From assembly GCF_023008545.1 (NCBI RefSeq), contig NZ_CP095398.1:124001-188000 (forward strand): 64,000 nt of DNA, read 5' to 3'. The position numbers were made by a program, and so were the translations under genes. Within the stretch, counting starts at the first letter, position 1; each line of letters begins with the position of its first letter. Under the pieces are notes generated by a model. That model did no database searches, had not been told where the DNA came from, and saw only the letters and a list, made by a program, of their open reading frames with translations. The DNA comes from Natribaculum luteum (GTDB lineage Archaea; Halobacteriota; Halobacteria; Halobacteriales; Natrialbaceae). Positions 1 through 64,000 of this stretch are shown piece after piece.

Positions 1-113
1 CTGCTCCAGTACTCCTCGAGGCAGCGAATTCACCTGGCTCGCCGTGCTGTAGCGTGGTTCTCGAAATGCGCGTGACAACCACGCGAAAACACGGTACACA
101 GCTATAGTAAAAA

Positions 114-1002
114 TTAGAAATAATTACTCACTTCTGGTACAGAGAGATGATCGAGAGCTGTATCAATCGCCGTTGTAAGATCGTCGAGTGACGCAAAGAA
201 GCGGTTGCGAAGAGCGGCTTGGAGTTGTTTCCAGCACTCCTCAACAGGATTTCGCTCTGGCGAGTACGCTGATGACGTGACGAAGGCGAGGTCGTCACGG
301 GCCGCCAGGTCCGTGACGGCCGATGCCTGGAAATACGGCAATCAATCCAGCACAACGAGCAGACCATCTTCAAAGTCATTCATGACTGGATAAATACAGT
401 TTTTGCGTGAATGGCAGTAACATACCCTTCAAATCGAGAAAAAAGCGATCACCATCTCGGTGATCGCGCCGAAGAGACACGGCCAGTCGCGTTGACCGGA
501 TAATTCGACAGACAGTCGTGTGCTACGCGGAAACCACGCGGCACGCTGCTCGACTTGCACGGATATCTTGTCAACATCGTAGGTTTCGGCAAGATATCGC
601 TGGACGAGCGCCGGCGCGTCAAGGCCAATTTGCTCGGGAGATCCGTAGACAGCTTCTTCGAATTCTTCTTGCTCGTTATCTGAGAGCGGTCGCTTTCTCC
701 CAGATCGACGAGCATCAGTAACGGCCTGCTCAAGCGACTCATCAGTATCGAGTCGCTTGAGCCAGCTATCGATCGTCCATCGCTGCACGTCGTCCCATTC
801 GGCGAGTTCAGTCTTCGTGACGCCGTTTTTGTACGCTATCGCGGCTAAGAGCCGTTGTGTTGCTTCTTTCTGTCAACGTTGTCGAGAGCATCTTGCAGCT
901 CTTCGACAGAGCTGTCGGGGTGATCCAGTCTGGGACGATACGAGCAAATAGTTCTAATGGGTACTCTCGTAGTGTCTTAGAATGTATCGGGATGAGTGTC
1001 AC
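114..1002 (-). pseudogene. Decayed IS630-family transposase
   Basis: Pieces of one IS630-type transposase lie in order on the minus strand but in different frames. The N-terminal helix-turn-helix part (about 1002-770) loses its frame near 860. A middle piece (788-429) carries the end of the HTH region and then jumps straight to a sequence around AAWFPRSTRLSVELSGQRDW, so part of the catalytic domain seems deleted. The C-terminal piece (about 341-114) keeps the DDE end motif SAYSPERNPVEECWKQL and a natural stop at 114. No intact reading frame remains, so this is an inactive fossil. I could not define terminal repeats. Confidence 0.8.
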
Positions 1003-1112
1003 TGTCGAGAGCCAACCAGATGCAGTCAGCTGCCCGGAAGCGATATCCGGCAGTCACCTACATTTCAGTCCGAATCGTCTGCCTGCATCCAAGGTGGGAA
1101 GCCGAACCGCAG

Positions 1113-2504
1113 TCAATAGAACAGACTGAATAGTCCAAACTGGACCGGGAGTAACAGCAGGATCGTCGCGACTGAACACGAGATCGTCGTGACGATCAGT
1201 TCCCGCGTCTCGAGATTGCCCTCGTTCAGGATGACAATGAGAACCGCTGACTGGTAGGGAAAGAAGTATGAACTGAGCGCCATCGTTTCTGCCAACAAAA
1301 CAGGCGTGAACGGGAGCCCCGCCGCGCTGATGTAGGGAATCAGAATCGGCGTCAGGACGCTAGCGACGGCCAGCCCCTCCATTAGTAAGGTGAGCGCGAA
1401 CGTAATTGCAAAAATGGAGATAAGTACTACTGCAAGCGGGCCGTCTGTCGGAATCAACTCGAGGAGATAGGTTGCCGCGCTATCGGTAAATCCGGTCTGA
1501 GTCAGTCCGTCACCGATCGCAAACACCGCCGCAATAAAAAAGAGGATCGAAAAGTCGACGTCGCTCCCGACGGTTTCGAAGTCAGCGACGCCAATCGTCG
1601 GCAGGAACGAGAGGACAACGACGGTGACTGCACCGATCACCGGGTGGAACCCGTGAACGAAGTCCGTTGCCCAGATCAGCGTCCCTACAAGCAGGAACGC
1701 CAACATCCGTTTTTCGGTCCTGCTATCGTCTTGGCTTCCGTTCTCGGGTACCTCGAAACCCGAGTTGGACGGCGGCCGAAAGAGGACATAGACGATACCG
1801 ATGACCAGCAACACACGAACAAAGCCCATAATGGGATACATATGGAGCCACCACTCTGACCACGAGATAGTGTGACCCGCGATCGACTGACTAAAACTCG
1901 AAATGATGATATTTGGGAGGTCCGCAGTCAGTATCCCCGCAGAGCCGTAGAACGTCGCAAACAGCGGGCCGAGATAGAGTCCCACTCGCGCCTCTCGAGC
2001 GTCGAAAAGTGAGCCGAGTTCTCGAAGGATCGGTGCGATCGCGAGGATACGGACGAGCGCCGAGGGAACGAGAAACGCGAGTGTGTGGGCCCCGATCGAT
2101 AGCGCGAGCAACAACCGACGATAGGTACGAATCGAACTGGCGTCGGTTGGGTCACCGAGACTTCTGGTCGCGATCCACCGCCCAATCCTGGTCGCGAGGC
2201 CACTCTGGCGTGTCGCCTCGCCCATCAGCAGCCCGAAGCCGATGAGCCACGTCGCCGGTTTCTGAAAGCCGACGAGGGCAAGTTCCGTCGAAAAGGTGAC
2301 GGCGATCAGCCCGAGACCGATCAGCCCGGTATACGAAGGTGGAACCGGCGTCAGCATCCAGAGGACGATCGAGAAGAGCGTAATCGCGAGCATTATCGCC
2401 GTTGCTCCCGATGCGGCCAGCCACGCCACGATAGCGACGATCGCGGCCAGGGGAAAGGCCACTACTGGCGAGCGGAGCGTCTCGAGGGCACCGGAACGTG
2501 TCAT
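1113..2504 (-). CDS. SLC13/DASS-family anion transporter
   Basis: The product is 463 aa and almost entirely hydrophobic, with about 11-12 predicted membrane segments spread over the full length. Its organisation matches SLC13 (divalent anion:Na+ symporter) permeases, which carry dicarboxylates, citrate, sulfate or similar anions. The segment around residues 75-110 and the re-entrant-like stretches near 290-320 and 385-410 fit this family. The start is supported by a TATA-like box (about 2527-2534) 25-30 nt upstream of the ATG. It is divergent from a UspA gene and sits next to IS debris. Substrate is not readable from sequence; an organic acid or aromatic acid would suit the island. Confidence 0.75.
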   Translation of the reverse strand: MTRSGALETLRSPVVAFPLAAIVAIVAWLAASGATAIMLAITLFSIVLWMLTPVPPSYTGLIGLGLIAVTFSTELALVGFQKPATWLIGFGLLMGEATRQSGLATRIGRWIATRSLGDPTDASSIRTYRRLLLALSIGAHTLAFLVPSALVRILAIAPILRELGSLFDAREARVGLYLGPLFATFYGSAGILTADLPNIIISSFSQSIAGHTISWSEWWLHMYPIMGFVRVLLVIGIVYVLFRPPSNSGFEVPENGSQDDSRTEKRMLAFLLVGTLIWATDFVHGFHPVIGAVTVVVLSFLPTIGVADFETVGSDVDFSILFFIAAVFAIGDGLTQTGFTDSAATYLLELIPTDGPLAVVLISIFAITFALTLLMEGLAVASVLTPILIPYISAAGLPFTPVLLAETMALSSYFFPYQSAVLIVILNEGNLETRELIVTTISCSVATILLLLPVQFGLFSLFY

Positions 2505-2526
2505 CGATCCATTCTCAATAGCGAGA

Positions 2527-2534
2527 CAATAAAG
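2527..2534 (-). promoter_or_regulatory. TATA-like box of the SLC13 gene
   Basis: An AT-rich octamer, CTTTATTG on the minus strand, lies about 26 nt before the ATG at 2504. That is the usual spacing for a leaderless haloarchaeal transcript. Confidence 0.45.
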
Positions 2535-2793
2535 CTGTCGTGATTTCTGGCCGTTTATCGCGGTGATCCTAACGCGAATACGGATCGTGACGAGACCCGC
2601 TTGGATCCGCTTCCTCCTCGACAGAAATCGAGCCGATCAACGTCACGAGGACCTGTGCCCGCTGTGGATGTGTCGAACTCTCGACGGTCCGTCGTCGGCG
2701 CTCGAGGCGTTTCTCGTCGAACATCCCGACGAACGTCCTGTTGATGGATTGTTCAGACGACGTGACTGTATACAATGCAAATAGTTATAACCG

Positions 2794-3189
2794 ATGGCAA
2801 CTATACTACTGTGTGCCGACACCGACACCGAACGAGTAGCGAACCATGTCGCGTCGATCACGACGCTGCCGCTGGAAACGGACGCCGTCCGAGTCGTCGT
2901 TTATCACGTCTTCCGTACCGACGACGACGGCGCAAACGCAAGCGATCTCAAATCCGTCGCCTACACGACCGACGCGCTCGAGGACGCGGGCTTCGACGTG
3001 GACGTCAGGCAGTCGAGCGGCGATGCGGTTCGAAACATCCGCGAGACGGCAACAGACGTCGATGCCGACGTGATCAGTATCGCTGGCCGAAAACGGTCTC
3101 CGACCGGAAAAGCACTTTTCGGTAGCGTTACACAGCAGGTGAGTCTCCGATCGAATCGGCCGGTGCTGCTCTGTTCCGCAGACGAATAG
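2794..3189 (+). CDS. Universal stress protein (UspA family)
   Basis: A 131-aa single-domain UspA protein. It has the ATP-binding UspA motif near the C terminus (GRKRSPTGKALFGSVTQQV, about residues 98-116), following the G-x2-G-x9-G-S/T pattern of ATP-binding members. The N terminus MATILLCAD is a typical first beta strand. It is divergent from the SLC13 transporter and convergent with the YjiH-type membrane protein. A second UspA at 57348 shares the same SPTGK-LFGSVTQ motif and also sits next to a transporter, so I infer a transport-linked regulatory role, as for TeaD beside TRAP transporters. Confidence 0.85.
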   Translation: MATILLCADTDTERVANHVASITTLPLETDAVRVVVYHVFRTDDDGANASDLKSVAYTTDALEDAGFDVDVRQSSGDAVRNIRETATDVDADVISIAGRKRSPTGKALFGSVTQQVSLRSNRPVLLCSADE

Positions 3190-3348
3190 ATCCAGGGCCG
3201 ATTTTCGCCGTCGAATCGAGACGCACCGCAGCGTATCGTCTGGTCGCTCCGATCGCGCCGGAAGTGACCGGGTCGAGATCCATCGTCCGATGGAATCGTT
3301 CGTGCAGTTGTCTCGAGGCGACCGAACCACGACACACTATCAGTATGT

Positions 3349-4854
3349 TTACAGGAGGCCGACGAACAGCGCGCCGTGGACCAGGGCTGCGGTGATCGGA
3401 ATGAGAAGAGCGGTCCGCATCAGAAACAGCACGAAGAGGTCCCGAAATCGGATGGGAATGTCGTCGAACATGTCGACCATCATCGGGGCCGACGCGGCAA
3501 AGAAGATCGCCTGCGAACTCACCACGATCACGACGAATACCTTCGTGATCAGATCGGTTCCGACGGCGAACGTCGCGCCGATGAACATCTCCGCGCCGCC
3601 GAGGATCACGGACGTCGCGGCCATCTGCGGGTCCGGAATACCAAACGCCGACAGGATGGGGACGAGTGGCGTCGAGAGAATCGCGAACACCGGCGTGTAC
3701 TGGTTGAGTATCACGGCGGACATTCCGATCGTGAGAATGGTGCCGAGCATCATTCCGGTCAGTTTCATGCCGTCGATGAGTCCCTCGACCGCAGAGCGCG
3801 GGATCGAGGCCCCCACTTCGGCGGTTCTGATAGCCTCGTTGAACGCGAACCGGACGTAGTCGCTAAACGAGCCGCTGAACTCCGGTTCAGGATCCGGCTC
3901 TGCGACGAATTCGTTCGGAACAGTCGAGAGCGGTGGAATCCGAACAAGGATAACCGCCGTTAGGATCACGCTGATCAGGTACAGGAAAACGACGATCGGG
4001 AAGACGTGAAGAATCCCGAGGACGGCAGCAATCGCTCCGACCGTCCCCAGATTTCCGGTAGCGAAACAGGTGCAGATAGCGAAGACCTCCCGTTTGTTGT
4101 ACCCACCACGGTCAAACACGTTTCGCGTAAGGTAGTATCCGATGCTGAACGAACCGAGCCACGACGCCGCACTATCGAGGGCCGCGCGGCCGGGCAACTT
4201 AAACAGCGGCCGCATCATCGGCTGTGAGAGCGTACCGACGAACTGGAGTCCGCCGAGTTCGGCCAGTAGATTGACGAACACGGCACCAATCGGAATTACG
4301 AGTGCGATCGTCAACAGCAGCCCGTCCCAGACGACCCCTGACGTACTCCCGCTGAGCAGCCAGTCCGGGCCGGTGTCCAGAAGAATTGGGACCGCGATGG
4401 CGATCCCCACGACGCGGAACAGCCAGAAGATCTTCGACGTCTGCCAGTAATCCAGCTGGAATCGGCCGACGAGCTCGTCGTCGATCGTCACGATACCGTG
4501 ATAGTTGGCCATCGAGACGGTCGTCAGCAGACCCCCGGCGACTATCAGGCCGAACGTGAAATACTCGAGAAGGGTCGGGAACGCTTCCTGTATGAGCCCG
4601 ACGACTACGTCGAGTGGAATCGTCGTCTGCCCGTTCCACCCGATCGGGAACAGGAAGAAAAATGAGCCGATACTGAACGCGAGGATGAATTTCAGCAACG
4701 GCCGAGGTCGTTTTTTTCTCAGATCAACATCGTCGATCGTCTTGCTGTCCGGCGCTGCAGAATCACCGGACACATGTTCGTCATTCTCCCACGCAGTTCT
4801 ACCGAAGTAGTTGGATAGCGATTTGCCGTCAGACCGATTTCGTAGCAGTCTCAT
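3349..4854 (-). CDS. YjiH-type membrane protein, 5' end displaced by IS66
   Basis: A polytopic membrane protein with nucleoside-recognition/Gate-type domains, as in the YjiH family; about 8-10 membrane segments follow a short hydrophilic N terminus. Reading 4798 down to 3349 joined to 6394-6384 restores a 486-residue protein beginning MFGRTAWENDEH, so the native ATG (6394-6392) is now on the far side of the IS66 element. In its present form translation could only start inside the IS, for example at the ATG at 4854, adding about 16 IS-derived residues before Asn-Tyr-Phe-Gly. The native promoter has been left behind, so expression is doubtful. Its biochemical role is unknown; the family is thought to be involved in transport. 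Confidence 0.75.
   Translation of the reverse strand: MRLLRNRSDGKSLSNYFGRTAWENDEHVSGDSAAPDSKTIDDVDLRKKRPRPLLKFILAFSIGSFFFLFPIGWNGQTTIPLDVVVGLIQEAFPTLLEYFTFGLIVAGGLLTTVSMANYHGIVTIDDELVGRFQLDYWQTSKIFWLFRVVGIAIAVPILLDTGPDWLLSGSTSGVVWDGLLLTIALVIPIGAVFVNLLAELGGLQFVGTLSQPMMRPLFKLPGRAALDSAASWLGSFSIGYYLTRNVFDRGGYNKREVFAICTCFATGNLGTVGAIAAVLGILHVFPIVVFLYLISVILTAVILVRIPPLSTVPNEFVAEPDPEPEFSGSFSDYVRFAFNEAIRTAEVGASIPRSAVEGLIDGMKLTGMMLGTILTIGMSAVILNQYTPVFAILSTPLVPILSAFGIPDPQMAATSVILGGAEMFIGATFAVGTDLITKVFVVIVVSSQAIFFAASAPMMVDMFDDIPIRFRDLFVLFLMRTALLIPITAALVHGALFVGLL
4799..4806. repeat. IS66 target-site duplication, left copy
   Basis: The 8 bp CTACCGAA here is repeated exactly at 6384-6391, directly flanking the inverted repeats of the element. 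Eight base pairs is the usual IS66 duplication length. Confidence 0.95.
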
Positions 4855-6383
4855 GAATGGTCTCTCAATGGTGAACCAAGTGTGTCGCTGGGGATTGGCG
4901 GATCGCCGGAATCGATAGATTCCGCGATCCGCACCGAGAACAGTACGCATCTCCGCCAGCAACTCGTAGTCCAGAAGCTTGAGAACCGTCTTCTCCGTCG
5001 CCAACTCGCTGCACAGCAACAACAGATCGAACAACTTGAGACTCGCCTCAAGAGGTACGAAAACCCAAACACACCACCCAGTAAGCAGGGTGGTGCGGCT
5101 GGATCACCTGGCAACGACGACAGCGACGAGGAAAAGGACGAAAACCAGGAAGACGACGCTGGCGGCGACGCTGACGCCGCCAGCGACTCATCCCCAGGAC
5201 GTAGCGAAGGTCACGAAGGAACAACTCGACCGCCACCTGAACCAGAGGAGACTATTCGAGTCGATCAGGGATATTGTCCAGATTGTGAGCAAAGCCTCTC
5301 TAACCCGGACAGCTACGTCTCACGAACTGTTATCGACATTCCTCTTCCCATTCCAACCACTGTCATCGAGTACAAACTCGGCAAACACCGCTGTTCCTGT
5401 GGAAACGAGGTCGTTGCTGAACATCCTGACTGCCCGGAAACCGGGCGGTTTGGGCCGAATATCATGGCCCAAACCGCCCTCGGTAGGTTCCATCAGCGAC
5501 TTCCGAACCGTAAACAGGCGGAGCTGTTTGATTGGGAACTCGATATTCCCATCTCTCATCGGACGATCTACAACCTGACCAAGCGGGTCGCAGACCGGCT
5601 GCGACCCGCGTATGACGATGTCAAAGCCCGTATTCAGGAAAGTGACGTCGTCTACTGCGATGAAACGGGATTTCCTGTTGACGGAGAGCAACACTGGGCG
5701 TGGACGTTCGTTACTGACGAAGAGGTGCTGTTCTGGGTTGATGAGAGTCGTGGAAGCCAGGTGTTAGAGGACGTCCTCGGCGAGGAATTCGCCGAGGACT
5801 CGACGCTCAGCTGTGACGGTTGGTCAGCGTATCCGAGCTATCACACGAAGCTCCAGCGGTGCTGGGCACATCTGTTGCGGGAGGCGGAGTACGTTGCTGA
5901 ACGGTACGAGGAAGCAGAGAAGTTATCTGCGGAGTTACACGCTCTCCATGACGATTTAACGGCGTTCGACAAGGAGGATCCATCCGCCTCCGCCCGCGAG
6001 CAGAAGCGGGCGGAGGCGTCGTTACATCTGGAAGGCCTGATCAGGGAAGACTATGAGGCACAGGAGGTCCAGAAGCTGATCGAGAAGATCAGGAACGGGT
6101 TAGGCCACTGGCTGACGTTCGTCACAGAGCCAGACGTCGATTCGACGAATAATCGCGCAGAGCGCGCTCTGCGCGAGCAAGTTGTGCTGCGGAAGATGTT
6201 CCGGACCCTCCGCTCAGCCGAAGGGGTCCAGATTCACGAGACGATCACGACCATGTTAGCCACGTGGAAACGGCGAGGACTAGATCCGCCTGAACAGCTC
6301 CAGTCCATCCTCGGTGGGAAAGAACTCAGTTCAGGATGAGAGGTATCACTGATCGGTGAATCCTGGTCACGCTATCCAACTAC
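4807..6383 (+). mobile_element. IS66-family insertion sequence (1577 bp)
   Basis: The element is bounded by a perfect 14-bp terminal inverted repeat: GTAGTTGGATAGCG at 4807-4820 and its complement at 6370-6383. It is flanked by the 8-bp duplication CTACCGAA (4799-4806 and 6384-6391). It encodes one transposase (TnpC type) and no TnpA/TnpB accessory proteins. The intact ends, exact duplication and intact gene all point to a recent insertion. It interrupts a YjiH-type gene immediately after its start codon. Confidence 0.95.
4882..6339 (+). CDS. tnpC: IS66 transposase (TnpC)
   Basis: A 485-aa transposase. In order: an N-terminal leucine-zipper-like coiled coil (about residues 24-60), the NTPPSKQ linker typical of IS66, a low-complexity acidic stretch (about 75-125), a zinc finger (CPDC then CSCG, about 133-175), and the DDE core with the Asp in VVYCDETGFP, the Asp in LSCDGWSAY and the Glu in NNRAERALRE. 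All three catalytic residues are present and the frame is uninterrupted, so it may be active. The start codon is a GTG 75 bp inside the left inverted repeat. Confidence 0.93.
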   Translation: MSLGIGGSPESIDSAIRTENSTHLRQQLVVQKLENRLLRRQLAAQQQQIEQLETRLKRYENPNTPPSKQGGAAGSPGNDDSDEEKDENQEDDAGGDADAASDSSPGRSEGHEGTTRPPPEPEETIRVDQGYCPDCEQSLSNPDSYVSRTVIDIPLPIPTTVIEYKLGKHRCSCGNEVVAEHPDCPETGRFGPNIMAQTALGRFHQRLPNRKQAELFDWELDIPISHRTIYNLTKRVADRLRPAYDDVKARIQESDVVYCDETGFPVDGEQHWAWTFVTDEEVLFWVDESRGSQVLEDVLGEEFAEDSTLSCDGWSAYPSYHTKLQRCWAHLLREAEYVAERYEEAEKLSAELHALHDDLTAFDKEDPSASAREQKRAEASLHLEGLIREDYEAQEVQKLIEKIRNGLGHWLTFVTEPDVDSTNNRAERALREQVVLRKMFRTLRSAEGVQIHETITTMLATWKRRGLDPPEQLQSILGGKELSSG

Positions 6384-6391
6384 CTACCGAA
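6384..6391. repeat. IS66 target-site duplication, right copy
   Basis: Exact second copy of CTACCGAA (see 4799-4806). It also contains codons 2-3 of the interrupted YjiH-type gene. Confidence 0.95.
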
Positions 6392-6430
6392 CATAGTTCG
6401 ACCACATCGATCATGGATAATAAAAATACT
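6392..6430 (-). promoter_or_regulatory. Stranded promoter and start codon of the YjiH-type gene
   Basis: On the minus strand a TATA-like run (TTTTTATTA, about 6418-6426) lies about 29 nt before an ATG at 6394-6392. Translating from this ATG through the target duplication and continuing at 4798 restores the reading frame of the gene ending at 3349. The promoter and start codon are therefore separated from the gene body by 1577 bp of IS66. Confidence 0.8.
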
Positions 6431-6924
6431 GGCTATATTTGGGCAATTCTTACCAGCACACATCGATGTGACTGATATGTCGAACACTGTCTTCTTCATT
6501 CTCGTCCCGCGACGGCTCGTGATTCGATCACACATCAATTCCGTCAGGACTCGAGGACCACGTGTCGTCCCCCCGCTCCCGCTTGCCGAGCCCTTTCATT
6601 CGAGCAATAGGTGTTACAAACCACGACCTTTCTTGGATATACATTATATTGGCTTGCTAAATAGGATATTATGATGAATGTGTAATCTATCCAGTGTTCT
6701 GTCCCTGGATCTGCGATAGATGGCACTACTAGACAACATATGGTCAGATATTACGTTCATAGCCGTGTAACGTAACAAGGAGTGGTCGATCGAACGGGGC
6801 CCGACGAGGGCGTGTGCAGACGTGAACACGTAAGCGTTCGCCGCGTGACGACGGAGCGATCCTCACACGAAGAGCAATACGGTGACCACAACTGTTATCA
6901 TGGTTTACTCCAACACTACCGTTT
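6395..6924. other. Intergenic region, no gene recognised
   Basis: About 530 bases that contain the stranded YjiH-type promoter at the left edge and presumably the promoter of the FAD monooxygenase at the right edge. Short open frames here have no haloarchaeal codon bias and no recognisable product. Confidence 0.5.
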
Positions 6925-8160
6925 ATGAGCGGTGATACGACAGCGGCTCCTGTACTGATAGCTGGCGCTGGACCGGTTGGAATGACGACAGCCCTCGCAC
7001 TGCACGCACGGGGCGTCGAAGCGACGATCCTCGAAGCCGAGTCAGAAGACCGAGACCGGTCTGGCAGCCGGGCGATCTACGTTCACGGCTCGACGCTGCG
7101 AACGCTCGAACGGATTCACCCGGGACTGGGCACCGACCTCGTCGACGAGGGACTCGTCTGGCCGACGCGACGGACGCTCTACCAGGGGAAGGAAGTATTC
7201 AGCCGGACGTACGATTCGCCCGGCGGATCCGGAGACATCCCCCACTTTACTAGCGTCCCGCAGGTCGTGACCGAGGCGTACATGCACGACGCGCTCGAGG
7301 GCGCTGGAATCGACATCCACTGGAACGCCGAGGTCGAGATCGTCGACTCCTCGCCCGACGGCGTCCACGTCGAAACGAGTGACGGCCGCGAGTGGGACGG
7401 CGAGTTCCTGGTCGGCGCCGATGGCGGCGGCTCGACCGTCCGCAAGGAGATCGGTGCGAACTTCGAAGGAGACCAGTCCGAGAACGCCTTCATCATTGCC
7501 GACATCGAGGACGAACAGATCGACGGCGATCAGCCAGACCTTGAGCGGATATTCCACTACGACGCTCCGGAAGCTGACGGCCGGAACGTGTTGCTAGTTC
7601 CATTCACCGGCGGCTGGCGGCTCGATATCCAGTGTATCGAGGGTGACGACCCCGAAGAGCTCAGCAGTGAAGACCGGATGCGCGAGTTCGTCTGCGACAT
7701 CATGGGCAACGAGTACGAGGACGACCTCAAGTGGGTCTCTAGTTACTACTTCTTGCAAGTGATGGCGGACACCTTCGTGGACGAACATCGACGAGTGTTA
7801 CTCGCCGGTGAGGCGGCCCACCTGCTGGCTCCCTTCGGTGCTCGCGGTATGAACTCCGGTGTCGCCGACGCGGACGAGGCGGCTTCGGCAATCGCGGCTG
7901 CGATCGACGCCAGGACCGACGCGGTCGTCCGCGAGGAAGTCGAACTGTACGCCGCACGACGTGAGAAGGCTGCAGAGTACAACCTCGACGCGGCAGGCCA
8001 GGCACTGGAGTATCTCCAGGGTGAGGATCCGGTGACAGTCCTGCGAAAGGAAGCCGCGGCTTCGCTGGCCGATCACTTCGAGATCGCCGGCGAGTGGCTC
8101 GACGACGCACCTTACGGCCCGCACGGGACGCCACCGATCGTCTCGACTGGAAATTACTGA
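6925..8160 (+). CDS. FAD-dependent aromatic monooxygenase
   Basis: A 411-aa flavoprotein hydroxylase of the p-hydroxybenzoate hydroxylase/salicylate hydroxylase superfamily. It shows the N-terminal dinucleotide-binding GAGPVG (residues 14-19), the GADGGG FAD/NAD(P)H motif (about 164-169) and the second FAD motif GEAAHLLAPFGARGMNSG (about 295-312). Such enzymes insert one oxygen atom into a phenolic ring. With gentisate dioxygenase in the same island, likely roles are 3-hydroxybenzoate 6-hydroxylase, salicylyl-CoA 5-hydroxylase, or 4-hydroxybenzoyl-CoA 1-hydroxylase (NIH shift to gentisyl-CoA); sequence alone does not decide. It is monocistronic, starting at an ATG with no room for a long leader. 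Confidence 0.87.
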   Translation: MSGDTTAAPVLIAGAGPVGMTTALALHARGVEATILEAESEDRDRSGSRAIYVHGSTLRTLERIHPGLGTDLVDEGLVWPTRRTLYQGKEVFSRTYDSPGGSGDIPHFTSVPQVVTEAYMHDALEGAGIDIHWNAEVEIVDSSPDGVHVETSDGREWDGEFLVGADGGGSTVRKEIGANFEGDQSENAFIIADIEDEQIDGDQPDLERIFHYDAPEADGRNVLLVPFTGGWRLDIQCIEGDDPEELSSEDRMREFVCDIMGNEYEDDLKWVSSYYFLQVMADTFVDEHRRVLLAGEAAHLLAPFGARGMNSGVADADEAASAIAAAIDARTDAVVREEVELYAARREKAAEYNLDAAGQALEYLQGEDPVTVLRKEAAASLADHFEIAGEWLDDAPYGPHGTPPIVSTGNY

Positions 8161-8242
8161 ACCGCATTTCGCGACGGACAGTTCTTACGCTATCGGCGGC
8201 GAATCGATAGCGCTGTCGGCGGAAACGCGACGAAAAGAAGGG

Positions 8243-8566
8243 TCAGTTCAGGTCTAGTTTCTCGGCGATCCAATGGTCCCGGGCAGCCATCACGAGTTCC
8301 TTCTCGTCCTCGAAGTCGGTCGTTTCGGCGACGAACTCGTCCCACTCGCCGTGGGAGACTGTCTCGAGTTTGGCGGCGGAATCGGCGTCGCTGGGACTGG
8401 CCGCGACCAGGTCGTCAAACGATTCGAACTCGGTGTTGGCCTGAACGAACGCCGTGTCGAACAGGTCGGTGATGGGAATCTCATCGTCGCAGTCGTGTAC
8501 GTTTTCGGCGTCCGGGAGGTCGTCACGCTGCTCTGCAGCTGCTCTGATATCCATCTCTAGCGCCAT
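8243..8566 (-). CDS. Small acidic protein of unknown function
   Basis: The 107-aa product starts at the ATG MALEMDIRAAAEQ. It is very acidic (about a quarter Asp/Glu) and has typical haloarchaeal composition up to its stop. No motif is recognised. A longer reading upstream is Arg/Ser-rich and overlaps an aldehyde dehydrogenase scar in another frame, so the internal ATG at 8566 is preferred. It is convergent with the FAD monooxygenase. It may be a small partner protein of the aromatic genes, but this is only contextual. Confidence 0.6.
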   Translation of the reverse strand: MALEMDIRAAAEQRDDLPDAENVHDCDDEIPITDLFDTAFVQANTEFESFDDLVAASPSDADSAAKLETVSHGEWDEFVAETTDFEDEKELVMAARDHWIAEKLDLN

Positions 8567-8672
8567 GGTTCCATTCGATGTCGATACCTTGTAAATCCAT
8601 CCCATTCGCGATCGGCGGATCGACGAGACGGCGGGGCCGGCAAACGAACGTGGTCCCCGTCGTTCGACGGCT

Positions 8673-8840
8673 TCAATGATGGGCTGTGCAGAACGGGAAC
8701 TCGTGGGGCTCGTGCTGGAGCGAGATCCACTTCTTTTCGTTGCTCTCGCGTACGTTGTTCGTGCCGACGTGGACCGAACTCGAGAGGCCATACGCCGTGT
8801 CGTTGGCGAGTTCAACCGCCTCGTCGACGTCCGAGCAACC
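8673..8840 (-). pseudogene. Aldehyde dehydrogenase C-terminal scar
   Basis: In the minus frame one reads DVDEAVELANDTAYGLSSSV (about 8831-8772) and shortly after KKWISLQHEPHEFPF, then a stop at 8673. The first matches the EAIELANATEYGLAASV segment and the second the PKWTSIQHEPRDYSF C terminus of the intact aldehyde dehydrogenase at 26319-27809. About 60 codons between them are missing. It is therefore a small, internally deleted remnant of a second aldehyde dehydrogenase of the same subfamily. Confidence 0.75.
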
Positions 8841-9056
8841 AGTGAGTCGTCGACGGTCACGTCGTACTGGGATTCGTCGATGGTGTCGAGTATTTCACGG
8901 GATGTTTTGATAGGAGAGATATACAATATCAGTTACATCGTGGACTATCGAAATTCAACGCCGTATACCGCTCTCCCACGAGCATGAATGAGAGCACCCG
9001 AGATCGGTTTCGTCAGGCCTCGAGATGGACTCTTTTCCACCACCGGGCTCGGGGAG

Positions 9057-9248
9057 TTAGCTAAATTCCTCAAAGGGTTGTTGACAAGTGTTACAGTAGT
9101 GGACTGTCCGACACAGTGCCGGTCCCCTCTGTTGCTCGACGTGAGTGTCAGCCGATCCGCAGAACGGACAGACGATATCGTCCTGTGGCGTGTCGGCGCT
9201 TCCGCCAGACGATCCCTTCCCAGTCGATGGTGTCGAAGCGTTAGTCAT
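9057..9248 (-). CDS. paaD: PaaD C-terminal zinc-ribbon protein
   Basis: The 63-aa product starts at ATG 9248 (MTNASTPS). After a Ser/Gly-rich leader it has the four-Cys zinc ribbon of PaaD (CPFCGS, then CRTVHYCNTCQQPFEEF). In most bacteria this ribbon is fused behind the MIP18/DUF59 domain; here it begins 5 bp after the stop of that domain's gene, in another frame. It is the last gene of the paaABCD-like operon. PaaD is thought to help assemble or mature the oxygenase iron centre. The split could be an ancient gene fission or a recent frameshift; both halves look intact. Confidence 0.8.
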   Translation of the reverse strand: MTNASTPSTGKGSSGGSADTPQDDIVCPFCGSADTHVEQQRGPALCRTVHYCNTCQQPFEEFS

Positions 9249-9253
9249 CGTCG

Positions 9254-9652
9254 TCAGTGGCAATCAGGTTCATGCGCGGCTTCGTCACCAGGCACTGCTA
9301 GACCGTGTTGGTTAAGATGTCGACGGCCACGGTCCGTAACACGCTCGAACGACCACGGTGGTGAATGAACTATATTTGTATCAATAGTTTTCACTTCCGG
9401 CACCGCTTGGACTGCTTTCTCGACGTCCATCACGATCAGATCGCGCGCTGGGCAACCTGAATACGTCAACGTAATGTCGATCGTCACTTCCCCATCTTCG
9501 GCGGAAACATCATACACCAGTCCCAGGTCGACGATACTGACCGGAAGTTCGGGATCTTCGACCGTTCGTAACGCCTCCCAGACTGCTTTTTCGACCGGAC
9601 CGGCAGCCGCGATTTGTGTTGCAGGGTCGTCAGGCCCTGACGTCGAACTCAT
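9254..9652 (-). CDS. paaD: PaaD N-terminal domain (MIP18/DUF59 family)
   Basis: A 132-aa protein with the MIP18/DUF59 fold: TVEDPELPVSIVDLGLVYDV (about residues 31-50) and the LTYSGCPARD motif with its conserved Cys (about 62-71). This matches the N-terminal two thirds of PaaD/PaaJ, the accessory protein of phenylacetyl-CoA epoxidase that acts in Fe or Fe-S assembly. Its start overlaps the paaC stop by 4 bp (ATGA), so translation is coupled. The zinc ribbon follows as a separate gene. Confidence 0.87.
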   Translation of the reverse strand: MSSTSGPDDPATQIAAAGPVEKAVWEALRTVEDPELPVSIVDLGLVYDVSAEDGEVTIDITLTYSGCPARDLIVMDVEKAVQAVPEVKTIDTNIVHSPPWSFERVTDRGRRHLNQHGLAVPGDEAAHEPDCH

Positions 9653-10461
9653 GGTGGGGTAGTTCGGGAGACGGGATGCTCGCCTGCGAGGTTGTCGGAG
9701 TGCATCTCATCGATCATCGACGCCAAGTGGTCTGTGTGCTCGCCAGCACGACCATTTTGTTCAGGTGGCTGGGACAACAACTCGTCGGCTTCCGCGGCAG
9801 TGATTCCGAGCGGCAGACCGGCTATTCGCTGGCAAACGTCCGAGTTCCACTCCTGACGAAGGGAAGCGGGACTCTCGGCCAAGATTTCAGCATCCATCAG
9901 CCGTGTAACTCGTCGGTCGTCGAAGGCAAACACGTCTGCTGCCCGCGGGAGTGCATCTCGGAAGGCAGATTCGAGGCGGTCGCGACCTTCTTCGGTCGCG
10001 ACGAGTCGATCGAGCCAGGCCTCGGCGTGCTCTCGGTGATAGGTCTCTTCCTCGAGGATTTGCTCGGCGCGATCGGCCAGTGCATCGACCTCGCCATCCA
10101 GCAACGTCTCGAGCAAGCGCTTCTCGGCGGTATCATACAGGTAGTTGTGAGCGATCGCGTACGCGAAGTCTTCGTGGTCCACCTCGAGCAAAACCGAATT
10201 TCGACGTTCCTCGGCCGGTCTGTTGAGTGCAAGATCGTCGGTGTCGTCCCCACGGTACTGCTCGATCAGGTCGTACCAGAGGCGGGCGTGGCCGAGTTCG
10301 TCCTGGGCCATGCTAGAGATGGCATTGTCTTCCTCTAGCGTCGGTCCGACTGCAGTCCAGTCTGTGTAGCGGTGCCCCGCAACGAAGTCGTCATCGGCGA
10401 GTGCGAGCAGGAACTCGAGTACGTCTGTGCGGTCGTCAGTACTGAGGTCGTCGAGTGTCAT
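9649..10461 (-). CDS. paaC: PaaC-like oxygenase structural subunit
   Basis: A 270-aa ferritin-like protein homologous to PaaC, the structural subunit that pairs with PaaA in the ring-1,2-phenylacetyl-CoA epoxidase. The family motif MAQDELGHARLWYDLI is present (about residues 50-65), as is EEETYHREHAEAW (about 137-149). The C-terminal 30 residues are hydrophilic and variable. It starts 3 bp after the paaB stop and overlaps the next gene by 4 bp. Confidence 0.9.
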   Translation of the reverse strand: MTLDDLSTDDRTDVLEFLLALADDDFVAGHRYTDWTAVGPTLEEDNAISSMAQDELGHARLWYDLIEQYRGDDTDDLALNRPAEERRNSVLLEVDHEDFAYAIAHNYLYDTAEKRLLETLLDGEVDALADRAEQILEEETYHREHAEAWLDRLVATEEGRDRLESAFRDALPRAADVFAFDDRRVTRLMDAEILAESPASLRQEWNSDVCQRIAGLPLGITAAEADELLSQPPEQNGRAGEHTDHLASMIDEMHSDNLAGEHPVSRTTPP

Positions 10462-10464
10462 GGG

Positions 10465-10767
10465 TTAGTGTGATCCTCCAGCAGTGTTTTGTGCATACCA
10501 ACTCACATTGCGATACGCCCGATCAGTGCTTGGAGTGAGTTCGGTATCGTCCTGAGAGGCGGTGATCTCTCGACGCGGAACGACCCAGACGCTGACCGGA
10601 TCGCTCCGGACGTCGATATTTCGTTTTGCGAGAGTCAACGCCATCTCGTGGTCAGATGCGGATACCACTTCGGCATGTTCGTGGGCCTTTCCTCGCTCCC
10701 ACTGAACGAATACTTCATACGGCTCGAGTCTGTTTTCCGTGTTGGTTGTATCGTCGTGTTCGTCCAT
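10465..10767 (-). CDS. paaB: PaaB-like oxygenase subunit
   Basis: A 100-aa protein with the PaaB signature YEVFVQWERGKAHEHAEVVS (about residues 18-37) and the following ALTLAKRNIDVRSDPVSVWV segment, close to the usual family length of about 95. PaaB bridges PaaAC heterodimers into the larger oxygenase complex. It lies 17 bp after paaA and 3 bp before paaC, so the genes are clearly co-transcribed. Confidence 0.9.
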   Translation of the reverse strand: MDEHDDTTNTENRLEPYEVFVQWERGKAHEHAEVVSASDHEMALTLAKRNIDVRSDPVSVWVVPRREITASQDDTELTPSTDRAYRNVSWYAQNTAGGSH

Positions 10768-10784
10768 CTCTTATCACCCTCCTA

Positions 10785-11729
10785 TCAATCACTGGCTGTC
10801 ATACCGGGATTGTTCGTAAGCCTGCTCGAGGACGCCTGTCCGTGGTATGCAGCTAAGGCATCGCGAACCCAGGCGGTGTCGTCGAACGCTGCCTGTCTAC
10901 GATCGAGTCGGTCTGGAATCGCTGGTCCACCTTTTGTGGTGATCATCTTGAACTCCTCCCAGTCGGGGTCCGTGTATAGCCACCGATCGGCTTCGTCATC
11001 GTACTCGATCTGGTCATCGGGTATTTCGAAGCCGAGTTCTCTGATCTTCGGCACGTAGTCGGCAAGGTACTCTTGCCGAAGTTCGTCGTTCGTTTTGGGT
11101 TTGATCCCCAGCTCGACCATCCGACGGGTTTTCTCACTTTGTTGATCCGAGAGGCCAAAGAACATCATGCCACGGGGCCACCAGCGGTTGATTCCCTCCT
11201 GTAACCGCTCTTGTTTTGCACGCGATCCGGTCGCGTACTCCCGAATGATGTGTTCACCATGGCGCACGTGGAACTCTTCTTCGCGACAGATCCGTCGCAT
11301 AACCCGCTGATAGGGTCCGTAGCTCGTCTTGAGGAGTGATCCCTGCAGTTTCATCGCCGCTCCATCGATGAGCCAGGCAATTAGTGCGATGTCGATCCAC
11401 TCGTCTGCGTGGTAATGAAAGGCATTACCGAACCCGGATCTCCCCTCGAGGAGGTCGATAAGCATCTCTTCCCGGTCGTTACCTAAATTCTCAGCTAGCC
11501 GATACTGCATCTGAGCGTGCCCAATCTCGTCCTGAACCTTCGCAGTCAGGGCCAGCTTCCGGTGGTAACTGGGGGCCTTCGGGATCCACTTCCGCTCAGT
11601 GAACGCACCGACCAATTCGCTGTTCGCCGTGAATTGGATCATCCCGGTCACCAAATTACGATACTCGTCAGTGAGTTCGTCGCCGGATTCGATGGTGTCT
11701 CCGTGTGCAATTCTTTCTTCCAACTCCAT
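10785..11729 (-). CDS. paaA: PaaA-like catalytic oxygenase subunit
   Basis: A 314-aa diiron carboxylate protein of the PaaA family, the catalytic subunit of ring-1,2-phenylacetyl-CoA epoxidase. The metal-ligand motifs KVQDEIGHAQMQY (about residues 65-77) and CREEEFHVRHGEHIIREY (about 148-165) are intact. It is the first gene of the paaABC-D operon. No paaE reductase, paaK ligase, paaG/paaZ or paaH is found in the window, so the complex may act on a different aryl-CoA (for example a benzoyl-CoA-type thioester) or depend on enzymes encoded elsewhere. A TATA-like box about 29 nt upstream supports the start. Confidence 0.9.
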   Translation of the reverse strand: MELEERIAHGDTIESGDELTDEYRNLVTGMIQFTANSELVGAFTERKWIPKAPSYHRKLALTAKVQDEIGHAQMQYRLAENLGNDREEMLIDLLEGRSGFGNAFHYHADEWIDIALIAWLIDGAAMKLQGSLLKTSYGPYQRVMRRICREEEFHVRHGEHIIREYATGSRAKQERLQEGINRWWPRGMMFFGLSDQQSEKTRRMVELGIKPKTNDELRQEYLADYVPKIRELGFEIPDDQIEYDDEADRWLYTDPDWEEFKMITTKGGPAIPDRLDRRQAAFDDTAWVRDALAAYHGQASSSRLTNNPGMTASD

Positions 11730-11752
11730 GTTCTCACAACTGTGTTCATCCT

Positions 11753-11792
11753 ACATAAATACTTCGTGCTATAGAACTATGTACTTATAAGT
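11753..11792 (-). promoter_or_regulatory. paaA promoter with upstream palindrome
   Basis: On the minus strand AAGTATTTATGT (11764-11753) is a TATA-like box about 29 nt before the paaA start. A perfect 10-bp palindrome ACTTATAAGT (11783-11792) lies about 20 bp further upstream. The divergent winged-helix regulator at 12101 is an obvious candidate to bind it, but that is inference. Confidence 0.5.
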
Positions 11793-11907
11793 GCGGATTT
11801 GATTGTAATACATTTTCCGCCTGAAATCGGTTTCTGGTCGTGATTAACTGTTTGTCCGTCGGTGGGCACCGCAGTTTGAAAGGCTGATACGGCGATAACT
11901 TGGTTCG

Positions 11908-12039
11908 ATGTCGACTGATCAACCCCATCAAAATTTGGAATCCCGTCTCTCCCGCTACCGTCACGAACGAGGGGCGACGGATAGATATTCAGATATTCTG
12001 GAACTCACTCCCGATAATCACTCTGTTCCACACGATTGA
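11908..12039 (+). CDS. Possible 43-aa protein upstream of the regulator
   Basis: A short open frame (MSTDQPHQNLESRLSRYRHE...) with plausible haloarchaeal codon use and acidic C-terminal half, ending 61 bp before the winged-helix regulator. No family is recognised. It could be a real small protein or a relic; evidence is limited to composition and position. Confidence 0.3.
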   Translation: MSTDQPHQNLESRLSRYRHERGATDRYSDILELTPDNHSVPHD

Positions 12040-12100
12040 TTACAACTTTCGGCTCTGTTGACCGGGAGCATTATTATTGTTCGAAAGTAACCCCTCATGC

Positions 12101-12685
12101 ATGGCAAAACCCGATGTTCCATCTGATTCGATTTCTGCGCGTGATATCGTAATCCTCAAAGCTCGCGTAGCAAATCCGACAGCGTCGACACGAGAACTGA
12201 GCAAAATCCTGGAAGACGAATACGGGATATCACTATCACACAACCGGATCAACGAGATCCTGCGGGAGATGTCCGAAAAGGACATCTTCAAAAAAACCAT
12301 CCTTCCCCACGAGAATCTATTTCGACATTATCTGTTTCGGATCGGGTTCTACTACCCGAACTTCGAAGAGTACTGGGAGGACTGTTACTGGGACCTCGTG
12401 AACGATCCAAACATTCTCATGTTCTTCAATGCAGACAGTAACTATCAGTGGCATGCTATCGCTCAATTCCGGACTAACGAACAAATGCAACGGTGGGTCC
12501 ACAACTTCTTCAAGGAACACGGGCAACTAATTAGTCAGTTCCACAACACAATGTTGCATAATGTTCACAAGTTCCAAACTGATGCCGAGATATTTGACGA
12601 TATTCTTCGAGAAACTGAGGAAGGTCGGCAGTACCTCTCTCGAAAACAGGAGAAGGAAACAGAACAGGTCGAGGCGGAGAGATGA
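12101..12685 (+). CDS. Winged-helix regulator, paralogue of the one at 18854
   Basis: The product is 194 aa starting at ATG 12101. Residues about 10-65 form a winged helix resembling Lrp/AsnC N termini (ARVANPTASTRELSKILEDE and then ISLSHNRINEILREM). The rest, FRIGFYYPNFEEYWEDCYWD and LMFFNADSNYQWHAIAQF, is a conserved haloarchaeal C-terminal domain that may bind a ligand. It is divergent from paaABCD, so it most likely controls that operon. A clear paralogue sits at 18854-19444 beside the V4R gene. A TATTATT-like sequence lies about 27 nt upstream of the start. Confidence 0.8.
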   Translation: MAKPDVPSDSISARDIVILKARVANPTASTRELSKILEDEYGISLSHNRINEILREMSEKDIFKKTILPHENLFRHYLFRIGFYYPNFEEYWEDCYWDLVNDPNILMFFNADSNYQWHAIAQFRTNEQMQRWVHNFFKEHGQLISQFHNTMLHNVHKFQTDAEIFDDILRETEEGRQYLSRKQEKETEQVEAER

Positions 12686-12809
12686 TGTAGCGAATCGCAA
12701 GTACCATTTGGAAACTATCCTTCAGTCCAGACATCCAAAACGGAGGTCCTCACCGGGAGTCCGTTAGAAATCCCGTTAACTGCCAGTCGAAACGCGCTGG
12801 TCGGGTTGA

Positions 12810-13685
12810 TCAGTTATTTTGCTGGCTCTTCTCGACGTCGACATCCGAAAACGCGATATCACGTTCAGTGACGTCAACAGTCATCGATCCGATGTTTTCG
12901 ATCTCAGCGTCGACGACATCACCATCGGTAAGCGGCCCAACGCCCTCGGGAGTTCCAGTAGTGATGAGGTCGCCCGCCTCGAGCGTCGCGCCGATCGAAG
13001 CGTACTGGACGATGTCCGCACACGAATAAATCATGTCACTAGTATTTTCCTGTTGGCGCGTGTTGCCGTTAACCTGCAACTCCATCTCGAGGTCATGTGG
13101 ATCGTCGATCTCGTCAGGTGTAACGACGTAGGGACCTACGACGGTGAACGTATCGTACGACTTACGGTTAGAGCGATCCTGATCACCACGAACGGAAATG
13201 TCGAGCAAGATCGTGTATCCGAGGATCCGGTCCCACGCCTCGTCTGCGGTAACGTCTTTCGTATCTTCACCAATGACGAATGCGAGCTCGATCTCGTGAT
13301 CGATACGCCGATCCGAGAACGGAATCTCGATACCGTCTTCGGGACCGACGACGCTCGATGGGGCTTTCAAAAAGTATCCCTTGTCCTCGATCGTGAACCA
13401 GTCGTCAGTGACGATGTCTTTGTCCGATAGTGCCTCTTCGACGTGCTTTTCGTAGTTAAGTGGCGCTGCGATCACCTTACCCGGGCGACGAATGGGCGAC
13501 TCAATTCGAACGTCGTCCAGATCGTAATCCGGAGTCACGTTCGTATACTCGCTTGCATCAAGATCACTCCGAGCGTACTCACGGAGTGGATCGTTTGACG
13601 TGAGTTCGAGTCGTTCGGTGAGATCAACGATACCCTCGTCTACAACCACTCCCAGATGATCACTGTCGAATCTAACGAACTTCAT
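12810..13685 (-). CDS. FAH-family hydrolase, probable fumarylpyruvate hydrolase
   Basis: A 291-aa fumarylacetoacetate hydrolase-family enzyme. The metal-binding motif DHEIELAFVIGE (about residues 129-140), the ISVRGDQDRSNRKSYDTFTV segment and the C-terminal TTGTPEGVGP motif are all present. In the gentisate pathway this family hydrolyses fumarylpyruvate to fumarate and pyruvate, and gentisate 1,2-dioxygenase lies in the same island at 39517. Other FAH roles (2-oxo-hepta-3-ene-1,7-dioate hydratase, acylpyruvase) remain possible. No maleylpyruvate isomerase was recognised, so a maleylpyruvate hydrolase function is another option. Confidence 0.85.
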   Translation of the reverse strand: MKFVRFDSDHLGVVVDEGIVDLTERLELTSNDPLREYARSDLDASEYTNVTPDYDLDDVRIESPIRRPGKVIAAPLNYEKHVEEALSDKDIVTDDWFTIEDKGYFLKAPSSVVGPEDGIEIPFSDRRIDHEIELAFVIGEDTKDVTADEAWDRILGYTILLDISVRGDQDRSNRKSYDTFTVVGPYVVTPDEIDDPHDLEMELQVNGNTRQQENTSDMIYSCADIVQYASIGATLEAGDLITTGTPEGVGPLTDGDVVDAEIENIGSMTVDVTERDIAFSDVDVEKSQQNN

Positions 13686-14200
13686 GCATCCACTCCGTTG
13701 TTCGACTATACCATAACTTTACCGGGTATCGTTCGATAGCATATAAGATGCGATTTTACAGACCTCTTGTCGGGCCTTAGTTAATATCCTTCTCATTATG
13801 ATGAAAAATTGAATTCGTCCTTCCGGAAGTTCTTCCGATGAATGCAGGAGCTTCAGCGCTGTCTAGTTCACGACCCTGATGGGTGTACGGGATACCGAGC
13901 GCTTGATGTGGCCAGTCCCGGTTGTAGTATTCAGGTCAACGATACGAAGCGTGCCGAACGTGGAGGTGATCAGTCCGGCTCGGGGCTCATAGCGCAGGCG
14001 CGTGGGTGTCTCGACTGGAGCCAGTTGTGGCCAGCAGCAGCGCACTAGGAACTACCGTACTCGAGATGGCCAACGATGATGTGCGTGACGTTATCGGCTT
14101 TCTGACCAGAGGGGTTCGAGATGATGTAAACTATCTCTGGCCATCTATATTACAGAGATTGTGTTTTCTCGTGGAAGTATGCCTACTGTAATTATGAAGG
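13686..14200. other. Intergenic region between divergent genes
   Basis: About 500 bases with no convincing gene; open frames at about 13842-14048 have no recognisable product. The left edge should hold the FAH promoter and the right edge the promoter of the acyl-CoA synthetase-like gene. Confidence 0.5.
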
Positions 14201-14202
14201 GA

Positions 14203-14211
14203 AATTTATAT
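14203..14211 (+). promoter_or_regulatory. TATA-like box of the acyl-CoA synthetase-like gene
   Basis: AATTTATAT lies about 28 nt before the ATG at 14236. This decides in favour of that start over the in-frame codons at 14161 and 14215. Confidence 0.5.
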
Positions 14212-14235
14212 CACATGAGTCGTCATTTTTCCAGT

Positions 14236-15573
14236 ATGGGTCTCTCCGACCTCTTCGAACCTGACGGTATCGCAGTTGTTGGCGCATCGAAAACGCCCGG
14301 AAAACTCGGTAATGATGCGATGACGAACATTCAATCGTACGAGGGTCAAATTTATCCAGTGAACCCTTCGAGTTCCGGGAGTGTCTTTGGGTACGAGTTT
14401 GTCGATTCCGTCTCTAAGACGAATGCTGACCTGGCTCTCTGCTGTGTTCCGGGTCCTGCCTTACCAGACGTCCTCGAGGAGTGCGGTGAGGCTGGCATCG
14501 GCGCTGCTGTGATTTTCGCCGGCGGTTTCTCCGAGGTCGACGAGGACGGTGCACAGTTAGAAAATACGATCACCGAGATTGCAAATAAATACGAAATTAC
14601 ACTCCTCGGTCCGAATACGGCAGGATACATTATTCCGCATCTCGACTTTTATGGCTCGTTCGTCCCCCGGATCAACGAAATCGAAACCGGGAACGTTGGG
14701 ATCGTCGCTCAAAGTGGTGGCGTCGGCGTCACTGCAGCGTTCCAGCTCCAGCGTGAAGGATATGGGGTCTCGGCGATGTTCGGTCTCGGGAACCGTGCGA
14801 ATACCGGGTTCGCAGAGATCATCCCGATGCTCGACGACGATCCCCGAACGGATGTGATCGCCCTCCATATCGAAGGCACCGACGACGTCGACAATGTACT
14901 GGAGGTATGCCAGAACACTGAAACACCGATCGTCGCGTTCAAAGTCGGAGAAGAAGAGGTCGGCGACTTCGTGCAGTCTCACACCGGAGCACCGGATCAG
15001 GGCAACGAACGATACGAGACAGCATTTTCGACGCAGGGTCTCTCGACGGCCACTTCAGTAACTGAACTAATTGATGCGGGTCGCTCTCTGGCGGATTCGC
15101 CAACGCCGAACGGACCGAACGTTGGCCTCGTTACAGCACAGGCTGGGCCCGGCATCATGATCACCGACTATCTCAAACAGGCCGGGGCTGAATTTCCCAA
15201 GTTGACGGCACAAACCCAGGAGAAAGTCGACGAGATTCTAGCTGGTATAACGTACAAGGAAAACCCCGTGGACACAGGCCGCCCGATGCCCGAGTTCGGG
15301 GACGTCGTCGATGCCGTTGCTCGTGATGAGAACATCGACATCGTACTCGTCTACGAGATCTACGAGGATTCGCTCGGGTATCCCGTCGACGAACTCGAGA
15401 CGCTCGCCCAAGAGGTGGATAAACCAGTTCTGTTCACGGTCGCTGGACCGAACGAGGCACTTGCCGATGAACGAATGCAAATGGAGGAAGTTGGAATTCC
15501 AACGTTCGATACGCCAGAGCGCGGTGCAAACGCGGTTGCAGCACTAATCGACTCGGTCACAGAAACAGAATAA
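14236..15573 (+). CDS. ADP-forming acyl-CoA synthetase, alpha-subunit type
   Basis: The product is 445 aa starting MGLSDLFEPDGIAVVGASKT, the CoA-binding Rossmann domain of NDP-forming acyl-CoA synthetases. The two succinyl-CoA-ligase-like domains follow (VGIVAQSGGVGVTAAFQLQ and the region after residue 300). The motif QSHTGAP keeps the His that is phosphorylated in this family. The ATP-grasp beta subunit or domain is absent from the protein and from its neighbours, so it either uses a beta subunit encoded elsewhere or has another acyl-CoA role. The gene is monocistronic. In this island an aryl or dicarboxyl CoA thioester is a plausible substrate. Confidence 0.75.
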   Translation: MGLSDLFEPDGIAVVGASKTPGKLGNDAMTNIQSYEGQIYPVNPSSSGSVFGYEFVDSVSKTNADLALCCVPGPALPDVLEECGEAGIGAAVIFAGGFSEVDEDGAQLENTITEIANKYEITLLGPNTAGYIIPHLDFYGSFVPRINEIETGNVGIVAQSGGVGVTAAFQLQREGYGVSAMFGLGNRANTGFAEIIPMLDDDPRTDVIALHIEGTDDVDNVLEVCQNTETPIVAFKVGEEEVGDFVQSHTGAPDQGNERYETAFSTQGLSTATSVTELIDAGRSLADSPTPNGPNVGLVTAQAGPGIMITDYLKQAGAEFPKLTAQTQEKVDEILAGITYKENPVDTGRPMPEFGDVVDAVARDENIDIVLVYEIYEDSLGYPVDELETLAQEVDKPVLFTVAGPNEALADERMQMEEVGIPTFDTPERGANAVAALIDSVTETE

Positions 15574-15825
15574 CTCTACCCTCGAGATCCAGTACTACGA
15601 ACCCTTTCCGCGTCTCGTCGTAGGAGACAGTGGGCCCCTCCAGAACGCTCTCGCTATTCTCGCCGTATCTGCAAATCAAGAGTTTCCATTCCTCGTTGAA
15701 CAAAGACATCATGGATCGATCTCAGGGTGGGAAATTCCTGGCCCAAAGTCCGGGTCAGAAAGAGCGTAGCGTCAGGAGACGGCTTCTTCGAAGCGAAAGA
15801 TGATTCGACATAGCGTGCGCTCTAT

Positions 15826-16404
15826 TCACCGTTTCGCTGGAGGGAGTCGTACCGTTTCGACAACGGTCGAATCAAACGGAAGTCGCATTCGAAGCGTCGT
15901 ATCGCGTCGTTCTACGATTTCGAACCCCATCCGGCGATAAACGTGGATGGCTCGTTCGTTCGTACTTCCGACGTCGAGTTCGAGGGATTCGTGTCCAGCC
16001 TCGGCAGCATGTGCAACCACATGCCGGCACAGTTCGCTACCGATTCCGCGATCGTAGTGATCCGTATCGACGAAGACGAGGACCTTCGGTTCCGAAGTTG
16101 CGGAGCGGACGTATGCCCCGTGGCCAACGAGCTGGCCAGCCTGGCGAGCAACGAAGTGGACTCCCCGATCGAGCAGCGCGTCGAGCCACGCTTCGACGAG
16201 CTCTCGTCGCGCCGGCGGGAGCCCCATCGAACGGTTTTCGGAGTCGTACCGCAGGTACATGGCGACGAGATCCTCGTAGTATCGTGACGTGAATGGCGAT
16301 ATTAGAGTCGGTTCACCGAGTTTGTCGAGAAACCGTGGACACCGCGGTGGACAATGTGGGCTTCCTTCACAGGACTCGGGATTCCAGTAAGAACAACTGT
16401 CCAT
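15826..16404 (-). CDS. GNAT-family N-acetyltransferase with Cys-rich N terminus
   Basis: A 192-aa acetyltransferase. The GNAT core is clear: GVHFVARQAGQLVGHGAYV (beta 2-3), the acetyl-CoA-binding segment YDRGIGSELCRHVVAHA (about 120-136) and NERAIHVYRRMGFEIVERRD near the end. The first 24 residues hold four Cys (CSYWNPESCEGSPHCPPRC), which may bind a metal. No substrate can be assigned. It is an isolated gene between catabolic genes. Confidence 0.8.
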   Translation of the reverse strand: MDSCSYWNPESCEGSPHCPPRCPRFLDKLGEPTLISPFTSRYYEDLVAMYLRYDSENRSMGLPPARRELVEAWLDALLDRGVHFVARQAGQLVGHGAYVRSATSEPKVLVFVDTDHYDRGIGSELCRHVVAHAAEAGHESLELDVGSTNERAIHVYRRMGFEIVERRDTTLRMRLPFDSTVVETVRLPPAKR

Positions 16405-16565
16405 CGTACTACTAATCTACCAGTTGTAGGAATATTACTAATCGCCCCCACATGTATTGCCCTTAAATTCAGCTGGTGGAAGTCAGTCGATCGCAATGTA
16501 CTATCCACCGTCAACAACCCCGACCTCGAGGGTACGATTCGCTTGCTGCCTACGGATCGACCCCG

Positions 16566-17660
16566 TTATGGCCCTGGTTCGAACTCGATTACGTTCTTGA
16601 TATCTCCTCCTTCTCCAAGAGCTGCAAACGCGTCGTCGAGTTCATCGAGTCTGAACGAGTTGCTTAGGATTTCCTCGAGCGGCAGATCGCCGTTCTTGTA
16701 CATCGAAATGTATCGAGGAATGTCGATCTGTGGTTGTGTGAATCCGACGATGTTTCCGATCACACTTATGCCCTTTGTAAATGCACCCAGGTCTAGCTCG
16801 ATCGATTTCGAAGCACTCGTTCCGGTGATCACAGTGGTTCCTCCGGGTCCAAGCGTATCGACGGCCTGTCTGATCGTCGCTGGATTACCGATACATTCGA
16901 ACGCGTAATCGACACCGCTTGTGAGCTCGCGCACGCGCTCGACGGGGTCGTTCGAAGACGCGTCGACGGTGTGAGTTGCGCCAATATCTTCCATTGTGTC
17001 CAGCGTTTCCGTGTCCAGATCGACAGCGACTATCGTCCCTGCGCTCACCGCGCTGGCGGCAAGAATTGTCCCGGCACCCACGCCCCCACAGCCGAAGACG
17101 GCGACGGTAGACCCACTTTCGACTTCGGCGATGTTTAACACGCTTCCGATACCCGTCGTCACTCCACACCCAAGCAGCGCGGCGATTTCATGAGGCACGT
17201 CGCTTTCGATCGGGACTACCTGGCGTTCGGGAACGACGGACATCGTCGCGAACGAGGACTGGGCGTAAAAGTGGTTGATCGATTCATTGCCGCGGTGAAG
17301 GCGGTGCGTCCCGTCCATCATCCGCCCCCGGACGTCACGACGACGCTGACAAAGATACGGTCGACCGCTACGGCAGTACTGGCACTCACCACACGATGGA
17401 AGAACCCACAGGACGACCGAATCGCCCGGCTCGACGGTAGAAACGTCTTCTCCAACTGCTTCAACGATACCTGCGCCCTCGTGGCCCAGCACGATTGGAA
17501 AATCAGTATCGTCACTGGTGTAGGCGTGGAAATCCGTATGACAAACCCCTGTTGCGCGAATATCGACGAGAACTTCACCTGGCTCGGGGTCATCAAGTTG
17601 CAATTGTTCTATCGTGTGTTCTTCGGACCCGCGAACGACTGCTGCCTCGATTTCACGCAT
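16566..17660 (-). CDS. Zinc-dependent alcohol dehydrogenase
   Basis: A 364-aa medium-chain dehydrogenase. Catalytic zinc ligands are Cys40 (GVCHTDFHAY), His60-Glu61 (GHEGAG) and a distal Cys near 165; the structural zinc site is Cys90, 93, 96 and 104. The NAD-binding motif FGCGGVGAG is at about residues 192-200. Length and the full zinc set resemble class III and aryl-alcohol dehydrogenases, which oxidise benzyl-type alcohols to aldehydes. The aldehyde dehydrogenase at 26319 could take the next step. It is a single gene with a 400-bp upstream region. Confidence 0.87.
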   Translation of the reverse strand: MREIEAAVVRGSEEHTIEQLQLDDPEPGEVLVDIRATGVCHTDFHAYTSDDTDFPIVLGHEGAGIVEAVGEDVSTVEPGDSVVLWVLPSCGECQYCRSGRPYLCQRRRDVRGRMMDGTHRLHRGNESINHFYAQSSFATMSVVPERQVVPIESDVPHEIAALLGCGVTTGIGSVLNIAEVESGSTVAVFGCGGVGAGTILAASAVSAGTIVAVDLDTETLDTMEDIGATHTVDASSNDPVERVRELTSGVDYAFECIGNPATIRQAVDTLGPGGTTVITGTSASKSIELDLGAFTKGISVIGNIVGFTQPQIDIPRYISMYKNGDLPLEEILSNSFRLDELDDAFAALGEGGDIKNVIEFEPGP

Positions 17661-18056
17661 TCTATTTCGCCTCGGTGAGGATGGAACAGGTTTTTGGATT
17701 GGTGTTTCTGTGCGTGATCTGTCCAGTAACTACTGCTTTCATCGAACCCATCTTGGATGCACTGTTGTAATACGTTTACGGTGCCAAATAGTCTATGATA
17801 CAACGATAGAGGTGGTATCCATTACAATCATCTCTCATGAGAATGTATCTACAATGTTTCTCATCCTTAGTTCCGTAGCACAAGAAAATCGGCGCGAGTC
17901 GATCAGACGAACACCCCTCATATATTCGTGATTTCCCCTATTGAAAATGTGATACGGCGGCGGATCATAGCTTCGTTACAGCTTTTGATGTTTTGGGCGT
18001 ACCGCCATCGTTCCGATACCAGGCCGAAACACGACTCTGATCGTCGTCTCGTGCGA
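17661..18056. other. Intergenic region upstream of the alcohol dehydrogenase
   Basis: About 400 bases without a convincing gene. It contains the 10-bp palindrome TCTCATGAGA (17832-17841) and the decamer ATGAGAATGT (17837-17846), also found inverted just upstream of the V4R gene (18606-18615). Confidence 0.4.
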
Positions 18057-18593
18057 TCACCATGTAATTCGAAACTTGCAACGGTCGGCTCCGTGCTTAG
18101 TGCATTCGCTGTGTTCTACGTCCCCGCTCTCGTCGAAGAGTACGAACAGGCCTTCGTAAACGCCCTCGAAGAGTTTGCAGTCGTATCCGGGTGCGTCCGC
18201 CTCGACTATTACATCGCCCTCTTTCTTTCGTAGAAAATTCCGAGGGACAACATCAGACCCTCTATGATTTTGCTCGAATCCGTCGGCCTCAAACAGAATC
18301 AGATCGTAGACGCTGGTTACGTGATCCGGGAGGCCAGTCGTGTACTTGATTGTAGGGTATACCTGCTTGCCAGCGATTCGAATGGCCTCTCGACCGGCGA
18401 TACTCCCCTCCGCATACATCTTCATAAACTTCCCGAACAATTCCGTGTCGTACCACCCCTCAGGATCGAGTTCGTCGTATGTGAGACCGATATGAGATTC
18501 GAGCATCGCATTCGCATCATCCAGATTGTCTGATGTTCCCTGCCGCATTTTCTCCCCGACCATCGTAATGAACTTTCCTTTCACTTCTGCCAT
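18057..18593 (-). CDS. V4R-like small-molecule sensor protein
   Basis: A 178-aa soluble protein. Its C-terminal half resembles the 4-vinyl reductase (V4R) domain: YEGLFVLFDESGDVEHSEC, then HGADRCKFRITW with paired Cys residues at the C terminus. V4R domains form part of the effector-sensing region of XylR/DmpR-type regulators and occur alone in archaea. The N-terminal half (MAEVKGKFITMVGEKMRQG...) is not recognised. It lies upstream of the winged-helix paralogue's 3' end on the same strand order (18854 gene, then this one), which suggests a sensor and DNA-binding partnership. That pairing is inference. Confidence 0.6.
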   Translation of the reverse strand: MAEVKGKFITMVGEKMRQGTSDNLDDANAMLESHIGLTYDELDPEGWYDTELFGKFMKMYAEGSIAGREAIRIAGKQVYPTIKYTTGLPDHVTSVYDLILFEADGFEQNHRGSDVVPRNFLRKKEGDVIVEADAPGYDCKLFEGVYEGLFVLFDESGDVEHSECTKHGADRCKFRITW

Positions 18594-18853
18594 TGGTTGG
18601 TAATCACATTCTCATCAGAATACATTAACTATTTTGGCCTGTGGTCAACTGCCTCGGGGTCAAGTGGTTCGAGACGCGAAAGCAAGCCTATAGGAGAGAT
18701 CGACTGTCCGAATTGCGGCTCCAGTGATGTTGAGTTGGCAGCCAGTACTGCGTAGCCAGTCTGTCTATTCTCAATTATCGAAGTGGCTCTCTATCGCACC
18801 ATCGGCTGACACAGATAGTCGTGAATATTCGAAGAGAAACGTGTGGGACTACC

Positions 18854-19444
18854 TCACGGCGACGCGGAATCGGTCTCGGAGTCGAGTTCCGTTTCGAGTT
18901 CGCCGCGGTTCTCCAAGTACTGTCTCCCCTCTTCGGTCTCGGAAAGCATATCGTCGAAGATCGCGGCGTCGGTTTTGAACTTGTGAAGGTTGTGAAGGGA
19001 CGTTGTCTCGAACTCGTCGATGATATCGCCGTGCTCTTCGAAGAACTCGGTCACCCATTCGTCCATCTGTTCCGTTGCGCGGAACTGAGTGATGAGCTGC
19101 CAGCGATACTTGCTGTCGGCGTTGAAGAACATCAGGACGTGGGGATCCTCTACGAGCGTTTGGTGACACTCCTCCCAGTTATCCTTGAAGTTCGGATAGT
19201 GGAACCCGATTCGGAACTGGTAATGTTGGAAGAGCGTCCGTCGCGGGACTACCGTCCGCCGAAACAGATCGTCGTCTTCCATCTCTCGGAGTAGGGTGTT
19301 CACGTGGTTGTGAGAGAGCGAGATGTCGTATTCCTCCTTGAGAATGTCGCTAAGTTCACGGCTCGATGCGGTGGGATTCGCGATCCGTGCCTGTAGCAGC
19401 GCAATATCCCGGGGCTCGACGTCGTTTAGTGTGTCGTCATCCAT
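18854..19444 (-). CDS. Winged-helix regulator, paralogue of the one at 12101
   Basis: The product is 196 aa starting at ATG 19444 (MDDDTLNDVEPRD). It aligns over its whole length with the regulator at 12101: ARIANPTASSRELSDILKEE and ISLSHNHVNTLLREM for the winged helix, FRIGFHYPNFKDNWEECHQT and LMFFNADSKYRWQLITQF for the C-terminal domain. It is located upstream of the V4R gene (260 bp away, same strand). By analogy with its paralogue it should control aromatic catabolic genes. Confidence 0.8.
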   Translation of the reverse strand: MDDDTLNDVEPRDIALLQARIANPTASSRELSDILKEEYDISLSHNHVNTLLREMEDDDLFRRTVVPRRTLFQHYQFRIGFHYPNFKDNWEECHQTLVEDPHVLMFFNADSKYRWQLITQFRATEQMDEWVTEFFEEHGDIIDEFETTSLHNLHKFKTDAAIFDDMLSETEEGRQYLENRGELETELDSETDSASP

Positions 19445-19792
19445 AGTCGGTACCGGTTCTATCAGGTGCAACCCGGGTAAGGATTACGCCCGAACGGTTT
19501 CACGCTCGAGGATCGAGCCCGATTCTCGAGTCACCTCGACGGAAGAATATGCCTCTGTCGACACAGAAAACGGGCGCGCGATCATCGATCGGCTTCGATA
19601 TCTCGTCCGAACAGCGCCAAACCTCGACGTATGTCGACCTCGACAGGGGGCGGCAGAGTATGTCCAGCAGCCGCCGATCGCCGATAAACGGTCACGCCGA
19701 AAGACAACGTGAACTGCTGGGACGATTATCCACCTCTTCGTCACAAAATTCATACGCTGGGTTCGATAACGCCATAGAAAGGACGAACTGTA

Positions 19793-20353
19793 ATGACTGA
19801 CGACATCACAAACTGGGAAGTAGAGTCCACCGACGTCGCATACTCGAGCGGCGACTTCGACGTTCGTCGCGACGTCGTAACCGGCCTGGAACGGGAGCTA
19901 TCGGTCGAGTATCTCGAGACGGCAGACGCCGTCACGGTCCTCCCTTTCAGGCGAGATGGACGAGTGATACTGGCCGAAGAATGGCGACACAGCGTAAAAC
20001 GCACCGACGTCGGGCTCCCGAGTGGACAGATCGAGCCGGTCGACGACACTCCTGCCGACGCCGCTCGACGGGAACTCCGTGAAGAGACGGGTTACGAGGT
20101 CGGTCGACTCGTGTCACTGGGGTCGTTCGAACCTCTTAACAGCCTCATCGACGCGTCGATCCACTACTTTGTGGCAGAAGAGTGCCGGCCGACCGGAGAC
20201 AGGAATCCGGATGCAGACGAGAGCATTCGGATCCGATGTCTGTCGCTCGAAACTGCACGAGGGATGGTACGCGATGGGGACATCACGGACATGAAAACTG
20301 CATTAGCTCTCCTCTACTACTCGTATTTCGAGGAACTTACCTCGGATAATTGA
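19793..20353 (+). CDS. NUDIX hydrolase
   Basis: A 186-aa NUDIX protein with a complete Nudix box, G-x5-E-x7-REL-REETG (SGQIEPVDDTP to REETGYE, about residues 77-102). The layout, with an N-terminal beta-rich part and RDGRVILAEEWRHSVKR before the box, resembles ADP-ribose pyrophosphatases. It hydrolyses a nucleoside diphosphate linked to some moiety; the exact substrate is unknown. It lies just before the ISH3/IS605 cluster and is intact. Confidence 0.87.
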   Translation: MTDDITNWEVESTDVAYSSGDFDVRRDVVTGLERELSVEYLETADAVTVLPFRRDGRVILAEEWRHSVKRTDVGLPSGQIEPVDDTPADAARRELREETGYEVGRLVSLGSFEPLNSLIDASIHYFVAEECRPTGDRNPDADESIRIRCLSLETARGMVRDGDITDMKTALALLYYSYFEELTSDN

Positions 20354-20397
20354 TATTCGCCCGTTACACGAAATCGAGGAGAAAGCCCACGGCTTCA

Positions 20398-21785
20398 CAG
20401 TAGTTGCTGATTCGATCAGGAAAGCCGCAAGGATTGAAGTCTCAGACTCAACTCCGACTTCGTGAAATCGTGCTCAGTGCTGTCCAGAGAGTGGAACAGC
20501 TGCCGAAGCTTTTCGTCAGCCGTTGTTTTTCCAGTCTTGCCAGTACTGAACGGCGTACTGACTCGGGCTTCTCAGCCCGAGTCAGTCGCCGAGACAACCG
20601 TTATCCGTACGGTATTTGCCCGAGAAACGCGCGAAACAGGGCGGTCGGGACGACTGGCTCAGTCCCGACCGCCCGATGTGGAGTTACGAGCAGATTCGTC
20701 AACACCCACAGATTGTACAGTGCAACGGCGAACAGGAAGTAGAACAGCCGTACCGAGAACGTCGGTGACGACGTTCTCGGGAGAAACTCCGTGATCTTTC
20801 GATAGGACGTCTCGATGCCCCAGCGACGGCGATACGCTTCGGCCAGAGGCCGAGCGATCTCGACGTCAGTGCCGACGTCGAGATCGCAGTTGGTGACCAG
20901 ACAGAAGTGATCGTCGTCTCGTGTTCGGTGCGGAACGACGACGAGCCGGACTGTCGTCCGGCCCGTCGGCGGATTCGATCGAGCCATCTCGTACTCTGCG
21001 ATGAACGTGTCGCTGTCGTGCTCATCGATGAACTGCTGTACCTTTCGTGTTTGCGGCGCACGCATTAGGAACTCAACGTCGAGATTTTCGAGCGTCAATG
21101 CGAGGTGAACACGATAGAAGCCACGATCGAGGTAGAGCCGGTTGATGTCGACGTACTCGCGGGCGTCTGAGACGAGTTGGCGGATCGCCTCCGCCAACTC
21201 GTCGGTATCGCTCCCCTCCACCGCTACCGATCCGAGCGTGAATCGGACGCTCGGATCGACAATACAGACGGTAGCGAACTTGTACGCGCGATCGGTACCC
21301 TGCGCTGGATTCGTTGTGCAGACGTGAGGAGTCTCTTCGTCTCCGTAATAGAGCCAGTCGTGAACGTCGATTGCGACGTCGACTGGCCGAGTAAACACAC
21401 GGTTGCGAGCCGCTTCGTCGAGGATTGCGTCGCGGACGCGGTCGAACTGATCGTCGACCGCATCCGCATCAAGCCCACGCAAATGGTAGAGGAGTGCCCG
21501 TGCGAGCGGATTTCGAGCGGTTGCGTCAATGGAAATATCGTCGCCACGAGCGAGCTGATAGGCTTTCGCGCCAGTGTTGGCGAACTCGTTGTCGAAGGCA
21601 ATCCGAGCGAGGACTTGTTGGAACTCCTCGCTCGGATAGGTGCCGTTAGCAGCAATCTCGAAGTTGATCTCCGGAAATAGTAGCGACGACGCTGCTCGAG
21701 TCACCTGCGTTGCTTCGGTTGTCTCGACCATATCGAGACAACGACCGCGACGACAATCGTCGCTTGGCCACTTCAGCAACTACTG
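20398..21785 (-). mobile_element. ISH3-family insertion sequence (1388 bp)
   Basis: The ends are a perfect 13-bp inverted repeat, CAGTAGTTGCTGA at 20398-20410 and its complement at 21773-21785, with one transposase gene inside on the minus strand. The length of about 1.39 kb is usual for the ISH3 group. The flanks share only TTCA, a 4-bp direct repeat, where 5 bp is more typical. Confidence 0.88.
20601..21731 (-). CDS. ISH3-family (IS4-related) transposase
   Basis: A 376-aa transposase starting at MVETTEATQ (the upstream in-frame ATG at 21779 reads into the inverted repeat). The IS4-type DDE core is visible: DVAIDVHDWLYYGD (first Asp), YLDRGFYRVH (second Asp) and the Y-(2)-R-(3)-E-type YRRRWGIETSYRKI signature (about residues 323-336). 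It ends normally with FLGQIPYG. The gene is intact and may be active. Confidence 0.9.
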   Translation of the reverse strand: MVETTEATQVTRAASSLLFPEINFEIAANGTYPSEEFQQVLARIAFDNEFANTGAKAYQLARGDDISIDATARNPLARALLYHLRGLDADAVDDQFDRVRDAILDEAARNRVFTRPVDVAIDVHDWLYYGDEETPHVCTTNPAQGTDRAYKFATVCIVDPSVRFTLGSVAVEGSDTDELAEAIRQLVSDAREYVDINRLYLDRGFYRVHLALTLENLDVEFLMRAPQTRKVQQFIDEHDSDTFIAEYEMARSNPPTGRTTVRLVVVPHRTRDDDHFCLVTNCDLDVGTDVEIARPLAEAYRRRWGIETSYRKITEFLPRTSSPTFSVRLFYFLFAVALYNLWVLTNLLVTPHRAVGTEPVVPTALFRAFLGQIPYG

Positions 21786-21870
21786 TTCAGTCGTGGGATG
21801 AATCCGACCACACACGACACAAACCATCCTCGATAGCCGACCGAGGGTTGATGGAGTCGTAACATGTAAT

Positions 21871-21886
21871 ATAGATTGACTTCTAT
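21871..21886 (+). repeat. Left-end hairpin of the IS200/IS605 element
   Basis: ATAGA and TCTAT form a 5-bp stem around a TTGACT loop, 9 bp upstream of tnpA. This position fits the left-end hairpin recognised by the Y1 transposase. Confidence 0.5.
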
Positions 21887-21894
21887 CTACTCGT

Positions 21895-22284
21895 ATGCCA
21901 CGCGGGTACAGTCGAGAGCGAACGTCGGTTCACAACCTCCACTCCCACTTCGTGTGGTGCCCGAAGTACCGCAAGCCGGTGCTGACCGACGAGGTTGCCG
22001 ACCGTCTCGAACAACTCATCGAGGAGAAAGCCGACGAACTCGACCTCGACATTCTCCGACTGGCAATCCAGCCCGACCACGTACACCTGTTCATCACTGG
22101 CGACCCGAAACTTGCCCCGAGCAAAATCATCCAGCAGGTCAAGGGCTACACCTCGCGGAATCTCCGCGACGAGTTCGACTTCGGCCTCCCCTCGCTGTGG
22201 ACACGCTCGTACTTCGTCTCCTCGGCAGGAGAGGTGTCGAGTCAGACCATCGAGGAGTACATCGAAGCACAGACCGGACGATAA
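21895..22284 (+). CDS. tnpA: IS200-type Y1 transposase TnpA
   Basis: A 129-aa HUH single-strand transposase. It has the HUH motif in QPDHVHLFI (about residues 59-67) and the catalytic Tyr in IIQQVKGYTSRNLRDEF (about 78-94). The length is normal and the frame is uninterrupted. It ends 2 bp before the tnpB start, so the two form one unit. Confidence 0.93.
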   Translation: MPRGYSRERTSVHNLHSHFVWCPKYRKPVLTDEVADRLEQLIEEKADELDLDILRLAIQPDHVHLFITGDPKLAPSKIIQQVKGYTSRNLRDEFDFGLPSLWTRSYFVSSAGEVSSQTIEEYIEAQTGR

Positions 22285-22286
22285 CG

Positions 22287-23468
22287 ATGCATCGAGACGT
22301 CACCACCACGGTACGGGTCAAACTCCACTCGCTCACCGAACGTAAAGCCCGACTCATCGAACGCGAGTACGGCGCGTTCCAAGATGCCGTTCACGGTGAC
22401 GACAAAGCGAACCTCTACTCCGCCACCAAACAACAGGCGGGCAAAGTCCGGTCGAACCAGAACCCGCGAGAGGACACCGAGCAACCTGTCGTTCTCCGCA
22501 ACGACTGCATCACCATCGAACACGACGAGGACACCGTTCTCTCGTCGTGGTGGTTCAAACTCCCCGTCTACAATCCCGAGACGGAACGCGGGGATAGCAT
22601 CTGGGTACCCGTCCGCGTCCCCGAGAAGGACACGCACCTCCTCGAAGACGAAGACGAGTCCATCCGCGACTCGGAACTCGTCCACCGGGACGGCGAGTGG
22701 TACGTTCACCTCGTCTGCAAGCGGTCTGTGGCCGTCGCAGACGAATACGATGACGTTCTCGCCGTCGATATGGGTGCGAAGTGGATAGCCGTCAGCACGT
22801 TCATCTCCGACCGAAACACGCAGTTCCACGGAGCGGAAGTCCGTCGCGTCCGTGAACACTACAAGCAACTCCGCAAGAGCATCGGGAAGGCGAAGGTGCG
22901 TTCGGGAGCGCAGGTCATCGAACGCCTCGGGGACAAGGAATCCAGAACGGTCGAACACGAACTGCACCAAGTGGCGAACGAACTCGTCGCTCGCGCTCGG
23001 GAGCGCAACGCCGTCATCGTGTTCGGTGAGATGACTGGGTTGCGCTTCGACAACGACAAGGGTCGGTACGTGAACGACAAGACCCACAAGATGCCATACG
23101 CGAAGATGGCGAACATCCTCACGTACAAAGCCCATCTCGACGGGCGAGAGTGCCTCCCCGTGAACGAGTACGACACGTCTGTGACGTGTTGGCGGTGTGG
23201 GTCGCAGAACACATCGCGGGAAGTGCAGGGGCGTGTCGAGTGCCACGACTGTGGACTGGACGACAACGGCGACAAGAATGGTGCGACGAACATTGGCAAA
23301 CGAGCCGTCGGTAAGAACATTCAGAGTCCGCTATCGACGGTGGGGGCTGTTGTGGCTCAGCCCGAAACGCAGGTCGTACTCGAAGGAACCACCGGTGAGA
23401 TGGAACCTGCGAACTCCCCAGACGACGTGGGCCTAACCCTCAGTGAGGGAAGCCCACGACCTGTTTAG
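22287..23468 (+). CDS. tnpB: TnpB, RNA-guided nuclease of IS605
   Basis: A 393-aa TnpB. The RuvC-like active site is complete: Asp in LAVDMGAKWIAVST, Glu in VFGEMTGLRF, and Asp in DDNGDKNGATNIG. The zinc finger between (CWRCGSQ...CHDCG) is intact. Family members are guided by an omega RNA made from the 3' part of tnpB and the right end to cut DNA at the vacated site. Start is ATG 22287 (MHRDVTTTVRVKL). The stop overlaps the right-end hairpin, as is usual. Confidence 0.92.
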   Translation: MHRDVTTTVRVKLHSLTERKARLIEREYGAFQDAVHGDDKANLYSATKQQAGKVRSNQNPREDTEQPVVLRNDCITIEHDEDTVLSSWWFKLPVYNPETERGDSIWVPVRVPEKDTHLLEDEDESIRDSELVHRDGEWYVHLVCKRSVAVADEYDDVLAVDMGAKWIAVSTFISDRNTQFHGAEVRRVREHYKQLRKSIGKAKVRSGAQVIERLGDKESRTVEHELHQVANELVARARERNAVIVFGEMTGLRFDNDKGRYVNDKTHKMPYAKMANILTYKAHLDGRECLPVNEYDTSVTCWRCGSQNTSREVQGRVECHDCGLDDNGDKNGATNIGKRAVGKNIQSPLSTVGAVVAQPETQVVLEGTTGEMEPANSPDDVGLTLSEGSPRPV

Positions 23469-23475
23469 TCGTGGG
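23453..23475 (+). repeat. Right-end hairpin of the IS605 element
   Basis: CCCACGAC and GTCGTGGG pair as a perfect 8-bp stem around CTGTTTA. It overlaps the tnpB stop and is followed by AGAAGTCAC. It should contain the right-end signal and the end of the omega RNA scaffold. Confidence 0.75.
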
Positions 23476-23507
23476 AGAAGTCACGAGCGGGTGAAGTTTT
23501 GCCTTTC

Positions 23508-23523
23508 ACTAATGTACATTAGT
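23508..23523. repeat. Perfect 16-bp palindrome
   Basis: ACTAATGTACATTAGT is its own reverse complement. It lies 33 bp past the IS605 right hairpin and about 360 bp before the Rieske operon. It may be an operator or an insertion-site feature. Confidence 0.6.
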
Positions 23524-23589
23524 TGGTCTCTCATGGCGACGTATGGCTACAGACGGCTGAAACGATTTCCACCTCTTCTCACCAACGCG

Positions 23590-23618
23590 CCCACGACTGA
23601 AGCCGTCGGAGTAGTCAC
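23590..23618 (+). repeat. Degenerate IS605-type right end
   Basis: CCCACGACTGAAGCCGTCGG followed by AGTAGTCAC resembles the IS605 right end at 23453 (CCCACGAC...GTCGTGGG, then AGAAGTCAC) with a weakened stem. It is probably the decayed end of an earlier copy. Confidence 0.5.
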
Positions 23619-23848
23619 ATAGTCCTACGACCTAGACGCCGCTGTCTACCGGTTCGCACATCGCTGCTCCATTTTCGCCAATTTCGCCTGCTGTGGCTGT
23701 GCAGTCGTACTCTCGTGGCGTAGTCCACCCAGACTGGACGAACTCGCCCTACTATAATTCACCCATAATTTGGATTCATATTTGTAATATTAGAATACAG
23801 TATACCTACAAAACGGAGATTCACATTACAATTGTGCCTATTCCCGCC

Positions 23849-23857
23849 ATCTTTAAG
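23849..23857 (+). promoter_or_regulatory. TATA-like box of the Rieske operon
   Basis: CATCTTTAAG lies about 28-30 nt before the ATG at 23886 and supports that start for the oxygenase alpha subunit and the operon. Confidence 0.45.
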
Positions 23858-23885
23858 TACGGTGGTGACAAATACTCGAGCGAGC

Positions 23886-25283
23886 ATGGCAGCTGATGAC
23901 AAGCCAAAAGTACCGGAACAAGCGGTACAAGATGCCAGAGAGGCACTCGACGAGGGGTTCTTTCCACTGGAGTTTTTCAACGACGACGACCTGCACGAAC
24001 TGGAGATGGAGCGGATCTTCGGCCAGGCATGGGTATTTGTCGGCCACGAGTCCGAAATTCCCGAACCGGGTGACTACGCACGTCGCTACATCGGTGATGA
24101 CACATTTATTTTCGTCCGTGACGAGAGTGGCGAAGTAAATCTGTTGTTCGACAGCTGCCGTCACCGGGGTGCGAAGGTCTGTCGGGCTGAACAGGGCAAC
24201 ACGTCTCACTTCCGTTGTCCCTACCATGGGTGGACGTACAAGAACAACGGCGAGGCCGCAGGCATTCCCCAGAAGTCCAAGGCATTCAAGGAACTCGATC
24301 GGGAAGAGTACGGACTCGCGCACGTCCCGCGGCTGGAAACGTATGAAGGGCTCGTGTTTGCTTCCCTCGCCGAGGAGGGTCCGACACTCGAGGAGTGGCT
24401 CGGCGACTTCAAGTGGTACTTCGACATCCACATGAAACTCCCGGAGGGCGGGATGGAAGTCATCGGGGAGCCCCACCGATGGGTTATCGACGCGAACTGG
24501 AAAACCATCGCCGATAACTTCAACGGCGACAGCTACCACACGGCCTGGGCACACGGGTCGGTGCTCGACCTCGAACTCGGCGGCGAGGAGACGGTCGGCC
24601 ACGCCGGAACCGGCGAGAGTATGGACCGCCACATCCACTGCGACGGTCACACGACGAGTATTCGTGGGTTCGAAGACGAGGACGTGTTCTTGACCTACCC
24701 CGAGGAGGTCGTAGCGGACCTGTTCACCAAGGAGGGGCTCTCCGAGGGGCAGTGGCAAGTGGCGAGACAGGCGCTTTCCTTTACAGGAGGCATCTTCCCG
24801 AACTTCGGGTTTTTGCACTTCGGGGACACGACAGACGACCCGAACAAGGACGTCGCGCCGTTTTTCACCATCCGGAAGTGGCGGCCACTCGGTCCCGACC
24901 AGATGGAACTGTGGAGCTGGGGTCTCGCCCCAAAGAACGCGCCCGAGGAGTTCAAAGAGCGCATGTACAAGATGTACACGTCGAACTTCGGACCGACGGG
25001 CAACTTCGAGCAGGACGACGTTCCTATCTGGAAGGGTATTACCGACGTCGCTGGCGGGCAGTTCGCGAGCAAGCAGGGCTACCAGCTTAACTACCAGATG
25101 GGTCTCGACTGGATGAGCGAGATGGACCTCGACGAGGAGTGGGACGGCCCTGGATTTGCGTACTCGGAGAACCTAGAGGAAGGTGGTATGCGGTTGTTCC
25201 ACGAACAGTGGTACGAGATGCTTGCGGGGAACGCTCGCGAAGACGCCATCGGCGTCCCGATGAACATCAAGGAGGAACGATGA
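23886..25283 (+). CDS. Rieske-type ring-hydroxylating oxygenase, alpha subunit
   Basis: A 465-aa protein starting MAADDKPKVPEQ. The Rieske [2Fe-2S] ligands are Cys91-x-His93 (SCRHRGAKVC) and Cys111-x2-His114 (FRCPYHGWTYKN). The mononuclear iron site follows in DNFNGDSYHTAWAH with His218 and His223. It dihydroxylates or monooxygenates an aromatic ring or acid. It overlaps the beta-subunit gene by 4 bp (ATGA). No ferredoxin or reductase gene is in the operon, so electrons must come from elsewhere. Substrate is open: salicylate, benzoate or similar aromatic acids suit the nearby gentisate dioxygenase. Confidence 0.9.
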   Translation: MAADDKPKVPEQAVQDAREALDEGFFPLEFFNDDDLHELEMERIFGQAWVFVGHESEIPEPGDYARRYIGDDTFIFVRDESGEVNLLFDSCRHRGAKVCRAEQGNTSHFRCPYHGWTYKNNGEAAGIPQKSKAFKELDREEYGLAHVPRLETYEGLVFASLAEEGPTLEEWLGDFKWYFDIHMKLPEGGMEVIGEPHRWVIDANWKTIADNFNGDSYHTAWAHGSVLDLELGGEETVGHAGTGESMDRHIHCDGHTTSIRGFEDEDVFLTYPEEVVADLFTKEGLSEGQWQVARQALSFTGGIFPNFGFLHFGDTTDDPNKDVAPFFTIRKWRPLGPDQMELWSWGLAPKNAPEEFKERMYKMYTSNFGPTGNFEQDDVPIWKGITDVAGGQFASKQGYQLNYQMGLDWMSEMDLDEEWDGPGFAYSENLEEGGMRLFHEQWYEMLAGNAREDAIGVPMNIKEER

Positions 25284-25804
25284 AACTGAGCGAACGCGAA
25301 GACGAACTCGAGCAACTGCTCGTCGAGCGAGAGGTCAGACAGTTCCTGAACTACGAGGCCGAACTGCTCGACGAACGAAACCTTCACGAGTGGTTCGATC
25401 ACGTCGCCGACGATATCAGCTATCGTATGCCGCGGCGACTGATGCACGAGAACACGGCCGCGTCGTTTAGCGAGAAAGGGTACTACTTCAACGAGGATTA
25501 CGGCTCGCTCGAAGCTCGCGTGAAACGATTCGATTCGGAGTACGCCTGGGCGGAACGACCGCCGACCCGAACCGAACGGTACGTGACGAACGTGGTGGTC
25601 GACGAGTACGACGACGACGAGGTACAGGTCACGAACAATCTTCTCGTGTACCTGAGTCGTGGCGACAGTGAAGACCACTCGTTCTACTCGGCCAAACGAC
25701 ACGACCGGCTCAGGCGACGCGACGACACGTTCGAGCTCGTCGACCGTGAGATCCTGTTGAACCAGACCGTCCTGAGCACGGACAACGTCTCGATATTCTT
25801 ATGA
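25280..25804 (+). CDS. Ring-hydroxylating oxygenase, beta subunit
   Basis: A 174-aa SnoaL/NTF2-like small subunit. The N-terminal helix REVRQFLNYEAELLDERNLH and the RYVTNVVVDEYDDDEVQVTN beta strands match the beta subunits of Rieske dioxygenases, and the length is the usual 160-190 aa. It overlaps the alpha gene at its start and the next gene at its end, both by ATGA. Its role is structural, forming the alpha3-beta3 hexamer. Confidence 0.9.
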   Translation: MKLSEREDELEQLLVEREVRQFLNYEAELLDERNLHEWFDHVADDISYRMPRRLMHENTAASFSEKGYYFNEDYGSLEARVKRFDSEYAWAERPPTRTERYVTNVVVDEYDDDEVQVTNNLLVYLSRGDSEDHSFYSAKRHDRLRRRDDTFELVDREILLNQTVLSTDNVSIFL

Positions 25805-26277
25805 CAGACACCACACCGACGGAACACTACATTGACGTCGCCGAAGAGATAGAAATCGAGGGCAACGAGACAACGGTGACCGTCCGTCGAATAAAGACGC
25901 CCAAGGGCGAACGAGTGGAAGTGCGATCGGCAGACGACGCAATCCGCGCCGACGCACTGGGTCTGGAGAGCCTCTCGTGGCAAGACCTGGATGTCTTCGC
26001 CGACTTCCTCGGACACGAGTACGACCTCGCCGGGCGGTCAGAGAGCGAGGAGAGCGACGAAGTCATCTGTGAGTTTACCCTCAGTAACGAGTACGCCGAC
26101 ATCGTCGTCCGGGGTCTCCGGACGCCCAACGGAGACCGCCTCGTCATCGAGGCGCCGAAAAAACACTTTAGTATGCGGGTAGATGCGAAAGGGCTCGAGG
26201 CCCTGGCCCAGCAGGACACCACCATCTTCTCCGAGTTCCTGGAGACGCCCCACGGCCCCGGCGGACATGCGCATTGA
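25801..26277 (+). CDS. Small internally duplicated protein of the Rieske operon
   Basis: The 158-aa product belongs to no family I recognise. It is made of two copies of a repeat of about 50 residues: VRRIKTPKGERVEVR...RADALGLESL...DLDVFADFL (about 27-76) and VRGLRTPNGDRLVIE...MRVDAKGLEAL...DTTIFSEFL (about 103-150). It is acidic, soluble and has no Cys cluster, so it is not a ferredoxin. It is translationally coupled to the beta subunit (ATGA) and precedes the aldehyde dehydrogenase. An accessory or assembly role for the oxygenase is plausible but unproven. Confidence 0.8.
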   Translation: MTDTTPTEHYIDVAEEIEIEGNETTVTVRRIKTPKGERVEVRSADDAIRADALGLESLSWQDLDVFADFLGHEYDLAGRSESEESDEVICEFTLSNEYADIVVRGLRTPNGDRLVIEAPKKHFSMRVDAKGLEALAQQDTTIFSEFLETPHGPGGHAH

Positions 26278-26318
26278 GAGACTGACCACCGCGACACGAT
26301 TCGACAGCTACAGCAACC

Positions 26319-27809
26319 ATGGCACGAAGCGATCAGATTGAAACGACAGAACTGACGATAGACGCAGACTGGAATGGCCTCTACATCGACGGTGAGTGGC
26401 GCTCACCGGGCGATCGCGAGACGATCGCAGTCGAGAATCCGGCCACTCGAGAGACGGTAAACGAGGTCCCAGCAGGGACCGTCGACGACGTAGACGAGGC
26501 ATTCGAGGTGGCTGCTGCCGCCCAGGAGGAGTGGCAGGACGTCCTGCCGCAAGAACGCGGTGAAATAATCCAGGAGGTGCAGGACCTCGTTGAGGAACAC
26601 CACGACGAACTGACCGAACTGCTGGCAATAGAGTCCGGGAGCGCACGCCCGAAGGCGTCCCGCGAGTTCACTTCGACGGGCGAGATGATGCACGACGTGG
26701 TGACCTACCCCTTCCGGATGACGGGAAGTCACAGCCAGTCGAAGATCGCGAGCAAGGAAAACATCGTCAAGCGCGAACCAGTCGGAGTAGTGAGTGTCAT
26801 CTCGCCGTGGAACTTTCCGTTTCAGCTCTCGCTGCGGGCAGTTGCTCCGGCCATCGCGCTCGGCAATGCCGTCGTTCTGAAGCCCGCCTCCGAGACGCCG
26901 ATCAGCGGCGGCCTGCTTATCGCACGTCTCTTCGAGATGGCAGGTTTGCCCGATGGCGTCTTGAACGTCGTCACGGGGCACGGTTCGGAGATCGGTGACC
27001 GCGTGGCTTCCCACCCGGAGCTGTCGGCCGTGGCGTTCACTGGCTCGACGGAGATCGGCCAGCGGGTCGCCAAAAACGCGGCCGAGCAGCTGGCACTTCC
27101 TGCGATGGAACTTGGAGGAAACAATCCGCACGTCGTACTCGAGGACGCAAACGTCGGCGAAGCCGTCGACGCGGGCATCTTTGGGTCGTTCATGCACCAG
27201 GGGCAGATCTGCATCTCCATCAATCGACATCTCGTCCACGAATCGCTATACGACGAGTACGTCGAGCGGTTCGTCGAGCGAGCGTCAGAACTTCCAGTCG
27301 GTGACCCGCTCGACGAGGATACAATCGTCGGGCCCATAATCAACGAAACTGAACGGGACAACATCCTCGAATACGTCGAGAAGTCGGTCGAACAGGGTGC
27401 GACACTCGAACTTGGCGGATCGGCCGACGGCCTATTCGTCGAACCGACGGTGCTGTCGGAGATGGACAACGACATGGCCGCCGCGTGTAACGAACACTTC
27501 GGCCCCGTCGCGCCCATCATTCCGTTCGAAACCGACGAAGAAGCGATCGAGCTCGCGAACGCGACCGAGTACGGGCTTGCTGCATCGGTGCACTCGACGA
27601 CGATCTCTCGTGCCCGCGACGTCGCCGACGAGATAGAAGCCGGAATGGTCCACATCAACGATCAGCCCATCAACAATGAACCACACGTCCCGTTCGGCGG
27701 GACCAAGGCGTCCGGGATGGGCCGGTACAACGGAGAGTGGATTATCGACGAGCTTACGGAGCCGAAGTGGACCTCGATCCAGCACGAGCCGCGGGATTAT
27801 TCCTTCTAG
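26319..27809 (+). CDS. Aldehyde dehydrogenase (NAD(P)-dependent)
   Basis: A 496-aa ALDH superfamily enzyme. The substrate-tunnel motif VVSVISPWNFPFQLS (about 147-161), NAD fold AFTGSTEIGQRV, catalytic Glu in LPAMELGGNNP (about 265) and catalytic Cys in HQGQICISINR (about 300) are all present. It resembles benzaldehyde/vanillin/salicylaldehyde dehydrogenases that feed aromatic acids. It is the last gene of the Rieske operon, 41 bp after the duplicated protein. A scar of a related gene lies at 8673-8840. Confidence 0.9.
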   Translation: MARSDQIETTELTIDADWNGLYIDGEWRSPGDRETIAVENPATRETVNEVPAGTVDDVDEAFEVAAAAQEEWQDVLPQERGEIIQEVQDLVEEHHDELTELLAIESGSARPKASREFTSTGEMMHDVVTYPFRMTGSHSQSKIASKENIVKREPVGVVSVISPWNFPFQLSLRAVAPAIALGNAVVLKPASETPISGGLLIARLFEMAGLPDGVLNVVTGHGSEIGDRVASHPELSAVAFTGSTEIGQRVAKNAAEQLALPAMELGGNNPHVVLEDANVGEAVDAGIFGSFMHQGQICISINRHLVHESLYDEYVERFVERASELPVGDPLDEDTIVGPIINETERDNILEYVEKSVEQGATLELGGSADGLFVEPTVLSEMDNDMAAACNEHFGPVAPIIPFETDEEAIELANATEYGLAASVHSTTISRARDVADEIEAGMVHINDQPINNEPHVPFGGTKASGMGRYNGEWIIDELTEPKWTSIQHEPRDYSF

Positions 27810-27928
27810 GCGGATCGAACGGCGGGCGATCGTCGCAGTCCCCTCCGAACGTGGGTGAAACGGAATATAGCAGGACAACTCACTCAGAAGACGCCAGAAA
27901 GGAGACGAAGCCAACGTGTGATGTGGCG

Positions 27929-28633
27929 TTACTCGACAGCATCGTCGACGGACCGTTTTGCGCGACCAAACACCAGTTCCCCGTATTCGAGCCCTTCGAT
28001 TAGTGCCTCGGGCAGATCGTATTCGTCGAGGCGTGCTTGCACCTCCGCTTTCGGGTACTCGACGCGGTGGAGGTCGACGGTCTCAGCATCGAGGTCGAGG
28101 ATGGCGTAGGCCGCGCGCCAGTCTCCGTCCCGCGGAAGTCCGACACTTCCCGGATTGACGACGATTCCCTCGTCGAATTCGGACTTGGCTTGCATGTGCG
28201 TGTGGCCGAGGACGAGGATAGATTCCTCGCCAAGAAGATCGGCCGAGAAATCCTCCGGATACGTGTACGTGTTCGGCTTTTCGGGTGCTCCATGTGCGAC
28301 GTGTACGCGGCCGTCGTACAACTCGAGTTCGAGCGGCAGCGAGTCGACGTACTCCTTCTCGTCGGCGCCGAGGCGGTCACTCGTCCAGAGGGCAACCGTT
28401 TTCGGGATTTCGTGAAAATTGTCGTGAAACTCACCGAGCGCGGCCCGGTCGTGATTGCCCTGTATCGAGGTGATGTCGTACTCCTGGAATAGCTCGATCA
28501 CGTCTCGAGGATACGGGCCGTAACCGATAACATCGCCTGCATGGACGTAGTTGTCGACATCGGGCATATCCTCGAGGACGGCTTCGAGTGCTGGTCGGTT
28601 GGCGTGTACGTCGCTTAGCAATCCAATTTTCAT
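27929..28633 (-). CDS. Metallophosphoesterase (YfcE/MJ0936-like)
   Basis: A 234-aa calcineurin-like phosphoesterase. Metal ligands are seen in GLLSDVHANRPAL (DxH), HAGDVIGYGPYP (GD), IQGNHDRA (GNHD) and VLGHTHMQ (GHTH). It would hydrolyse phosphodiesters or phosphomonoesters with two metal ions. It is convergent with the aldehyde dehydrogenase and divergent from the dikinase-like gene at 28800, so a link to phosphorylated intermediates is possible but not shown. Confidence 0.88.
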   Translation of the reverse strand: MKIGLLSDVHANRPALEAVLEDMPDVDNYVHAGDVIGYGPYPRDVIELFQEYDITSIQGNHDRAALGEFHDNFHEIPKTVALWTSDRLGADEKEYVDSLPLELELYDGRVHVAHGAPEKPNTYTYPEDFSADLLGEESILVLGHTHMQAKSEFDEGIVVNPGSVGLPRDGDWRAAYAILDLDAETVDLHRVEYPKAEVQARLDEYDLPEALIEGLEYGELVFGRAKRSVDDAVE

Positions 28634-28767
28634 GTATGACCGTTATTAGCGTATTACAATCAACGTTTCCTCTTGGATCGAATATTGGAGGAGACCTAGC
28701 CAGTTTCATAAGACAAAAAATGCCGAAACCTCCCTCAAGTATTCCAAAATAATCGATGCCCCGTCAA

Positions 28768-28779
28768 GTATAAATACCA
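28768..28779 (+). promoter_or_regulatory. TATA-like box of the phosphotransferase operon
   Basis: AAGTATAAATAC lies about 25-32 nt before the ATG at 28800, a strong leaderless-type promoter for the two-gene phosphotransferase. Confidence 0.55.
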
Positions 28780-28799
28780 CTAGTACGATCCTTGTTGCC

Positions 28800-30698
28800 A
28801 TGGGGACAGAGGAGAAAGTGTCCACAGAAGCAGAAGAACGGAGTGAGGTAAGAGAACGATTCCCATTTGCAGGGGAACTGGAGCTACCCGACGAACTGGA
28901 GGGGTGGGAGGAAATGTACCCGGAATACTTCCAGTTCGAGTTGTCCGAAGACCGAGCCGAGTACGAACGCGACCGGTTCTGGTTCTGGGACAAGAAGGAC
29001 ACGACGGAGCCACTGATGCCGTGGGATATGACGATAAGCGCCCAGGCGTGGCAGATTGCGATGGCACAGAACACGAGTCGCGTGTTTGCGATCCCGCCGT
29101 CGATGTCGGTCGATATCCGCGTCGTGGCAGGGTATGCGTACTTCAGCGGCATCAAAGTCGAGGACGAGGAACTGCTGAAAGAACGCAGCCAGATCTTCAA
29201 GGAGCGAAGCGAATACTACTACGACAACTACGACGCGCTGTACAACGGCGTCTGGCTGCCAGCCGTCAAGGACATCGGGACGGAGATCCGCTCGCTCGAG
29301 GTTCCCGACCAGCTTCCCGAGTACGTTCCTGGCGCTGTAATTACGGAGGGGAAAGGGCAGAGCGATCAAACGGTGGACGTGATCCGGAGTTACAACCGAC
29401 TTACCGAACTCGCGCTGGAAGGGTGGCAGCGCCACTTCGAGTTCCTGTATCTCGCGTACCTCGCGTACATGCAGTTCACAGAGACGAGTCGCCAGCTGTT
29501 CCCAGACATCTCCGACGACGCAATCGGGAAGATGGTTTCCGCGGTCGAAGCCGACGTCTTCCGCCCCGACCAGGAGCTGAACCGGCTGGCGGAGAAGGCC
29601 CTCGAGCTCGGGGGGGACGTTCCCGAGATTCTGACGTCCGACCGGACGCCCGAGGAGAAAATAGAGACGCTTCGGAACGACGAGCAGGGACGTGAGTTCA
29701 TGGACCTGTTCGACGAGGTCAAAGATCCCTGGTTCTACATGACCTACGGAGACGGGTTTCATAGCTACAAGGGCTCGTGGATCGAAGACCTCGAGGCGCC
29801 GTTCGACCACCTCGAGTCGAAGATCGATCGGCTGGAATCCGGCGAAGAACTCGGACGTGACTTCGACAAACTGCAAGCCGAGCGCGACGAGGTCGTCGAC
29901 GAGTATCGGCGGTACCTCGGCCCGGACGAGCGCGAGGAGTTCGACCACGCCTACGAGACCTGCATGACGGTCTACGAGTACGCGGAGAACCACCAGTTCT
30001 GGATCGAAAACTGGCTCCACACGATCATCTTCGGCAAGATGCGTGAGTTCGGCCAGTTCCTGGTCAACCACGACCTGCTGGACGACCCCGAGGACGTCTT
30101 CCTGTTCAACCGGTTCGAGGTCGCCGAACTCCTCGAGGAGGCCTGTGAAAGCTGGGCACTCGGGAAGGGCGCGTTCGTCTCGAGTCGCTGGAAGGACCGT
30201 GCAGCCGACCGCCGTGAGGTCTTCGAGGCTGCCAAGGAGTGGGACCCATCGCCTGCGCTGGGTGAACCCCCAGAGGAGGTCACCGACCCGCTCATGCAGA
30301 TGCTATGGGGCATCACCACCGAGAAGGTCAACAACTGGCTCAATATCGAGTCCGAGACCGGCGACGAAACTGTCCTCGAAGGCTTCGGGTCGTCGTCCGG
30401 ACAGGTCGAAGGGAGAGCACGCGTCGTGGAGAACTCGGAGAACATCGACGATCTCGAGGAAGGCGAGATTCTCGTCGCCCCGCTCACGAATCCCGCGTGG
30501 GCACCGGTCTTCCCGCGCGCCGAGGGTGCCGTCACCGACGACGGCGGGATCACGAGTCACGCGGCCATCGTCTGTCGCGAATACGGCCTCCCCGCCGTAA
30601 CCGGAACCGGACACGCGACCTCGCTCATCGAGACGGGTGACAAAGTCCGACTCGACGGCGAGACGGGTGAAGTAGAAATTCTCGAAAAGGCAGCGTAA
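28800..30698 (+). CDS. Phosphotransferase large subunit, phenylphosphate synthase alpha-like
   Basis: A 632-aa protein. Its last 100 residues are the swivelling phosphohistidine domain of PEP-utilising enzymes: LVAPLTNPAWAPVFPRAEG and DGGITSHAAIVCRE with the catalytic His at about 587. The first 500 residues are mainly helical and lack the C-terminal PEP/pyruvate TIM barrel of PEP synthase. This layout matches the 70-kDa subunit of phenylphosphate synthase (Thauera aromatica) and parts of rifampicin phosphotransferase. It should transfer a phosphoryl group from its His to an acceptor such as a phenol. It is followed 48 bp later by the ATP-binding subunit. The acceptor is unknown. Confidence 0.78.
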   Translation: MGTEEKVSTEAEERSEVRERFPFAGELELPDELEGWEEMYPEYFQFELSEDRAEYERDRFWFWDKKDTTEPLMPWDMTISAQAWQIAMAQNTSRVFAIPPSMSVDIRVVAGYAYFSGIKVEDEELLKERSQIFKERSEYYYDNYDALYNGVWLPAVKDIGTEIRSLEVPDQLPEYVPGAVITEGKGQSDQTVDVIRSYNRLTELALEGWQRHFEFLYLAYLAYMQFTETSRQLFPDISDDAIGKMVSAVEADVFRPDQELNRLAEKALELGGDVPEILTSDRTPEEKIETLRNDEQGREFMDLFDEVKDPWFYMTYGDGFHSYKGSWIEDLEAPFDHLESKIDRLESGEELGRDFDKLQAERDEVVDEYRRYLGPDEREEFDHAYETCMTVYEYAENHQFWIENWLHTIIFGKMREFGQFLVNHDLLDDPEDVFLFNRFEVAELLEEACESWALGKGAFVSSRWKDRAADRREVFEAAKEWDPSPALGEPPEEVTDPLMQMLWGITTEKVNNWLNIESETGDETVLEGFGSSSGQVEGRARVVENSENIDDLEEGEILVAPLTNPAWAPVFPRAEGAVTDDGGITSHAAIVCREYGLPAVTGTGHATSLIETGDKVRLDGETGEVEILEKAA

Positions 30699-30746
30699 TC
30701 GTCAGATATATACCAATCTTCACTATTGATACTGATATACTAGTCC

Positions 30747-31829
30747 ATGACTGAACCAACGTACACGCTTCACTTCGAAGCCGAGGAGTGTCACAAGGAC
30801 AATGTCGAACTCGTCGGTGGAAAGAACGCCTCGCTCGGTGAACTGATGGACGCGGGTGAGTCCGTGCAAGTGCCACCTGGGTTCGCAGTGACGACTGACT
30901 TTTACGAGGCGTTCCTCGAAGAAGAAGATCTGACGGACTTCATCACCGACCGTCTCGCCGACGTCGACTACAGCGACGACAACGCGGTCGCAGCAGCGAG
31001 TGACGACATCAGAGATCACATCGAGAACGCACAGTTCCCGTCGTTTCTCGAGGCAGCACTCGAGGATGCGTGGGAACAACTCCAAGCAGACGACCCATCG
31101 GACGACCTCCAAGTCGCGGTTCGTTCGTCGGCTACCGCCGAAGACCTGCCAGATGCCAGCTTCGCCGGCCAGCAGGACACTTACCTCAACGTGCGTGACT
31201 TCGAGGAAGTGAAAGAGCGCACGAAGATGTGCATGGCAAGTCTGTTTACCGCACGGGCGATCACGTACCGCGAGGAGCACGGCTTCGACCACGACGAGGT
31301 CCTCATCAGTGTCGGCATCCAGAAAATGGTCGAGGCACGCACCTCCGGCGTGATGTTCACCGTGAACCCCGCGAACGGCGACCGGTCGAAGGTCCGCATC
31401 GAATCGAACTGGGGACTCGGCGAAGCGGTCGTGAGCGGGACGGTTACGCCCGATAGCTTCCTCGTCGACAAACCAGTGTACAAGATCGTCGACCGGGACA
31501 TCAAAGAGAAGAACATCATGACGGCGCCCACTGATGCGGGGACCGAGGAAATCCCGGTCGACGACGATAGACGAGACGTCCCATCGCTCACTGCCGACGA
31601 AATCGTCGAACTGACGGACATCGCCAAGATGGTGGAACGACATTACAGTGCGCCACAGGACATCGAGTGGGCCATCGAAGAGAACGGGGACGACAAGCGA
31701 TTCTACGTGCTTCAGAGTCGCCCCGAGACGACGTGGAACAAGGAGAAAGAGGCGAAGTCGGACGAGCAACAGAGCAAACCGAGTTCCGGAAGTCAAAGTA
31801 CGGCAGATCGGATTCTCGATTGCCTGTAG
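30747..31829 (+). CDS. Phosphotransferase ATP-binding subunit, phenylphosphate synthase beta-like
   Basis: A 360-aa protein comprising only the N-terminal ATP-grasp domain of PEP synthase/PPDK: LVGGKNASLGELMDAG (about 23-38), VAVRSSATAEDLPDASFAGQ (about 126-145) and QDIEWAIEENGDDKRFYVLQ near 310-330. It matches the 40-kDa subunit of phenylphosphate synthase in size and domain content. It would phosphorylate the His of the 28800 product with ATP, releasing AMP and phosphate. A Ser/Lys-rich C-terminal tail of about 25 residues is added. No CBS-domain third subunit is nearby. Confidence 0.82.
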   Translation: MTEPTYTLHFEAEECHKDNVELVGGKNASLGELMDAGESVQVPPGFAVTTDFYEAFLEEEDLTDFITDRLADVDYSDDNAVAAASDDIRDHIENAQFPSFLEAALEDAWEQLQADDPSDDLQVAVRSSATAEDLPDASFAGQQDTYLNVRDFEEVKERTKMCMASLFTARAITYREEHGFDHDEVLISVGIQKMVEARTSGVMFTVNPANGDRSKVRIESNWGLGEAVVSGTVTPDSFLVDKPVYKIVDRDIKEKNIMTAPTDAGTEEIPVDDDRRDVPSLTADEIVELTDIAKMVERHYSAPQDIEWAIEENGDDKRFYVLQSRPETTWNKEKEAKSDEQQSKPSSGSQSTADRILDCL

Positions 31830-31899
31830 GGCTGTTCAGCTACAGTCAGACGGCGTCATGCTCGGCGATCGAAGCAGCGACTCAGGTTCAGCCGCTAAG

Positions 31900-32562
31900 T
31901 TACTCGTTCAATTCACCGAGATCGAGAACACCCTTTTCCGCCAGATGTGGTGCGGCAGAGTAGAGATTTCGTTCCGAGACGACGACATCAGGAACGTCGC
32001 GGACGGCTGGTTTCGGATCGATACCGATGGAGAAGCCAGCACGGGTGAAAAGCGGGCGATCCTGGGGGCCATCACCGACAGCGATTACCTGATCGTGGTC
32101 GATACCTAGCGACGCTACGAGATCGTCGAGTACTGGGCCTTTGCCCCGCTCGACGATGTCTCCCCTGAGTTCGCCAGTCAGTGCTCCGTCGTCGATGACC
32201 GGCTCATTCGCACGGTAGTACTCCATGTCTAGTTCCGCCGCGACGTGACGGGCGAGCGGTGTGAGGGCAGTAAAAATCGCCGTCTGGCAACTGACGTGAC
32301 GTCCCACGTCTGTCGCTCCGGGCGCGAACGGAAGCGACTGGACGACGTCCTCGATTTCCTGGATCGTAAGCCCCTCAAAAAGCGGGAAGATATGTTCGGA
32401 TAGCGCTTCCATCGGTTCAAGATCGTCCTGCCAGACGCGCTCCTGAATACGCTCGATTTCGTCACCGACTCCTGCGTGAGCCCCGAGAGCATGGATGATG
32501 TCCCCGTCAACGAGCGTTTCGTCACCGTCGAAGACGACAAGTTCGTAATCAGTGTGTACCAT
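31900..32562 (-). CDS. HAD-family phosphatase (SerB-like)
   Basis: The product is 220 aa starting MVHTDYELVVFDGDETLVDG; the nucleophile motif is DGDET. Motif III region and the acidic motif VIAVGDGPQDRPLF (about 172-185) are also present. It is a phosphoserine phosphatase-like HAD hydrolase. A TATA-like TTTATATT at about 32590 supports ATG 32562. It is convergent with the dikinase-like pair. In phenol clusters a HAD-type protein is a subunit of phenylphosphate carboxylase, so a related function on a phosphorylated intermediate is attractive, but no UbiD carboxylase is present. Confidence 0.8.
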   Translation of the reverse strand: MVHTDYELVVFDGDETLVDGDIIHALGAHAGVGDEIERIQERVWQDDLEPMEALSEHIFPLFEGLTIQEIEDVVQSLPFAPGATDVGRHVSCQTAIFTALTPLARHVAAELDMEYYRANEPVIDDGALTGELRGDIVERGKGPVLDDLVASLGIDHDQVIAVGDGPQDRPLFTRAGFSIGIDPKPAVRDVPDVVVSERNLYSAAPHLAEKGVLDLGELNE

Positions 32563-32848
32563 TCGGTGGCAGAGAACACTCATTCCGACAATATAAATGC
32601 TATAGGTTTCCACAGATTGGCATCGGAACCTGCCTGGCTGTCAGTGTGTCGTCACAGCTACGTAGAATGCGGGTAATTCCGTGATTGCTGATAACTTCGG
32701 CTATCCTGTCACTGTCGGAAGCGGCATCTTGAAAATCTACCGTCAACGACCAAAATTCAATGCCTCAATCGTCCAGACGAAATCTTAGAGACAAATCCGC
32801 CGGGAAGGGGGAAGGGGGAAGGCCAGCAGTGGTCGACAAACCGAGAGG

Positions 32849-35800
32849 CTACTCCGTCAGCCCAGCTGCCAGCATCTCGACCGGGGTCGGGGGGCTCTCG
32901 CGGTCTGGGAGTGCTGGATGGGTGTCGGCGTCCGTGAGCATGTCCTCGAGCTGTGTCCGACAAGATGCACCGGGAGCGACGGGTACCTCAGCGAAGCTAT
33001 CGTCGACCTGCTCGACGAGGGCATCGCCGATGGCAGTGCTCATGGCGTGGTGTTCAGCCTCGTAGCCGAACGACCCGGCCATACCACAACAGCCCGAGTC
33101 GAGCGGATCGACCTCGTAGCCCGCTCGCCGGAGAACGCCGACGGCGTGGTGGTCTTTTTTGGTCGCCTTCTGGTGACAGTGGCCGTGGTAGGCCAGCGAA
33201 AGCGACGGCGGCTCGAAATCGATATTCTCCGCGAGTCCGAAAATGTCGAGATATTCACAGACACCGTACGTGTTCGTGGCAACGGCCTCGACCGCGTCGC
33301 CCGAGAGCAGGTCCCGATAGTCCGACTGGAACATCACCGCGTCCGACGGTTCGACGAGAACGACGTCCCACCCATCGCGGACGCGCGGTGCGAGCGAACC
33401 GACGTTCTCCCGGGCAGTCTTTCGTGACGCATCCAGGAATCCCTTGGAGTGAGCGGGTCGACCACTATCCGTGTTGGTAGCAAGGTCGACGTGAACCCCT
33501 GCAGTCTCCAGGACCCGGACGGCCGCCTTTCCGATCTCGGGGTGGCTATAGTTGGTGTACGTATCCGGGAACAGTACGGCCCGTCGCTCCGCCGCTGCTG
33601 CAGCGACTCGCGATCCCCCACGAGCCGCAAACCAATCTTGAAGCGTCTCTCGCTCGAAGGTCGGCAGGGAACGCTCACGGGCGATGCCGACCGTCCGCTC
33701 GAGGAGCGTCCGCGCACCTGGCAGTTTCGATGCTGCGTTCGACAGCGGTGCGAGTGTGCTTCCGAGACGTGCGAGCGTGTCGACGTTTGCGAACAGTCGA
33801 TCCCGGGGACTTGCTCCCTCTTGCTGGTGATACTCGTGGATCACCTCGGCTTTCAGTTTCGCCATATCGACTTCGCTGGGACAGTCTCTCGCACATCCCT
33901 TGCAGCCGATACAGAGATCGAGCACCTCGCTGACGAACTCCTCGTCGGTCGGATCGTCGGGAAGGTCCCCGCTCATCGCCTGGCGGAGCATGTTCGCCCG
34001 TCCACGAGTGCTCGTGATTTCTTCGTCCGCCGCCCGGAACGTCGGACACATTACGCCACCACCTGTGTCCTTCTGGGTGCGACAGCCACCACAGCCGTGA
34101 CAGAGTTCGACCATTCCCTGGAAGCCGTTCTCGATGTCCCACTCGAGCGTCGGTTCGAATCCGGCGTCGAACTCGTATCCGGGACCGAACCGGAGATTCT
34201 CTGTCATCGAGACGTCGCCACAGACCTGCCCGGGATTCAACAGCCAGTCGGGGTCGAACGCCGTCTTCAGGTTGCGAAACACCTCCCAGAGTTCATCGCC
34301 GTACAGTTTCCGGTTCCACTGGGTCCGTGCACGGCCGTCGCCGTGTTCACCCGACACCGACCCACCGAACTCGACGACCATGTCCGTGACTGCGTCCGCG
34401 ATGTTCTCCATCGCTTTGCGGTCGGTCTCGGACTTCGGATCGACCAGCGGGCGGACGTGCAAGACGCCCGGGCCAGCATGAGCGTAGAAGGAAGCGAACG
34501 TATCGTTCTCGTCGAGGATCTCTCTGAACCGGGTAACGAACGCTGGGAGGTGTTCGGGCGGAATCGCGGCGTCCTCGATGAAACTGATGTGTTTAGCGTC
34601 GCTGGTGCGCGAGAGGAGGATAGGGAGCCCTGATTTCCGAAGTTTCCAGAACTTGGTGCGCGTTTCGGCATCGTGAGCCTCCAACCCGTCGAACGCGTGC
34701 TGCTCGTCGCTATCACTCACTCGGTCGGCGATCAGGTCGGCGGTCTTCTCGCGTCCGTCCTCCTCGTTCTCGGCATAGAACTCCACGAGCAGCGCCGCTT
34801 CAGTGCCATCCGGGAGCAACGCGACGACGTTCTCGAACTCTGCAGTATTACCGGCTAGATCGATGAGCGTATCATCGATGAGTTCGACAGCCGCAGGATC
34901 GTGGTCGAGAACGTGCTGGACGTCCGCGACTGCGTCGACCGTGCCGTTGTAGGTGAGGAGGACGACCGATTTCGTCTCCGGAATCGGTTCCAGTGATACC
35001 GTTGCCTCCGTTACGATCGCCAGCGTTCCCTCGCTGCCCGCGAGCAGTCGGGCGAGGTTGACAGTCCCCGTCTCGGCTTCCTTGACCAGCCGATCGAGGT
35101 TGTACCCCGAAACGTTCCGCTTGAGATCCGGATAGCGCTCGTCGACTTCATCGCCGTGGTCGTCGATTATCGAGACGACGCCGGCATAGATACGCGGGAG
35201 CAACTCGCTGGCATCGGCGTCGGCTTTCGTCCGGAGCTCCTCGACTTCGATCTCGCCAAGCGTCGTAACGGTCCCGTCCGCAAGGACGACCTCACACTCC
35301 TCGATGTATGCCTCGGTCTTGCCGTATTTTAACGAGTGTGCGCCCGTCGAGTTGTTGCCGATGGCCCCGCCAACAGTGCTTCGGTCGCCGGCTGCAGGGT
35401 CAGGAGCGAACTTCAGGTTATGAGAGGAGATCGTCGCGTTCAGGTCTGCTAGCACCGTCCCTGCCTGGACGCGGGCTTCGCGAGCTGATGGATCGATGTC
35501 GAGCACGTCGTCCATGTATCGCATGAAATCGAGGACGACTGCCTCGTTGACGGTTTGACCGGCGAGGCTCGTCCCGCCACCGCGAGGTAAGACTGGAATT
35601 TCTCGGTCGGCACAGTACTCAACGACGCTGACGACATCAGCCGTGGCGACGGGGAACACGACACCGATGGGAGTCACCTCGTAAGCGGAGGCGTCCGTTG
35701 CGTATAGCTGGCGCGTGTAGGTGTCGAACCGAACGTCACCATCGACCCGTCGTTGCAGGTCGCGTACGAGGTCAGAACGTGCGACGTCTCCAGAAACGAA

Positions 35801-35878
35801 CTCGTAGTCGGATCGGTCGTCGTGCGCAGCGGGAGACGGATCTAGCCGGGATTCGCTCTCGTCGTAATCTGAACTCAT
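32849..35878 (-). CDS. FAD-linked D-2-hydroxyacid dehydrogenase fused to Fe-S domain
   Basis: A 1009-aa fusion. The N-terminal half is an FAD-binding PCMH-type oxidase (LPRGGGTSLAGQTVNEAVVL, about 97-116; GNNSTGAHSLKYGKTEAY, about 172-190) as in D-lactate/D-2-hydroxyglutarate dehydrogenases. The C-terminal half has two [4Fe-4S] motifs (CHGCGGC...CP and CIGCKGCARDCP) and CCG-type Cys motifs (HGHCHQK, DSGCCGMAGSFG). The whole resembles the Dld-GlpC-type (YdiJ) enzymes that oxidise D-2-hydroxy acids and pass electrons to quinones. It might serve 2-hydroxyacids formed in catabolism. It is a single gene, divergent from the IclR gene at 36245. Confidence 0.9.
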   Translation of the reverse strand: MSSDYDESESRLDPSPAAHDDRSDYEFVSGDVARSDLVRDLQRRVDGDVRFDTYTRQLYATDASAYEVTPIGVVFPVATADVVSVVEYCADREIPVLPRGGGTSLAGQTVNEAVVLDFMRYMDDVLDIDPSAREARVQAGTVLADLNATISSHNLKFAPDPAAGDRSTVGGAIGNNSTGAHSLKYGKTEAYIEECEVVLADGTVTTLGEIEVEELRTKADADASELLPRIYAGVVSIIDDHGDEVDERYPDLKRNVSGYNLDRLVKEAETGTVNLARLLAGSEGTLAIVTEATVSLEPIPETKSVVLLTYNGTVDAVADVQHVLDHDPAAVELIDDTLIDLAGNTAEFENVVALLPDGTEAALLVEFYAENEEDGREKTADLIADRVSDSDEQHAFDGLEAHDAETRTKFWKLRKSGLPILLSRTSDAKHISFIEDAAIPPEHLPAFVTRFREILDENDTFASFYAHAGPGVLHVRPLVDPKSETDRKAMENIADAVTDMVVEFGGSVSGEHGDGRARTQWNRKLYGDELWEVFRNLKTAFDPDWLLNPGQVCGDVSMTENLRFGPGYEFDAGFEPTLEWDIENGFQGMVELCHGCGGCRTQKDTGGGVMCPTFRAADEEITSTRGRANMLRQAMSGDLPDDPTDEEFVSEVLDLCIGCKGCARDCPSEVDMAKLKAEVIHEYHQQEGASPRDRLFANVDTLARLGSTLAPLSNAASKLPGARTLLERTVGIARERSLPTFERETLQDWFAARGGSRVAAAAAERRAVLFPDTYTNYSHPEIGKAAVRVLETAGVHVDLATNTDSGRPAHSKGFLDASRKTARENVGSLAPRVRDGWDVVLVEPSDAVMFQSDYRDLLSGDAVEAVATNTYGVCEYLDIFGLAENIDFEPPSLSLAYHGHCHQKATKKDHHAVGVLRRAGYEVDPLDSGCCGMAGSFGYEAEHHAMSTAIGDALVEQVDDSFAEVPVAPGASCRTQLEDMLTDADTHPALPDRESPPTPVEMLAAGLTE

Positions 35879-36244
35879 CTACTATTTCCCGTTTGGAACA
35901 ACACCTACCTGTGGTTTTCGGAACGTATCTGTCCAGAAGTCACAAAATTCCGTCAGGTGGCAGAGTTCTCACTCCTGCCGGACGCAATGAGAGCTGATAT
36001 CTCGGCCGGATTATGCAGCTAAGCTGTTGGCATCTACTGAGTTAGTGAACGGGCATTGTTCAGGAGCCTAGAACAGTTCGATTATCGAACATCGTCTCCG
36101 GACGGCGAACGGCCCAGTAGCAAAAGACAACGTCAGCCGTCCGTCAGCCGTCGTGTGGAAGACGCGGAGTTCTAGTGACGTGTGACATGGCGCATTTTCG
36201 AACCGAGTAGACTAAGGATCTAGGTCCCACGGTATTTGGTAGGA
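35879..36244. other. Intergenic region between divergent genes
   Basis: About 365 bases with no gene recognised. It must hold the promoters of the D-2-hydroxyacid dehydrogenase and of the IclR regulator. Confidence 0.5.
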
Positions 36245-37012
36245 ATGCCCAACGAACGTACGACGCGGCCGGGGGTGAAATCGGACGAGACGCTACTGTC
36301 TATCATCGACTACCTGGGGGACGTCGACGGTGCTGGTGTAACCGAGATCGCAGCGCATCTCAACCTGGCAAAGAGCACAGTCCACGACCACCTGACGTCG
36401 ATGGGCGAGCACGGGTTCATTGTGAAACGCGACCACGAGTATCAGCTGGGGCTGGAGTTTTTTAATGTCGGCCAATCGGTTCGTAATCGATTCGACATCT
36501 ACAGGGCCACAGAACCCGTCATCGACTCCTTGTACGATCAGACGGAAGAAATGGTGTGGCTGTTCACCCACGAGAACGGCCGCGTTATGTGTATCGATGG
36601 GTTCGCCGGGAATACGAACATCGACGCCAACTCCCTCATCGGTTCGTGGGCATACATGCATTGCAATTCATCCGGGAAAGCCATTCTCTCACAGCTTCCC
36701 GACTCCGAGGTAGAGGCGATAATCGACAATCACGGCCTCCCAGCTCAAACATCGAACACTATCACTGACTCCGACGAGCTCTTTACCGAACTAGAACGGA
36801 TTCGAGAGCAAGGCTACGCTTTGAACCTCGGCGAAGACCTCGAGGGGATCCACGCGGTCGGGGTGCCGCTCGTATTCGAGGGTGAGGTGAAGGGTGCGCT
36901 CTCCATCGCCGGTCCGGCACATCGCGTCGATCTCGACCGTTGTGAGAACGAACTCGCGGAGATGCTGTTCGCAGCCAGAAACGACATCGAACTCAATCTC
37001 GCGTACACCTGA
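36245..37012 (+). CDS. IclR-family transcriptional regulator
   Basis: A 255-aa regulator starting MPNERTTRPGV. The winged helix is at about residues 15-75 (GVTEIAAHLNLAKSTVHDHL). The IclR effector domain follows (NSSGKAILSQLPDSEVEAII, EGIHAVGVPLVFEGEVKGAL). It precedes the acyl-CoA ligase by about 350 bp and may control it, gentisate dioxygenase or the divergent dehydrogenase. It is one of three IclR proteins in the window. Confidence 0.92.
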   Translation: MPNERTTRPGVKSDETLLSIIDYLGDVDGAGVTEIAAHLNLAKSTVHDHLTSMGEHGFIVKRDHEYQLGLEFFNVGQSVRNRFDIYRATEPVIDSLYDQTEEMVWLFTHENGRVMCIDGFAGNTNIDANSLIGSWAYMHCNSSGKAILSQLPDSEVEAIIDNHGLPAQTSNTITDSDELFTELERIREQGYALNLGEDLEGIHAVGVPLVFEGEVKGALSIAGPAHRVDLDRCENELAEMLFAARNDIELNLAYT

Positions 37013-37359
37013 GTCGCTGTAACACTGACCTGTCTCGCCGTTCGATGTGGCGACTGTCCGCCCCTATCAACTGATCCGTTCGGAGACCGTATACGAGCGA
37101 TCGGCTTTCGACGCAGGAGCGATGGGGCCACGAACGGGCGTCCGCGTCGACGGGGCAGTATCGACCACCAGATGAGAGCTACCTCGGACACTCCGGTCAG
37201 AAGTCGGACAGTATTCGGTCTTATGGTCGAAAGACCCGCCAGCGGACCGTCGTTCTGGCGAGAGCACCGTCGGCTCGTTCGCACTGTTTTCTGTACCATC
37301 TTACCGGGTTGATCGTTAAGATTATTACCTACTAGTGAGCTTTTCGGGACACGAAACAC
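37013..37359. other. Intergenic region, no gene recognised
   Basis: About 350 bases between the IclR gene and the CoA ligase. A TTATTACC-like AT-rich stretch near 37322 may be the ligase promoter. Confidence 0.4.
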
Positions 37360-38901
37360 ATGGACTATCTCAGAGCGTTCGATCGAACAGTGCACGTTCA
37401 CGGGTCAGACACAGCGATAGTCACCATGGATGGTGACACGTATACATACACCGAGTTCGACAATCGAAGTACACAACTCGCGAACGCACTCGACGAACGC
37501 GTTGGAAACAGTCCGTGTGCCGTCCTTGCTTGCAACGGCCTCCAAGCAGCCGAGTCGATGATTGCAAGCCACAAACGGGGGTCACCGACGGTCCAACTGC
37601 CATTTCGCGACGAACCTGCAGAACTAGTCCAGATGGCGGAGACGGCCGGTGCCACGGCGCTCGTCTTCGACGATGCGAACGCCGAAACGGCTCGTCGTCT
37701 GTTCGAGTTAGGCGATTTCGATGCAGGAATTCACGCTGGGAGGAGGGATCTCGGCGTGGACTGGGCTGAATCCTACGAATCCGTACTTGCGAAGGCACCG
37801 CGGGACCTCCCCGAACACCTCCCGGCCGACGGGAAGACGAACGTCTTCTACACAAGCGGAACCACGACCTTACCCAAAGCAGTGAGGTTCGACGGCGAGC
37901 AGATGTGGATCGGGGCGTACCAGGCCGTCATGGAACACGGCATCGATCAAACGGACGTCGCAGTCGTAATAACGCCCTGGTACCACATGGTCACGTCCGC
38001 CTCGTGGCTCTACCCACACTGGGCCGCCGGGGCGACGACGGTGTTGCAGTCACAGTACGAGCCCGACGATACGCTCTCCCTCCTCGAGCGACACGATGCG
38101 ACAGGGCTGCTCGCAGTGCCGGCACAGCTAGACGAACTCTGTAAATCACAAGCCGACGCGAACTACGACGTCGACTCGCTCTCGTACGTCCGGACTGGTG
38201 GGGCAATCGTTCCGGAGACGCTCATCGACCGCGTGAGAAATCAGTTCACGGAAGCGGTGTACAACACCTACGGAATGACCGAGGCGGGTCCGAATCTGAC
38301 ATTCGCACACCCATCAGTGCAAGATGACCACCCCGGAACGATCGGCAAGAAGTCATTTTCTTGGGAGTTACGCGTCGTCGAACAGGTCGGATTGGACGAA
38401 CGTCCTGACCCCCAGGCGACAGTCGAACCGGGTGAACGAGGCGAAATTATCGCTCGCGGTCCCGGTCTCCCCGACGGCTACGTCGACAACCCGAAAGCGG
38501 AGGCGCGAAACTTCTTCGACGGTTGGCTCCGAACTCGAGATGTCGCGAAGGTCGACACAGACGGCTTTCTCTACATTGTCGATCGGGTTGATAACATGTT
38601 CACCAGTGGTGGTGAGAACATCTATCCAACCGAGGTCGAGAACGCTCTCGAATCACACGAGGATGTCAGCGAGGCACTCGTGGTCGGCCTCGACGACGAT
38701 CACTGGGGAAACAAGGTGGCTGCCGTCGTCGTCGTTGATGGACAGGCTGGCCCTAAAAAGTTGGACGATTTCTGCAGGGAACACCCTTCTCTCGCGGATT
38801 TCAAGCGACCTCGTGAGTACGCAACGCGCACCGAACCCCTCCCACGGACGGAGACCGGAACGATAGAGCGGGAACGTGTTGTCGAGGAACACTTCGGTTG
38901 A
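37360..38901 (+). CDS. AMP-dependent aryl/acyl-CoA ligase
   Basis: A 513-aa ANL superfamily ligase. The P-loop-like motif VFYTSGTTTLPKAV (about 163-176), the A5 motif YNTYGMTEAGPNL (about 301-313) and the A7/A8 region TRDVAKVDTDGFLYIVDRVD then SGGENIYPTEVEN (about 390-430) are intact; the C-terminal catalytic Lys region is FKRPREY...RTETGTIERE. It activates a carboxylic acid to an acyl-AMP and then CoA thioester. Between IclR and gentisate dioxygenase, an aromatic acid such as 4-hydroxybenzoate or salicylate is a likely substrate. Confidence 0.88.
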   Translation: MDYLRAFDRTVHVHGSDTAIVTMDGDTYTYTEFDNRSTQLANALDERVGNSPCAVLACNGLQAAESMIASHKRGSPTVQLPFRDEPAELVQMAETAGATALVFDDANAETARRLFELGDFDAGIHAGRRDLGVDWAESYESVLAKAPRDLPEHLPADGKTNVFYTSGTTTLPKAVRFDGEQMWIGAYQAVMEHGIDQTDVAVVITPWYHMVTSASWLYPHWAAGATTVLQSQYEPDDTLSLLERHDATGLLAVPAQLDELCKSQADANYDVDSLSYVRTGGAIVPETLIDRVRNQFTEAVYNTYGMTEAGPNLTFAHPSVQDDHPGTIGKKSFSWELRVVEQVGLDERPDPQATVEPGERGEIIARGPGLPDGYVDNPKAEARNFFDGWLRTRDVAKVDTDGFLYIVDRVDNMFTSGGENIYPTEVENALESHEDVSEALVVGLDDDHWGNKVAAVVVVDGQAGPKKLDDFCREHPSLADFKRPREYATRTEPLPRTETGTIERERVVEEHFG

Positions 38902-39222
38902 GGAAATCCGCGACGGCAGCTGAAAACAAAAGTCCGTTGTTCAGAACGCGATCGCGGAGACGTCTCTGACGTTGTTCGTTACTGTTGACTCCGCAAGGAG
39001 CGAGGTGTTCCAGTTGGAGCGGCGAGCGAGTCGAAGATCACAGGTCGAAACGCCATCTCGTTCCCTCGTCGGACACTCTAGCAGATGAATGTCGACGTGG
39101 GCCTGTGTTCCGAGTGTCGAACATGTATGAAAACCGCCCGGTGTTGTCTTTCAAAGACGGGCGTAGTGTAATGTACGTCAGCGGACGGTACGCTTTTATG
39201 AGTGCCACACACAGACCCTGGT

Positions 39223-39399
39223 ATGGCGGAGTTCACGAACCCGTACGCAGAGGAGGATCCGTTCGTCGAAGCGCACTTCGATTGCCTGAACTGTGGGGGG
39301 AAACTCTGGGAGTACGCGATTCAGCGACAGATGGTCTGTGAAGACTGTCGATCGGTCTTCTCCGCTGACGAGGTTTTCGAGGCACAGGTGAAACCGTAA
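39223..39399 (+). CDS. Small zinc-ribbon protein
   Basis: The 58-aa product starts MAEFTNPYAEED; a TATA-like CTTTTATG is about 28 nt upstream. It has two CxxC pairs, CLNCGG and CEDCRS, forming a small zinc ribbon. It lies between the CoA ligase and gentisate dioxygenase on the same strand. Function unknown; it may be a small regulatory or assembly protein. Confidence 0.6.
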   Translation: MAEFTNPYAEEDPFVEAHFDCLNCGGKLWEYAIQRQMVCEDCRSVFSADEVFEAQVKP

Positions 39400-39487
39400 C
39401 CAGTGCAGCGCGTTTCTTCGCTCTAATCCACGTACCATCGACGCACTGTTCGGTCCGTCATAAGTTTAGTTGATACGTCCAGTACAC

Positions 39488-39496
39488 TTATATAGA
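39488..39496 (+). promoter_or_regulatory. TATA-like box of gentisate dioxygenase
   Basis: CTTATATAG about 25 nt before the ATG at 39517. Confidence 0.5.
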
Positions 39497-39516
39497 ATCA
39501 TACATAGTGTCCATGT

Positions 39517-40596
39517 ATGGCACAGCAAGAGCCAGAGGACCTCCTAGAGCTGAGTGCAGATACGCGGAGTATCCTCGAGGACAACGACCTCCGGCCACTC
39601 TGGGAAGTCGAAGAGGACCTAGGGAACCTCGTCGGCGACATCGACCCGGACATCTGGAAGTGGGAGGACATTCAGAACGCGATCGATAGCATCGAGGATG
39701 ACGTTCCGATAGCCGATCTCCCCCCTGGATTCCAGCGCCGCGTTGCGGTTCCGGTCAATACTGGCTACCGAAACGCGGTCTCGAATACTATCTATCTCGG
39801 CATTCAGACAGTCTCACCCGGTGAGACTGCGCCGTCACACCGACACGGGGCGAACGCTCTTCGATTCACCATCGACGGAAACGAGGACATGAAGACGGTC
39901 GTTGCAGGCGAGGAGTTCCCCATGCTAGACAACGATCTCATCACGACGCCACAGTGGGAGTGGCACGATCACGTCAACGACTCCAGCGAAACAGCGGCGT
40001 GGCTCGACGTGCTCGACCTGCCACTCGTGCTGGACTCGTTGAACGCCCGAAACACCTTCGAGAACCACGAACTCGAACGCCAACCTGTCACGAAGTCCCG
40101 GGGCTACTGGGAGTCACAGTACGGTCGGGCCCGCCCCTTCGAGGACAAGAAGGAAGACGATATTCCGGGACCGTTCCAGGGTAATCGTGAAGCGACACCC
40201 CCGTACCGTTTCCAGTGGTCGGACACGCAGGAAGCACTTCGACAGCGAGCCGAGAACGACGAGCCGGACCCCCACGACGGGTACAGCCTTTCCTACGTCA
40301 ACCCGGCGACGGGCGAGCCACCGCTATTCCCGACGATGTCGTTCCGCGCACAGTTGCTGCAGGACGCGACAGACCCGCACTTCCACAACGCCACCGAGGC
40401 GTACTTCGTCATCGAGGGTGACGGTGTGACTCACGTCGGTGACGAGGCGCTGGAGTGGAGTAAGCGAGATATCTTCCTCGTGCCGCCAGACGAGACTCAC
40501 CACCACGAACCCGACGACGAGGCGATCCTTCTCGGAATCACCGACCGTCCGGTGTTCGAAGCGTTCAACTTCTACGCCGAGGCCAAACCGTCGTAA
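39517..40596 (+). CDS. gdoA: Gentisate 1,2-dioxygenase
   Basis: A 359-aa bicupin. The N-terminal cupin has the iron-binding motif PSHRHGANALRF (His108, His110) and a downstream His in ITTPQWEWHDHVND (about 150). The C-terminal cupin has DPHFHNATEAYFVIEGDG (about 288). The size is right for the family. It opens the gentisate ring between the carboxyl and hydroxyl carbons to give maleylpyruvate. A gentisate dioxygenase is known from Haloferax sp. D1227. The FAH enzyme at 12810 would complete the pathway. It is monocistronic with its own promoter. Confidence 0.93.
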   Translation: MAQQEPEDLLELSADTRSILEDNDLRPLWEVEEDLGNLVGDIDPDIWKWEDIQNAIDSIEDDVPIADLPPGFQRRVAVPVNTGYRNAVSNTIYLGIQTVSPGETAPSHRHGANALRFTIDGNEDMKTVVAGEEFPMLDNDLITTPQWEWHDHVNDSSETAAWLDVLDLPLVLDSLNARNTFENHELERQPVTKSRGYWESQYGRARPFEDKKEDDIPGPFQGNREATPPYRFQWSDTQEALRQRAENDEPDPHDGYSLSYVNPATGEPPLFPTMSFRAQLLQDATDPHFHNATEAYFVIEGDGVTHVGDEALEWSKRDIFLVPPDETHHHEPDDEAILLGITDRPVFEAFNFYAEAKPS

Positions 40597-40745
40597 CCGA
40601 ACTACCATCGAACTGACGAACTCGATCGCTACGTCGATCGCATCGCCGTCCGAGAGGGAACTGACGCCCTCCACTGGGCTGGTTGTAATGACGTCGCGGC
40701 CTCGAGAAGTCGCGCGCAGCGGTTCGCTGATCGGTAGCCGGTTCG

Positions 40746-41642
40746 TCAGAAATAACTCTCCGTTCTGGTGAGGTCGAGATCTCCGGCGACGTCTGCCCTG
40801 AAGTGTTCGGCCAGCGAGTCGAGTGACCAGCCCCCGGGCCTGACGCCGACGTGGTCCAGGGACGGAGGAGAGAAGACGCCGACTCGGTCACCGCCGGCAT
40901 AGAGGGTACAGCCAGTCACGTCGGTCGCGTCGTCGCTGGCGAGGTACGTAGCGAAGGTGGCGACGCGCTCCGGCGGCATCTCCTCGCGTGTGTACGGGCG
41001 GTGCTCTTCAGGGACGGTCTCGGTCATTCGTGTGAACGCGTTGGCGATCATTGCATTGACCCGGACGTTCGAACGGTACATCTCGGACGAGACCGTCCTG
41101 ACCAGCCCGAGGACGCCGGCCTTCGAGGCTGCGTAGTTGGCCTGACCAACGTTCCCACGAGCCGCATACGAACTGGCCGCCAAATAGGAACGTTGTGTGT
41201 CCAACCCGTCATCGCCAGCTTCCTGTCGCCAGTGTTGGCAGGCTGCCTGAAGAAGTGTGAACTGGCCCGTGAGATTCGTCTCGAGGACAGCGGTCCAGTC
41301 ATCTGGGTCAAGTTTGTAGACGATACTGTCCCGGAGAATGCCGACGAAGTTGAGGACGGCATCCAGCCGACCGTACTCCTCGACAGTGGCGGTCACGAGA
41401 TCGGCAGCGTACTCGGCGTTTGTCAGGTCGCCCGCGTGCGCGACGGCCTCTCCGCCGTTCTCCCGGATAGTCGCTGCAACTTCCCCGGCAACGGACGGGT
41501 CCGATCCTTCCCCGTGGACGGACGTGCCGAGATCGTTGACGACGACACGGGCACCGTGGTCGGCTAGCGTCTGGGCAGTTGCTGCCCCCAGCCCGTTTCC
41601 ACCGCCGCCGACGAGACAGACCTTTCCTTCGAGTGCGCTCAT
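40746..41642 (-). CDS. Short-chain dehydrogenase/reductase
   Basis: The product is 298 aa, starting at MSALEGKVCLVGGGGNGLGA (ATG 41642). The NAD(P)-binding glycine motif is LVGGGGNGLGAAT, and the NFVG (NAG-like), Ser and YAASKAG catalytic region follow (YAASKAGVLGLV, about 177-188). The extended C terminus (about 240-298) resembles 3-hydroxyacyl-CoA dehydrogenase domains of MFE-2-like SDRs. It could act in side-chain beta-oxidation of phenylpropanoids. It is convergent with gentisate dioxygenase. Confidence 0.85.
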   Translation of the reverse strand: MSALEGKVCLVGGGGNGLGAATAQTLADHGARVVVNDLGTSVHGEGSDPSVAGEVAATIRENGGEAVAHAGDLTNAEYAADLVTATVEEYGRLDAVLNFVGILRDSIVYKLDPDDWTAVLETNLTGQFTLLQAACQHWRQEAGDDGLDTQRSYLAASSYAARGNVGQANYAASKAGVLGLVRTVSSEMYRSNVRVNAMIANAFTRMTETVPEEHRPYTREEMPPERVATFATYLASDDATDVTGCTLYAGGDRVGVFSPPSLDHVGVRPGGWSLDSLAEHFRADVAGDLDLTRTESYF

Positions 41643-43035
41643 CGGTCCATCCCTCCAAGGTAATAGAAACCGGTCCGCTCCCTCACAGCACGCTCTACGG
41701 TACTCGTCGGCATCCAAGTATTACAGTTGACTGCACTGCGTGTCCGAAGGTAGTTACGAGGCATACGTACGGCTTCGGAGATACAGTATTCAAATCTTGG
41801 GGTAGACATGAACGGAAATGCGACGACAAAGGACTAACTTCTGTCCAGTCTCGCTACTCAATCGGTCTGTACCCATCTTCGTAGCTGGCTATCCCTTTGT
41901 CCGTACTATCCGGTCACTTGTTCGCCATGAGGGAACACATCGGCGAGCTGTGTACTGGTGCGCCGTACCGGCCTGCGCGAGAGGCTACCGACGGCCATTT
42001 GTCAGTACCGGTTTATGGCAAACATCAAACACAGCACTCGACCACTAGGGATACAGGTCCGTTTGAGGCCCTTGACGATGCCCATCTCCCCCGTATGCTC
42101 TCACCAGTCGACCGAGACGGGTCTCATTTAGAGGAGTTCCCTACTGGCGAACAGTCGATACTGGATGCCACTGAGACGACCAACACTGAATCCGTCGCGA
42201 AAGAAAGGAAGGTAAGACCCGATACACGCGATCGAGCTCCGTGATTCTCCTCTCGATGGAGAATCGCTCGAGGACGTGTTCAGCGTCACCGAACATCTGC
42301 CCTGTTCACGATTGTAATACCTCTCTCATCGCAGATCGACTATTGGCTGATTGGTGTTTCTCCCGAGATAATTTCTAAATTAAGCCAAATTACACCAAAT
42401 ACAACTATTAAATATATAACAATCCGATAATTTGTTCCTTAATTGATTAAATTCCCGTTTTGTGTTCGGTATCAGGGAACATCTGCTACTAGCTACAGAC
42501 GAGGACTAGATCTGGACGTGAGACTCGAATATCACGAGTGAAGGAGGTGTCACAGGCCAGTTCGGATGTACTCGAACACAGTCTCTCTCTCTATGATGAC
42601 GACCCATTCTCATTACGACAATAGGCATGTAATGTCTAATTCGGATAGTTGAGTCCAGATGAGTGGATTATATAGAATAGTTTGGAATTAGAGTATTTAA
42701 CTGTACGTCTCTCAAGGACCTATTCGAGATGGCTTTGATCACTATGCCGTCCGTATTTGCATCGAGATCTGTCGCTGATAAATGTAGTTTGGTGATTTGT
42801 TACCATCAACGGGAAACACGATATCGCCGACGTCGTTTTTCTCGTATAATTCACCCAGGAACTAACTTGCTATGACCTTGTTTCTGGCCGCTTCAAGCGT
42901 TCTATCTAGTGGATATCTAAATCAAATTCACAGTAATATACAGCCAATATTACTCGTCAGCGGTGGAGCGCAAATATGTGAAGTACGCCGTGATTCACTG
43001 TACTGCTTTGAAGAAGACTACTAGGCCATTCTGGA
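41643..43035. other. 1.4-kb AT-rich region without recognised genes
   Basis: The longest gene-free stretch of the window. It is notably AT-rich, especially 42340-42460 (repeated AATTA and ACCAAAT words). Open frames, such as one at about 41927-42244, lack a recognisable family or consistent haloarchaeal codon use. No tRNA, CRISPR or IS end was seen. Confidence 0.5.
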
Positions 43036-44979
43036 TTAGATTTCGGTCACACGTTCGTACTCATCGGGAAGGGCAGCAGCGTCCTCGGGGAGCAGCGCGA
43101 CGAGCAAGTAACCGGTGTACTCGTTGAGGTAGTCGATGAGCGTGGCAATCCGGTCTGCATCGATCGCTTCCAGCGAGTCCAGCAGCATGAACGGGACCTT
43201 CTCGTACACTTCGTGAGCGAGGTAGCCAGCGAGCGCGAACACCAGCCCCGTCACCTCCCGTTCGCTCTCGGAGAGGTGGTCGACCGTGTCCTCGTACGCC
43301 GCCCCCGACTCCGCCGTCCGGATGACGTGCAGTTCGAAGATGCTCTTGGTGACCTTACGCCGGCCTTCACGTACGTCGCGCTCGACGCGTTCGATCCAGA
43401 TGCGCTCGATGTTCGCGTAGTCGAGCATCTCGAGGACGGTGTCCATGTGCTCGTTGAACTCCTCGACGGCGTTCGCCTCGATTCGATCGATCGCCGTCCG
43501 ACGGTCCTCGATTTCGGCTTTGACCTCCTCGAGTTGCGCTTCGATGTCGTCCTGTTCGTCGATCTGACTCTCGATGTCGGCGATCTCTCCTTCGACGCGC
43601 TCGAGGTCGTTTTCGAGCCGTCCGAGTTCGTACTCGAGCTGGTTTGCCTCCTTGTGCAGATCCAGCACGGCGCTGTAGTTCTCGTCTTCTCGCTCTTCGA
43701 CTGCCGCTTCGATCGTCTCGATTTCGTCCGTTAGCTCCTCGCGGCGCGTCTGGAGACGGTCGATCGTGTCCTCACCGCGGTCGATTTCGGTCTCGATGTC
43801 AGACAGTCGGCGTTCGAGGCGGTCGCGCTCTCGCTGGGATTGCTCGAGTTCGCGCTTTCGATCACTCACCTCCGAAATCTCGTCGTCGATGTCGTTTACG
43901 TCCCCGAGCTTCGTCTGGCTGAGCTGGCGCAACTGGTCGAGCGTCGACTCGATCTGTGCGGTTTCGACTTCGCTCCCGCACGTCCAGCACGTGACGGTCT
44001 CGTCTGGCAGCAACTGGTCGGTGACGTCTCCCGACGAATCCTCGGTGAGCGCCTCGAACGCGTCCGAGTCTGCCTCTTCGAGCATCTCCTCGTTGAAGCC
44101 GATGACGCTCTGGAGTTCGTTCACTTCGGTCTCGAGTGCCCGCTTCCGGTTACGGAGCCGCTCGAGTTCGGAGTCGATCTCCTCGAGTTCGCCGAGCGGC
44201 GTCTCTGGAAGCTCGTCCAGTTCGTTCTCGAGTTCTCGCTGCTCGCTCGTGAGTGCCTCGAGGCTCTCGCGTTCGGTCTCGAGATCGAACCGGATGTCGT
44301 CGAGATCGGACCGTTTCGAACGGAGGTCGGCGAGTTTGTCTTCGAGTTCCGATTTCTCTTCACGCGTTTCTTCGACGTCCGCATCTGCTGCCTCGAGTTC
44401 CTCCTCTTTGGCCTCGAGTTCGGCTTTCTTCTCGGCGATGTCGTCTTTCAGTTGCGTCTGTTGCGCCTCTAATTGGGGAAGTTTACCTTTCTTGTCGTCG
44501 ATCTCCTCGAGTTTGCGCTGGAGGGACTGGCGCTCCTGAACGAGTTGGTCGATTTCGTTCTGGATCGCCTCAGTGTCGACCGGTCGCATGATGAGCTCAC
44601 GCAGATCGTCGTTGGCCGCGACTGCCCGGCGTGCCTCGTTCGACTCGAGGAGAAACGCAAAGAGGTCTGCCAGGGTTGGGTCCTCCAGATAGGGATCACC
44701 ATCGGTGACGACGCCGCCGGCACGCCGGCTCAACCGTCGTGTGTACGTCTCGTCGCCGAGGGTGAGTTCGACGGACGCCTCGTCGGCGTCGCCTTTGAGA
44801 GAGACGTTTTCGCTGCCGAGTGCCGCCATTACTGCCTGCAAAAACGACGTCCGGTTTGTCGCGTTCCGGCCGACGAGGATCGTGATTCCCGGCGAGAACT
44901 CGACGGTCGTTTCCTGAATTCCGCCGATATTCTCGGCGTGAATCGTCCCGTCTGGCTGACTGGACTGTTGCAGTTCCAT
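43036..44979 (-). CDS. Archaea-specific SMC-related ATPase
   Basis: A 647-aa Rad50/SMC-like protein. The N-terminal P-loop reads LVGRNATNRTSFLQAV (about 36-51), with Arg where Walker A normally has Lys. Two long coiled coils (about 140-310 and 350-500) flank a CWTC zinc-hook-like motif (about 330). The C-terminal half has the signature-like DHLSESEREVTGLVFALA and Walker B FMLLDSLEAIDADRI. It follows rdfA by 117 bp on the same strand; the same partnership is known in Haloferax volcanii, where RdfA and an SMC-like neighbour affect cell shape. Its biochemical role is not established. Confidence 0.85.
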   Translation of the reverse strand: MELQQSSQPDGTIHAENIGGIQETTVEFSPGITILVGRNATNRTSFLQAVMAALGSENVSLKGDADEASVELTLGDETYTRRLSRRAGGVVTDGDPYLEDPTLADLFAFLLESNEARRAVAANDDLRELIMRPVDTEAIQNEIDQLVQERQSLQRKLEEIDDKKGKLPQLEAQQTQLKDDIAEKKAELEAKEEELEAADADVEETREEKSELEDKLADLRSKRSDLDDIRFDLETERESLEALTSEQRELENELDELPETPLGELEEIDSELERLRNRKRALETEVNELQSVIGFNEEMLEEADSDAFEALTEDSSGDVTDQLLPDETVTCWTCGSEVETAQIESTLDQLRQLSQTKLGDVNDIDDEISEVSDRKRELEQSQRERDRLERRLSDIETEIDRGEDTIDRLQTRREELTDEIETIEAAVEEREDENYSAVLDLHKEANQLEYELGRLENDLERVEGEIADIESQIDEQDDIEAQLEEVKAEIEDRRTAIDRIEANAVEEFNEHMDTVLEMLDYANIERIWIERVERDVREGRRKVTKSIFELHVIRTAESGAAYEDTVDHLSESEREVTGLVFALAGYLAHEVYEKVPFMLLDSLEAIDADRIATLIDYLNEYTGYLLVALLPEDAAALPDEYERVTEI

Positions 44980-45096
44980 GTCCGTTCGTTAGACTCCGTT
45001 GGTTATAACGCTTTATATTGTATGACGGTCTGAGTATCGCCTACTCTGAATCGACCCCGTTTCGAGCTATCGAACGTCCCTACACCTGTGATCCAT

Positions 45097-45729
45097 CTAC
45101 TCGTTATCGAGTTCCGGGCAGTCACAGCCGCCCCGTTCCAAAAGCTCCTCGATCTCGTACTGTTGACCGCAGTCCTCACAAAGGACGTTAATATCAACGA
45201 AAAGTCTAAATTCTCCGAGTATAAGATCGTCACTGTTCTCGAGCTGCTCGAGTTTACTCTCCGTGATCGTCGCCAGTCGACTCCGAAACCGCCGAACGTT
45301 TTCGGCTTCGATAACAGTCCGATCACGATTGTCTGTGGCGTACTCTGCATCACGGTACTCCTTGAGATACGTCCGGATAGCCTGATACGTGACGAAATCG
45401 CTCGTGAGTTTTTCGACGTCGACGCCCTCGCGTTCCAGTCGGCGCTGTGCTCGGGTTCGATCTGCGCTGTTCGTGTCTTCACTTGTTAACAACTCATATA
45501 CATTTTCAACTTCCCCCGTCAGCGGCTGCATGCCGGCTGCGGCCATCGCTTCTGCGAGCAATTGCTGATTGAAGTAATCCGCCAGCGACCGAAGACTCAT
45601 CCGGTCGTCGCCCGACGTCGTCCATAGTCGCTCCATCTCAGCGCCGATGCCCTCGAGTTCGTACTCGTCGATGAGTCGCACAACCTTGCTTCGTCTCCCG
45701 GGCGAATTCCCCGTATTTGAGTCGTCCAT
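45097..45729 (-). CDS. rdfA: Rod-determining factor RdfA homologue
   Basis: A 210-aa protein starting MDDSNTGNSPGRRSKVVRL. The RdfA core is clear: SKVVRLIDEYELEGIGAEME, SLADYFNQQLLAEAM, the RTRAQRRLEREGVDVEKL stretch and DFVTYQAIRTYLKEYRDAEY. The C terminus ends in a CEDCG...CDC zinc ribbon. In Haloferax volcanii RdfA is needed for the rod-to-disk shape balance. The pair with the SMC-like gene is often present in several copies, and here lies inside a catabolic island. Confidence 0.88.
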   Translation of the reverse strand: MDDSNTGNSPGRRSKVVRLIDEYELEGIGAEMERLWTTSGDDRMSLRSLADYFNQQLLAEAMAAAGMQPLTGEVENVYELLTSEDTNSADRTRAQRRLEREGVDVEKLTSDFVTYQAIRTYLKEYRDAEYATDNRDRTVIEAENVRRFRSRLATITESKLEQLENSDDLILGEFRLFVDINVLCEDCGQQYEIEELLERGGCDCPELDNE

Positions 45730-46263
45730 ACTTAACAACTGGTGGCACCAACACTAATTCTTGTCTGTCTACGATAGATAGGCGCGGCTGAGAGAATTAC
45801 GTGTGACTGCAGTTATTAATAAACATCAGGGAATAGCGGTCACACATTGATTATTTCGAACATCATCTATGTTTCAGTGTTTACTGAACTCGGCTATTAG
45901 GACCGGAATTCGAAAATTCCAAAGACGACATTTGAGGGCATGATTGTCCAGTCAGTAACAGTTGTTCTTTGTTATCGAATGTGGCTGTAGAAATATTACA
46001 GTCAAGCTATTACTGAATGTAGTAGGACGTCACAGTTATGAATTCTTAAAGGAAATAGCACTCATTACAGATGTATGCGTGTAATTCACGAGGGCGGACC
46101 CAGTTATCAGGACGTTAGAGGTGCTGTCCTGCTCGCTTCGACCGCGAGCAGAATTCATCGTATGTGTTACACCACTCCCGGAACTGGCTGAAGTGTCGGC
46201 TAGAAGTACACGAGACAGTTCGCGGTTTTCACGTGTATCGTTCGACAGCATCGAATCGTCGTC
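45730..46263. other. Intergenic region, no gene recognised
   Basis: About 530 AT-rich bases between rdfA and the IclR gene. Nothing beyond presumed promoter of rdfA was recognised. Confidence 0.45.
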
Positions 46264-47034
46264 TCAGAGAGTAGTGAGATTGATCTCTAATTCGTTCGTC
46301 GCTCCCAACAGGAGATCGACAAGCTCACCGCTAATCTCCTCGCGGCGAAGTCGGTTTGCGGGTCCGGAGATACTCAATGCTCCTCTGACTTCGTCGTTTT
46401 CACCGACGATGGGCGCACCGATGGCGTACAGACCCGAGAGGGACTCCCCGTCGTTTATTGCGTACCCTCGATCTCGTGAGGTTTCAAGTTCTTGGAATAA
46501 TTCATCTTCTCGTGTAGTCGTATTCTGCGTCTGTTCGGGCAGTCCGTGGCGCTCGATAATCTCTTCGACGCGACTACGCGGGAGGTTTGCGAGGATCGCC
46601 TTACCAGCAGAGATCGTATGCAAGTGCACCCCCTCACCAATCCGGACGGGAGGGTTGACCGGATGTTCACCCTCAGCGCCAGTCAGATAGTACCCGAGTC
46701 CGTTTTCCTCGACGATGCACCAGACTCGTTCCCCGGTTTCGTGAGCCAGTTGCTTCACTTTCTTCGGGGCAATCGAGTAGAGATCGTACGAGGTCTGCAC
46801 GTGCTTACCGTGATTCAGAAACTCTAATCCCAGTCGATACTTTCTGCCCTCTTTGACTACGTATCCACGCCGCTGCAACGCTGTGAGGTGCCCGTGTGCG
46901 GTACTCTTGGCCATTCCGACACCCTCTGCGATCTCGGTTACACCTACGTCCTCGTTCTCGCGAATGAATTCGACGATGTCGAACAGTTTTTCGTCCGATT
47001 TGATCGTCCTTCCTTGACCGTCTTTCTGTGACAT
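46264..47034 (-). CDS. IclR-family transcriptional regulator
   Basis: A 256-aa regulator with an N-terminal winged helix (GVTEIAEGVGMAKSTAHGHL, about 31-50) and the IclR effector domain (HTISAGKAILANLPRSRVEE; LSGLYAIGAPIVGENDEVRG). It lies directly downstream of sdhB on the same strand and is the nearest regulator for the SDH/lyase/transporter cluster. The effector is probably a small organic acid, as in many IclR proteins. Confidence 0.92.
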   Translation of the reverse strand: MSQKDGQGRTIKSDEKLFDIVEFIRENEDVGVTEIAEGVGMAKSTAHGHLTALQRRGYVVKEGRKYRLGLEFLNHGKHVQTSYDLYSIAPKKVKQLAHETGERVWCIVEENGLGYYLTGAEGEHPVNPPVRIGEGVHLHTISAGKAILANLPRSRVEEIIERHGLPEQTQNTTTREDELFQELETSRDRGYAINDGESLSGLYAIGAPIVGENDEVRGALSISGPANRLRREEISGELVDLLLGATNELEINLTTL

Positions 47035-47149
47035 GTGACACCATACAACTTAATCACGCAAAAAACTTCGTTCGATCAGGTCGAATTTCCGGTGGAACGG
47101 CAAAACGAAAATCGATCTACAAGAGTCGCGACCACAGCTGTGGATGCAC

Positions 47150-47878
47150 TCAGTCAGAGGGAAACAATCGCTGTTTGACTCCGTGCTTTACTGCCTCTCG
47201 CTTCAGGAGTTGAATTCCTTCTGAAATCGGGAGATCTTTCGGACACGACTGCGTACATTCGCCCTGAACGTGACAGCTCCAGACGCCGTCAGCGTCCATG
47301 AGGCGTTCGAGCCGTTCTTCGGTTCTCGACTCTCGAGAATCTTTCACTAGCGTCAGCGCCTTGTTGATCGCCGCAGGACCGAGATAGTTCTCGTCTGCGA
47401 TGCTACAACTCGAGTAACAGGCACCACAGCCGACGCAATCCGTTCGGGGATCGATCACTTGCCGTTCGTCAGAATCAGGTTTTACGACCGCAGGGTCGGT
47501 CTCCTCGTCCAGTTCGTCTGATTCGAACGAGGGTTCGATCTCGGCGAAGCTATCGAAGAAGGGTTCCATATCGACAACCAGATCTTTTATCACTGGAAGA
47601 TTGTACATCGGGCGAACGGTGATCTCACCTTCCAACTCGGAGACTGGCGTCTGGCAAGCGAGTCGTGCCTGTCCGTTGATCTCCATAGAACAACTGCCGC
47701 AGACGCCCTGTCTGCAAGAGAACCGCATCGAGAGGTTCTCTTTGATCGTCTCTTGGATATGGAAGAGTCCGTCGAGCACCGACGTCGATTCGCTCGTCGG
47801 GACGTCGTACGATTCGAAGGTTGGTTCGGAGTCGGTTTCTGGGTTGTACCGGTGAACGGTAAACGTCGTCTTAGTCAT
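47150..47878 (-). CDS. sdhB: Succinate dehydrogenase/fumarate reductase iron-sulfur subunit
   Basis: A 242-aa SdhB/FrdB-type protein. It has the [2Fe-2S] motif CRQGVCGSCSMEINGQARLA (about 55-75), then the cluster motifs CVGCGACYSSC (about 146-156) and CHVQGECTQSCP (about 201-212). It transfers electrons from the flavoprotein to the membrane anchors. It is 75 bp after sdhA on the minus strand; the anchors are encoded 6.5 kb away on the opposite strand, unlike the usual compact sdhCDBA cluster of haloarchaea. Confidence 0.9.
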   Translation of the reverse strand: MTKTTFTVHRYNPETDSEPTFESYDVPTSESTSVLDGLFHIQETIKENLSMRFSCRQGVCGSCSMEINGQARLACQTPVSELEGEITVRPMYNLPVIKDLVVDMEPFFDSFAEIEPSFESDELDEETDPAVVKPDSDERQVIDPRTDCVGCGACYSSCSIADENYLGPAAINKALTLVKDSRESRTEERLERLMDADGVWSCHVQGECTQSCPKDLPISEGIQLLKREAVKHGVKQRLFPSD

Positions 47879-47952
47879 GGTCTGGTGCGTTGATGTTGTT
47901 GCGTTTCACACGTGTGAACTTTCGTGAGTGAGGTCGAACGTCAGCGGGTAGA

Positions 47953-49704
47953 TCAGCCCTCGTCTGCGTGCTCACGCTCTGGAGGAGCGGCAGCAACTCC
48001 CTCTTCTTCGTCGGGTGTCAACCGTGAGAATTCTACTGCTTCGTCCCAAATGTGCATTCCGTCTTCGGCTCGTTGTACGTACACGTTCGCTAACCAGCGG
48101 TCGTCGTTTCGCGTCGGGTAGTCTTCACGGTAGTGAGCGCCGCGACTTTCGGTTCGATAGAGGGCGCTTCGAGCGACCATTTCGGCCGCGAGCGAGAGGT
48201 TTTCTACGTCCATGTACTCGTTCCACTCCAGGTTGTACTGACAACTACCGGAGACAGAAACCTCGTCGAGGCGCTCCCGCACTCGCCGTATCTCGTCGAT
48301 GCCCTCGATCAGTTTCTCTTCGGTCCGTACGACGCCAACGTGTTCCCACATCGTTTCCTCCAGCAATTCACGCAGTTCGTAGATGTCGGCTCCGTCAGAT
48401 CGATCCAATGGCGCGGTCACGCGCGTAATTATCGCTTCGACTTGCTCGGGATCGTACGGGGCGGGCTCTCGGTCGCGGACCTCACTCGCGATCGCTTGGC
48501 CCGCTTGCTTGCCTAGTACCGTCGAATCGACCACGCCGTTTCCACCGAGTCGATTTGCTCCGTGAGCCCCGCCAGCGTCTTCACCAGCCACGTACAGTCC
48601 AGGAAGTTCAGTTCGGCAGTTGCCGTCGATCGTCACACCACCCATGTGATAATGAGACGTCGGCGAGACCTCGACGGGTTGCTCCGAGAGGTCCTGTCCG
48701 ACGTTGCGTGTTCGGTCGGTCATCCCGGGGAACGTTTCTTCGACGAAGTCGGTACCGAGATGGGTCGCATCGAGCAGTACGCCGTCGCGGTCGGTCCCGC
48801 GCCCGTCCATGATCTCCTGGTAACTCGCTCGAGAGACGATATCTCGAGTGGCGCGTTCCATCTCCTCGGGTGCGTACCGGCTCATGAACCGCTCGTCCTC
48901 CGTGTTGTACAGGTGTGCGCCGGCACCACGGATTCCCTCCTCGATGACGCCGCCGGTGAGTTTCGTATCTCCGGCCAAGAGCCCGGTCGGGTGGAACTGC
49001 ATCATCTCCATGTCCTGGAGTCGCACTCCCCGACGGAACGCCATCGCCTGGCCGTCCGCAGACTTCTCGAGTGCGGGTGTCGAAATCCGGTACATCGTCG
49101 CACCTGCACCGGTCGCGAGGACGACCGCATTCGCGGTAATCACCTCGAACTCGCCCGAACGCATGTCGAGAACCACACAGCCGACCACCTCGTCGTCGTG
49201 CGTGAGGAGATCGACCGCTCTCGTCTCCTCGAGGAACGTCACGTCGCGGGTCAACAGTTCGTCCCGGATCTTCGTCATAATTTCGATGCCAGTCAGGTCG
49301 CCCTTGTGAACCGTTCGATCGAACGATTGACCCGCGAATGGCTTCTGGTGTACGTATCCGTCCTCGTCGCGGTCGAAGAACACGCCCAGATCGTTCTCCA
49401 GTTTTCGGATCACCGTTGGAGCGTTCTCGATCAGCGTCCACGCGAGTTCCTGATCGTTGATCCACTTTCCGCCTTCTACCGTGTCGCGGTAGTGTGCCTC
49501 GAGTGAGTCGTCGGGATGAAGGACGGCGTTGTACCCACCCTGCACCATCCGCGTGCAGCCGCTCTTTCCCGCCAACTTCTTCACGACGATCGTGATATCG
49601 AGGTCGTCAGGACTCTCTTCGTCGGCATACATCGCGGCGAATAGCCCTGCACCGCCGGCGCCGACGACTAGCACATCCGTCTCTCGTACTCTTCGAGCTG
49701 GCAT
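47953..49704 (-). CDS. sdhA: Succinate dehydrogenase/fumarate reductase-like flavoprotein
   Basis: A 583-aa flavoprotein of the SdhA/FrdA/NadB family. The FAD motif VVGAGGAGLFAAMYADEE is at about 13-30. Active-site motifs are kept: MQFHPTGLL, the GVIEEGIRGAGAHLYN segment, SPTSHYHMGGV, and AHGANRLGGNGV. At the position of the His that binds FAD covalently in SdhA (SHTxxxQGG), this protein has Cys50 (SGCTRMVQGGYNA), so FAD is probably non-covalent or differently bound. This suggests a specialised enzyme and not the housekeeping SDH. It is divergent from the lyase gene at 49901. Confidence 0.88.
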   Translation of the reverse strand: MPARRVRETDVLVVGAGGAGLFAAMYADEESPDDLDITIVVKKLAGKSGCTRMVQGGYNAVLHPDDSLEAHYRDTVEGGKWINDQELAWTLIENAPTVIRKLENDLGVFFDRDEDGYVHQKPFAGQSFDRTVHKGDLTGIEIMTKIRDELLTRDVTFLEETRAVDLLTHDDEVVGCVVLDMRSGEFEVITANAVVLATGAGATMYRISTPALEKSADGQAMAFRRGVRLQDMEMMQFHPTGLLAGDTKLTGGVIEEGIRGAGAHLYNTEDERFMSRYAPEEMERATRDIVSRASYQEIMDGRGTDRDGVLLDATHLGTDFVEETFPGMTDRTRNVGQDLSEQPVEVSPTSHYHMGGVTIDGNCRTELPGLYVAGEDAGGAHGANRLGGNGVVDSTVLGKQAGQAIASEVRDREPAPYDPEQVEAIITRVTAPLDRSDGADIYELRELLEETMWEHVGVVRTEEKLIEGIDEIRRVRERLDEVSVSGSCQYNLEWNEYMDVENLSLAAEMVARSALYRTESRGAHYREDYPTRNDDRWLANVYVQRAEDGMHIWDEAVEFSRLTPDEEEGVAAAPPEREHADEG

Positions 49705-49868
49705 CTCACATTATGCATTTCGTTAGAAGTATTTCAGTTTACTCCCCCACCTCCCCGATCACCAGTACCCGGTCCCTGGCCAAGATCGCACCGGTCACTG
49801 TGTTGCTATCGGAATCAAATAACGTTCCCATCTATTCCGTTGACCTCCTGTGTGTCTTCCACCCACGG

Positions 49869-49877
49869 TTTTATAAC
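49869..49877 (+). promoter_or_regulatory. TATA-like box of the lyase gene
   Basis: TTTTATAAC lies about 27-30 nt upstream of the ATG at 49901. Confidence 0.5.
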
Positions 49878-49900
49878 AAACGAAATAGAAATTTCTAGTG

Positions 49901-51403
49901 ATGCCCGCAGACGAGAATATCTCTCGAGAGCGACTAGGGGCAGCGCCCGGTGACGTGTACACCGAGACGATCCAAGAGCCGACGTACGAGTTCAAACGTG
50001 AGCATTACTTCTATCACCTCATCGAAACGAACAAGGCCTGGACGGTGATGCTAGTCGAGACGGGACTGATCGACGAATCGGACGGTACCCAACTCCTCGA
50101 CGCGATAGCTGATCTCGAGGCGACGGGGCCCGAGGTGCTCGGCGAGTACAATCCGCAACTGGAGTACTTCTATTCGCACATGGAACACCAGCTCAACGAG
50201 CGAATCGGGGAAGACGTAGCTGGAAATATTAATATCGGGCGCACGCGGCCCGAGCCGCTCGCCAGGATGGTCACCCGCGAACAGCTGCTAGACATCCTCG
50301 AGCAGGCGCTGTCGCTTCGGGGAACGCTCCTCGATCTCGCCGAACGGGAACTCGAGACGGTCATGCCACAGTGGACGCACTACCAGCACGCACAGGTTTC
50401 GACCGTCGGCCATTACCTATTGGCGATCGTCGATTCGCTCGAGCGCGATACACGACGATTGCTCAACGCTTACGAGACGGTAAACGAGTGTACCCTCGGG
50501 TGTGGCGCGTTGGCTGGCGCGTCCTACGACCTCGATCGCCAGCTCGTCGCGGATTTACTCGGTTTCGACGGATTCAAAGAGAACACGATCGACTGTGTCG
50601 GCGGTGGTGATCACCACATGGAGCCTGCAGCCGCGATGGCGAACATGATGGTGACGCTAAGTCGATTGTGCCAGGACCTGTACACCTGGCACACCTGGGA
50701 GTTCGACTTCGTCGAGATCGGTGATGAGTTCTCGGGCTCCAGCAGTATGATGCCTCAAAAGAAGAACCCCTATCCGTTCGAATACGTCCGTGCCAGGGCT
50801 GCTCATGCGACGGGTTACATGTGCTCGGTCCACGAAACCTTGCACAACACGAACTTCCAGGACATCAAAGACGTCGAGGAAGACGCGGTCCACCCGCTGT
50901 TCGAGGCGTTCGAGGAGGTCGATCGAGCGCTACGGCTGCTCGATGGAACGGTCGCAAGTGCGGAGTTCAAGGCGGACACCATGCTCGAACGTGCCGCAGA
51001 AGGGTTCGCCTCGTGCAGCGAACTCGCAGCGAAGATCGACCGACAGACCGATCTAACCTACCGAACTGCACACCGGATCGTCGGCGATCTGGTCCAGCGT
51101 GCGCTGAGTCGAGATCTAGACGCGACAGCGGTCGACGCCGAACTCGTCAACGAGTCGGCACGCGAGATTACCGGAGAGTCGCTCGACATCGACGACGATT
51201 TCGTCCAGTCTGCGCTCGATCCCAAAGCATTCGTCGAAGCCCACGACGTACCTGGCGGCCCGGCACCGCGAGAAGTACGGCGCATGATCCAGGATCGCCG
51301 AGCAACCCTCGACGAGGATAGGGTCGACGTCGCGAATCGTCACGAGAAGATCGAGGACGCGAGTCGGGAACTCGCCGATCGCGTCGAATCGATCTACGCC
51401 TGA
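49901..51403 (+). CDS. Argininosuccinate lyase-family enzyme of unknown substrate
   Basis: A 500-aa fumarase/aspartase superfamily protein. It has the GSSSMMPQKKNPYPFEY signature loop with the catalytic Ser, the THYQHAQVSTVGHYLLA helix (THxQxAQ as in ArgH) and ECTLGCGALAGASYDLDR. The ArgH substrate motif HTGRSRND is changed to NIGRTRPEP, so argininosuccinate is unlikely to be its substrate. ArgH-family lyases release fumarate; related ones cleave aminopolycarboxylates such as EDDS. It is divergent from sdhA, whose enzyme would use or make fumarate. The start could also be the GTG one codon earlier. Confidence 0.8.
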   Translation: MPADENISRERLGAAPGDVYTETIQEPTYEFKREHYFYHLIETNKAWTVMLVETGLIDESDGTQLLDAIADLEATGPEVLGEYNPQLEYFYSHMEHQLNERIGEDVAGNINIGRTRPEPLARMVTREQLLDILEQALSLRGTLLDLAERELETVMPQWTHYQHAQVSTVGHYLLAIVDSLERDTRRLLNAYETVNECTLGCGALAGASYDLDRQLVADLLGFDGFKENTIDCVGGGDHHMEPAAAMANMMVTLSRLCQDLYTWHTWEFDFVEIGDEFSGSSSMMPQKKNPYPFEYVRARAAHATGYMCSVHETLHNTNFQDIKDVEEDAVHPLFEAFEEVDRALRLLDGTVASAEFKADTMLERAAEGFASCSELAAKIDRQTDLTYRTAHRIVGDLVQRALSRDLDATAVDAELVNESAREITGESLDIDDDFVQSALDPKAFVEAHDVPGGPAPREVRRMIQDRRATLDEDRVDVANRHEKIEDASRELADRVESIYA

Positions 51404-51512
51404 CCGCTCGATATCCGCCTCGTTCGTTTTTGGACGCTCTATTCGCGTTCACAGGCAGATTTGCAGTGAGGCCGCGATCGGTGGACTGCAGCCGACGTGG
51501 ACTCGTCGTGTC

Positions 51513-52295
51513 TCACCAACCGATGCCGTTCAGAAAGAGTCGAATCCCGATCAGTACGAGTAGCAGTTTGATGAACAGCGCAAATAAGCGTTCGTCGAGA
51601 TACGGGCGGAATACCGTCCCGAGATACACGCCGACGAAGACGGGCACCGTAAAGAGGGCACCCAGGACGAACTCTGTCGTTTGCAGTAGATTAGCGTTCG
51701 CGAGAAAGACCACCCGGACGACGTGTGCGACCAGAAATAGAGCAGACGTCCCCGTGACGAACACAGTTCGATTTTCGTCGATCGTATTGAGATACGAGTG
51801 AATGACGAGCGGCGGTCCCGGAGCGCCCACCGCACCACCGAGTAATCCGCTTAGTGTGCCGGCGAAGACGCTCACACTGGGACGCTCAGCGTACTCGTAT
51901 ATTTTCTCTTCGACGTGCTGAAACACGAGAAACAGGCCCACGTAGGCGGCAATGAAGAGATAGAGTAACTGCGCTGAGAGGGCCTCGAGGAGCCACACGC
52001 CGACGAACAATCCAACCGTGAGCGTGATCAAAAACCCGATCTGCGTCCGGAGAAACTCGATGGGGAGACCGTCATTAACTAAGACAACTACGTTGGACAC
52101 GAGAAACGGAATCGAGAGCGCTACGAGAGCGAGTTGCGGCGGAAACACCTGCACGATTCCGGCGATAGTGATGAGGCCGACTGCGAACCCGACCGTTCCT
52201 TTGACGAACCCGCCAAGTAACAGGACAGCGATCGCAATTAGTACACCGACTGCGGTGACTTCGACGCCAGCGAAGGCGAGTGCACCCAACTCCAT
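51513..52295 (-). CDS. TauE/SafE-family membrane permease
   Basis: A 260-aa protein with about 8 membrane segments in two halves, each beginning with the G-x3-G-x2-G type motif of the family: LLGGFVKGTVGFAVGLITIA (about 25-44) and FAGTLSGLLGGAVGAPGPPL (about 144-163). TauE/SafE proteins export sulfite, sulfoacetate or related anions. It sits convergently between the lyase and the UxaA-type genes, which is notable because UxaA-type sulfo-lyases release sulfite. Confidence 0.85.
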   Translation of the reverse strand: MELGALAFAGVEVTAVGVLIAIAVLLLGGFVKGTVGFAVGLITIAGIVQVFPPQLALVALSIPFLVSNVVVLVNDGLPIEFLRTQIGFLITLTVGLFVGVWLLEALSAQLLYLFIAAYVGLFLVFQHVEEKIYEYAERPSVSVFAGTLSGLLGGAVGAPGPPLVIHSYLNTIDENRTVFVTGTSALFLVAHVVRVVFLANANLLQTTEFVLGALFTVPVFVGVYLGTVFRPYLDERLFALFIKLLLVLIGIRLFLNGIGW

Positions 52296-52621
52296 TGGTC
52301 TTTTGATAGATTACTCTGATTATTCCATGTGTTTTTCGGTGTCTGTTATCTATTCTGACACAAAGGCGCGGATTCCGGAAAGGGGGCTGGTTTTTGTGGG
52401 CACTCGTTTCGAGGGGGCTCTAGACAACACCCAGACTCGCGGGGCAGCCAAAAACGACTCGTGGCCGGACGATCCGCGTCGAGTGGCCGATACGCTGAAT
52501 CAGCGCCGACGATTCCCTCGATACTCGCCAGGTTGATTGCCCCGGGCACAAGATAAAATTCAAGAATCATGATGTGATTGGCGTGGTAAGTTATATCATC
52601 CACGAGTCGTATCTACTTTCT

Positions 52622-52933
52622 ATGGGTGACACCCACATCGTCGCAGTCGAACCAGACGATAATGTTGCGACGGCTATCCGTGAGATAACGAGCGGTGAGA
52701 CGGTGACCGTCGATGTCGGCGACTACGAAGTCACGGTCGAAGTCGCAGAGGACGTCCAATTTGGGCACAAGATCGCACTCGAGGAGATCCCCGAGGGCGA
52801 GACAGTGTACAAGTACGGGCTCAGCATCGGAACTGCCTCGGAAGACGTCGAGGCCGGCGAGTGGGTACACGTCCACAACGTCGAGAGCAACTACGGCCGT
52901 GGCGACCTGGCAGACGAAAGCGCTACCGCGTAG
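52622..52933 (+). CDS. UxaA-family small subunit (SAF domain)
   Basis: The 103-aa product starts MGDTHIVAVEPDDNVATAIR. It is a lone SAF domain matching the N-terminal domain of altronate/galactarate dehydratases: FGHKIALEEIPEGETVYKYG (about 48-67) and WVHVHNVESNYGRGD. In split members (for example SuyA of (R)-sulfolactate sulfo-lyase) this is a separate small subunit. A TATA-like GTTATATC is about 28 nt upstream. The large subunit starts 21 bp downstream. Confidence 0.85.
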   Translation: MGDTHIVAVEPDDNVATAIREITSGETVTVDVGDYEVTVEVAEDVQFGHKIALEEIPEGETVYKYGLSIGTASEDVEAGEWVHVHNVESNYGRGDLADESATA

Positions 52934-52954
52934 AATTACGATCCAGAGAGGACC

Positions 52955-54118
52955 ATGACAGACTTCCTGGGATACGAACGACCCGACGGCAGTATCGGCA
53001 TTCGAAACTTCGTCCCCATCATCGCGACTGCACCGTACGCCAACGACACGGTCGAGCGCGCTGCGGGAATCGTCGACGACGCGATTCCGATCACACATCC
53101 CCTCGGTCGGTGTCAGACCAAACCCGACGTGTTCCAGACGTACCGAACGCTACTGGGCTACGGTACGCATCCGAACACGTACGGAGCAGTCGTGGTCGCT
53201 CACGCTGGCGAGATCGTCGACGGTGACGAGCTGGCCGAGGATATCGCAGAGACCGGTCGCCCCAGCGCGAGCATCAACATTCACGACGAGAACGGTGTGA
53301 TGAACGGACTGAAAGCGACCGTCGAGGCTACACAGGAGATGGTACAGGACGCCAGCGCTCAGCGACGCCAACCCCACGACGTTTCGAACCTGACGTTCGG
53401 TATCAACTGCGCGACGTCGGACACCACGAGCGGGCTCTGTCAGCACAAGGCGACTGCAGGGGCAGCGTGGCGACTAATCGACGAGGGGGGCCGTGCTGTC
53501 TTCGCGGAAACGCCGGAGTTTTTCGGTGGTGAACAGGGGCTAGCGGATCGCGCCGTCAACGACGAAGTCGCACAGAAAATCCTCGATTACGTCGACCGCT
53601 GGGAACAGCGTTTGCAGGAGACGGGCTACGACGTGCGGGGTGCCCAGCCGACACCGGACAACATGGACGGCGGTCTCACGACAATCGAGGAAAAAGCGCT
53701 CGGAGCACTCGTCAAATCCGGCGACGGGCCGATCCAGGATCTGGTCGACTACGGTGAGAAGATCCCCGACGACAGTGGCATGTACATCATGGACACGCCA
53801 GGCCACGGCGCCGAATCGGTGACGGGGATCGGCGCAGGCGGGGCACACTTTATGATCATCTCGACGGGCCAGGGACACACGCTTTCGAACGCCATCATGC
53901 CGACGATCAAGATCACAGGTAATCCTGGCAGCGCCGAACGCGTGCCCGAGGAGACCGACGTCGACGTCAGCGAGGCGCTGGTCGGCGACCAGACGATCGA
54001 GTGGGCGACCGACCAGCTCTGGAACGAGATCATAGATGTGGTGAATGGTAAACAGACGTTGAGTGAAGTGCTCGGTGAAAGCCAGTTCGCGATCCACCGT
54101 ATCGGTCCCTCAACCTGA
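52955..54118 (+). CDS. UxaA-family large subunit (dehydratase or sulfo-lyase)
   Basis: A 387-aa protein covering the C-terminal catalytic domain of UxaA/GarD-type enzymes: GYERPDGSIGIRNFVPII at the N terminus, THPLGRCQTK, FGINCATSDTTSGL (about 149-162) and MDTPGHGAESVTGIGAGG. Members remove water from altronate or galactarate, or sulfite from sulfolactate (SuyB). Its size suits a SuyB-like split enzyme (reported SuyB about 42 kDa), and a TauE/SafE exporter is adjacent, but the substrate is not proven. Length is normal and the gene intact. Confidence 0.83.
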   Translation: MTDFLGYERPDGSIGIRNFVPIIATAPYANDTVERAAGIVDDAIPITHPLGRCQTKPDVFQTYRTLLGYGTHPNTYGAVVVAHAGEIVDGDELAEDIAETGRPSASINIHDENGVMNGLKATVEATQEMVQDASAQRRQPHDVSNLTFGINCATSDTTSGLCQHKATAGAAWRLIDEGGRAVFAETPEFFGGEQGLADRAVNDEVAQKILDYVDRWEQRLQETGYDVRGAQPTPDNMDGGLTTIEEKALGALVKSGDGPIQDLVDYGEKIPDDSGMYIMDTPGHGAESVTGIGAGGAHFMIISTGQGHTLSNAIMPTIKITGNPGSAERVPEETDVDVSEALVGDQTIEWATDQLWNEIIDVVNGKQTLSEVLGESQFAIHRIGPST

Positions 54119-54395
54119 GCGCCCCTGGAGAACACCGGCACGTCTCGGCGGTCGTCCGACGCCCTAGTATCTCTACCGAAGGAGGATGCCTTGTCACAGC
54201 CAATCGAGGATACCGGGCGAAGCGGCCTCGGCGTTGCATCGCGAGCAGCCTCCCAACCAACCCACCGTCCAACCTCGAGATGAGTACGCGTCAGCGATTA
54301 CTCGAGGACACTCCCGCATGAGCCGCCAGCTATCCCGCTGAACACTGCCCTGAGAAACACAATATGTCATCAATCATCCAAAAACCACAAATAAT

Positions 54396-54791
54396 ATGGC
54401 ATACAATGACACGGCACCAGAGGTCGCTTCGATGAAAGAAGATCGTGTGATCTACCGGCGGAAGCTGCTCGAGTTCGGTAGTTGGACGGATTTCTCGACT
54501 GGACACGCGGCGTTCGTTCTGCATCGCTTGACTGGGTGGCTACTACTCGGTTGGATTCTGATCCACCTCGTCGTGCCTGCAGTCCGAACATCGCCGGATG
54601 CAGTTCACATTCCAGGGTCGAATGCGGTGATCGTCTCCCTACTTGCGATTCTCGTCTTTCACGGGTTCAACGGAATCCGTCTAATACTGGCTGAACTGGG
54701 GGGAACGACAGCCGACCACAACCGGGTCGCGTTCTTTCTCTCCATCATACTATCTGCAATCCTGATTAGTTTGCTGGGGGTGGTACTATGA
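54396..54791 (+). CDS. sdhC: Succinate dehydrogenase cytochrome b-type subunit
   Basis: A 131-aa protein with three membrane segments. It contains VLHRLTGWLLLGWILIHL (about 41-58) and FHGFNGIRLILAEL (about 89-102), the SdhC-type quinone/heme motifs with conserved His and Arg. Together with the next gene it anchors the flavoprotein and Fe-S subunits encoded at 47150-49704. It overlaps sdhD by 4 bp (ATGA). Confidence 0.87.
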   Translation: MAYNDTAPEVASMKEDRVIYRRKLLEFGSWTDFSTGHAAFVLHRLTGWLLLGWILIHLVVPAVRTSPDAVHIPGSNAVIVSLLAILVFHGFNGIRLILAELGGTTADHNRVAFFLSIILSAILISLLGVVL

Positions 54792-55123
54792 GTACAGAGT
54801 ACACCCCACCGACGCGAGATCCTGCGAGGGTCGGATATCTGTCGTGGCTTCTCCACCGACTGAGCGCGCTCGCGCTCGTTCCACTGCTAGCGATTCACGT
54901 CGGCGTCCAGGTGTACCCGCAGTACGGATTCGACGCGATATACCAGTATAATATCTATCAGCCCCTTCTCAGCCTCACACTCGGAATCGTCCTGTTGCAT
55001 GCGTTTCTCGGAGTGCGAGCGACGACACTCGAGACGCGTCTGTCGTCCCGCTTGAAGACGGTCATAATCTGGCTCGTCGGCCTTTTCGTCCTCTCACTGT
55101 TCGTTTATCGACTCGTTGGCTAG
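54788..55123 (+). CDS. sdhD: Succinate dehydrogenase membrane anchor subunit
   Basis: A 111-aa protein with three membrane segments (about 20-40, 58-75 and 90-108) starting MSTEYTPPTRDPARVGYLSW. HRLSALALVPLLAIHVGVQV and LLHAFLGVRATTLE are SdhD-like, with candidate heme-ligand His residues. Translation is coupled to sdhC. Confidence 0.85.
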   Translation: MSTEYTPPTRDPARVGYLSWLLHRLSALALVPLLAIHVGVQVYPQYGFDAIYQYNIYQPLLSLTLGIVLLHAFLGVRATTLETRLSSRLKTVIIWLVGLFVLSLFVYRLVG

Positions 55124-55255
55124 CAGAACCCAGAACACCGATCGTCGCAGTATAGTTCGTAGACGCGGTGACGAGTACTCGTCAGCGCCGCCGTAGCTGG
55201 GTTGCGAATTAGTTGCTACCGAACATACTTATCGCGTCACCGACATCCACATTCC

Positions 55256-55474
55256 ATGACAGACAGGGACGACCCGCTCGAGAGAACGTATGCCTACTAT
55301 CGTCTCAATCGTAAACACGTCCTCCGAGACGTGAGCGTCGCGCTGCTGTGGACCGGTGCCGTCGCATACATGATCGATCAGCTCGACTGGCCGATCTGGT
55401 CGTTCTTCGTGATCTACTTCGGTATGTGGTATCTCTATCTCCAGGTCATCCCCAGTTGGAACGCCCTAGACTGA
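55256..55474 (+). CDS. Small two-TM membrane protein
   Basis: The 72-aa product starts MTDRDDPLERTYAYYRLNRK. A charged N terminus is followed by two membrane segments (about 27-43 and 47-64). It lies 130 bp after sdhD, with a TATA-like ACATACTTATC about 28 nt upstream. No family is recognised; an accessory subunit of the SDH or of the TRAP transporter is possible. Confidence 0.6.
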   Translation: MTDRDDPLERTYAYYRLNRKHVLRDVSVALLWTGAVAYMIDQLDWPIWSFFVIYFGMWYLYLQVIPSWNALD

Positions 55475-55637
55475 CTACCTGGGTTGCTGATCTTCGAACA
55501 CGGCTGTGCTATCGTCTAGCGGCGCAGAACAGTGAACCACTGGCCGTCGTGGTCGGCCGATAGACGACGGATTGAATTACCTGAGAGGGTAACCGGTGCA
55601 CCCGAAAACGAGGGATCAAAGGCTCATCGAAACAGGA

Positions 55638-55877
55638 TTACTGGCCTGGGAAGCGCTCCAACCGAAACAACGTGAGAACGACAGTGACGAGGAGCATCGC
55701 GCCAAGGAAGATTGTCATTCCGCCGGGAAGTGGTAACGGCGGGACGATCCCTCCACGTTCGAAAAGCGCAACTACGAACGTGAGCATCCCTATCACGATA
55801 ATGCTCTCGAGCACCGAGAGCCAGAGTGCGATCAGGGAGTCTGGGATCGGAAAGTCCCAGTCACTCAGGTCTGTCAT
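55638..55877 (-). CDS. Small two-TM membrane protein of the TAXI-TRAP operon
   Basis: A 79-aa protein with two hydrophobic segments (about 15-38 and 50-70). Its ATG directly abuts the stop codon of the TAXI receptor gene upstream on the minus strand, so it is in that operon. No family is recognised. It may be an accessory TRAP component. Confidence 0.6.
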   Translation of the reverse strand: MTDLSDWDFPIPDSLIALWLSVLESIIVIGMLTFVVALFERGGIVPPLPLPGGMTIFLGAMLLVTVVLTLFRLERFPGQ

Positions 55878-56951
55878 CTACATCATCCCTTCCTCTTCGT
55901 AAGCCTGCTGAGCACCCTGGTGAAGCTCGTATGGGAGCGAGTCGAACATGGCCTCGCTCGCCTCGAAGGGCGCGAGGATATCCGTCGACTGACGGAACTG
56001 ATCCGCATTCGTGATAACACCCTGCACGACCTTCCGAACTGCCTCGTCCGGTGCGTCGACCTGACCAGCGATGAGACCGCTATCCTGCATCGTGTTGAGC
56101 GTATCGCTCTGTTGCGGGAGCGTCTCAGCTTCCAGATCGGCCTTTTGCAGGCCGTATTCCTCGCTGAAGTAGTCGCGGTTCTCCTCGGTCCAATCGAGAT
56201 AGTTGACGTCTCTAGTGGCCGTAATCGTCGACAGCCACCCGACCGACCTCCCGCTCACTGCGAGGATCAGGTCGAGATCCTCGTCGACGAACATCTGCGC
56301 AGCGTCGTCCCACGTCGTCCGGCGGTACTCGCCACCATACTCCTCAATCTGGTCCTGCCCGTACCCTAGCTCTTCGAGGGCCGTATCCCAGACGAACCCG
56401 CCAAATGTGCCCTCGGGTTGGTTCATCACCGTGAGGGCGGCCTCGTCTTCGGCGGCCCCAGCGAGGGTATCGTACTGGAAATCTGGTTGGGCTACGACGT
56501 AGTAGAACAATTCGGTCTGGTCTGCCATCACTGCTCGCAGGTTCGCTGGCGGCTGCTCCCAGTCTTTGTCGTTGTATGGATCTTGTCCGTTGGCCGCCAG
56601 GGTGGCGGCGACGATCGTCGTGTGAGCGATGTCCAGTTCCTTGTTCTGGAGCCGGGTATTGTTTCCGACCCAACCACCCGGCAGGATGTTGTACCCGAGT
56701 TCAGGGAACTCCGCAGACGCAGTCGATAGCGCCGCGTTCATGATCGCATAGCCGGTCCCACCGGGCGTCCCGCCAGCGGTCGTTAATTGTCCTTGAGTGC
56801 CACCGCCGCCACCACCATCGCTACTGTTGCCATTGCCACCATCGCCACCCATACAGCCAGCGAAGGAGGCGAGGCCAGTTACGCCAATCGTCTTGAGAAC
56901 TCTACGTCGCCGAGCACCATTGTGTGAGTCGTTACCCGTCATTGTTTTCAC
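55878..56951 (-). CDS. TAXI-family TRAP transporter substrate-binding lipoprotein
   Basis: A 357-aa periplasmic-type receptor. It has a twin-arginine signal (ARRRRVLKTIG) running into the lipobox SFAGC (Cys about 33), then a Gly/Ser-rich linker. The TAXI core follows: TTAGGTPGGTGYAIMNAALS, LDIAHTTIVAATLAANGQ and the C-terminal helices. It captures a small organic acid and hands it to the fused permease at 58010. It overlaps the upstream 105-aa gene by 4 bp and abuts the 79-aa gene. Confidence 0.9.
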   Translation of the reverse strand: MKTMTGNDSHNGARRRRVLKTIGVTGLASFAGCMGGDGGNGNSSDGGGGGGTQGQLTTAGGTPGGTGYAIMNAALSTASAEFPELGYNILPGGWVGNNTRLQNKELDIAHTTIVAATLAANGQDPYNDKDWEQPPANLRAVMADQTELFYYVVAQPDFQYDTLAGAAEDEAALTVMNQPEGTFGGFVWDTALEELGYGQDQIEEYGGEYRRTTWDDAAQMFVDEDLDLILAVSGRSVGWLSTITATRDVNYLDWTEENRDYFSEEYGLQKADLEAETLPQQSDTLNTMQDSGLIAGQVDAPDEAVRKVVQGVITNADQFRQSTDILAPFEASEAMFDSLPYELHQGAQQAYEEEGMM

Positions 56952-57265
56952 TCGTAGCTCGTACCACCCATTTCGGGTTCTTCGTGGAGCTGATCACGAT
57001 CACGCATGAGTTTGAGATACCACAGGAATCCACCGGCCATAACCAACAAGGGGGGCCACACGTTGAACTGGTTCCGGCCAACGGACATCGACAGGACCGC
57101 CAGCATAACTGCCCCTGCCAGAATAACGCCGAACGCTAGGCGTTCTCGAAGGCTTATCGAGTCCCACCCTTCTTCGTAAATCGTGTTGACGATCGGTATG
57201 ACTGCAAACGCCACGACGAACAACAACTCGAGCGGAACCAGCTCGAGGATGTCAATCTCACTCAT
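56948..57265 (-). CDS. Three-TM membrane protein of the TAXI-TRAP operon
   Basis: A 105-aa protein with three predicted membrane segments (about 10-28, 42-62 and 70-86). It is the first gene before the TAXI receptor and overlaps it by 4 bp (ATGA). The permease at 58010 already contains the fused small-subunit region, so this is an extra component. No family is recognised beyond resemblance to small TRAP-associated membrane proteins. Confidence 0.6.
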   Translation of the reverse strand: MSEIDILELVPLELLFVVAFAVIPIVNTIYEEGWDSISLRERLAFGVILAGAVMLAVLSMSVGRNQFNVWPPLLVMAGGFLWYLKLMRDRDQLHEEPEMGGTSYE

Positions 57266-57347
57266 GCATCGTTATCGATAATACAAACCAGAGGTATATA
57301 TGTTACTGTTTTTAATTAGGAATATTCGGCGAATATATCCCCTCCAT

Positions 57348-57806
57348 CTACGATTCGATCGCACCGATGATCGTGACTGGGAGTTCAGTGTTGAATAACA
57401 CATCTTGCGTGACGCTACCGAACAATACCTTTCCCGTGGGGGACCTATTCTTTCCGCCGATGTAGATTGCGTCCACGGATAGTTCGTCCGCAACAGCAAG
57501 AATCTCCTCATCCGGACTGCCGGTTTCTCCCCGAACAGTATATGATATACCGGCAGTATCGAATACGTCGCACACACGCTCAACGCTGGTGGGAAAACGA
57601 TTCCGATCCCCCGTATCGTTGCTTTCGGGGGATTCTCGACGTGGTGGTTCCTGTACGGCAGCAGCTGGTGGCGCCTCCACGTTCTGGAAAACGTGGAGAA
57701 CCGTCGCTTCTACTGATTGTGACGTGTCGGGAAGTTCCGTAGCCGCATTCGCCATGTCAACCGCGTGCTGTTCATCCTCGTCGACAGCCAGTAGCACTCG
57801 GTACAT
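57348..57806 (-). CDS. Universal stress protein (UspA family)
   Basis: A 152-aa UspA domain protein. The ATP-binding motif IYIGGKNRSPTGKVLFGSVT (about 115-134) is intact. It precedes the TAXI operon on the minus strand and is divergent from the permease. It closely resembles the UspA at 2794 in its motif region. UspA proteins such as TeaD are known to modulate TRAP transporters, which fits this position. Confidence 0.87.
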   Translation of the reverse strand: MYRVLLAVDEDEQHAVDMANAATELPDTSQSVEATVLHVFQNVEAPPAAAVQEPPRRESPESNDTGDRNRFPTSVERVCDVFDTAGISYTVRGETGSPDEEILAVADELSVDAIYIGGKNRSPTGKVLFGSVTQDVLFNTELPVTIIGAIES

Positions 57807-57848
57807 ATCCAGGTACTCCAGTTATAGAGTGATAATATTTTCTGACAT

Positions 57849-57870
57849 CCCCACCAGTTACAGCCGTGGG
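57849..57870 (-). repeat. Solo IS605-type right-end-like hairpin
   Basis: Read on the minus strand, AAGCCCACGGCTGTAACTGG then TGGGGATGTCAG resembles haloarchaeal IS605 right ends (compare 23453-23475). The stem is CCCAC/GTGGG with an imperfect extension. No transposase is adjacent, so it appears to be a solitary end or small derivative, located just upstream of the UspA gene. Confidence 0.5.
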
Positions 57871-57976
57871 CTTTCGTTTTAAAAATCTGTAATTTCGAGT
57901 CTAGAAGATACGTTCAGGTTAATCCCCAATCATCCATCGGCTCGATGGTATAGTGTCTCACGATCAGCCAGGGAAA

Positions 57977-57985
57977 CATTAATAT
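57977..57985 (+). promoter_or_regulatory. TATA-like box of the TRAP permease gene
   Basis: TTAATATTA lies about 27 nt upstream of ATG 58010 and favours that start over the ATG at 57995. Confidence 0.45.
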
Positions 57986-58009
57986 TAGTGAGTAATGATA
58001 TCTACCATC

Positions 58010-59923
58010 ATGGTAACGGTTGTACGGGAGTCACGTGTACGATTGGTGGGCGCGTACGCGATATCGATGATCGCAATTACTACGTCGTTGTTTCACTTGT
58101 ACACGGGCGCGTTTGGGATCTTTGGTGGACTCGTCCAGCGCTCGGTACACGTGTATCTCCTGACTGCACTGACGTTCGCGATCGTACCGTTTATCGATGG
58201 GAAGAAAATCCGATACCGTTTCGTCGACGTCGGGTTGATCGTACTGGCACTCGTTTCGATGAGTTACGTACTAGTAAATTATTCACGACTCCTCAACGCG
58301 ACACCATACGTCACCCCGCCAGAGTATTACGACTGGATCTTCGCAGTCATTTCGATCGTACTCGTGGTGGAAGCGACGAGGCGAATTGTTGGTCGGTTGC
58401 TCGCCGCCGTCGTCGTCCTCTTCCTCATGGGTGGATTTTTCTCGAACACGCTACCACAGCCGATGACGACACCCACGGCGCCCCCCTCGAACTGGGTCGA
58501 CGGGATGTTCGTCACCACACAGGGACTGTGGGGAATCCCAACGCGCGTTTCCGCGACCTTCATATTCCTGTTCGTGATTCTTGCGGCATTTCTCGAGAGT
58601 ACGGGAGCGGGTCGGTTCCTGATCGATCTAGCAAATTCGCTCGTCGGTCATCTACAGGGCGGCGCGGCGAAGGTCGCGGTTGTCGCTAGTTCGATCTTTG
58701 GGAGCCTCTCGGGGAGCGCAGCTGCAAACGTATACGGGACCGGAATATTCACGATTCCGATGATGAAAAACAGCGGTCTTGACCGTATCTTCTCAGGGTC
58801 AACGGAAGTAACTGCCTCCTGCGGCGGGCAACTTATGCCGCCGATCATGGGTGCAGGCGCGTTTATCATGGCGCAGTTCCTCGGTGTGGAGTACACCGTT
58901 ATCGCTCTGGCAGCGATCATTCCATCATTTCTCTACTATATCTCTGTGTACTTTTCCGTGCATGCCGAATCGATCGTTCAGAACGTTGACCCGCTTCCCC
59001 GCGAGGAGCAGAAAAATGCGCTGGCTGTATTGCGCGACGCCCCCGGACAGGCCCTTACGTTGCTGCTAACGCTCTCCGTGTTGATTTACATGCTCGTTCG
59101 TGGATACACGATTTACCGCTCAGTATTCCTCGCAGCCAGTATCCTAATGATCGTCAGTTCAGTTCAGGCTGACTCTCGAGTCGGAGTCAAACACCTAGTC
59201 GTCGCTCTGGACAAAGGAGCGCGAAACGCCACGCAGATCGCCATGGCGTGTGCCGCCGCGTCGATTGTCCTCGGTTCGCTGAACATCTCTGGGCTGGGCG
59301 TCGTCTTTGGTCAGTTTATCGTATCGCTTGCAGGAGGTAGCGTCGCACTCTTGCTAATCGCCGTCGCAGCGTTCTCGATCATCCTCGGATTCGGAATGCC
59401 AACCACCGCAGCGTACATTCTTGCCGCGTCGCTGCTGGCGCCGGCGCTATCGGCAGTCGAACTCTCTGGTCTCCCAGGTCACTTCTTTATCTTCACGTTC
59501 GCCGTCTACTCCACACTGACGCCGCCAGTCGCACTTGCGGCGTTCGCAGCTGGCCAGGTCGCCGACGCGGACCCGATCCGGATCGCATTCAAATCGATCA
59601 AGATGGTGCTCCCGACGTTCATCATCCCGGTTCGCTACGTCTTGCATCCAGCCATTCTGATCCAGATGTCGTGGGAGTACGTATTGCTCGACCTAGGTAT
59701 CCTCTTGATCGCAGTGATCGCGATCCAGGCTGGTATCTGGGGATGGCCAGTCAAGGGACAGATTGCGCGATCGTTGGCGGTCGTCGGAGCGATCCTCTTG
59801 ATCCTGCCAGCGTCGTTGGTTCCGATAGAGTTCTTTACTCTCATCATTCTGGGGCTGGCTTTCGTCGCGCTGTCTGGAATTCTCCATCTGAACCGTCACC
59901 ACCAGGTGGGAAGACCCATTTAG
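58010..59923 (+). CDS. TRAP transporter permease, fused 4TM-12TM
   Basis: A 637-aa membrane protein with about 17 segments. The N-terminal part (about 1-130) corresponds to the small DctQ-like subunit and the remainder to the DctM-like large subunit, as is usual for TAXI-type systems. Typical stretches include SGSAAANVYGTGIFTIPMMK, GGQLMPPIMGAGAFIMAQFL and GMPTTAAYILAASLLAPAL. It would import the TAXI receptor's ligand, driven by Na+ or H+. It is divergent from UspA and the receptor operon. Confidence 0.9.
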   Translation: MVTVVRESRVRLVGAYAISMIAITTSLFHLYTGAFGIFGGLVQRSVHVYLLTALTFAIVPFIDGKKIRYRFVDVGLIVLALVSMSYVLVNYSRLLNATPYVTPPEYYDWIFAVISIVLVVEATRRIVGRLLAAVVVLFLMGGFFSNTLPQPMTTPTAPPSNWVDGMFVTTQGLWGIPTRVSATFIFLFVILAAFLESTGAGRFLIDLANSLVGHLQGGAAKVAVVASSIFGSLSGSAAANVYGTGIFTIPMMKNSGLDRIFSGSTEVTASCGGQLMPPIMGAGAFIMAQFLGVEYTVIALAAIIPSFLYYISVYFSVHAESIVQNVDPLPREEQKNALAVLRDAPGQALTLLLTLSVLIYMLVRGYTIYRSVFLAASILMIVSSVQADSRVGVKHLVVALDKGARNATQIAMACAAASIVLGSLNISGLGVVFGQFIVSLAGGSVALLLIAVAAFSIILGFGMPTTAAYILAASLLAPALSAVELSGLPGHFFIFTFAVYSTLTPPVALAAFAAGQVADADPIRIAFKSIKMVLPTFIIPVRYVLHPAILIQMSWEYVLLDLGILLIAVIAIQAGIWGWPVKGQIARSLAVVGAILLILPASLVPIEFFTLIILGLAFVALSGILHLNRHHQVGRPI

Positions 59924-60140
59924 GATTCGGTTCCGCTTGGGTACCCGACTTTGGCGATTATGAGCGTTAACCGCGCAAGTATCACCGTTACAGAGACACT
60001 TATAGACGTCGAGCGAAGCGGGTCATTTTCGTCGGAGAACCCATCGTAGCGAACGTTCGTGACCTGCTAAAACCTCTCCGGCAAGAATGTCTACAAGCAG
60101 TACGTTTTTTATCTGGTGCGACGGACCACCCCACGTTACC

Positions 60141-61328
60141 GTGACCCAAACAGAGAGCCTCGTTAGCCACTTCGAGTGTTACGACTGTGGCGCGACCTAC
60201 AACTTAGAGCACACCGAATTCCCCTGTCCCGAGTGTGGGGGCATTCTTGATCCGAAGTACGACTACGACGACATCGACGTCTCCCGCGAGGAAGTCGAAT
60301 CCCGAAGCGGGTCGATGTGGAAATATCGTGAACTCCTTCCCATCCTCGATACCGACGACATCGTCTCGATGGGCGAAGGGAATACGCCGATCGTCGACTG
60401 TCCCGAACTCGCCGAGGAGATGGGCGTCGCCCGCGTCGCGATCAAAGACGAGGGACAGAACCCGACGAACACGTTCAAAGATCGCGGCGCCTCCGCATCC
60501 ATCTCCGGAGCGTCCCAGCAGAACATCGCGGAGGTCGCGATCCCCTCGGCCGGAAACGCCGGTCAAGCAGCCTCAGCCTACACCGCTCGAGCCGGGATCG
60601 ACTGCCACGTCGTTCTCAACTACCAGTCGAACGACATCCAGAAGACGATGGTCGAAGCTCACGGCGCGGACCTTCACCTCGTCGACGGCAAACTCGACAA
60701 GGCCGGCGGAGCGTTCGGCGAGTTGCGAGACGAACACGGCTGGTACACCGTCGCAACGTTCCAGACGCCCTTTAGACACGAGGGCAAAAAGACGATGGGA
60801 CTCGAGATTTTCGAGCAGTTCGACTGGGACGGCCCCGACGAAATCTTCTATCCCACCGGTGGCGGCGTCGGCCTGATCGGCATCTGGAAAGCCTACCAAG
60901 AGCTGGCGAAACTAGGCTGGCTCGAGGACGAGACACCACCTAGCCTGCACGTTGCCCAGTCGAGCGGCTGTGCTCCGGTCGTCGAGGCGATCGAAGACCA
61001 CCGCGAGGAACACGACGCCTGGGAGTGTCCCGAGTCCATCGGTCGCGGGATCGAGGTCCCCGATCCAGGTGCCTCTCCCTGGATGCTCGAGGCCGTCTAC
61101 GAGACCGGCGGCACCGGTGTCGCCGTCTCCGACGACGAGGCACTCGAGGGTGCCCTGGCGAGCGCACGACACGCCGGCGTCGAGATGTGTGTCGAACCCG
61201 GTGCCGCCCTGGCTGCGGCCATGCAGATGGCCGAAGAAGGCAAACTGGACGAAGACGACGAGGTCCTCATCATCAACACCGGAGCCGGAAACAAGGCGAC
61301 CGGTGCTCTGAGTTACGCGATCGAGTGA
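60141..61328 (+). CDS. Threonine synthase-like PLP enzyme
   Basis: The product is 395 aa if it starts at the GTG 60141 (TATA-like TTTTTTAT about 30 nt upstream); an in-frame ATG lies at 60087. The N-terminal zinc-ribbon-like CYDCGATY...CPECGG precedes the fold-type II PLP domain. The PLP Lys is in NPTNTFKDRGASA, and PTGGGVGLIG binds the phosphate. Such proteins are threonine synthases or paralogues (threonine/serine dehydratases, cysteate synthase). It is not in the transporter operon but is the next gene, so a catabolic paralogue cannot be excluded. Confidence 0.83.
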   Translation: MTQTESLVSHFECYDCGATYNLEHTEFPCPECGGILDPKYDYDDIDVSREEVESRSGSMWKYRELLPILDTDDIVSMGEGNTPIVDCPELAEEMGVARVAIKDEGQNPTNTFKDRGASASISGASQQNIAEVAIPSAGNAGQAASAYTARAGIDCHVVLNYQSNDIQKTMVEAHGADLHLVDGKLDKAGGAFGELRDEHGWYTVATFQTPFRHEGKKTMGLEIFEQFDWDGPDEIFYPTGGGVGLIGIWKAYQELAKLGWLEDETPPSLHVAQSSGCAPVVEAIEDHREEHDAWECPESIGRGIEVPDPGASPWMLEAVYETGGTGVAVSDDEALEGALASARHAGVEMCVEPGAALAAAMQMAEEGKLDEDDEVLIINTGAGNKATGALSYAIE

Positions 61329-62484
61329 ACGCCTGAGAGCGCCCTTTTCCACCGACACTGGTAGCTGAATCGGTTGAACTCTGGACGAGAGTACGGAATC
61401 AACCAGCAGTTGGCCTCACCCTCGATTCGGCCGGAGTTCGTCGATCAGCTTCGGTCGTTCGACGTAGTCGGCTCGATCGTCGATGGGGAGCGCTACGTCG
61501 TCTACTTCTCCGCACTCGTTGAGTGCCATCGATTAGTCCCAGATATATGATATCATTCAATTGATAGCGCCGTCTAATGCACCCCGACAGTATATATTTG
61601 TTATGTGATTAGTTCAACTGCTGTTCATCACAGTAGTGTATGAATTAATCAATATATTTCTGACGACCAACCGACTGCTGATACACGAATGATCGAAGCA
61701 GCTAATCCGGACTTGGAGGCGTGTGACCATTTTTCGCCGAAATCGATCTTGTCATAGCCAATTGAACTTCGTAATTCTAATCAAAAGAGTATCAGATAGT
61801 CGTAGCTCCGACGAAAAATATCGGTTTGAAGAGATCGTGTCTCGATCGATCTGTGCAGAACTCCAGTGGCTAGCTCGGTGTCTCGTCGTCACAAGATTAC
61901 GATATCAAGAGTGAGCCGTGAATCAGGGTATATTGAAATAGATACTCAAGACTAGCTATCGTTCGGGTTAGTATTATTTTTATCAATTTCGATCTGCGAC
62001 GGTGCGGCCGTCGTCGGGTCTAGTTTATTGTCAGATATCAAATATGTGTGCTGTCAGACCGCTTGATAAGAGTGTTAAACGCTACTCAGACGGAGAATGG
62101 CTCTTGCCTCTCGGAGCGAATAACTGATTTACGTGAAGCTGAACAGAGAATATCCCGATGGCTATCGCCGTTCCCTCACGATCGTGTTACTACGGATACT
62201 AGCTGAACACCGCCTGTTCTGAACGATATTACGGTTCTATGCGTGTAACGGAGATGGCCATACCCGAACCGTATCGACGATATCGCGACCCCTCACTACT
62301 CGTCGTGCTTCCGTTTGTTCGCCCCGATCATGCGTTTGGCGACTACAAACACGGTGAACCACAGCGAAATACCAGATCGATATACCCATACGCCAGAGAT
62401 AGTCGTGGAAATGAACTCTACCTGAGGAATTTCTGATTATATCGTTGTATCCAGGGTACGAAATCGTTCGCGAGAGACGAAAGG
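61329..62484. other. 1.2-kb AT-rich region without recognised genes
   Basis: No supported gene. A 37-residue frame on the minus strand (61416-61529, MALNECGEVDDVALPIDDRA...) has good haloarchaeal codon use and may be the remains of a longer gene. The rest is AT-rich with no recognised element. Confidence 0.45.
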
Positions 62485-63264
62485 TCAGACCTGTGTCGAA
62501 TTTACTTCGATCACATTTGCTGCACCCCGAACGACCTCCGCTAACTCATCACGAAACCGTTCATCTTTGAATCGACTGGTAGGCCCCGAAATACTGATTG
62601 CACCCTGAATATCGCCGTTCTTATAGACGATCGGTGCCGCAACACACCGAAGCCCGGATAACGCCTCTTCGTCGTCGTAGGCGACGTTTTCCTGACGAAT
62701 CGTTTCTAAATTGTCGAACAGTTCCTCTCGAGTCGTGATCGTGTTCTCGGTATGTGCAGGCATTCCGTGTTCGTCGATGATTTCCTCGACGCGTTCGCGG
62801 GGAAACTGCGCCAGAATCGCCTTCCCAAGTGCGGTGCAATGGAGGTCCTTTCGTTCTCCCGTGTATGAGGCGGTTCGAATTGCATTTTCCCCACGGGCCT
62901 TGTGCAGGTACACACCACGACCGTGTTCCTCGACCATGAACTGGGCGACCTCTCCCGTCTGCTCGGCCAGTTTATCGACTTCCTGTTTGGCGATGTCGTG
63001 AATGGCAACGCTATTTTTTGCGAACTCGCCAAAGTCGACGAACTTGAGGCTTATCTCGTATCTCTTTCCACGCTTGACCACGAATTCGTTTTCCAGGAGC
63101 GTCGCCAGGTGGGCGTGAACGGTTGCCTTCGAGTAGCCGGTCTCTCGAGTGAGCTCGGAGACGCCCGCACCGCCTCGCTCCCGAAGCGCATTCAGCAGTT
63201 CACACGTCGTTTCCACCGCCTGTATCCGTCGTCCGCCTTCGGACGATGTCGATGGGTTGCTCAT
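62485..63264 (-). CDS. IclR-family transcriptional regulator
   Basis: A 259-aa regulator. The winged helix is at about residues 12-70 (GVSELTRETGYSKATVHAHL). The effector domain has HCTALGKAILAQFPRERVEE and LSGLRCVAAPIVYKNGDIQG. It lies just downstream of the ABC transporter ATPase gene on the same strand and may regulate a sugar-type ABC operon beyond the window end. Confidence 0.92.
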   Translation of the reverse strand: MSNPSTSSEGGRRIQAVETTCELLNALRERGGAGVSELTRETGYSKATVHAHLATLLENEFVVKRGKRYEISLKFVDFGEFAKNSVAIHDIAKQEVDKLAEQTGEVAQFMVEEHGRGVYLHKARGENAIRTASYTGERKDLHCTALGKAILAQFPRERVEEIIDEHGMPAHTENTITTREELFDNLETIRQENVAYDDEEALSGLRCVAAPIVYKNGDIQGAISISGPTSRFKDERFRDELAEVVRGAANVIEVNSTQV

Positions 63265-63319
63265 GGCTAGCCATACCTAGAGAAGTGACTTAACTGTTCG
63301 CAATGACCAAACAGCTACA

Positions 63320-64000
63320 CTACAACTGCTGTGTCGGCTCGACGAGATCGGTCGACGTGCTGTTTTTGATTGCGTCACCAGATCGGCTATCGAACAGATG
63401 GATCTTCTCTTCCGGGAAATGTACGGTAACGTCGTCACCTGCGTCGATACGGGTTTCACCGTCGACGCTGAGAGTATACGTTTCGTCACCGATCTGGATA
63501 TAGGCATAGGTCACTTCCCCCATCGGTTCGACGACGTCTACCTGCGTTACGATAGCGTTCGGTTGGGATCCGTCGCTCAGTTCGATGTGCTCCGGACGAA
63601 TTCCGAGTATCAACTGATCCGGTGCCCCCTCGAGCGTGGATACCGTCTCCTCCGAGAGTTCGTATTCGAACGAGTCGTTGAGCAACCGGTCCTGTTCGCG
63701 AGTCGTCGGGAAAAAGTTCATCGACGGTGAGCCGATGAAGCCAGCGACGAACCGATTACTGGGCTGGTGGTAACACTCGAGCGGTGTGCCGATCTGCTGC
63801 AGTCGTCCGTTGTTGAGAATGGCGATTCGGTCACCCATGGTCATCGCCTCCGTCTGGTCGTGGGTGACGTAGATCGTGGTGACGTCCATGTCCTGCTGGA
63901 GTTGCTGGATCTCCGTTCGCATCGCCGTTCGGAGCTTCGCGTCGAGATTCGAGAGGGGTTCGTCCATCAGGAATACTTCTGGCTCACGGATAATGGCCCG
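63320..64000 (-). CDS. ABC transporter ATP-binding protein (MalK/UgpC type), partial
   Basis: The 5' part lies beyond the window end; the visible 226 residues begin with RAIIREPEVFLMDEPLSNLD (Walker B and D-loop), followed by the H-loop IYVTHDQTEAMTMGDRI. The C-terminal MOP/TOBE-like regulatory domain (ILGIRPEHIELSDG; TYTLSVDGETRIDAGDDVTV) marks it as a MalK/UgpC-type ATPase of carbohydrate ABC importers. The coding region runs off the window at base 64000. Confidence 0.9.
   Translation of the reverse strand, partial: RAIIREPEVFLMDEPLSNLDAKLRTAMRTEIQQLQQDMDVTTIYVTHDQTEAMTMGDRIAILNNGRLQQIGTPLECYHQPSNRFVAGFIGSPSMNFFPTTREQDRLLNDSFEYELSEETVSTLEGAPDQLILGIRPEHIELSDGSQPNAIVTQVDVVEPMGEVTYAYIQIGDETYTLSVDGETRIDAGDDVTVHFPEEKIHLFDSRSGDAIKNSTSTDLVEPTQQL

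Follow-up and report, generated by a model that had tools for sequence, protein, structure and literature searches.

What reaction does a complex II-type flavoprotein serve when a cysteine stands at the position of the FAD-linking histidine? This question is raised by an SdhA-like protein encoded in the 64,000-nucleotide stretch of Natribaculum luteum DNA analysed here (the window), which an earlier note had set apart from the respiratory succinate dehydrogenase (SDH) and proposed to reduce fumarate or act on a substituted succinate. We found that the open reading frame is real, encoding 583 aa from an ATG start in a single unbroken frame, and that it lies on the minus strand, which corrects its orientation; the plus strand over the same interval is interrupted by stops. 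The protein aligned over its full length with SdhA/FrdA and carried FAD_binding_2 and Succ_DH_flav_C domains, and an iron-sulfur partner and membrane anchors are encoded nearby, indicating complex II architecture. Phmmer placed its S-G-C50-T-R-M-V-Q-G-G opposite R-S-H45-T-V-S-A-Q-G-G of E. coli SdhA (1nek_A) and set Cys50 opposite the FAD-linking His of M. smegmatis SDH as well, while MAFFT alignment with the housekeeping SdhA of the same genome put C and H in the identical column. No alternative His of the protein fitted as the FAD link in the pairwise or multiple alignments.

The replacement of the FAD-linking His by Cys was thus borne out for the window protein, and it extended to its relatives. 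Cys occupied this position in 91/91 family members, a count to be read knowing that 80 genome loci were chosen partly by the motif [CS]GCTRMVQ, which contains the Cys; it was equally present in 11/11 relatives from plain tblastn or protein searches, a selection in which the Cys motif played no part. The catalytic set H238, E256, R287, H351 and R385 was retained in all 91 members, Arg287 (R286 of E. coli SdhA) being invariant. The earlier claim that the catalytic residues are kept therefore stood for this set and failed for the region it had given as EExxRG, which is TExxRG in classical SdhA. Here the substrate-binding Thr (T254 of E. coli SdhA) is replaced by Glu255, with Glu again in 91/91 members, and the substrate-site motif reads EExxRGAG compared with TExxRGEG in classical complex II flavoproteins, the Glu of RGEG being mostly Ala across the family. 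Elsewhere, the residue at the Glu255 position was Thr in 18 TfrA sequences, Ser in the housekeeping SdhA and NadB encoded in the same genome, and Thr in a third SdhA. As a separate observation, the SdhA of Haloarcula GH36 has Ile where the others have Arg292.

In the tree, the SdhA-like family formed one clade with full support, with TfrA as its sister (SH-aLRT 95). Its members comprised four haloarchaeal sequences together with Bacillota, Actinomycetota, Acidobacteriota, Chloroflexota, Rokuibacteriota, Verrucomicrobiota and many Pseudomonadota; within the Halobacteria the family was rare, with a match in 2/292 genomes at the strict limit used. TfrA of methanogens was also the best NCBIfam match of the window protein (575.9 bits), and Cys was found in 18/18 methanogen-type TfrA examined (GKGGCTTMAEGGYN). 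Since the Cys is common to TfrA, these comparisons indicate that it is not the distinguishing mark of the family and is by itself an older trait of this part of the SdhA/TfrA family, and they point to the change from Thr, still held by TfrA, to Glu as the family's own mark. Plain TfrA identity was ruled out, because the score falls below the NCBIfam equivalog cut-off of 718, the window SdhB has 242 aa compared with 488 aa in the TfrB model, and sdhCD membrane anchors are encoded in the window. With SdhA/FrdA, the window protein shares the two domains, the catalytic residues, and an SdhB with two membrane anchors, whereas its family differs in Cys for His, Glu for Thr, mostly RGAG for RGEG, a separate clade and a sulfonate gene context.

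Table 1 Features of the gene cluster in the window
Feature	Coordinates	Strand	Remarks
IclR-family regulator, likely cluster regulator	46264..47034	-	adjoins sdhB in G029 and Haloarcula too
SdhB-like iron-sulfur subunit	47150..47878	-	adjoins sdhA; same pair in G029 and Haloarcula GH36
SdhA-like complex II-type flavoprotein, predicted 3-sulfopropionate dehydrogenase flavoprotein	47953..49704	-	Cys50 for FAD-linking His, Glu255 for substrate Thr
ArgH-like aspartase/fumarase-superfamily lyase, predicted sulfoacrylate hydratase	49898..51403	+	without the ArgH SRND motif
TSUP (TauE/SafE) transporter, predicted sulfite or sulfonate exporter	51513..52295	-	PF01925; position conserved in G029 and Haloarcula
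SuyA-like SAF-domain small subunit, UxaA-type lyase	52574..52933	+	
SuyB-like UxaA-type large subunit, predicted sulfolactate sulfo-lyase	52955..54118	+	
SdhC-like membrane anchor, cytochrome b-type	54396..54791	+	PF01127; conserved in G029
SdhD-like membrane anchor, overlapping sdhC	54788..55123	+	PF01127; conserved in G029
TAXI-type TRAP solute-binding protein, possible sulfonate uptake	55878..56951	-	also within 8 kb of the Haloarcula cluster
Fused TRAP permease (DctM), likely TAXI partner	57995..59923	+	PF06808

The gene context was conserved well beyond the window. IclR, sdhB and sdhA are followed by a divergent ArgH-like lyase gene, the TSUP gene on the opposite strand, the small and large UxaA subunits, sdhC and sdhD, and then the TAXI/TRAP genes (Table 1). 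All nine genes from IclR to sdhD were kept in a second haloarchaeal genus (genome G029) at 53-87% identity per protein, and the edge of that block encodes a D-hydroxyacid dehydrogenase and a sulfite-oxidase-type molybdoenzyme. A Haloarcula plasmid carried the block without sdhCD, none being annotated near the SDH-like genes of the Haloarcula GH36 cluster (L042:1-18159), together with an Ldh-family enzyme whose best NCBIfam match, below cut-off, was L-sulfolactate dehydrogenase. Bacterial relatives on plasmids combined sdhB-D-C-A with fumarase alpha/beta, with TauE and YeiH nearby; the Methylobacterium nodulans cluster included the sulfite dehydrogenase SoxC (607 bits, cut-off 420), and two bacterial relatives had neighbouring binding proteins of the SsuA type (aliphatic sulfonate) that scored under the cut-off of their family. 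In Rhodococcus jostii RHA1 (L048:6664-7665), a SuyA-like SAF stretch with an odd fused or disrupted frame was seen upstream of the SDH-like genes. Several other genes of the window lie close by. A threonine-synthase-type gene (60087-61328, +) stands beside the TRAP genes, and a link of it to cysteate was rejected because it scored 417 bits for threonine synthase (cut-off 303) and just 80 bits for cysteate synthase. On the other side, two plus-strand genes mark a possible adjoining aromatic degradation cluster, one for an AMP-binding CoA ligase (37360-38901) and one resembling gentisate 1,2-dioxygenase (39517-40596), and an SMC/Rad50-like coiled-coil protein (43036-45738, -) with a small partner gene upstream is encoded between these aromatic genes and the sulfonate cluster.

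A search of the 4.6-Mb genome found housekeeping sdhCDBA, with SHTGAAEGG in its flavoprotein, at C1:3593.5-3596.6 kb, and the window set is therefore a second complex II rather than the sole SDH of the organism, as the earlier note had supposed in denying it the respiratory role. A third SdhA-like protein of 621 aa, with AHTTWAAGG and its His kept, is encoded at C1:3585189-3586337, about 9 kb upstream of this housekeeping set. The first option of the earlier note, an alternative SDH or fumarate reductase working on succinate or fumarate under special conditions, agrees with the retention of most catalytic residues and of all four subunit types and with a sister clade, TfrA, that by its family name reduces fumarate. 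We nevertheless consider it quite unlikely, given the fixed Thr to Glu change at the substrate site, the repeated linkage to a second hydratase and to sulfite genes, and the housekeeping SDH already in the organism. Fumarate reductase was ruled out as the main explanation by Glu255 and by the conserved gene partners, which would make up a degradative sulfonate pathway and leave the earlier suggestion of fumarate reduction unsupported.

Like SuyAB, the UxaA pair of the window consists of separate SAF small and UxaA large subunits; it differs in lying on a haloarchaeal branch, with 34-36% identity to bacterial SuyB, about the same as to sugar-acid dehydratases. In a tree of 30 sequences, in which long branches were noted, the window large subunit and its haloarchaeal group joined bacterial SuyB (98/92), apart from the sampled sugar-acid UxaA proteins, which makes the window pair a SuyB-clade member on this tree and its large subunit a predicted sulfolactate sulfo-lyase. 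Haloarchaeal relatives 84-86% identical to it were encoded beside YeiH and a sulfolactate-dehydrogenase-like Ldh, and one of them beside an HpsN-like HisD, an HpsO-like SDR and TRAP genes, arranged as in a dihydroxypropanesulfonate cluster. A Bacillus cluster with SDH-like and fumarase genes likewise encoded a UxaA protein close to the haloarchaeal type. SuyB-like genes were present in 26 of the 80 loci (54 had none within the surrounding stretch analysed) and in 18 of the 44 full-length loci, the other 26 having none. The chance of a UxaA-type gene in a 17.7-kb stretch is about 1%, a rough estimate from about three per 4.5-Mb genome rather than a value computed on these genomes. Twenty-four of the 26 SuyB-like proteins shared 58-87% identity with the SuyB encoded in the HpsN-HpsO-SuyAB cluster of Cupriavidus pinatubonensis (described in PMC11382572), and the loci with these genes span Archaea, Bacillota, Actinomycetota, Chloroflexota and Pseudomonadota.

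At about 40% identity, relatives of the window UxaA protein lie in sugar-acid-type clusters, and some flavoprotein loci had no sulfur gene in reach. Both observations would suit a carbon-only substituted succinate, such as methylsuccinate or tricarballylate, as the compound oxidised, the UxaA pair then being a dehydratase of the sugar-acid type, a reading made highly doubtful by the recurrence of sulfite-related genes across phyla and by the grouping of the UxaA orthologues with SuyB. Two candidate pathways were noted at SuyAB loci of haloarchaea. A Haloarcula pelagica plasmid (L057:4367-13927) encodes a HisD-like protein (39% to HpsN), SDR, YeiH, SuyAB and TRAP proteins, a candidate for archaeal dihydroxypropanesulfonate degradation. 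On plasmids of Halomarina, Haloarcula and Halomicrococcus (L052-L056), SuyAB orthologues are found among GH31 or GH3 glycosidases and sugar ABC permeases, with an enolase-superfamily dehydratase, a DHDPS-type aldolase, an aldehyde dehydrogenase and a Gfo/Idh dehydrogenase, which together form a candidate haloarchaeal sulfosugar pathway of the sulfo-Entner-Doudoroff type.

The ArgH-like lyase of the window scored 323 bits against the NCBIfam argH model and passed its cut-off of 279.5, and another ArgH-type gene, 37% identical to it, is present in the same genome. Cluster-linked lyases share the fold family of ArgH and the EDDS lyase and keep the catalytic TH and SSxMPQKKN, with 6rx8 and 6g3d as the closest solved structures, deposited as argininosuccinate lyase and which we take to be EDDS lyase. 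In contrast to ArgH, all of them have TRPE in place of SRND, and in our sample the lyase always adjoins the SDH-like pair. Fumarase-like genes occurred in 61/80 loci, the ArgH-like lyase in 3/80 and both in 0/80, with the lyase replacing the class-I-fumarase-like subunits of bacteria in haloarchaea and two actinobacteria. Because it stands in for the fumarase pair, the lyase is most simply read as a hydratase of the acrylate that the SDH-like enzyme would form. Degradation of EDDS or of another N-substituted aspartate was dropped because bacteria have the fumarase pair in the place of the lyase.

With sulfolactate as the SuyAB substrate, a hydratase acting before it and an SDH relative before that, the order of steps leads back to 3-sulfopropionate. 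We consider it probable that the SdhA-like protein serves as flavoprotein in a quinone-linked relative of complex II that oxidises 3-sulfopropionate, the sulfonate analogue of succinate, within a cluster for sulfonate breakdown that comprises the lyase as hydratase, SuyAB, TSUP and IclR. The SdhA-like enzyme would convert 3-sulfopropionate to 3-sulfoacrylate, its electrons reaching the quinone pool by way of SdhB and SdhCD; the ArgH-like lyase, or the class I fumarase-like pair in most bacteria, would add water to give 3-sulfolactate; the SuyAB-like pair would split this into pyruvate and sulfite; and the TSUP carrier would export the sulfite, with the IclR protein controlling the cluster genes. 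The ComC-type sulfolactate dehydrogenase model had no match in the genome of the organism, and so the hydratase would have to yield the right isomer. Degradation of homotaurine by Roseovarius nubinhibens via 3-sulfopropionate, sulfoacrylate and sulfolactate is reported in a Konstanz thesis, as cited in PMC11489063, and the three reactions predicted here match that route, as summarised there, one to one. That summary names no genes. The same paper (2024), which describes how 3-sulfopropionate is formed, states that its degradation had not previously been reported, and our search of the open literature gave no later gene assignment for it. The SDH-like complex is thus most likely the missing first enzyme of 3-sulfopropionate breakdown, a prediction well supported by its gene context.

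Some observations count against the 3-sulfopropionate reading: the 54 loci lacking SuyB suggest that other routes or substrates may apply to some members, the reading does not account for Glu255 in the substrate pocket, and UxaA homology taken alone is weak evidence. The same enzyme types and sulfite genes would fit a sulfosuccinate dehydrogenase, by which 2-sulfosuccinate would pass through sulfofumarate to sulfomalate and the UxaA pair would free sulfite to leave oxaloacetate, and DctA (C4-dicarboxylate) and tripartite tricarboxylate carriers do lie near some clusters. We judge this route unlikely, because the UxaA pairs found in bacteria are closely orthologous to a sulfolactate lyase, dehydrogenases of the SlcC/ComC type are frequent neighbours (by best BLAST match, ComC-like genes in 26 and SlcC-like genes in 19 of the 80 loci), and the literature search gave no paper describing a pathway of this kind.

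The state of the flavin bears on the direction of the reaction. In the window protein, FAD may be non-covalent, as the earlier note took the Cys to mean, or bound through the Cys: TfrA, with the same Cys, is described with non-covalent FAD, and Cys can carry 8-alpha-S-cysteinyl-FAD, as in monoamine oxidase. A covalent His-FAD bond increases the potential, and homologues that bind FAD non-covalently are reported to be unable to oxidise succinate (PMC9557727). Non-covalent FAD would therefore mean a low potential and sits badly with an oxidative role. It would favour the reductive use of the enzyme, with sulfoacrylate formed from sulfolactate and reduced to 3-sulfopropionate as an electron sink; this we regard as very improbable, since the presence of SuyAB, SoxC and sulfite exporters in these clusters suggests that the carbon is used and sulfite set free. 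If the enzyme is oxidative, either its substrate pair permits this or the invariant Cys is thioether-linked to FAD. A bolder proposal, speculative and on balance unlikely, is that the Cys holds 8-alpha-S-cysteinyl-FAD, a new complex II linkage whose higher potential would suffice for oxidation of a sulfonate counterpart of succinate in the first genetically identified 3-sulfopropionate route.

The main inference of the earlier note, of an enzyme other than the housekeeping SDH and perhaps acting on a substituted succinate, is largely right; the substituted succinate comes near the best reading, 3-sulfopropionate being succinate with one carboxylate replaced by a sulfonate. 3-Sulfopropionate derives from sulfoquinovose, dihydroxypropanesulfonate and homotaurine, and a gene set found across Archaea and many bacterial phyla, with the diagnostic motif GCTRMVQGG plus EEGxRG, would give candidate enzymes for its breakdown. 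Many proteins now annotated as succinate dehydrogenase, fumarate reductase, fumarate hydratase or argininosuccinate lyase would then be reassigned, and the fixed Cys raises a clear question about how complex II links its flavin and tunes its redox potential.
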